Position numbers and translations under genes: made by a program. From a virus, in IMG/VR virus record IMGVR_UViG_3300021957_000255, positions 1 through 26,155 of that record: a stretch of DNA of 26,155 bases. One strand, written 5' to 3'. Positions 1 through 26,155 of this stretch are shown piece by piece; position 1 is the stretch's first letter, and the number at the start of each line of letters is the position of its first letter. The notes under the pieces were generated by a model. It ran no database searches. It was not told the origin of the DNA and saw only the letters and a program-made list of their open reading frames with translations.

Positions 1-3000
1 ACTTGCGAGACCAGATCAACGCATCTGGTATTAACGCAACAAGTCAGACTTTCGTTACGGCACGTATTAAACAGATCACTGAACTCCTTGAAGAGTCCAC
101 CGCATACGGAAAAGAAGACGGAACCTCTATTGACTTTACCGGAACTGGAAGTGAGAGCGCCGATAAGAGAAATGCAGCAAACGCTCTGATCGTTAATCGA
201 AGAACCATTCAGGGTCAGTTGATCACTTGGATTCAAAACAATTTTGATTCGTTAGAATACGATCAAGACAAGTGTCAAAGAGACGTTGGATACATTGTAG
301 ATGCCGTGACTCACGATATTCTTTTCGACGGTTCTTTTGCTACTGATACCAATGCTCGTTCATACTGGGTTGGTAAAGATCTTAACATCGAGAACACCAC
401 AACTGCATACGAAAGTTTAGATGGTCTCGCAGACATCTGGACTAATCAATTAGGTGCCGGTGAAATTACTGCCTCACTTGCTGCATACGAGCAGTTAAAA
501 ACTATTATTAATAATTACGTCACGACTTCTACGGAAGAAGCTCGGGTTGTGGCATTAATTGAAAGGATTAGAGACGCAATCAATGCCGCAGATGGATCAG
601 CAATTCCGGTTGTTGTGCCTACTTTCACTGGCGAGAGCAGTACTTTTCATGCTATCAGATCTACGTTACAAGAGCAAGTAGTATTTTATGCCAATAGCGT
701 TTTCCCAACATACTCTTACGATCAGGCAACTTGTCGCAGAGACGTGGGATACATTCTGGATGCGTTGACCTATGATCTCAAGTACGGTGGTAACAGCGCA
801 ACCTCTATTGCGATGCGAGCATACTTCTCTATCTTTGGTAATGGTTATGCTGATCGACTTGGTCAAAGTGAACTGACTGCAACGATTGCAGCATACGAAC
901 AGTTAAAATCTATTATTGCGGGTTATACGGCAGGAACAGATTCAGGTAACATTACTAAGATCCAAAACCTCTTAGATATTATTATTCATGCTGTTGAGCA
1001 ATCTAGTATAGGAACTTTCCAACTAGGTGATTTCTTTAGTGGAGCAGCAATTTATCAATACAACTATCCGACTGGTCTTGCAGTAGGTTACGATTCACTA
1101 GTGTTTCCAAACCTTGTTAGTATAGGGGTTTCTACGACAACACCATTAATCTATACCGCATGGACTAAGTTTGAGCAAGGAACATCTGAACGACAAACTA
1201 TTATTCGACAGTCATCTGAGACAGCGCAGAACCAAGGCACAGATACTACCATCTTCTTAAAGTCTGGTGACTACACAGTTAACAACCCAATCAAACTTCC
1301 ACCCAAGACTTCTATCATCGGTGACGCACTAAGGGCAACTACGATTCGCCCACGCAACGTCGATAGCGATATCTTCTGGGTAGATAATGGTTGTTATGTG
1401 AAAGAAATCACTTTCCGAGATCATCAAAACGGTGCAGCCTGTGTGGCATTTGATCCAAGAAACGATGTTAATACTGGACCGTTCATTACTCAATCACCTT
1501 ATGTACAGAACTGTACTTCGTTGACAACATCAGGTATTGGTATGAAGATCGATGGATCCAAAGTATCTGGTCTACGGTCAATGGTGCTTGATGCATTCAC
1601 CCAGTTTAATGCAGACGGTATTGGAGTATATCTTAAAGAACGCGCCTATGCTCAGTTAGTATCTTGTTTCACGATTTCTACCTCAACGTCTATTTTGGCA
1701 GAAACAGGGGCACAGTGTTCTATAACAAACTCGAACTCTTCTTTTGGTGATCGTGGTTTAGTATCAACAGGTGGTTCTCCGTCAATATACGATGGAACTC
1801 TTCACGCAACATATAATCAGAACGATGATGTGATTCGAGTAAACGGAATCACAAACCAAGATCCTGCAAACTATTCTTTAGAAATAGGTGCGTTTAAGAA
1901 ACCAAATTACAACGATGCGATCAAATTTAGCAATGATAATTATTACTACACTGTTCTAAACGTATCTGATGAGATTACTCAAGATTGGGGAACCAGCGGA
2001 AATAGCAACGAAGGTCTTCTAGTAAACCCCTCTCCTGTGGTTAACGAGGAGTTCGGTAGTGTTTCAAAAATGTCAAGAGACGATAATTATTTATTTGTCG
2101 GGGCAAAAGGAACAGGCGCAGCAACCGGAGAAGTCGAAGTCTTTACAAGGTCCGGAACATCTTGGACTACTCAGGCAACAGTTAAACCTACCGGAACGAC
2201 CGAGAACCCTCTGCATAATAATGCCGGTGACGGGCGTAGGTTTGGTTCTTCGGTTGCATGTAACCTTGATGGAAGTCTTCTGGCAGTTGGAGCACCTTTC
2301 GATCAGAACGGTGGTGGGTTGGGAGAAAATCAAGGTAGCGTTTACGTTTATAAACGAACCGGTTCTTCTTGGGCATTCGATATAATTTTGCAACGACCTT
2401 TTGTTGCATCAACTAATGTTGTACTTGCTCTAGAAACAAGATATCTATCTATGTCTGAAGACGGTAACTGGCTTGCAGTGGCAAGCGGGGCAACTTCGGC
2501 AAGCGATACTCGTGGTCAGGTTTTTGTTTACCAGAAAGGAACAGAAGCATTAGATGGTTCCGGTGGCACTAAAGGTATAGAAGCATCGCTTACTTCCTCA
2601 TCAGGGGATTATTGGACTTTGATGCAAATAATTACAAGTCCAGTCATTAGCAATGTATCTGCGCCAGCGGTTTCTCTTAATACAACAGACGGTTCGGACA
2701 TGATTGTCGCTTGGGCAGGACAAGCAAATACTGCATACTATTATGCAAGAAACATTTTTAATACATATGGTCGAGTTCAGACAATTGTACCGGCAATGAA
2801 CCTTTCCGAAAACAATCAGCGAGCACCTGTGTTGGAACTTTCTTCCGGCGCTGATTACTTTGTTTATGGTGACGGAAATGCCCCGTTCGGTTATATAATT
2901 AATCCGTTTACCGATTCTGCTGCCGGTTCATTAAATGCGGCAAAACAATCTATTGCTTCGCTTACGACTTCTTCAAGTGCACCTCATGTTACTGCAACTG

Positions 3001-4001
3001 ACCCTGATGTCGATTTTACCAAGTATTTTAGTGCTGGTATTACGGTGAAGAGTCCGGCATGGAGCGGGGCAGGTAATAAAACGATTGCTTCATTGACGAC
3101 AAACACCATAACCTTTACAAATGGAACTGCGGTTCCAAATGCCACTACAACCAATGAAGAGATTTCTACTAGTGCGGCGGGAGCAGTCGAACTTTTCTTC
3201 TTTAATGAAGGTACTTGGGGAACGCAAGAAGTAATTACTCACGGTGATAAACAAGGGGTTTCTACTTCTAATGCTGACAACGGTCCAACACCTAATGATT
3301 CTCAGAGATTAGGTGATGAGGTGACAATTAGCGCCGATGGTTTGCTTGCAATTGCCGGAGAAAAGAACGGGGATCGTAACGCAGCATGGGTTGTTGAACG
3401 TGCAGCTTCTAACTGGGCAACGGTGACTAAACTTCAACCATCTACTATTCAAGCAGTTTCAGAAGGGGATGCTTCAAAGGATAATTTCTCTGCCAGTATT
3501 GCACTTGGATCTAAGGGAGATTATATTGCAGTAGGTGCTCCTAACAGAACTAAAGATATTGGTGCGACTCCAGCAGAAAACGGGGGAACGGTATTTAATT
3601 ACTATTCTATCCTAAATGAAACCGGATCATACAACATCACTGTTGCTCCTGGACTAAATAAACCATTAGTACAAGGTCAAACCGTTGATTTCCATCAAAG
3701 ATCTTTGATTAGTGCCTCTTCACATACTTTTGAGTTTGTGGGATCCGGTACTAATATGTTTGCGGCAGTGCCACAAAACGGCGGTATTCCTAAGAAAGAT
3801 CAGGAAGTAATATTCGATTCAGCAGGGGCGGCACAACCCAATTTTGGTTTGGTTTACTTTACCGCGACGGACGAACTGGGTGACTTTAGGATTGGTGGTG
3901 ATTTAACCATCAACCGCGAGTCGGGAACAATCACAGGAACAACGTTCGACAGATCTTTGTTCGCAGTATTAACACCTTATATTCTAGCATTAGAGGGATA
4001 A
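1..4001 (+). CDS. Large virion structural/adhesin protein with duplicated helical repeats and a seven-bladed FG-GAP-like propeller (5' end outside window)
   Basis: The frame is open from the first base, so the gene very probably starts upstream; a TTG at position 3 is an unconvincing start. Seen in order: two copies of a roughly 150-residue unit containing CQRDVGYIVDAVTHD (about base 272) and CRRDVGYILDALTYD (about base 732), each ending in AAYEQLK; then a region of short turns (FLKSGDYTV, LPPKTSIIGD, bases about 1186-1900) that looks like a right-handed beta-helix; then seven FG-GAP-like blades (about 2035-3615, for example FGSSVACNLDGSLLAVGAP); then a C-terminal domain with SSHTFEFVGSG and DELGDFRIGGDLTINRESG. 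The duplicated unit and the C-terminal domain resemble virion structural proteins of marine T4-like phages, from memory of the family. Inferred role: virion surface or tail-fibre protein binding host cells. The propeller appears inserted between the helix region and the C-terminal domain. The exact location on the virion is unknown. Confidence 0.75.
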   Translation, partial: LRDQINASGINATSQTFVTARIKQITELLEESTAYGKEDGTSIDFTGTGSESADKRNAANALIVNRRTIQGQLITWIQNNFDSLEYDQDKCQRDVGYIVDAVTHDILFDGSFATDTNARSYWVGKDLNIENTTTAYESLDGLADIWTNQLGAGEITASLAAYEQLKTIINNYVTTSTEEARVVALIERIRDAINAADGSAIPVVVPTFTGESSTFHAIRSTLQEQVVFYANSVFPTYSYDQATCRRDVGYILDALTYDLKYGGNSATSIAMRAYFSIFGNGYADRLGQSELTATIAAYEQLKSIIAGYTAGTDSGNITKIQNLLDIIIHAVEQSSIGTFQLGDFFSGAAIYQYNYPTGLAVGYDSLVFPNLVSIGVSTTTPLIYTAWTKFEQGTSERQTIIRQSSETAQNQGTDTTIFLKSGDYTVNNPIKLPPKTSIIGDALRATTIRPRNVDSDIFWVDNGCYVKEITFRDHQNGAACVAFDPRNDVNTGPFITQSPYVQNCTSLTTSGIGMKIDGSKVSGLRSMVLDAFTQFNADGIGVYLKERAYAQLVSCFTISTSTSILAETGAQCSITNSNSSFGDRGLVSTGGSPSIYDGTLHATYNQNDDVIRVNGITNQDPANYSLEIGAFKKPNYNDAIKFSNDNYYYTVLNVSDEITQDWGTSGNSNEGLLVNPSPVVNEEFGSVSKMSRDDNYLFVGAKGTGAATGEVEVFTRSGTSWTTQATVKPTGTTENPLHNNAGDGRRFGSSVACNLDGSLLAVGAPFDQNGGGLGENQGSVYVYKRTGSSWAFDIILQRPFVASTNVVLALETRYLSMSEDGNWLAVASGATSASDTRGQVFVYQKGTEALDGSGGTKGIEASLTSSSGDYWTLMQIITSPVISNVSAPAVSLNTTDGSDMIVAWAGQANTAYYYARNIFNTYGRVQTIVPAMNLSENNQRAPVLELSSGADYFVYGDGNAPFGYIINPFTDSAAGSLNAAKQSIASLTTSSSAPHVTATDPDVDFTKYFSAGITVKSPAWSGAGNKTIASLTTNTITFTNGTAVPNATTTNEEISTSAAGAVELFFFNEGTWGTQEVITHGDKQGVSTSNADNGPTPNDSQRLGDEVTISADGLLAIAGEKNGDRNAAWVVERAASNWATVTKLQPSTIQAVSEGDASKDNFSASIALGSKGDYIAVGAPNRTKDIGATPAENGGTVFNYYSILNETGSYNITVAPGLNKPLVQGQTVDFHQRSLISASSHTFEFVGSGTNMFAAVPQNGGIPKKDQEVIFDSAGAAQPNFGLVYFTATDELGDFRIGGDLTINRESGTITGTTFDRSLFAVLTPYILALEG

Positions 4002-4002
4002 G

Positions 4003-4395
4003 ATGGCAACTCCATTAAACGTATTTAAGACAACAACAAAAACATTATCAGATTCAGATGAAAACTTTGGTGCATTAGGCACCGAACCTTTTGTATACAG
4101 AGCACCAGCGGGAGTAACTAGTATTGTTCTGATGGCGCAAGTTGCTAACATCGATCCTACAGATAGAACTGTAGGAGTTACCTTTATCCATAAAGACGTT
4201 GGTACTCAGATCGAAACTAAATTGGTGAACAATTTTGCAATTCAATCCAATGATGCTTCTGGCGTTTTGACTGGCAAATTGATTGTTCAGGAAAACAACG
4301 AAATACTCGCATACACACATCGCTATAACGGAACCGATGATACTAATAATAGTTTGGTTCTAACTTTAAGTTATCTGGAATCGTTAAATGGCTAA
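4003..4395 (+). CDS. Small conserved structural protein, fibre-associated, 130 aa
   Basis: This 130-residue protein has no signal peptide or membrane segment. It is rich in beta-forming stretches (VTSIVLMAQVANID, NNEILAYTHRYNG, NSLVLTLSYLESL). It begins two bases after the previous stop codon, with a good ribosome-binding site (GAGGGA) in the end of the upstream gene, and its last eight bases overlap the start of the giant fibre gene. That makes translational coupling of all three likely. Small proteins with this pattern occur beside large fibre genes in marine T4-like phages, as far as I recall. A structural adaptor or minor fibre subunit is the plausible role, but nothing in the sequence proves it. 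No catalytic motif is visible. Confidence 0.7.
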   Translation: MATPLNVFKTTTKTLSDSDENFGALGTEPFVYRAPAGVTSIVLMAQVANIDPTDRTVGVTFIHKDVGTQIETKLVNNFAIQSNDASGVLTGKLIVQENNEILAYTHRYNGTDDTNNSLVLTLSYLESLNG

Positions 4396-7300
4396 GAGAC
4401 TCATATCGTTATCGGGTAAAGTAAAACGTATACTAGCATCAGAGTTAGACGCTGATCGTTATCAATACCTATCCCTTGAGCAAGCGGAACCGAATCCAGG
4501 GAATCCTGATTCGAATAATAGTTTGTTCATGTCTAACGCTGATGGGACTCGTAAATTTGTACGTGAACCAGAATTAGGTGGACTTTCATTCACCAATGCA
4601 AAACTTCCTAACTACGATAATGTTGTAGTTGACGGTACCTATGCACTCATATTAAACAATGACCCTAATTCCCACGATTTCGCTGATAGTGTAGGGTATC
4701 GAAAGTTAACTGCGGCGGCATTCACACCTCCAACTTTACAGACGGTAACAACTACTGGAAATACTACTGATCGAGGAATAATAATTACTAATAGTCTTGA
4801 TCCGTCAACTGGATCTGGACTTGTCATTACTGCATCAGATGCATTAAATGTTTCGGGAACATCTTTATTCTCAAATGATTTAACAATTAGCAGTGGGTCA
4901 ACATTATTTTACAATGCTCCTCCACTACTAGACAATACTATATTAACCATTGGTGATAACGATAGTGTTGGTCAACGAGAAGCACTATTTGCATTTGTCG
5001 CACCTACTTTACAGAACGTCACAGATCGATCCATTGCTGTTGATGGTGGCGATAACGCAGTTACTACAGATGGTCTGAAGGCAGCATTCTTCAAGATGAG
5101 TGATGCTCCAACATCACGGGCAAGTGTTGATGCAAGAACTGCATTGGTTTTTACTGGCATAGATGATTCTATAGGTACCCGAACTTTACGTGACCTTGCA
5201 GTAGCTGATAGCACATCTTCCGCGATTCGGGTCAATAATAATTTTACCGCCAACAAACTATATGTGCAGGATCCTTCGACCTTCACTTTACCCGCATCTG
5301 GCACCATTCCATTAGTTGTTTACACAGATGATAGCGAGTATGCTATTGTCGATATCGATGTCGAAAACCTTGATGCTAATTTCGAAACATTACTATCGGT
5401 TACGGCAAGACAAGCACCCGGATTAGACTTCGGGGAAACCACCAATGAAGCAATCTTCAGTGGAGAACTACGTTTACGTAACACAACAGTTAACACTGGA
5501 ACGATTTCTCGACAAGTTTTAATCGGTGAAACCACCGGAGTAGATAGTGCGGTAGTACGTAGAAGGGAAGCAACTTATCTTGCCTTTGGAGACTCAACCG
5601 ATAGTCAAATTACTATGCATGGGTTGATCTCCAAAGGAGATATCTCAAGTACAACAAAGGTAACTGTTCCTGATCTTACTTTAACAGGACTTTCTGCACA
5701 AGCAGGTGAGTTCACTGCACTCACTATCAATGGGTCCAATGTTGTTGGTACCAATGAAATGGTTGATGTGGCAACTACCCAAACCATTACTGGTACGAAA
5801 TCCATCGCAAATGATATTGCATTAGGATTTAATGGCTCCGCCTCGACCAATACAATTACACGTGCGGCAAACGATACTTGGAGATTCAATTACTCTGATC
5901 AGAGCATCATCTTTGATGCGGCAAACAACAATACGTTTGAAATAAGAAATAACAATGATAGTGCCATCTTCCAGATGGACCCCAATGGAGGGGCAGGTGA
6001 CGCGTCTCGATTGAACTTGATGGGCGATATCAAGGTAGAAACTTTAGGTGTTACGACGACCGAAGCAACTTCGGTTATGATTGATACAAACGGAGTATTT
6101 CTATCTCGGGAATTGTCAACGAGCGCATTTACCGATCCTGGTCTCGACGATGTTACTGCAATAGATCCTACCACAACAGATCAAATTACAACGGGTGGTA
6201 TTGTTACCACTGGTCCATCGAGTTTCACTGACAGTGTACGGTTTGCGGATCCGATTCTTGGTCAGGTAAATTTCACTGACTCAGTTTTTGCAGACGGTAA
6301 CTTTTATCTTCCCAATATACCGGCAAGCACTTCGCTTCGGGTTTTGGTAAAGAACACGGCAGATGACCAAGTTGCATATCAAGACATTTCTCAAGAAGCA
6401 TTTTCTGGAGAGACCTTACACACTGCAACCTCACAGGGTCAGGCAACATCTAATAACGTAGGTGCGGCATCATTCTGGGTTTATGACGGTACTGGTTTTA
6501 ATGATAACGATTCTCTCGCTGAATTTGTAAGAGTTATTGATTCTGCAAGAGATTTTTATGTTCAGGATAAAGTCTTCTTCAATGATAATCATGCGGCAAA
6601 CCCAACTAATGACGGAGATCGCAACTTCATACGTTTCACTGATCCCGCATTCCAAGGTTATCCAGGAATATATGATTTCATATCAGATGACAGTGATGAT
6701 GCTTCTTCTGTAGGTAATGCTCTCTTACGCGCAGGAGGATTAATTCTTACCGACTCCGCATTAGTAGGTGGTAATCTGACAATTACCGGCAACTTAACGG
6801 TGAATGGTACACGAACTATAATTAATACGACACAATTGACGATTGATGATAAAACGATTGTCATTGCAGACAATGCTCCAGATGAAGTGTCCACTGCCGG
6901 TGCAGGATTGTATGTTACGGATTCTGTCAATCCTTATGCGAAATTTACCTATGACGGCGCAGGATCTTGGGTCAGCAATAAAAACCTTACTATAGATTCA
7001 GACCTTATAGTTTCGGGTGCCACATTATTAGATGGTAACTTTAACGGTGATGGTGGATTGAGTCTGCTCGGTGCAGTCGAACTTTCCACTGAGGCTACTG
7101 CATTAATGCTGGGCGCAAACGATTCGGTTGGTTATCGAGAATTGTCTTCGGGTGCGTTTACTAATATTGATAACGTAACATGGAATTTTGTCCTTGGCAA
7201 AGGAAGATTCTCCGGTAATGAAGTGCCGTACATTCAAGCAGGACTTCAGATTGATTCAACCGGTCTAAAACCTGATCAGGGTGGAACAAGAATTATCACT

Positions 7301-9769
7301 CTAATAGGTGATCAAGATTCCGTTGGGGTGTCATCTATTCAGTCTACGGCATACGAACCCCTTGCCAATTTCAATCTACAGTTTGTTACGAACCGAGGTG
7401 CGAGCACCGATAAGAGAGTGACAATAAATGATTTGATGATATCGACTGCCAAAGATTTCGATGCGTCTGCCAACAATACTCAACTTGCACTTCATTACGA
7501 CAACGGTACTGACTCTGTGGGTTATAGAGACCTTGGGAGTTTGGCATATCTTGATTCGGATGGAGAAACTTTTAAGAGTATTACTGAGAAAGGTAATGCT
7601 GTTAATACCTCTTTAGCCAACATCAAAGTTAACGGGTTAATGATTGACAGTGCTCGGGCAATGTCAGGAATTACTGTCGGAATGATGTACAAATCTTCAA
7701 CAGATTCCGTGGGTGTTCGGGCATTATCTGATGCGGCATTCTTAGATCCTGGTTTAACCGAAGTTCTTGCTCAAAATGACTCAACGAAACTTTCCGCAAC
7801 CTTTGGGGGATTAATTCTTCCTAAGCATGGAACTCCAGTTGCAGGATCACCTAATGTTCTGGTACCCGGTGACGCAGATTTCTTCCAAATGCTTATCATC
7901 AATCAGGACAATGATAGTGTTTCACGAGGAGATATAGGAACAATTGTACAAACGGTCTCTCAGGAAACCTTACAGTCGGTTACTAGTAGAGGGGCAGCTC
8001 TTAATAATAGTAGTTGGGATTCTAGTACTGTTGGAATCGATTTGAGTGGTGGACTTAAACTTAGAAATCTTCCCGAAACAAGTGGAGATTCTGTTCTGGT
8101 TGCCAATACCAACGGTACGGTCGCATACAGAAAGTTAAGTGATCTACAGGCAGCAATCAACTTAAATACCGTTGTTACTAATGGCCCAACAACTGATAAA
8201 GAAATCGGTGTCAAAGAACTTTACATATATGATGGATCCGGTTTCACCGCTGGTACTGATGCCGTAGCAACAAACCATGTACTCACGATTGATGAAAACC
8301 GTAATGCGTTTTTTGCAAATCTTGATGCTACTGGTCTCACCACACTTGACTCGACCACAATTGATGGTGACTTGCAAGTATCTTTAAATCTCAACGTAGA
8401 TGGTCTTACAACATTAGACTCGACCACGATTGATGGACGTTTAACTGCCAACGGCGGTATTAATGGATTGACTCTAGCCAATGGTGGTATTACTGGCAAT
8501 AATTTTAATATTGAAGGTGTTAACGTCCTTAGCATCGCTGATCCAGGCGAAGGTATTGTGTTTCAAGGCAATACTTCTGGAAATATAACCTTAGCGGTTG
8601 TGGATGATACCTCTGATAACATCTTACAAGTTATTGGTAGTGCTAACACAATATTTCAAGTACCAAATTTCGATGCTACTGGTACCACCACACTTGACTC
8701 AACTGCGATAGATGCTGGTGTTAATGGTGATGGATTAACAATACCGAACCTTGGAGAAGTCACTACAAACACTGATATTCTTACTATCAACGGTGATGTT
8801 GTAAGTAAGACTGCTTTCAGTGACATATATACGGTGCCGCCTACTCCTACTCTGCAATCAGTAACAGATGTTGGGTCAACGACTACCAACGATATTGAGA
8901 TTAGTGATAATTATCTATCAATAATTAATACTGACGGTAGTTATGCTTTCAGAGCAAATGTCGGTGTCGATACATTCAAAGTAAATAACATATCTCCTGT
9001 AATATCGAAGACTGGTATTGTAGGAGATGATGCGACTACCGGTGCATTACAGATTCATCGTCACGGTGCTAATGCTCTTGGACCATATTTATTCTTGTCT
9101 AAAAATAGGGGGACTGATTTACTTGACCCTGTTATTGTCGCCAGCGGTGATAGGTTAGGCACCATCGCCTTTGGTGGAAATGATGGAACTGTTGCATCGA
9201 TACCAGGCGCAGAAATAAATGTAATAGCTGAGGGAACACAAGGCGCGGGTGATATTGCTGCCACAATGAATTTTTATAATTATTCGTCTGGTGTTAAAAC
9301 TCAGACGATGTCGGTTGCTCTGGATTCAGTCAGAGTAGACGGACAGTTCAGTGTTTTCCATGATACTGTTGGTTCCGAAGTTCTGATTAATTCGACATCG
9401 CAAATACCCATTCAGATTCATAATAATAAGACTGTAGCGTGGGACGCGGCGGGTTACAAATCTGTTATTGAAACGAAGATGTTTTCTACGGATACAATTA
9501 TTCATAAACATTTTATCAATACATTAGATGCTTCGGGCGGTGCTGGTGATACAGTAACATATAATTCACAGTTGTATGATATTGGCGGAACTATTCAATC
9601 GTATTCTTTCCAAACCGAATCTACTTTTGGATTTGATATTGGTGGATTGAAAATGTCACTAGATGCTAACAAAATGCAATTACAAACCGGTGTTCAACTA
9701 CAAGATGCCGCAGGAACGAATCTAGTTATTTACGATTCAGCAGGGGATGTCCTCTGGGGGAACGTATAA
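4388..9769 (+). CDS. Giant repetitive tail-fibre-like structural protein, 1,793 aa
   Basis: The N-terminus (MAKRLISLSGKVKRILASEL) is followed by a long low-complexity, Asp/Ser/Thr/Asn-rich body built from two alternating motifs. One is DSVGYREL-like (about bases 4685, 4960, 5165, 7120, 7505, 7700). The other is LQSVTxxGxxT-like (about 4735, 5010, 5390, 6415, 7377, 7970, 8850). Near base 6775 lies a segment with GNLTVNGTRTIINTTQLTID and DDKTIVIADNAPD, a pattern common in fibres of marine T4-like phages. Three TTLDSTTIDG-type repeats sit at 8326-8715. The beta-rich C-terminus ends GDVLWGNV; I see no self-cleaving chaperone domain. The length, repeats and position suggest an elongated trimeric fibre or fibre-shaft protein. 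Whether it is a long tail fibre, a short fibre or a neck fibre cannot be told. Its start overlaps the preceding stop by eight bases. Confidence 0.78.
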   Translation: MAKRLISLSGKVKRILASELDADRYQYLSLEQAEPNPGNPDSNNSLFMSNADGTRKFVREPELGGLSFTNAKLPNYDNVVVDGTYALILNNDPNSHDFADSVGYRKLTAAAFTPPTLQTVTTTGNTTDRGIIITNSLDPSTGSGLVITASDALNVSGTSLFSNDLTISSGSTLFYNAPPLLDNTILTIGDNDSVGQREALFAFVAPTLQNVTDRSIAVDGGDNAVTTDGLKAAFFKMSDAPTSRASVDARTALVFTGIDDSIGTRTLRDLAVADSTSSAIRVNNNFTANKLYVQDPSTFTLPASGTIPLVVYTDDSEYAIVDIDVENLDANFETLLSVTARQAPGLDFGETTNEAIFSGELRLRNTTVNTGTISRQVLIGETTGVDSAVVRRREATYLAFGDSTDSQITMHGLISKGDISSTTKVTVPDLTLTGLSAQAGEFTALTINGSNVVGTNEMVDVATTQTITGTKSIANDIALGFNGSASTNTITRAANDTWRFNYSDQSIIFDAANNNTFEIRNNNDSAIFQMDPNGGAGDASRLNLMGDIKVETLGVTTTEATSVMIDTNGVFLSRELSTSAFTDPGLDDVTAIDPTTTDQITTGGIVTTGPSSFTDSVRFADPILGQVNFTDSVFADGNFYLPNIPASTSLRVLVKNTADDQVAYQDISQEAFSGETLHTATSQGQATSNNVGAASFWVYDGTGFNDNDSLAEFVRVIDSARDFYVQDKVFFNDNHAANPTNDGDRNFIRFTDPAFQGYPGIYDFISDDSDDASSVGNALLRAGGLILTDSALVGGNLTITGNLTVNGTRTIINTTQLTIDDKTIVIADNAPDEVSTAGAGLYVTDSVNPYAKFTYDGAGSWVSNKNLTIDSDLIVSGATLLDGNFNGDGGLSLLGAVELSTEATALMLGANDSVGYRELSSGAFTNIDNVTWNFVLGKGRFSGNEVPYIQAGLQIDSTGLKPDQGGTRIITLIGDQDSVGVSSIQSTAYEPLANFNLQFVTNRGASTDKRVTINDLMISTAKDFDASANNTQLALHYDNGTDSVGYRDLGSLAYLDSDGETFKSITEKGNAVNTSLANIKVNGLMIDSARAMSGITVGMMYKSSTDSVGVRALSDAAFLDPGLTEVLAQNDSTKLSATFGGLILPKHGTPVAGSPNVLVPGDADFFQMLIINQDNDSVSRGDIGTIVQTVSQETLQSVTSRGAALNNSSWDSSTVGIDLSGGLKLRNLPETSGDSVLVANTNGTVAYRKLSDLQAAINLNTVVTNGPTTDKEIGVKELYIYDGSGFTAGTDAVATNHVLTIDENRNAFFANLDATGLTTLDSTTIDGDLQVSLNLNVDGLTTLDSTTIDGRLTANGGINGLTLANGGITGNNFNIEGVNVLSIADPGEGIVFQGNTSGNITLAVVDDTSDNILQVIGSANTIFQVPNFDATGTTTLDSTAIDAGVNGDGLTIPNLGEVTTNTDILTINGDVVSKTAFSDIYTVPPTPTLQSVTDVGSTTTNDIEISDNYLSIINTDGSYAFRANVGVDTFKVNNISPVISKTGIVGDDATTGALQIHRHGANALGPYLFLSKNRGTDLLDPVIVASGDRLGTIAFGGNDGTVASIPGAEINVIAEGTQGAGDIAATMNFYNYSSGVKTQTMSVALDSVRVDGQFSVFHDTVGSEVLINSTSQIPIQIHNNKTVAWDAAGYKSVIETKMFSTDTIIHKHFINTLDASGGAGDTVTYNSQLYDIGGTIQSYSFQTESTFGFDIGGLKMSLDANKMQLQTGVQLQDAAGTNLVIYDSAGDVLWGNV
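8326..8715 (+). repeat. Imperfect repeats encoding TTLDSTTIDG in the giant fibre
   Basis: Three copies of a unit of about 36-40 bases are visible. They encode ATGLTTLDSTTIDGDL near 8325, VDGLTTLDSTTIDGRL near 8396, and ATGTTTLDSTAIDAGV near 8673. The first two are about 70 bases apart and the third is about 280 bases further on. The DNA is similar but not identical (cttgactcgaccacaatt versus ttagactcgaccacgatt), so this is an older duplication rather than a recent slippage. Confidence 0.8.
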
Positions 9770-9772
9770 ATA
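9765..9772 (+). promoter_or_regulatory. T4-type late promoter box TATAAATA spanning the fibre stop codon
   Basis: This is an exact match to the T4 late promoter consensus TATAAATA. It contains the TAA stop of the giant fibre gene and ends immediately before the ATG at 9773. T4-type late transcripts start several bases downstream of the box, which would fall at or after this ATG. If active, it would therefore mainly serve gp13 and downstream genes. No -35 element is expected for this promoter class. A chance match is possible. Confidence 0.5.
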
Positions 9773-9967
9773 ATGCATAATGAGAACCACATTTCTAAAA
9801 GCAAAAGAAATACTAGTAGAGGACAAGCGCAAAGGACCCTGATGCTAGAGAAGAAAAAGAATCGTGGATCAAAAAGAGGTAAGGTTCCTTTTGTTAAAAT
9901 GAAAACCAAGAACAGAACCGAACTCGCAGCAATGTATAAATTACTTCAAGATAAGGTAGAAGGTTAA
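9773..9967 (+). CDS. Small highly basic protein, 64 aa, unknown function
   Basis: This 64-residue protein has 18 Lys/Arg and only 5 Asp/Glu, with a basic core (LEKKKNRGSKRGKVPFVKMK) and a short possible helix at the end (ELAAMYKLLQDK). A GGGGGAA stretch about ten bases upstream of ATG 9773 could serve as its ribosome-binding site. It is squeezed between the fibre gene and gp13 with three- and five-base gaps, which supports a real co-translated gene. The charge suggests binding to DNA, RNA or an acidic protein surface, but no known fold is recognised. It has no Cys or His cluster for a zinc site. I do not know a T4 equivalent. Confidence 0.6.
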   Translation: MHNENHISKSKRNTSRGQAQRTLMLEKKKNRGSKRGKVPFVKMKTKNRTELAAMYKLLQDKVEG

Positions 9968-9972
9968 AAACA

Positions 9973-10725
9973 ATGGCATCTCCCAACTCAAGACAAACAT
10001 TGATAGATTTCTGTCTTCGAAGACTAGGCGATCCTGTCATCGAGATAAACGTAGATGTAGATCAAATTGAAGATAAAGTTGACGATACTTTACAATTATA
10101 TCAGGAATTTCATTCTGATGCAACCTATCGAACGTACTTAAAACATAAAGTTACACAAGCAGATAAAGACAATGGATACATTCCCATCAGTTCTAATATC
10201 TTATATGTGTCAACGGTTTTACCAATCAATCCAACCTTTTCTACAATCAACATGTTTGATATCAAATATCAAATGATGTTAAATTCTATGGGAGACTTCA
10301 TGAACTTTGCGGGTGGTATGTCTTATTACTACCAGATGCAACAGTATCTTGAATTTCTTGACAGTGTCTTAAGTGGTACGCCCAAAGTTAATTTTTCACG
10401 TAGACAAGATCGACTGTACATATATGGCGAGTGGAGTAATGGCGATCTTAATGTCGATGATTATGTTGTTGCAGAAGTCTATACGGTAGTTGATCCAGTT
10501 ACTTTCCCATCTGTTTATAACGATATGTTCGTAAAGAATTTTTTAACTGCACAGATCAAACATTCATGGGGAACTAACATGTCTAAGTTTGATGGGATGC
10601 AACTTCCGGGCGGAGTAACAGTTAATGGTAGGCAAATGATGGAAGAGGCAAATGCCGAATTAGAAAAACTAGAAGAGAAAATGCGTTTGGAACATGAATT
10701 TCCGCCAGATTTTTTCGTGGGTTAA
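9973..10725 (+). CDS. 13: Neck protein gp13 (head completion)
   Basis: The 250-residue protein opens with the family signature LIDFCLRRLGDPVIEINVD followed by VDQIEDKVDDTLQLYQEFH, as in gp13 of marine T4-like phages. T4 gp13 is about 310 residues, so this is a shorter version. In T4, gp13 and gp14 form the neck that seals the filled head at the portal vertex and provides the site where the tail joins. The C-terminus (NAELEKLEEKMRLEHEFPPD) is a charged helix. GAAGG nine bases before ATG 9973 is a good ribosome-binding site. It is followed after three bases by gp14, which matches the T4 order. Confidence 0.88.
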   Translation: MASPNSRQTLIDFCLRRLGDPVIEINVDVDQIEDKVDDTLQLYQEFHSDATYRTYLKHKVTQADKDNGYIPISSNILYVSTVLPINPTFSTINMFDIKYQMMLNSMGDFMNFAGGMSYYYQMQQYLEFLDSVLSGTPKVNFSRRQDRLYIYGEWSNGDLNVDDYVVAEVYTVVDPVTFPSVYNDMFVKNFLTAQIKHSWGTNMSKFDGMQLPGGVTVNGRQMMEEANAELEKLEEKMRLEHEFPPDFFVG

Positions 10726-10728
10726 AAA

Positions 10729-11646
10729 ATGGCTACTAATTTATATTTCAAGCAAGGTGCACGAAGTGAGCAACTTCTATACGAAGACTTAATTGTTGAG
10801 AGTCTAAAAATGTATGGGCAAGATGTTTACTATATGCCTCGGGATTCAATTAATATTGACGATATATTCAAAGACGAATCTTCTGCACGATTCGACAATG
10901 CTTATAAAATTGAAATGTATATTGAGAACCTGGAAGGGTTTGATGGTGAGGGCGATTTGTTTGCGAAGTTCGGTGTTGAGATTCGTTCACAAGCAACCTT
11001 TGTTGTTGCACGGCGAAGATGGTTACAATCTATTGCACCCTATGAGAACGATCCCGATGCGGAAGGTAAAAAATTCTTCAGACCCCGAGAAGGCGATTTA
11101 ATTTCTCTTCCTCTATCTGGTTCTATTTTTGAAATTACCAAAGTCTTCGACGAAACTCCGTTTTATCAATTGAAGAATCTTCCAGTATTTCGTCTCAGTT
11201 GTGAACTGTTTGAATACAGTGGAGAAGATTTCGATACTGGTGTAGACACCATAGATAACGTAGAGAAGTTTGGTTATACATACAACTTGACATTCGATGA
11301 TGTTTCGGTTGGAATTTTAGGAGGAACACCAATATTTGAAGTAGGGGAGCAAGTGACTCAGGTAACATCTGGTTATACACTGAGTGCAGATGTTACTGCC
11401 TATGATGCAGGGAATCCTCTTGCACGAGTATTGAGTGTTGTAAACTTCAGTGCGTCAGACGGACTGTACCACTCGTTTAATACAGTAGATTCTATTGTAG
11501 GATTATCTTCCGGAGCCACGGCAAGACCAATTGCCGTGGCAGAACAAATTGAGAATTCCACAAACGAATCTCAGAACTTAGAATTTCAAACGGTTGCTGC
11601 CGGTCTCTTAGATTTTTCTGACACTAATCCATTCGGAGATCCATAA
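10729..11646 (+). CDS. 14: Neck protein gp14 (head-tail connector)
   Basis: The 305-residue protein carries the gp14 signatures YEDLIVESLKMYGQDVYYMP near the N-terminus, YKIEMYIENLEGFDGEGDLF, and FGVEIRSQATFVVARRRW. T4 gp14 is about 256 residues. The extra length is in the C-terminal third, which is beta-rich (VGEQVTQVTSGYTLSADV, LSSGATARPIAVAEQ) and resembles a small add-on beta domain. It acts with gp13 to finish the neck after DNA packaging. It starts three bases after gp13 ends and its TAA stop directly abuts the gp15 ATG, so gp13-14-15 are probably translated as a coupled set. Confidence 0.88.
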   Translation: MATNLYFKQGARSEQLLYEDLIVESLKMYGQDVYYMPRDSINIDDIFKDESSARFDNAYKIEMYIENLEGFDGEGDLFAKFGVEIRSQATFVVARRRWLQSIAPYENDPDAEGKKFFRPREGDLISLPLSGSIFEITKVFDETPFYQLKNLPVFRLSCELFEYSGEDFDTGVDTIDNVEKFGYTYNLTFDDVSVGILGGTPIFEVGEQVTQVTSGYTLSADVTAYDAGNPLARVLSVVNFSASDGLYHSFNTVDSIVGLSSGATARPIAVAEQIENSTNESQNLEFQTVAAGLLDFSDTNPFGDP

Positions 11647-13557
11647 ATGTTAGGCGAATGGTTTTATCACCAAAGAATTAGAAAAGCAACTGCCGTCTTT
11701 GGCACGTTGTTTAATAATATCAGTGTCGTAAGAAAAAATAGTAGCGGCGAAACTATTAGTCAAATAAAAGTACCTTTGTCTTATGCTCCTAAGAGAGATT
11801 TTGTTTCTCGCATTTCGCAAATGGAAATGGGGGAAAATCAAGAGAGACAGATTGCTATTAAACTTCCTCGTATGTCCTTTGAAATTGTGGCATTTACCTA
11901 TGATGCGGCACGGCAATTACCTAAAATTTCTTCAAGAACAGTACCTTCAAGTACTGGAGCATCCACTGCCCAACAACTCTACAATCCGGTTCCCTATAAC
12001 CTCAGTTTTCAATTACATGTGTATGGTAGGAGCCAAGACGATTGTTTGCAGGTAGTCGAACAGATTCTCCCTTACTTCACTCCACAGTACAACGTAACAA
12101 TCAAGCCCTTGGACGATTTCGATTTCCTCGAAGACGTTCCGATCAAACTAGACGGCGTGACATATTCGGATGACTACGAAGGCGCATTAGAAAATAGACG
12201 AACTATTATTTACACCCTTGATTTCGAGATGAAGATATCTTTATATAAAGGTGTGCCGACTGCAACTGGTCCTATTCTTGATGTTACAACTAACTTCTAT
12301 AACATGGGTACCAATAATTTATTAACATTTATTAATTGTCTTGCTAATCAACCCACCGGTATCACCGGCACTACAACAGAAGATGGTCCGGCAAGTACTG
12401 GAACATTTAAACTGTCCAACACTCTGAATCCTATATATGATTCTGCGGGAGATGTGATCGGTTCTCCTTTCTCTATTGAGTCTGGTGACAGCGCGTCCTT
12501 CGGTGTAAGCACTATTGTAGGAACAACTGGAGCATGGTCATACACTCCCAATGCAGATTTCTTTGGGACCGATACATTCAAGATTGCAACTGATGTAGGA
12601 CAGAACGTTACAGAAAAATTCGATATTACAGTAACCGTCTCTTCAGCAGATGGTGATGCAGTAGATGATGTGTTCAACTGGTCCAATGATGGAACGTCTT
12701 TAGTTATGAATGTTTCTGCTAACGATACCTTTGAGACCACTGGAACTATTACACACGCTGTGGAAACGCAGCCGAACGCGGGTACTGTTACTATCATAGA
12801 TTCTCTTGCTGGAACATTTCGATGGACACCTCCGTCCCCGACGTTCACTGGATCCGTCACGTGGGAATATCGTGCCATACCAACCGAAGCGGCACAATCA
12901 TCGGAGGTTGCTGAAGTCACTATAAACGTTGCGTCACCTGATATCCTGTATCCGTTAAGCAATACCACAACAGATCCTACTAACACCATTTGGAGAAATA
13001 ACCACCCAACTTATCAGTGGGTTGCAAACGTTGGTATTTTAATGCCAGCAGGATCACCTATTACTGATATGGGTAGTATGTTCAGAAATAATCCAACGTT
13101 CAATGATCCTGATATTAGTTCTTGGGATGTGAGTGATGTTATTGAAATGGATTTTATGCTCGAAAGTACTGACGTATTCAACCAAGATATTAGTTCTTGG
13201 AATGTCATTAATGTTACTAATATGAGTTCTATGCTCCAAAATACTGACGCATTCGACAATGGTGGTGTTGCATTAAATTGGGGTAATAAAACTGCCAATG
13301 TTCTACGCATGGATTATATGTTCAACAACGCCGACAGCGGTATATTCAACCAAGACATTAGTTCTTGGAATGTGAGTAGTGTTACTGATATGACCTCTAT
13401 GTTCCGGAACCAGTCAGTATTCGATCAAGACATTAGCAATTGGAGTGTATTGAATGCTAGTGTTGCTCCTGGCAATTCAACGCCACCTACAGGTTTTGAC
13501 ACTGGTACCAGTGTCAACTGGACAATCGCTGAGAAACCTCAATGGGGAACGAGCTAG
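11647..13557 (+). CDS. 15: Tail sheath stabiliser gp15 fused to cadherin-like and BspA-type leucine-rich repeats
   Basis: Residues 1 to about 225 are gp15-like: MLGEWFYHQRIRKATAVFG, IKVPLSYAPKRDF and LPRMSFEIVAFTYD match tail completion proteins of marine T4-like phages. T4 gp15 is 272 residues and caps the tail as a hexamer where it meets the neck. This protein is 636 residues. Residues about 238-332 read as a cadherin-like or VCBS-type domain (AWSYTPNADFFGTDTFKI). Residues 333-427 read as a second (DAVDDVFNW, FRWTPPSPTFTGSVTWEYRA). Residues about 465-610 are DUF285/BspA-like leucine-rich repeats (FNQDISSWNV, VTDMTSMF). The frame is continuous across all parts, so this is a true fusion in this sequence. 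GGAG eight bases upstream supports the ATG. The inferred effect is six copies of an adhesive arm at the head-tail junction. Confidence 0.85.
   Translation: MLGEWFYHQRIRKATAVFGTLFNNISVVRKNSSGETISQIKVPLSYAPKRDFVSRISQMEMGENQERQIAIKLPRMSFEIVAFTYDAARQLPKISSRTVPSSTGASTAQQLYNPVPYNLSFQLHVYGRSQDDCLQVVEQILPYFTPQYNVTIKPLDDFDFLEDVPIKLDGVTYSDDYEGALENRRTIIYTLDFEMKISLYKGVPTATGPILDVTTNFYNMGTNNLLTFINCLANQPTGITGTTTEDGPASTGTFKLSNTLNPIYDSAGDVIGSPFSIESGDSASFGVSTIVGTTGAWSYTPNADFFGTDTFKIATDVGQNVTEKFDITVTVSSADGDAVDDVFNWSNDGTSLVMNVSANDTFETTGTITHAVETQPNAGTVTIIDSLAGTFRWTPPSPTFTGSVTWEYRAIPTEAAQSSEVAEVTINVASPDILYPLSNTTTDPTNTIWRNNHPTYQWVANVGILMPAGSPITDMGSMFRNNPTFNDPDISSWDVSDVIEMDFMLESTDVFNQDISSWNVINVTNMSSMLQNTDAFDNGGVALNWGNKTANVLRMDYMFNNADSGIFNQDISSWNVSSVTDMTSMFRNQSVFDQDISNWSVLNASVAPGNSTPPTGFDTGTSVNWTIAEKPQWGTS
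13072..13450 (+). repeat. DUF285/BspA-type leucine-rich repeat array in gp15
   Basis: Four to five units of roughly 23-30 residues are seen. They carry ITDMGSMFRNNPTFNDPDIS, SWDVSDVIEMDFML, FNQDISSWNVINVTNMSSML, VLRMDYMFNNADSGIFNQDI and SWNVSSVTDMTSMFRNQSVF. The DNA unit attagttcttgg recurs near 13114, 13187 and 13359. This pattern is typical of bacterial surface proteins (BspA, mycoplasma lipoproteins) and some bacterial and phage adhesins. Confidence 0.85.
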
Positions 13558-13561
13558 AATT

Positions 13562-16500
13562 ATGCATAACGGATCCACAGACAAAAATCGTAGAAATATT
13601 AACCTAAAAGACCCTGCAATTAAAGAGGTTCTACCGGAATATTTTGGCGCATCATATCCTAAATTTATTCGATTACTCGAACGATATTATGACTTTGAAA
13701 AAACCAATGAGACCACAGAACTGCTGTATCATTTGTTTTCTTCTCGCGACATTACGGAAACCGATATTGCCCTTCTTGATTTTATAGAAGACGAACTTTT
13801 ATTGGGACAAAGTTATTATCAAGGATTCCCTGATAAAAGAGCTGCGGCAAACTTCTCTAGTATTCTTTTTCGAACAAAAGGTTCTCGATACTCTATCGAG
13901 TGGTTTTTTCGATCCTTTTACAATATCGATCCTGAAATATTTTACACTAAAAATGATATATTTAAGATCGGCACGACATCCAGTTTTATTGGACCAGACA
14001 GTTTAAAGTTTTTACATGACGATAAGTTATATCAAACCTTTGCATTGTTAATCAAAACTTCTTTGCCCGTTGATAAATGGAAAGATATCTATAAACTTTT
14101 TGTACATCCAGCAGGCATGTACCTTGGTTCCTCTGTGTTACTTGAATCGACTGCCAACTCCGAAACGGCAGAAGACGCAACAGGAGCAGATATTGAATTT
14201 TATAATTCGCCGGTATACACTGTGAGTTCCGGAACTACAACGCCAGAAGGCAACACATATACAGTATTAATTCAACAGACACAGTTAACGCCTCCTGCGC
14301 CTCCCAGTTACACTAATCTATTTTATTACGTGGAATTACTTACCGCAGAAGTTGGCGATTTTACCACGCCCCCTAATTTAGATTCTAATAACCTAACTCC
14401 CATAGTTTTACGTCAAAACACAGCATCATTTGATTTTACCTTTGTTGATGACAATGATTATGCGGAAGGAGACGAAGTATTTAACGTACATATTTACGAT
14501 GGTCCTAGTATTACTAGGAATCGTTTGATCGGTACTTCGGTTCTTACTATAGGAAACATCTTACCAGTTTATACAGTAGTATTAGATTCCTATGCTGAAA
14601 CCGAAGACATGTCAGGTACTGTTGTAGTGACAGGAACTATATCAACTGCACATCCTAACGGATTCACTCCGGCATTCATAGGTGAAGCGGTGACACTCTC
14701 CTTTACTGGTGGTATTGCATCGGATTCTCGGGTAAGCAATTTACAGTTTACCGATGCTGATGCGGGTTCAAACTCGGGTAGCATGAATACTGTCTCCAAA
14801 ACATTCAGTTTTGATATTGCAGGAGATCGGCAATTACAAGGAGTCGTTACAGGTAATGTTCGAGTAAATGGTGTCGTTGTTGGTAATTCAACCACATTTA
14901 CTCTCAGTGATGCTGCTCCAGTTTATGAATTGGTAGTATCAGATACCACCGTAACAGAACAATCAGGAGCAACCATAACATATGATTTAGGTGCAAACAC
15001 ATCTAACATTGCAGATGGTACCTATTACTTCTGGACAACCGGTACTGGAACAGCAGAGGTTGAATTCAATGGTGGGGCATCACCTCTTACCGGATCTCGC
15101 CTTGCCTTTACGGTTACCAATCAACAAATAAGCAATGTTACAGGTATCGGGGCATCGGTTAACATACCCATTGATATTTTAGATGATACGATTCCGGATG
15201 GAGATAAAACACTTCAAGGTAACTTCCATACTGCCAACACCGGTGCCGCAACGACACAGAGTGGGGTGACCACGATTACTGACAATGAGGTAGTGCCCGA
15301 CTTCGACACTGTTACATTGTTCTCTGATGCAGGAAGAACTGTAGCATCCACCTCCTTTAACGAGGGTGACACTATTTACGGTAGATTGGTTACTTCAGGA
15401 TCTGCTCAAGGTGAGACCATCACATACCAATTCGTTAACGGTGATGCCCGAACAACTGACACGGATACCAGTGTTCATGCTACATCAGGAAACCAAGACT
15501 TTACCCTCGTACTTGGTTCGGATATTTCCACAATTAACGGATCTCCTGCTGGATTAATAGTTCGGTGCTCAAGTTCAGGAACATATGCTAACAATTTAGA
15601 TACTGGCACAATAACCATTGTTGATGAAACCATATCTTATACGGCAGCTGCAGTCTCTTCATCGGTCACTGAAGGTAGTTTATTGCAAGTAGAATACACT
15701 GCAACACTTGCCGGTGGCGCAAGTTATGAAAATCTTATCATAGCGGTTGCCGACAACGGAGACTCAAGGGTAACTGCTGGTAATTATGCAATCACTTCCA
15801 CTCAGTTCGGTCTTGCAGATCCTGGTGCCACTGGCGTTAGTACTGTAACATTGTCTATTGCTTCAACGGCAGATCCAGCAGTAAACGGAGACGGGACTAT
15901 TGAATTTGTGGGAACAGGAGCAGTCTACGGGCAGGGTTCTGTCCCTGCTCAAGTGGATATCACAGTTACTGATGCTACACCCTCTTATGGTGCATTTAGT
16001 GTTTCACCCACATCCATAGATGAAGATGGAACAGTGGCAGAGTTCGAATTACTTGCCTCCAATGTTGGAGTCGGCGTAACTGTTGATTGGATATCAAATG
16101 CTACCGGTGGTGTTGAATATATTGGACCGGATCTACAAATTTCATACACCAGCGCTGTTGCAGGATTTGCTAACTTGACTCAAAATTTCGGAACAATCAC
16201 TCGGGCAGGGGATGGTAACTTTAGATTCTGGGTTCGGGCAATTGCCGATCTTGCAGTAGACAATGAGAATCCTGAAGACTTTATAGTAACTATTGCGGCT
16301 AACGATTCGAATGCTACCGCAACAGGTGGACCGAGTGCCACACTTGAAGTTAACGACACAAGTATTCCTCTAACACCAACATATGCTATTCAAGGTTCCA
16401 ATCCGCTTACTGTTAGTGAAGTTGCCTCCGCACAAACTATCACAGTTAACACTACTAACGTTACAGACGGAACTACTTTGTACTGGAACATTACCACCGA

Positions 16501-17740
16501 TGCTCCCGGATCAACACAGGCATCTACTGACTGGGCGGCATATAACTCAGGTGGTACTGGATTTACTATCAATAGCAATACAGGTAGTTTTTCAATTGAC
16601 GCACTTGCGGATACTACAACAGAAACTGCGGAAACTTATTACTTGCAGGTTAGAACGGGTAGTGATACCGGATCAATTCAAGACTCGATTCAGTTAGACA
16701 TCACGGATGATAGTGTTACTGCAAATGCTCCGACTGTTACGCCCAGTACTACAACACCCACCGAAGGTGATACAGTTACCTTTACATTCGGTGAAGCAGC
16801 AGGGTCTGCGGCACAAACATATTACTTCGAGATCAAGCATGGCACAACGAGTAATGCTGACTTTACCGCTGTGCCTCCTGGCAATACTCCAACGGCAAGA
16901 ACTACTGTTACGTGGAACGGAACATCTTTCTCACCCACCTCGGTGGCGGTAACACTTGCAGGAGCAGGCGGCGCAGACGGTGTGGATGATAACGAACAAT
17001 TTACCGGTAAATTGTTTGATGCTGTGACTGGCGGAACTGAAGTAGCAACTACTGCAAACATTACAGTGACAGATGATCCTGTCGTTATCAATTTTGCCTT
17101 TGCAACAACATCTACTGATATAAATTTAGATGGTGCTTCAGGCGGAGGTCAGGTATTTACCGAAGTCACTTTATTTAATAACGGTGATGCTACGGTTGCA
17201 AACTCTTTTGCTGATTTTTTCAGTACAGGAACAGTGGTTACAAACAGTGTTACTCCCACTATAGCCAGTGATAACTGGGTAGAGGCATCTGAACATGTTG
17301 CAGGTTTTGGTGATGATTATCAAATCCAAGTGAATTGTTACACAGACAATACTAAGACCACCAGATTACCTGGCAATAATACACGATCTAATGATTTCCC
17401 GAATTCGCCAGCTAATAATGGCAGTTACGACACTATATTCCTGTTCAAAGGAACAACGAATTTAAACGGTAACGAAGCAGGGGTGACTAATGTTCAATGG
17501 GAACAAGATGATACGAACCCAGCATGGTTTCAAATGGATGAAGATATTAAAATTCAACTGAAGTGTGATGTTGCGGGCTTTGCTGGCAGTGGATACGGGT
17601 TGTCAGGACTAGGCACTGCTACACCTATCTACATTGAGTTTATTATCAAGGAGTATGCAGGAGTTCTTGGTACAGGAACGACTGTATTGACTGCTGGATT
17701 TGAAGCAGCAATACGCATAGATAATAGCAGCACACAGTGA
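13562..17740 (+). CDS. Giant neck/tail structural protein with about eight CalX-beta-like repeats, 1,392 aa
   Basis: I chose ATG 13562 (MHNGSTDKNRRNINLKDPAI), five bases after the gp15 stop. The frame is open back to 13454 only because it shadows gp15. The N-terminal 200 residues form a helical domain (LPEYFGASYPKFIRLLERYY, FRTKGSRYSIEWFFRSFYNI) that resembles virion structural proteins encoded beside gp15 in marine T4-like phages. From about 14212 to 17085 come eight units of about 115 residues with the CalX-beta pattern, in which a start such as VTEGSLLQVEYTATL ends in ITVTDATP or TITDNE. The C-terminal 215 residues form a different domain (VTLFNNGDATVANSF, PIYIEFIIKEYAG). I infer a long flexible rod anchored by its N-terminus at the tail or neck. 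The repeats often bind calcium in other proteins; DDTIPDGD and DDNDYAEGDE are candidate sites. Confidence 0.78.
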   Translation: MHNGSTDKNRRNINLKDPAIKEVLPEYFGASYPKFIRLLERYYDFEKTNETTELLYHLFSSRDITETDIALLDFIEDELLLGQSYYQGFPDKRAAANFSSILFRTKGSRYSIEWFFRSFYNIDPEIFYTKNDIFKIGTTSSFIGPDSLKFLHDDKLYQTFALLIKTSLPVDKWKDIYKLFVHPAGMYLGSSVLLESTANSETAEDATGADIEFYNSPVYTVSSGTTTPEGNTYTVLIQQTQLTPPAPPSYTNLFYYVELLTAEVGDFTTPPNLDSNNLTPIVLRQNTASFDFTFVDDNDYAEGDEVFNVHIYDGPSITRNRLIGTSVLTIGNILPVYTVVLDSYAETEDMSGTVVVTGTISTAHPNGFTPAFIGEAVTLSFTGGIASDSRVSNLQFTDADAGSNSGSMNTVSKTFSFDIAGDRQLQGVVTGNVRVNGVVVGNSTTFTLSDAAPVYELVVSDTTVTEQSGATITYDLGANTSNIADGTYYFWTTGTGTAEVEFNGGASPLTGSRLAFTVTNQQISNVTGIGASVNIPIDILDDTIPDGDKTLQGNFHTANTGAATTQSGVTTITDNEVVPDFDTVTLFSDAGRTVASTSFNEGDTIYGRLVTSGSAQGETITYQFVNGDARTTDTDTSVHATSGNQDFTLVLGSDISTINGSPAGLIVRCSSSGTYANNLDTGTITIVDETISYTAAAVSSSVTEGSLLQVEYTATLAGGASYENLIIAVADNGDSRVTAGNYAITSTQFGLADPGATGVSTVTLSIASTADPAVNGDGTIEFVGTGAVYGQGSVPAQVDITVTDATPSYGAFSVSPTSIDEDGTVAEFELLASNVGVGVTVDWISNATGGVEYIGPDLQISYTSAVAGFANLTQNFGTITRAGDGNFRFWVRAIADLAVDNENPEDFIVTIAANDSNATATGGPSATLEVNDTSIPLTPTYAIQGSNPLTVSEVASAQTITVNTTNVTDGTTLYWNITTDAPGSTQASTDWAAYNSGGTGFTINSNTGSFSIDALADTTTETAETYYLQVRTGSDTGSIQDSIQLDITDDSVTANAPTVTPSTTTPTEGDTVTFTFGEAAGSAAQTYYFEIKHGTTSNADFTAVPPGNTPTARTTVTWNGTSFSPTSVAVTLAGAGGADGVDDNEQFTGKLFDAVTGGTEVATTANITVTDDPVVINFAFATTSTDINLDGASGGGQVFTEVTLFNNGDATVANSFADFFSTGTVVTNSVTPTIASDNWVEASEHVAGFGDDYQIQVNCYTDNTKTTRLPGNNTRSNDFPNSPANNGSYDTIFLFKGTTNLNGNEAGVTNVQWEQDDTNPAWFQMDEDIKIQLKCDVAGFAGSGYGLSGLGTATPIYIEFIIKEYAGVLGTGTTVLTAGFEAAIRIDNSSTQ
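14212..17085 (+). repeat. Eight tandem beta-sandwich (CalX-beta-like) protein repeats
   Basis: Units start near 14216 (YTVSSGTT), 14571 (YTVVLDSYAE), 14926 (YELVVSDTTVTEQSG), 15301 (FDTVTLFSDAGRTV), 15634 (SYTAAAVSSSVTEGS), 15985 (SYGAFSVSPTSIDEDG), 16379 (TYAIQGSNPLTVSE) and 16733 (TVTPSTTTPTEGD). Most end in an I-T-x-x-D strand. They are divergent at DNA level, so the array is not recent. The first unit is the weakest match. Confidence 0.7.
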
Positions 17741-17763
17741 TCGCTATTAGAGTATAAAAACTT

Positions 17764-18123
17764 ATGAAAGATGAAAATCCAAACATTAGTAAAGATTACG
17801 AGACCTCTCGGGACACTTACTTAGAGTTGATTGAGGGTGGTAAGCGGGGTCTTGATCTTATGATTGAAGTGGCACGTGAGTCAGAACATCCTCGCGCATT
17901 CGAAGTTTTATCTGGTATGATAAAGAATGTAGCAGACGTTACTGATAAACTTATGGATCTAAATAAAAAACATAAAGATATTACTTTACCGGAAAAAGTT
18001 GAAACAAAACAAATTACAAACAACAATGTTTTTTTAGGAAGCACTACTGATCTACAACGATTATTAAAAGATGAAGCAAAGGTGATTGAACAAGATGACT
18101 CAAGCAATACGAATGTCAAATGA
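17764..18123 (+). CDS. 16: Terminase small subunit gp16
   Basis: The 119-residue, largely helical protein includes YLELIEGGKRGLDLMIEVAR and FEVLSGMIKNVADVTDKLMD, which matches the central helical region of gp16 of T4-like phages. T4 gp16 is 164 residues, so this is shorter but typical of marine relatives. It forms a ring that regulates the gp17 motor and helps select DNA for packaging. The neighbour gp17 overlaps its 3' end by 29 bases in another frame, the usual coupled 16-17 pair. No strong ribosome-binding site precedes ATG 17764 (the upstream sequence is agagtataaaaactt), so the start is supported by homology and spacing rather than by a Shine-Dalgarno sequence. Confidence 0.88.
   Translation: MKDENPNISKDYETSRDTYLELIEGGKRGLDLMIEVARESEHPRAFEVLSGMIKNVADVTDKLMDLNKKHKDITLPEKVETKQITNNNVFLGSTTDLQRLLKDEAKVIEQDDSSNTNVK
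18079..18085 (+). promoter_or_regulatory. Ribosome-binding site that decides the gp17 start
   Basis: AAGGTGA inside the end of gp16 lies nine bases before ATG 18095. It is too close to the upstream TTG at 18086 and 27 bases from the next ATG at 18113. This favours 18095 as the gp17 start. Confidence 0.55.
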
Positions 18124-19714
18124 TACCTATCAATACAATCATCTGGTAAAGAAAGACGGTGTAGTTCAAGAATGGACAAAGGACGAGGTTCTTGAATATA
18201 AAAAATGTATGGATAGTCCCGCTTATTTTGCGGAAACCTATCTCAAAATTATTTCGTTGGATAGGGGACTTGTTCCTTTCAATCTTTATCCCTATCAAGA
18301 ACGTATGTTCAAATGTTTTAACGATAATCGTTTTAACATTGTACTTGCTTGCAGACAATCTGGCAAGTCAATTTCGTCTGTCGCCTATCTTCTCTGGTAT
18401 GCCATCTTCACTCCCGAAAAAACAATCGCAGTTCTCGCAAACAAAGGTTCCACTTCGAGAGAAATGCTCGGACGTATTACGCTCATGCTTGAGAATCTGC
18501 CATTCTTTCTACAACCTGGGTGTAAGACTCTTAATAAGGGCAGTATCGATTTTTCTAATAACTCTAGGATTGTTGCTGCTTCCACTAGCGGGAGTTCTAT
18601 TCGGGGCATGTCTGTTAATCTGCTCTATCTCGATGAGTTTGCTTTTGTTGAGCGAGCATCTGAATTCTACACTTCCACCTATCCGGTAGTCTCTGCCGGT
18701 AAAGATACTAAGGTTATCATAACCTCGACTGCCAATGGGATTGGTAATATCTACCATAAAATTTGGGAAGGCGCAAATCAAGGAATAAACGAATACAAAC
18801 CATTCAGAGTCGATTGGTGGGATGTGCCGGGACGAGATGAGAAATGGAAAACAGAGACCATATCAAACACTAGTCCGCTACAGTTTGACCAAGAATTTGG
18901 AAATACGTTCTTCGGCACAGGCGACACTCTAATAAATGCAGAGACGCTAATGTCATTACGAGCAAAAGCGCCTCTGCGGGTCTTAGAGGGCGGTCTATTG
19001 TCCATCTATTCAGAGACTCGGCCGAGCCACGAGTACATCATGACCGTTGATGTCTCGAAAGGAAGAGGTCAGGACTATTCTACGTTCACTGTTATTGACA
19101 TTACGACACGCCCTTTTAGTCAAGTGGCTGTGTATCGGAACAACACTATTTCTCCAATACTCTTCCCTAATATTATATATAAGTACGCTGTTGTCTACAA
19201 TAATGCTTATGTGGTTGTCGAAGCAAATGATCAAGGTGGGGTAGTATGTAATGGTCTTTATCATGATCTTGAATACGAAAATACCCATGTATCTTCCGCA
19301 GTAAAGTCTTCCCACATTGGGGTAGAAATGAATCGAAAAACCAAGCGTCTTGGTTGTTCGGGGTTTAAAGATCTTTTGGAGACCAACAAACTAGAACTTG
19401 TTGATGAAAAGACTATTCTTGAAGTGTCTACTTTCGTAGGTAAAGGACAGTCTTATGAGGCATCCGATGGAAATCATGACGATTTGGTTATGAATTTAGT
19501 TATGCTGGGGTACTTCGTAACCACTCAGTTTTTCTCTGACATGACAGACATCAATCTAAAAGAAATGATGTTTGCCAATCGAATGGAAGAAATAGAAAAT
19601 GACATTGTTCCCTTTGGATTCATCGATGATGGTACCGATGCGATCAACGAAATATTGTCACAAGAAGACATAGAAAGAGGTAATTGGTCCGTAGTTTATG
19701 ATCCTGATTTTTAA
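18095..19714 (+). CDS. 17: Terminase large subunit gp17 (packaging ATPase and nuclease)
   Basis: This 539-residue protein pumps DNA into the head and cuts the concatemer. Numbering from ATG 18095, Walker A is R87-Q-S-G-K-S92 (ACRQSGKSISS), and Walker B is LLYLDEFAF with D180 and E181. The coupling motif ITSTAN follows. The C-terminal RNase H-like nuclease shows its three acidic positions: D319 in MTVDVSKGRGQDYS, E376 in VVVEANDQGG, and D462/D463 in DGNHDDLVMNL. All key residues are present, so it looks fully functional. T4 gp17 is 610 residues. The start overlaps gp16 by 29 bases; ATG 18113 and TTG 18086 are alternatives. A late promoter box lies six bases after its stop and serves the next gene. 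Confidence 0.95.
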   Translation: MTQAIRMSNDTYQYNHLVKKDGVVQEWTKDEVLEYKKCMDSPAYFAETYLKIISLDRGLVPFNLYPYQERMFKCFNDNRFNIVLACRQSGKSISSVAYLLWYAIFTPEKTIAVLANKGSTSREMLGRITLMLENLPFFLQPGCKTLNKGSIDFSNNSRIVAASTSGSSIRGMSVNLLYLDEFAFVERASEFYTSTYPVVSAGKDTKVIITSTANGIGNIYHKIWEGANQGINEYKPFRVDWWDVPGRDEKWKTETISNTSPLQFDQEFGNTFFGTGDTLINAETLMSLRAKAPLRVLEGGLLSIYSETRPSHEYIMTVDVSKGRGQDYSTFTVIDITTRPFSQVAVYRNNTISPILFPNIIYKYAVVYNNAYVVVEANDQGGVVCNGLYHDLEYENTHVSSAVKSSHIGVEMNRKTKRLGCSGFKDLLETNKLELVDEKTILEVSTFVGKGQSYEASDGNHDDLVMNLVMLGYFVTTQFFSDMTDINLKEMMFANRMEEIENDIVPFGFIDDGTDAINEILSQEDIERGNWSVVYDPDF

Positions 19715-19719
19715 TTTTT

Positions 19720-19727
19720 TATAAATA
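19720..19727 (+). promoter_or_regulatory. T4-type late promoter box TATAAATA upstream of gp18
   Basis: This is an exact TATAAATA match in the 76-base gap between gp17 and gp18. A T-rich run precedes it. The gp18 ATG is 63 bases downstream, leaving room for a leader with the ribosome-binding site AAAAGGA at 19777-19783. An intergenic position before a highly expressed sheath gene makes this the most convincing promoter in the window. Confidence 0.75.
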
Positions 19728-19790
19728 AAAGCATTGAGAATCTAACCGTATTATGAAATCATATCATAGGTAAACGAAAAGGACACGATT

Positions 19791-21986
19791 ATGGCAAATC
19801 AATTCGCGTCTCCCAATATCACAGTAAAGGAAATTGATCTTACGGGTGTAGTCCCGGCAGTTGATACTTCTACTGGGGCATTCGTGGGGAACTTTAATTG
19901 GGGACCAATTGAACAACCGGTTCTAGTTGCTAACGAAGCAGCTTTAGCAGAAACATTTGGATCTCCCGCATTAAACTCAGACGCTACATCAATTGACTTT
20001 CTATCTGCGGCATATTTTTTAAAATATGCTAGTACATTGTATGTTGTTCGAACGCAAGAAGGAGCAGTGAATGCTTCTATTGCGGGTGCAGGTATTGTAG
20101 CTTCGGTTACAGTTGCAGGAACTAACAACAACTACACCAACACTCCAACCATTGGTTTCACCGGTGGCAGTGGTGCAGGTGCAGCAGCAACCGCAGCAAT
20201 GGAAATCAAAGGCATCACCGGTACTCCTACTGATGGTGGTACAGGTTATGCGGTTAGCGATACATTCGAAATCGATTTAGGAACTGGTACTAATGCTACA
20301 GGTACAGTACTTGCAGTCGATCCGGGTGGTATTGTAACTTCAGTTTCACTCAGTAGCGGAGGTTCCTTTTCTGGAACTCTGGACTCCTTAACCGGACATA
20401 CTACAATTAATACGAGTGGCGGTGGAGACAATGCACTTGATGTAACAGTCACAGTAGGTATTAAATCTATCACCATTACAGACACGGGCAGCGGTTACAC
20501 TGGAGTACCTACGGTTACTGACAGTGAAGCAGGTAATGCCACTTTAACTGCGGTTATTAACGCAGACGGTGTTCTGGTTAAAAATGCAGAAACATGGGAA
20601 TCAGATAAATCTGGTCTCAACGCAGAGCAAATTATTGCGAAGTATGCTGGTACGGCAGGTAATAGTTTACAGGTTTCATTCTGCCCAGTATCGGGTGGTG
20701 ATGCATCTTTTGATGGTTGGGTTATTGGTACTACTAATGTGTTTGCAGAGTTTGATGGTGCACCCGGAACGTCACAGTATGTGTCTGATCTCGGTGGTAG
20801 TAATGACGAAGTTCACGTAGCCATTATCGATGAAGACGGTGTTTTTACTGGAATTCCAGGCACTATCCTTGAAACGTTTCCCTATGCTTCTTTGGCGGGT
20901 GATGCCAAGACCGCAGACGGTTCATCTAACTATGTGTTAGATGTTTTAAATGCTAAATCTAACTACGTTCGTGCAGCAGATCTCGCATCATTCTCAGAAT
21001 TAGGGAATGTATCTACTGGATTCACTCAAGTAACAACTTCTGTACAAACTTCAAGTTTGTCAGGTGGGGTTGCAAGCAACGTATTAGACGAGGGTGATAT
21101 TGATACTGGTTTCGATTCTTTCGAAGATCCCGAAACTATTACGGTTGATTTTTTAATTGCCCCTAGTATGACTAGTCGAATTGCACAGAAAACGGTTGTT
21201 GCTAACTTGACAGGAATTGCTAGTAGTCAGAGAAAAGACTGCGTGGTAGTTTCAAGTCCCTGTAGAGATGACGTGCTGAATCAAGCAAATCCCACGGCGA
21301 TTGTTGATGCAATTAAAACTTTCTCGAACGAACTGTCTTCTTCTAGTTACTTGATACTTGACAACAACTTTTTAAAAGTTTACGACAAGTACAATGACCA
21401 GTATGTTTTCATTCCTGCCGCCAGTTCTACAGCGGGTCTTCTCGCGTTAACTGATCAAGTGTCTGCACCATGGTTCTCTCCTGCCGGACAACGGCGTGGT
21501 AATTACTTTGGTGTAACATCTCTCGCATGGAATGCTAATAGAAATGCAAGAGATACTCTATATAAAGTTGGTGTTAATCCGATTGTAAACCTTCCGGGAC
21601 AAGGGATTATTTTATATGGCGACAAGACTAAAGAGTCTCGCCCAAGTGCATTTGATCGCATTAACGTTCGTAGGTTGTTCCTTGTAATCGAACGCGCCAT
21701 TAAGGCGGCGGCCGCAAATGTACTGTTCGAATTCAACGATGAGTTTACTCGCGCAGAATTTGTTAACATAGTAGAACCTTTCTTGAGGGAAATTCAAGGG
21801 AGAAGAGGTATTACTGATTTCAGGGTAGTTTGTGACGAAACAAACAACACTGCGGCAGTGATTGATGCTAACCGATTCATTGCTTCTTGCTTTATCAAAC
21901 CAGCACGTTCAATTAACTTTATCACGCTTAATTTCGTGGCAGTTAGAACGGGTGTTGACTTTGATGAAGTTGTCGGCACGGTCTAA
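19791..21986 (+). CDS. 18: Contractile tail sheath protein gp18
   Basis: The 731-residue protein begins MANQFASPNITVKEIDLTG, followed by VVPAVDTSTGAFVGNFNWGP, the family N-terminus. The conserved C-terminal half has APWFSPAGQRRGNYFGVTSL, YKVGVNPIVNLPGQGIILYG and the sheath end region LFEFNDEFTRAEFVNIVEPF. The sheath wraps the tail tube and contracts to drive the tube into the cell. T4 gp18 is 659 residues. The surplus sits at about residues 100-260, a Gly/Thr-rich repeat insertion (NNYTNTPTIGFTGG, SGYTGVPTV), probably exposed on the sheath surface. A clear Shine-Dalgarno and a late promoter precede it, and gp19 follows after 13 bases. Confidence 0.93.
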   Translation: MANQFASPNITVKEIDLTGVVPAVDTSTGAFVGNFNWGPIEQPVLVANEAALAETFGSPALNSDATSIDFLSAAYFLKYASTLYVVRTQEGAVNASIAGAGIVASVTVAGTNNNYTNTPTIGFTGGSGAGAAATAAMEIKGITGTPTDGGTGYAVSDTFEIDLGTGTNATGTVLAVDPGGIVTSVSLSSGGSFSGTLDSLTGHTTINTSGGGDNALDVTVTVGIKSITITDTGSGYTGVPTVTDSEAGNATLTAVINADGVLVKNAETWESDKSGLNAEQIIAKYAGTAGNSLQVSFCPVSGGDASFDGWVIGTTNVFAEFDGAPGTSQYVSDLGGSNDEVHVAIIDEDGVFTGIPGTILETFPYASLAGDAKTADGSSNYVLDVLNAKSNYVRAADLASFSELGNVSTGFTQVTTSVQTSSLSGGVASNVLDEGDIDTGFDSFEDPETITVDFLIAPSMTSRIAQKTVVANLTGIASSQRKDCVVVSSPCRDDVLNQANPTAIVDAIKTFSNELSSSSYLILDNNFLKVYDKYNDQYVFIPAASSTAGLLALTDQVSAPWFSPAGQRRGNYFGVTSLAWNANRNARDTLYKVGVNPIVNLPGQGIILYGDKTKESRPSAFDRINVRRLFLVIERAIKAAAANVLFEFNDEFTRAEFVNIVEPFLREIQGRRGITDFRVVCDETNNTAAVIDANRFIASCFIKPARSINFITLNFVAVRTGVDFDEVVGTV
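20085..20570 (+). repeat. Glycine-rich repeat insertion within gp18
   Basis: About 160 residues with three related units: NNYTNTPTIGFTGGSG, TGYAVSDTFEIDLGTG and SGYTGVPTVTDSEA. They interrupt the usual sheath sequence, which resumes at VLVKNAETWESDKSG and AGNSLQVSFCP. The S-G-Y-x-x-x-P-T-V pattern is common in marine phage structural proteins. Confidence 0.65.
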
Positions 21987-21999
21987 GGAGAAATAAACA

Positions 22000-22527
22000 A
22001 TGGCAATTTTAGGAGTCGATGACTTTAAATCTAAACTGCGTGGTGGTGGTGCTAGACCGAATCTGTTTAACGCAACTATTAACTTTCCTTCCTATGCTGG
22101 GGGTGATGTCGAACTGACATCATTCCTCTGTAAGGCTGCAGCTTTACCGGCAAGCACGACAGGTGTACTAACGGTACCCTTTCGGGGCAGGCAGTTAAAG
22201 ATTGCAGGAGATCGTGTATTTGAAGATTGGAGCGTTACTATCATTAACGATACCGATTTTGCAATTCGAGATCCCATGGAAAGATGGTTAAACGGAATCA
22301 ATTCGCATTCTGCTAATACTGGATTCAGCAATCCCGTCGATTATCAGTCGGACCTCATAGTTGATCAGTTAGATCGTGACAGTACTGTATTGAAACGATA
22401 TAACTTTCGAGGTTGTTTTCCAACAAGTGTTGGTGCTATCACGTTAGATTATGATACCGTTGATGCACTGGAAACCTTCGAAGTTACCTTTGCTATTCAA
22501 TATTGGGAATCAAATACGACGAGTTAA
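22000..22527 (+). CDS. 19: Tail tube protein gp19
   Basis: The 175-residue protein matches tail tube subunits of T4-like phages: MAILGVDDFKSKLRGGGARP at the N-terminus, then RGRQLKIAGDRVFEDWSVTI and NDTDFAIRDPMERWLNGINS. T4 gp19 is 163 residues. It polymerises as hexamer rings into the rigid inner tube through which DNA passes. TAAGGAG, which includes the gp18 stop codon, is a strong ribosome-binding site ten bases before ATG 22000. A hairpin terminator begins 17 bases after its stop, so the sheath-tube pair forms a transcription unit starting at the 19720 promoter. Confidence 0.94.
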   Translation: MAILGVDDFKSKLRGGGARPNLFNATINFPSYAGGDVELTSFLCKAAALPASTTGVLTVPFRGRQLKIAGDRVFEDWSVTIINDTDFAIRDPMERWLNGINSHSANTGFSNPVDYQSDLIVDQLDRDSTVLKRYNFRGCFPTSVGAITLDYDTVDALETFEVTFAIQYWESNTTS

Positions 22528-22533
22528 TTCACG

Positions 22534-22541
22534 TCTAAATA
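22534..22541 (+). promoter_or_regulatory. Variant late promoter box TCTAAATA before gp20
   Basis: This differs from TATAAATA at one position and lies in the 59-base gap between gp19 and gp20. Its expected start site, several bases downstream, falls inside the terminator hairpin at 22544. The ribosome-binding site AGGA at 22577-22580 precedes ATG 22587. CTAAATA-type boxes have been noted in marine T4-like phages, from memory; activity here is inferred. Confidence 0.45.
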
Positions 22542-22543
22542 AC

Positions 22544-22569
22544 AGGGTGTCTACGGGCACCCTTTATTT
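22544..22569 (+). terminator. Rho-independent terminator with UACG tetraloop after gp19
   Basis: AGGGTGTC pairs with GGGCACCCT-side bases to give an eight-pair stem (A44-T63 to C51-G56, last two digits of position; T50-G57 is a wobble pair) closed by a C(UACG)G tetraloop of the very stable UNCG class. It is followed by TTATTT. It would end transcription of the sheath-tube unit. Confidence 0.8.
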
Positions 22570-22586
22570 ACATATTAGGACAACTC

Positions 22587-24291
22587 ATGGCAGATGATAC
22601 AATATTAAAACTTTTTGGGTTTGAACTTAAAAGATCCAATAAAGGGTCAGTGAAACAGAAACTTGCGTCTGTTGTGCCGCCCACGGATCCTGATGGTGCT
22701 GGTTATGTTAGCACTATGGCAGGACACTATGGACATTATCTCAATGTCGATGGTGAAATCAGTTCTAAAGATAATCATCAGTTAATTCTGAGATATCGAG
22801 GTGTAGCAGTCAACTCAGAAGTTGATATGGCAGTCGAAGAGATTGTAAACGAGGCAATTTCTGCATCTGAATTAGAATCATCAGTACAATTAGTTTTGGA
22901 CAAGGTGCAAGTACCTGATAAGATAAAGAAATTGTTGACTGAAGAGTTCGATAATATTGTTGGGATGTTGAATTTCAATGAGTTGGGGCATGATATATTC
23001 CGATCATGGTACGTTGATGGAAGATTGTACCATCATTTGGTAGTTAACGAATCAAATTTAAAAGCAGGAATTCAAGAAATACGACAGATTGATGCATCTA
23101 AAATTAGAAAGATGCGTAATGTTAAGTACAAAAAAGATCCGGCAACAGATGTTAAGATTGTAGACGAGATAGACGAGTTTTATCTTTACGAAGAAAAACC
23201 AGGAGCCCAAGCAAGTGCTGTTAAGTTTTCTACAGACTCCATTTCTTATGTGTCAAGTGGTCTTTTAGATGAATATAAAAAGAAAGTAGTCTCTCACTTA
23301 CATAAAGCACTTAAACCTATTAACCAATTACGTATGATGGAAGACTCTCTAGTCATCTATCGTCTTGCTCGTGCACCCGAACGTCGAATCTTTTACATTG
23401 ATGTTGGTAATTTACCTCGCGGTAAAGCAGAACAGTACATGAAAGATATCATGACTAAGTATCGTAACAAGTTAGTGTACGATGCATCCACTGGCGAACT
23501 CAAAGATGATCGCAAGCATATGTCTATGCTCGAAGATTTTTGGTTGCCTCGTAGAGAAGGTGGGAAAGGAACCGAAATCTCTACACTTCCGGGTGGTGAT
23601 AATCTTGGTCAGATTGATGATATACTTTATTTTCAAAAGAGATTATATCGTAGTTTGAATGTGCCGGTCAATAGGTTGGAACAAGAATCTCAGTTTTCTT
23701 TAGGAAGAAGTACAGAAATTACACGAGACGAAGTTAAGTTTCAGAAATTCATTGATCGTTTACGTATGAGATTTTCCCACTTGTTTCTTGAAATTCTTAG
23801 GAAACAGTTGATAATAAAAGGTATTATCACGCCGCAAGATTGGGATGAATGGAAGAACGATATTGTTGTTGATTATATCAAGGACAATGCCTTTACTGAA
23901 TTGAAAGAAGCAGATCTTTGGCGGGAACGATTCGGACTGATGCAAGAAGCAACTCAGTTTGTAGGTGATTATGTTTCGAAAGAATGGATTTGGAAAAATG
24001 TTTTAAGATTATCTGATGCAGATATTGAGGATATGAAGAAACAAATGGAAGAGGACGAACCGGAAGAAGGCGAAGAAGACGCGCTTGTCCCCGATGAAGC
24101 CTCGGCACCCGCAACACAGTCTGTTGATATTAAAGTTAATGGTGAACCCGTTAAATCAGAAATAGAACGTCAAAAAAGTGCTGAAGACGAAAAGAAAAAG
24201 AAAGAAAAAGAACAACAAAAGAAAGAAAGATACATTCCGTCCTCCGAAGATGAACTAACTGAAGAACTTACCAGATACATGGCAAAACTCA

Positions 24292-24305
<14 letters not shown>
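22587..24305 (+). CDS. 20: Portal vertex protein gp20
   Basis: The 572-residue protein matches T4-like portal proteins: LILRYRGVAVNSEVDMAVEE, IVNEAISASELES, FRSWYVDGRLYHHLV, VSHLHKALKPINQLRMMED, YRLARAPERRIFYIDVGNLP and LNVPVNRLEQESQFSLGRST. T4 gp20 is 524 residues. Twelve copies form the channel at one head vertex, initiate prohead assembly and dock the terminase. The last 80 residues are a charged tail, acidic (EEDEPEEGEED) then lysine-rich (AEDEKKKKEKEQQKKE), likely disordered. The AGGA site six bases before ATG 22587 supports the start. The stop overlaps the collagen-like gene by 14 bases, so the two are probably translationally coupled. Confidence 0.94.
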
Positions 24306-25395
<1,090 letters not shown>

Positions 25396-25399
25396 TTCT

Positions 25400-25407
25400 T
25401 ATAAATA
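25400..25407 (+). promoter_or_regulatory. T4-type late promoter box TATAAATA before the final gene
   Basis: This is an exact TATAAATA match in the 75-base gap after the collagen-like gene. ATG 25471 is 63 bases downstream of the box, the same spacing as the gp18 promoter, and is preceded by AAGGA at 25459-25463. A weaker TTTAAATA lies at 25445. Confidence 0.7.
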
Positions 25408-25470
25408 AACATAATATTTACTTTCTGTCATGTATACGGTGATTTTTAAATAACCTAAAAGGAAAATGAT

Positions 25471-26155
25471 ATGGCGATCATTAACGATCCAGATCAGTTA
25501 AGTCAAGGTTTAGAAACTGCCGTTGCTGATATGCGATTTGGTAGCGTTACCGGTGCCCAAGTTACTATAACATCGGCAGGAACTTCTTTACCTACTATTA
25601 CTGCGGGTGATTATTTCGAAATTCGCGGGGCAATTAACCCCGAAAACAATGGTCTTTACTTAGAAGACGGTGGATCGCCTACTACGGGATCTGTCACTGC
25701 TACTAAAGTAGGCGGTTCTGCTGCTGATCCAAATGCCTCTGCGGTAGATAACACTGGCGCTAGTGTGCTTCATGACGATGGAACCGTAACAGAAGAAAAA
25801 TCAGTATTCTTCGACACTATTAAACGAGAGATCTGGTTAATCCCAGGTCAAGGTAGTTTAACAGGCGGTGTCAATGCTACGGATACTGGTGTTATTCTCC
25901 AGTTCTTATACTCATTCGCAAAAGAAGAATGGAAAAACGACAACACGTTGATCGTACATCCTTTCCCTTTCACTGCTATTACGCCAGAACAGTTCGAATT
26001 AAACTCTGGTTGGACCTTCCACCGTGGAGCAGTTGGTAAAGGCACCACGTATGAGGCAACTCAGTTAATCCGTACTGGTGGTTTCCGAGAAGTTGCAGTA
26101 AACGGAACTCTTAACGACGAATTTGCTTCTATCGTATCTTTGGGTACGTTTGAAG
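25471..26155 (+). CDS. Probable virion structural protein, 3' end outside window
   Basis: The open frame runs from ATG 25471 to the window edge (228 codons and counting) with no stop. It begins MAIINDPDQLSQGLETAVAD, continues through a beta-rich Gly/Thr segment (SVTATKVGGSAADPNASAVD), and then IKREIWLIPGQGSLTGGVNA, LYSFAKEEWKNDNTLIVHPF and ITPEQFELNSGWTF. This resembles structural proteins of marine T4-like phages from memory, but I cannot name a T4 counterpart. It is not the gp21 protease or gp23 capsid by any motif I can see. It has its own late promoter and a strong ribosome-binding site (AAGGA, seven-base spacer), which suggests high late expression. Confidence 0.72.
   Translation, partial: MAIINDPDQLSQGLETAVADMRFGSVTGAQVTITSAGTSLPTITAGDYFEIRGAINPENNGLYLEDGGSPTTGSVTATKVGGSAADPNASAVDNTGASVLHDDGTVTEEKSVFFDTIKREIWLIPGQGSLTGGVNATDTGVILQFLYSFAKEEWKNDNTLIVHPFPFTAITPEQFELNSGWTFHRGAVGKGTTYEATQLIRTGGFREVAVNGTLNDEFASIVSLGTFE

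Follow-up and report, generated by a model that had tools for sequence, protein, structure and literature searches.

The window, that is, the whole 26,155-base IMG/VR record analysed here (IMGVR_UViG_3300021957_000255), carries the T4-type structural gene set gp13, gp14, gp15, a 1392-aa ORF, terS (from 17764), terL, gp18, gp19 and gp20, in this order. Two of its neck genes are of ordinary length: gp13, the head-tail adaptor (9973-10725, plus strand; PHROG 211, E 2.5e-39; clade length CV 0.01), and gp14, the head closure protein (10729-11646, plus strand; PF11649, E 9.8e-30; length CV 0.02). They are followed at 11647-13557, on the same strand, by a single 636-aa ORF with an ATG start, a TAG stop and no internal stops. 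Its product consists of a gp15 core, two cadherin/Ig-like domains (residues ~231-430) and a DUF285/PARCEL ("BspA") module (residues ~431-636). The next gene, the 1392-aa ORF (13562-17740, plus strand), is not part of gp15; it has a partial Baseplate_wedge match near its N-terminus (PF23786, E 7e-10, residues 102-186), contains many repeat-like stretches, has no counterpart in Phage C48C1, and shows only patchy DNA identity to relatives. After the portal gene, an ORF at 24292-25395 encodes a long collagen-like Gly-X-Y repeat.

The closest portal protein to that of the window belongs to Phage C48C1 (Kyanoviridae; 67.6%), followed by those of OM43, SAR11 and cyanobacterial myophages at ~51%. The window belongs to a group of uncultured T4-like bacterial viruses that are apparently marine. 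The cyanophage-host marker psbA had no match in eight records, a weak absence since these are fragments, and a search for the host in bacterial genome contigs returned a distant DUF285 match only.

Domain architecture of the extended gp15

The gp15 core (tail-sheath stabiliser or sheath terminator) occupies residues 1-219 (11647-12303, plus strand). It matches T4-gp15_tss in Pfam over residues 6-219 (PF16724, E 8.4e-67, model positions 2-208 of 245), the solved T4 gp15 over residues 5-218 (PDB 4huh/3j2m, phmmer, E 9e-29), and PHROG 227 (E 3.7e-73). Together with the gp13-gp14-gp15 order, these matches bear out the identification as gp15 made in an earlier sequence-only reading of this DNA, and the uninterrupted frame agrees with its claim of about 400 in-frame residues beyond the core. 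Past the core, a short transition (residues 220-230; 12304-12336, plus strand) lacks the acidic "DxDFGF"-type C-terminal motif, which in other gp15s normally lies at about residues 236-248; the motif is missing from the window gp15 and from all 43 related sequences of the Ig type.

The first cadherin/Ig-like domain (residues ~231-333; 12337-12645, plus strand) has matches to Cadherin_5 (residues 268-330, E 3.8e-4) and tand_rpt_95 (E 1.8e-7), each below its own cut-off, and its AF2 pLDDT is mostly 82-94 over residues 231-330. The second (residues ~337-430; 12655-12936, plus strand) matches Big_9 above the cut-off (E 4.7e-10, 40.7 bits against 23.6, best stretch 338-425). The full-length AF2 model, built with 16 sequences, was confident for residues 232-431 only and not for the gp15 core. 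In this model the best structural match of the second domain (residues 337-432) was the collar protein of Agrobacterium phage Milano (VIA-align Z 11.6, rmsd 1.7 over 85 residues), which reflects a shared Ig fold and is no proof of a shared function. The next matches were the phage 7-7-1 collar (10.6) and cadherins (Z ~9), several of which spanned both Ig domains. The cadherin-like domains proposed from sequence alone were therefore recovered, through Big_9 and through these fold matches.

A repeat module of the DUF285/PARCEL (BspA) type forms the tip (residues 431-636; 12937-13554, plus strand, with the stop codon at 13555-13557). It matches DUF285 (PF03382, E 2.7e-34, 117.9 bits against a cut-off of 25, best stretch 470-562) and TIGR02167, named PARCEL in NCBIfam (32.7 bits against a cut-off of 30). 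Direct repeats coding DISxW units extend over 13100-13448 (plus strand), with copies at 13100, 13175, 13343 and 13418; the 75-nt spacing at the DNA level corresponds to tandem units of ~25 residues. A dyad-symmetry check of these coding repeats found no inverted pairs of at least 14 nt. Modelled alone with AF2 (20 sequences), the module had a mean pLDDT of 73, and the top Foldseek rows were mostly leucine-rich-repeat proteins, none at E <= 0.001. The BspA domain of the sequence-only reading is confirmed, and is refined to the DUF285/TIGR02167 (PARCEL) repeat. The fibritin family was absent among the Pfam and PHROG matches of this gp15.

By these profile matches the protein is classed as gp15 through its core and as DUF285/PARCEL through its tip. 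We regard it as a gp15 with a replaced C-terminus, its core membership being based on the PF16724 and PDB matches and on its position and single copy. Each of ten longer related records contained one gp15 gene; the window, for its part, is a fragment of 26 kb. Provided that those records are representative, the fused gp15, being the sole gp15 found in each, must do the essential job. A second, plain gp15 hidden in the same genome was sought and found in none of the ten, most of which are fragments. In the two longest DUF285-bearing records DUF285 occurred on gp15 only, and we rejected it as a general gene family of these phages.

Recurrence and exchange of the tip

A scan of IMG/VR viral contigs with the gp15 core yielded 80 loci, 75 of them with a complete gene. 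Since these loci are the closest matches of four queries, and not a random sample, the fractions given here hold for those neighbourhoods only. Extended gp15 genes (416-1269 aa) made up 73 of the 75; the two short ones were L082, from another clade, and L008, which has a frame break. One separately named contig (L003) was 100% identical to the window over the whole gene, and another (L011), with a gp15 core of 66% identity, had the same three-part architecture in frame, so that homologues with the same extension, for which the sequence-only reading had proposed a search, do exist. The Ig pair was kept in 43 of 43 distinct Ig-type sequences, which differ mainly in the tip: 33 have the Ig pair only, four add a LamG lectin (PF13385, E 8e-13 and 3e-14 in the two scanned), four a long FG-GAP region of beta-propeller type (PF14312, E 4e-11 and 2e-10 in the two scanned) and two DUF285. 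A large ORF at the start of the window (3-4001) also has an FG-GAP match (E 2.8e-5), a repeat type shared with some of the relatives' gp15 tips.

The frame break in L008 lies at ~4600, just past the core, where it has one base fewer than L006; the next frame encodes the Ig part and a DUF285 tip. This break may be a sequencing error. L008 and L006 share 211 of 215 core residues, yet L006 is a LamG phage and the tip of L008 is DUF285. Among cultured phages, none of 50,697 phage records spans 80% of the window, Ig-only, LamG, linker-DUF285 or cupredoxin gp15; the sole record in the phage collection that covers 80% of any extended gp15 tested is Pelagibacter phage Mosig itself. The gp15 of Bellamy (333 aa) was considered as a cultured match and rejected, having another C-terminal insertion with no DUF285 or Ig match.

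Gain or loss of the tip can be seen between nearly identical phages. Two contigs (L004 and L005) share 99.1% identity with the window over 9671-12929 and 98.2% over 13555-15825, and lack only the 625 bases between those flanks (12930-13554, plus strand), that is, the tip; flanks and junction sequences show 8 bp in its place. Substitution rates also point to exchange. Between the window and L011, dS was saturated in the core, 3.1 in the first Ig domain, 0.19 in the second and 0.07 in DUF285. Core against tip, dS was 1.4 and 0.02 for L006/L020, 2.1 and 0.10 for L006/L013, saturated and 0.26 for L023/L025, and above 2 or saturated and 0.09-0.22 among L202, L216, L224 and L236; a single pair (L009/L025) had an old tip (dS 1.7). 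Since cores saturated at silent sites carry almost identical tips (dS 0.02-0.26), the tips move by recombination. Consistently, close to where the module starts, sliding DNA identity rises sharply from ~60-75% to 90-100%; past the gene it drops again. To judge from this pattern, homologous recombination, with conserved core or Ig segments as anchors, is the likeliest cause of the exchange. Most pairs had a tip dN/dS of 0.15-0.44 and the window/L011 pair 0.67, while L006/L020 had too few changes for a judgement; the values being mostly below 1, the tips look translated and constrained. The fusion, its recurrence and the exchange of modules are established by these comparisons.

We compared the length variation of gp15 with that of its neighbours at the same loci in three clades. 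The CV of gp15 length was 0.41 in the window clade, 0.12 in the L082 clade and 0.51 in the C48C1 clade, against 0.04 or less for gp13, gp14 and gp19 and moderate values (0.01-0.09) for the sheath protein gp18. The modules sit on gp15, not on its neighbours. The gp18 tail sheath itself is ~731-742 aa long in the window and L082 clades and ~519 aa in the C48C1 clade.

Separate extensions in other lineages

Extended gp15 genes were also found outside the window clade. Most C48C1-like gp15s have 251-267 aa, and 14 complete genes (10 distinct proteins) have 672-695 aa. These long forms are an intact gp15, acidic C-terminal motif included, followed by a linker, in most of them rich in Pro and Glu, and by a DUF285 array that is longer than that of the window and ~38% identical to it. 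They are scattered on the gp15 tree, where at least four label changes are forced; all tip labels together required 15 changes, compared with 52.6 on average after shuffling (on a quick tree with SH-aLRT support only). The linker-DUF285 form on C48C1-type gp15 is an independent solution in a second lineage. One record (L089) has a DUF285 match (2527-3858) shortly after gp15 (1005-2012) and outside the gp15 frame.

A cupredoxin-like domain of plastocyanin type (Copper-bind, E 7e-5) is fused to the C-terminal end of gp15 in four members of the L082-like clade (L166, L169, L170 and L171). The cultured Pelagibacter phage Mosig EXVC030M (L281, 8389-9984) has a gp15 of 532 aa, whose extension has a weak laminin LG match (E 0.0017) and no Pfam family; all 77 complete IMG/VR relatives of this gp15 are unextended (255-269 aa). 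Like the window gp15, that of Mosig thus bears an in-frame C-terminal extension of adhesion type; unlike it, it has neither the Ig pair nor DUF285, and keeps the usual C-terminal motif. HTVC008M, which grows on the same SAR11 strain as Mosig, has a plain 271-aa gp15, and any role of the extension would therefore be accessory.

The acidic motif was present in 70 of 74 plain gp15s and in 14 of 14 with a linker or cupredoxin, and in none of the 43 of Ig type. These counts indicate two building plans, one in which the extension is added after an intact C-terminus, and another, in the window clade, in which it replaces the C-terminus.

Possible role of the extension

In T4-like phages, tail fibres are the usual place to look for variation in host binding, together with fibritin at the neck. 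The gp15 of T4 is specifically the sheath terminator, the tube being capped by gp3 (PMC11784142, PMC3004832); its hexamer sits on the final ring of the sheath, with residues 203-245 as the docking site of gp14 (PMC3004832, PMC12270204). The window gp15 resembles it in the aligned core (residues 5-218) and in the gp13-gp14-gp15 order upstream of the terminase genes. It differs in that T4 gp15 ends at 272 residues, whereas here ~400 residues of Ig/cadherin-like and DUF285 sequence replace the usual C-terminal motif. We think that gp15 probably has two jobs in these phages, a ring core and a displayed Ig stalk with an exchangeable tip acting as an ancillary adhesin; its six copies, outward placement and adhesion are predicted from homology and domain type. 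Residues 1-219 would form the normal hexameric ring, end the sheath and dock to gp14. The C-terminal part would be displayed six times per virion around the neck, the two cadherin/Ig-like domains serving as stalk and the ligand-binding tip standing at the end: DUF285/PARCEL in the window phage, while relatives have a lectin of LamG type, a long FG-GAP region or no tip at all. The tip may make weak, multivalent and reversible contacts, its partners being glycans or proteins of the host cell surface or of particles that hosts inhabit; these contacts would precede or support attachment by the tail fibres. Variants would spread by recombination, the gp15 core and often also the Ig stalk providing homologous anchors.

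The placement of six adhesive arms at the neck, as in the sequence-only reading, would follow from homology to the gp15 hexamer. If the layout of T4, XM1 and Milano holds, the six extensions would exit the ring at the boundary of sheath and neck; one may speculate that sheath contraction, moving the neck towards the cell, could bring the arms into reach. In XM1 and Milano, however, the C-terminal arm of the terminator augments the top sheath ring and is buried there (PMC10457771, PMC10491603), which would count against a displayed adhesin. The nearest experimental precedent is a carbohydrate-binding module in the neck-passage structure (NPS) of a lactococcal 936 phage, which bound host cells weakly (PMC6669499); as a warning, the carbohydrate-binding module at the neck-fibre tip of A-1(L) did not bind its host (PMC10966104).

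A role as an ancillary adhesin fits best with the repeated acquisition of unrelated surface domains and with their recent exchange, and we weighed it against several other explanations. The Ig pair, with or without the tip, could instead be a structural collar that wraps the neck and reinforces the head-tail or sheath-neck junction with no outside ligand. The pair is indeed the constant part and, in all 43 sequences, stands where the usual C-terminal motif would be, and its second domain is most like the Milano collar protein (Z 11.6), which surrounds the neck (PMC10491603). We nevertheless consider a collar unlikely, because the tip can be missing, varies greatly and was swapped recently, none of which a purely mechanical part would need, LamG and DUF285 are typical surface or ligand domains, and the Z-score reports one common Ig fold, not a function. 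It is improbable, too, that the arms contact the long tail fibres and control how these retract or assemble, in the manner of T4 fibritin, which is located at the neck and binds fibres (PMC3004832, PMC12270204): the tips differ among near-identical phages, although a constraint from partner fibres would be expected. The search for Fibritin_C was uninformative, giving no match in nine records and none in the controls either, and as it was silent everywhere we rejected the absence of fibritin as a reason for the arms.

A neutral or selfish origin, with DUF285/PARCEL and other mobile coding repeats landing at a tolerant gp15 C-terminus to little or no benefit of the phage, would agree with the known behaviour of PARCELs, which are horizontally spread coding elements of patchy distribution (PMC2996958), a pattern repeated here, and with the window/L011 tip dN/dS of 0.67. 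We hold it to be quite improbable, given that different unrelated surface domains occupy one site repeatedly, that most tip comparisons have a dN/dS of 0.15-0.44, and that the nearby gp13, gp14 and gp19 have no similar extension. Finally, a sequencing or assembly error joining two genes, the case named in the sequence-only reading as refuting the fusion, could be suspected from the purely metagenomic origin of the data and from the frame break of 1 bp that separates core and Ig part in L008. Independent contigs refute it: the identical gene occurs in the separate contig L003, the in-frame homologue has a core of 66% identity, 73 of 75 relatives are extended, and a second lineage has its own, separately built gp15-DUF285 fusion. 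The chance of such an artefact is close to negligible.

On the best reading, therefore, gp15 serves time and again as the platform on which an exchangeable ancillary adhesin docks, in six copies at the neck, with binding and virion location as predicted features. In its gp15, cadherin-like and BspA/DUF285 parts, this agrees with the sequence-only reading, which had missed the extension across the clade, the exchangeability of the tip and the tipless near-identical phages. More generally, and here we are tentative, putting the chance a little short of even, the sheath terminator of contractile-tailed marine phages could be a general site at which recombination plugs in domains of receptor or particle-binding type (DUF285, LamG, FG-GAP and cupredoxins), and so a second, neck-located adhesion system that evolves apart from tail-fibre specificity.

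Adhesion decorations of virions are already known from fibritin and from lactococcal neck-passage proteins, and the gp15 fusion is a variant of those. Fibritin (gp wac) is likewise a neck appendage with swapped C-terminal modules, which in RB43 and KP-15 include Ig-like domains (PMC3797505), but it is a separate trimeric coiled-coil protein held by gp13, and its module swapping is reported to be ancient and to have ceased (PMC3797505), whereas the window-type gp15 tips are recent (dS 0.02-0.26). The NPS and tail-protein extensions of 936 phages similarly carry exchangeable carbohydrate-binding modules on neck and tail, of which one neck module bound host cells (PMC6669499); the NPS, however, is a separate protein of siphophages, while here the module lies within the sheath-terminator gene of contractile phages. 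The gp15 extension probably works like fibritin with Ig domains or NPS modules, although it belongs to neither. Milano collar gp13 and XM1 collar spike gp40 also place Ig-like folds at the neck, and XM1 gp40 binds the terminator (PMC10457771), but these collar proteins are separate and not fused to it, and the Milano collar has no fibres. Other PARCEL/DUF285 proteins (mycoplasma surface lipoproteins, ORF200 of Vibrio phage pir03 and a protein of cyanophage ACG-2014f) belong to the same PF03382/TIGR02167 family and are horizontally spread and surface-located (PMC2996958, PMC7765460); in the window, unlike in those, the repeats sit at the tip of a neck protein that is essential to the virion. 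A literature search, with most subscription journals outside its reach, found nothing on C48C1, on gp15 extensions, or on gp15 as a carrier of such modules.

Swappable surface domains are here found on an otherwise little-varying core morphogenesis protein, and are gained or lost between phages of ~99% identity. On this evidence, adhesion parts seem to be plugged in and exchanged at the neck of these viruses. Should the tips bind cells or particles, adhesion would have a second site at the neck, and gp15 length and tip type would be niche markers in uncultured marine phages. Mosig and HTVC008M, which share one SAR11 strain and have gp15 with and without the extension, offer a starting comparison. 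A ligand-type domain near the neck genes also occurs in Methylophilales phage Melnitz (L282), where a gene at 5011-7044, between terS and terL, carries an F5/8 type C domain annotation.
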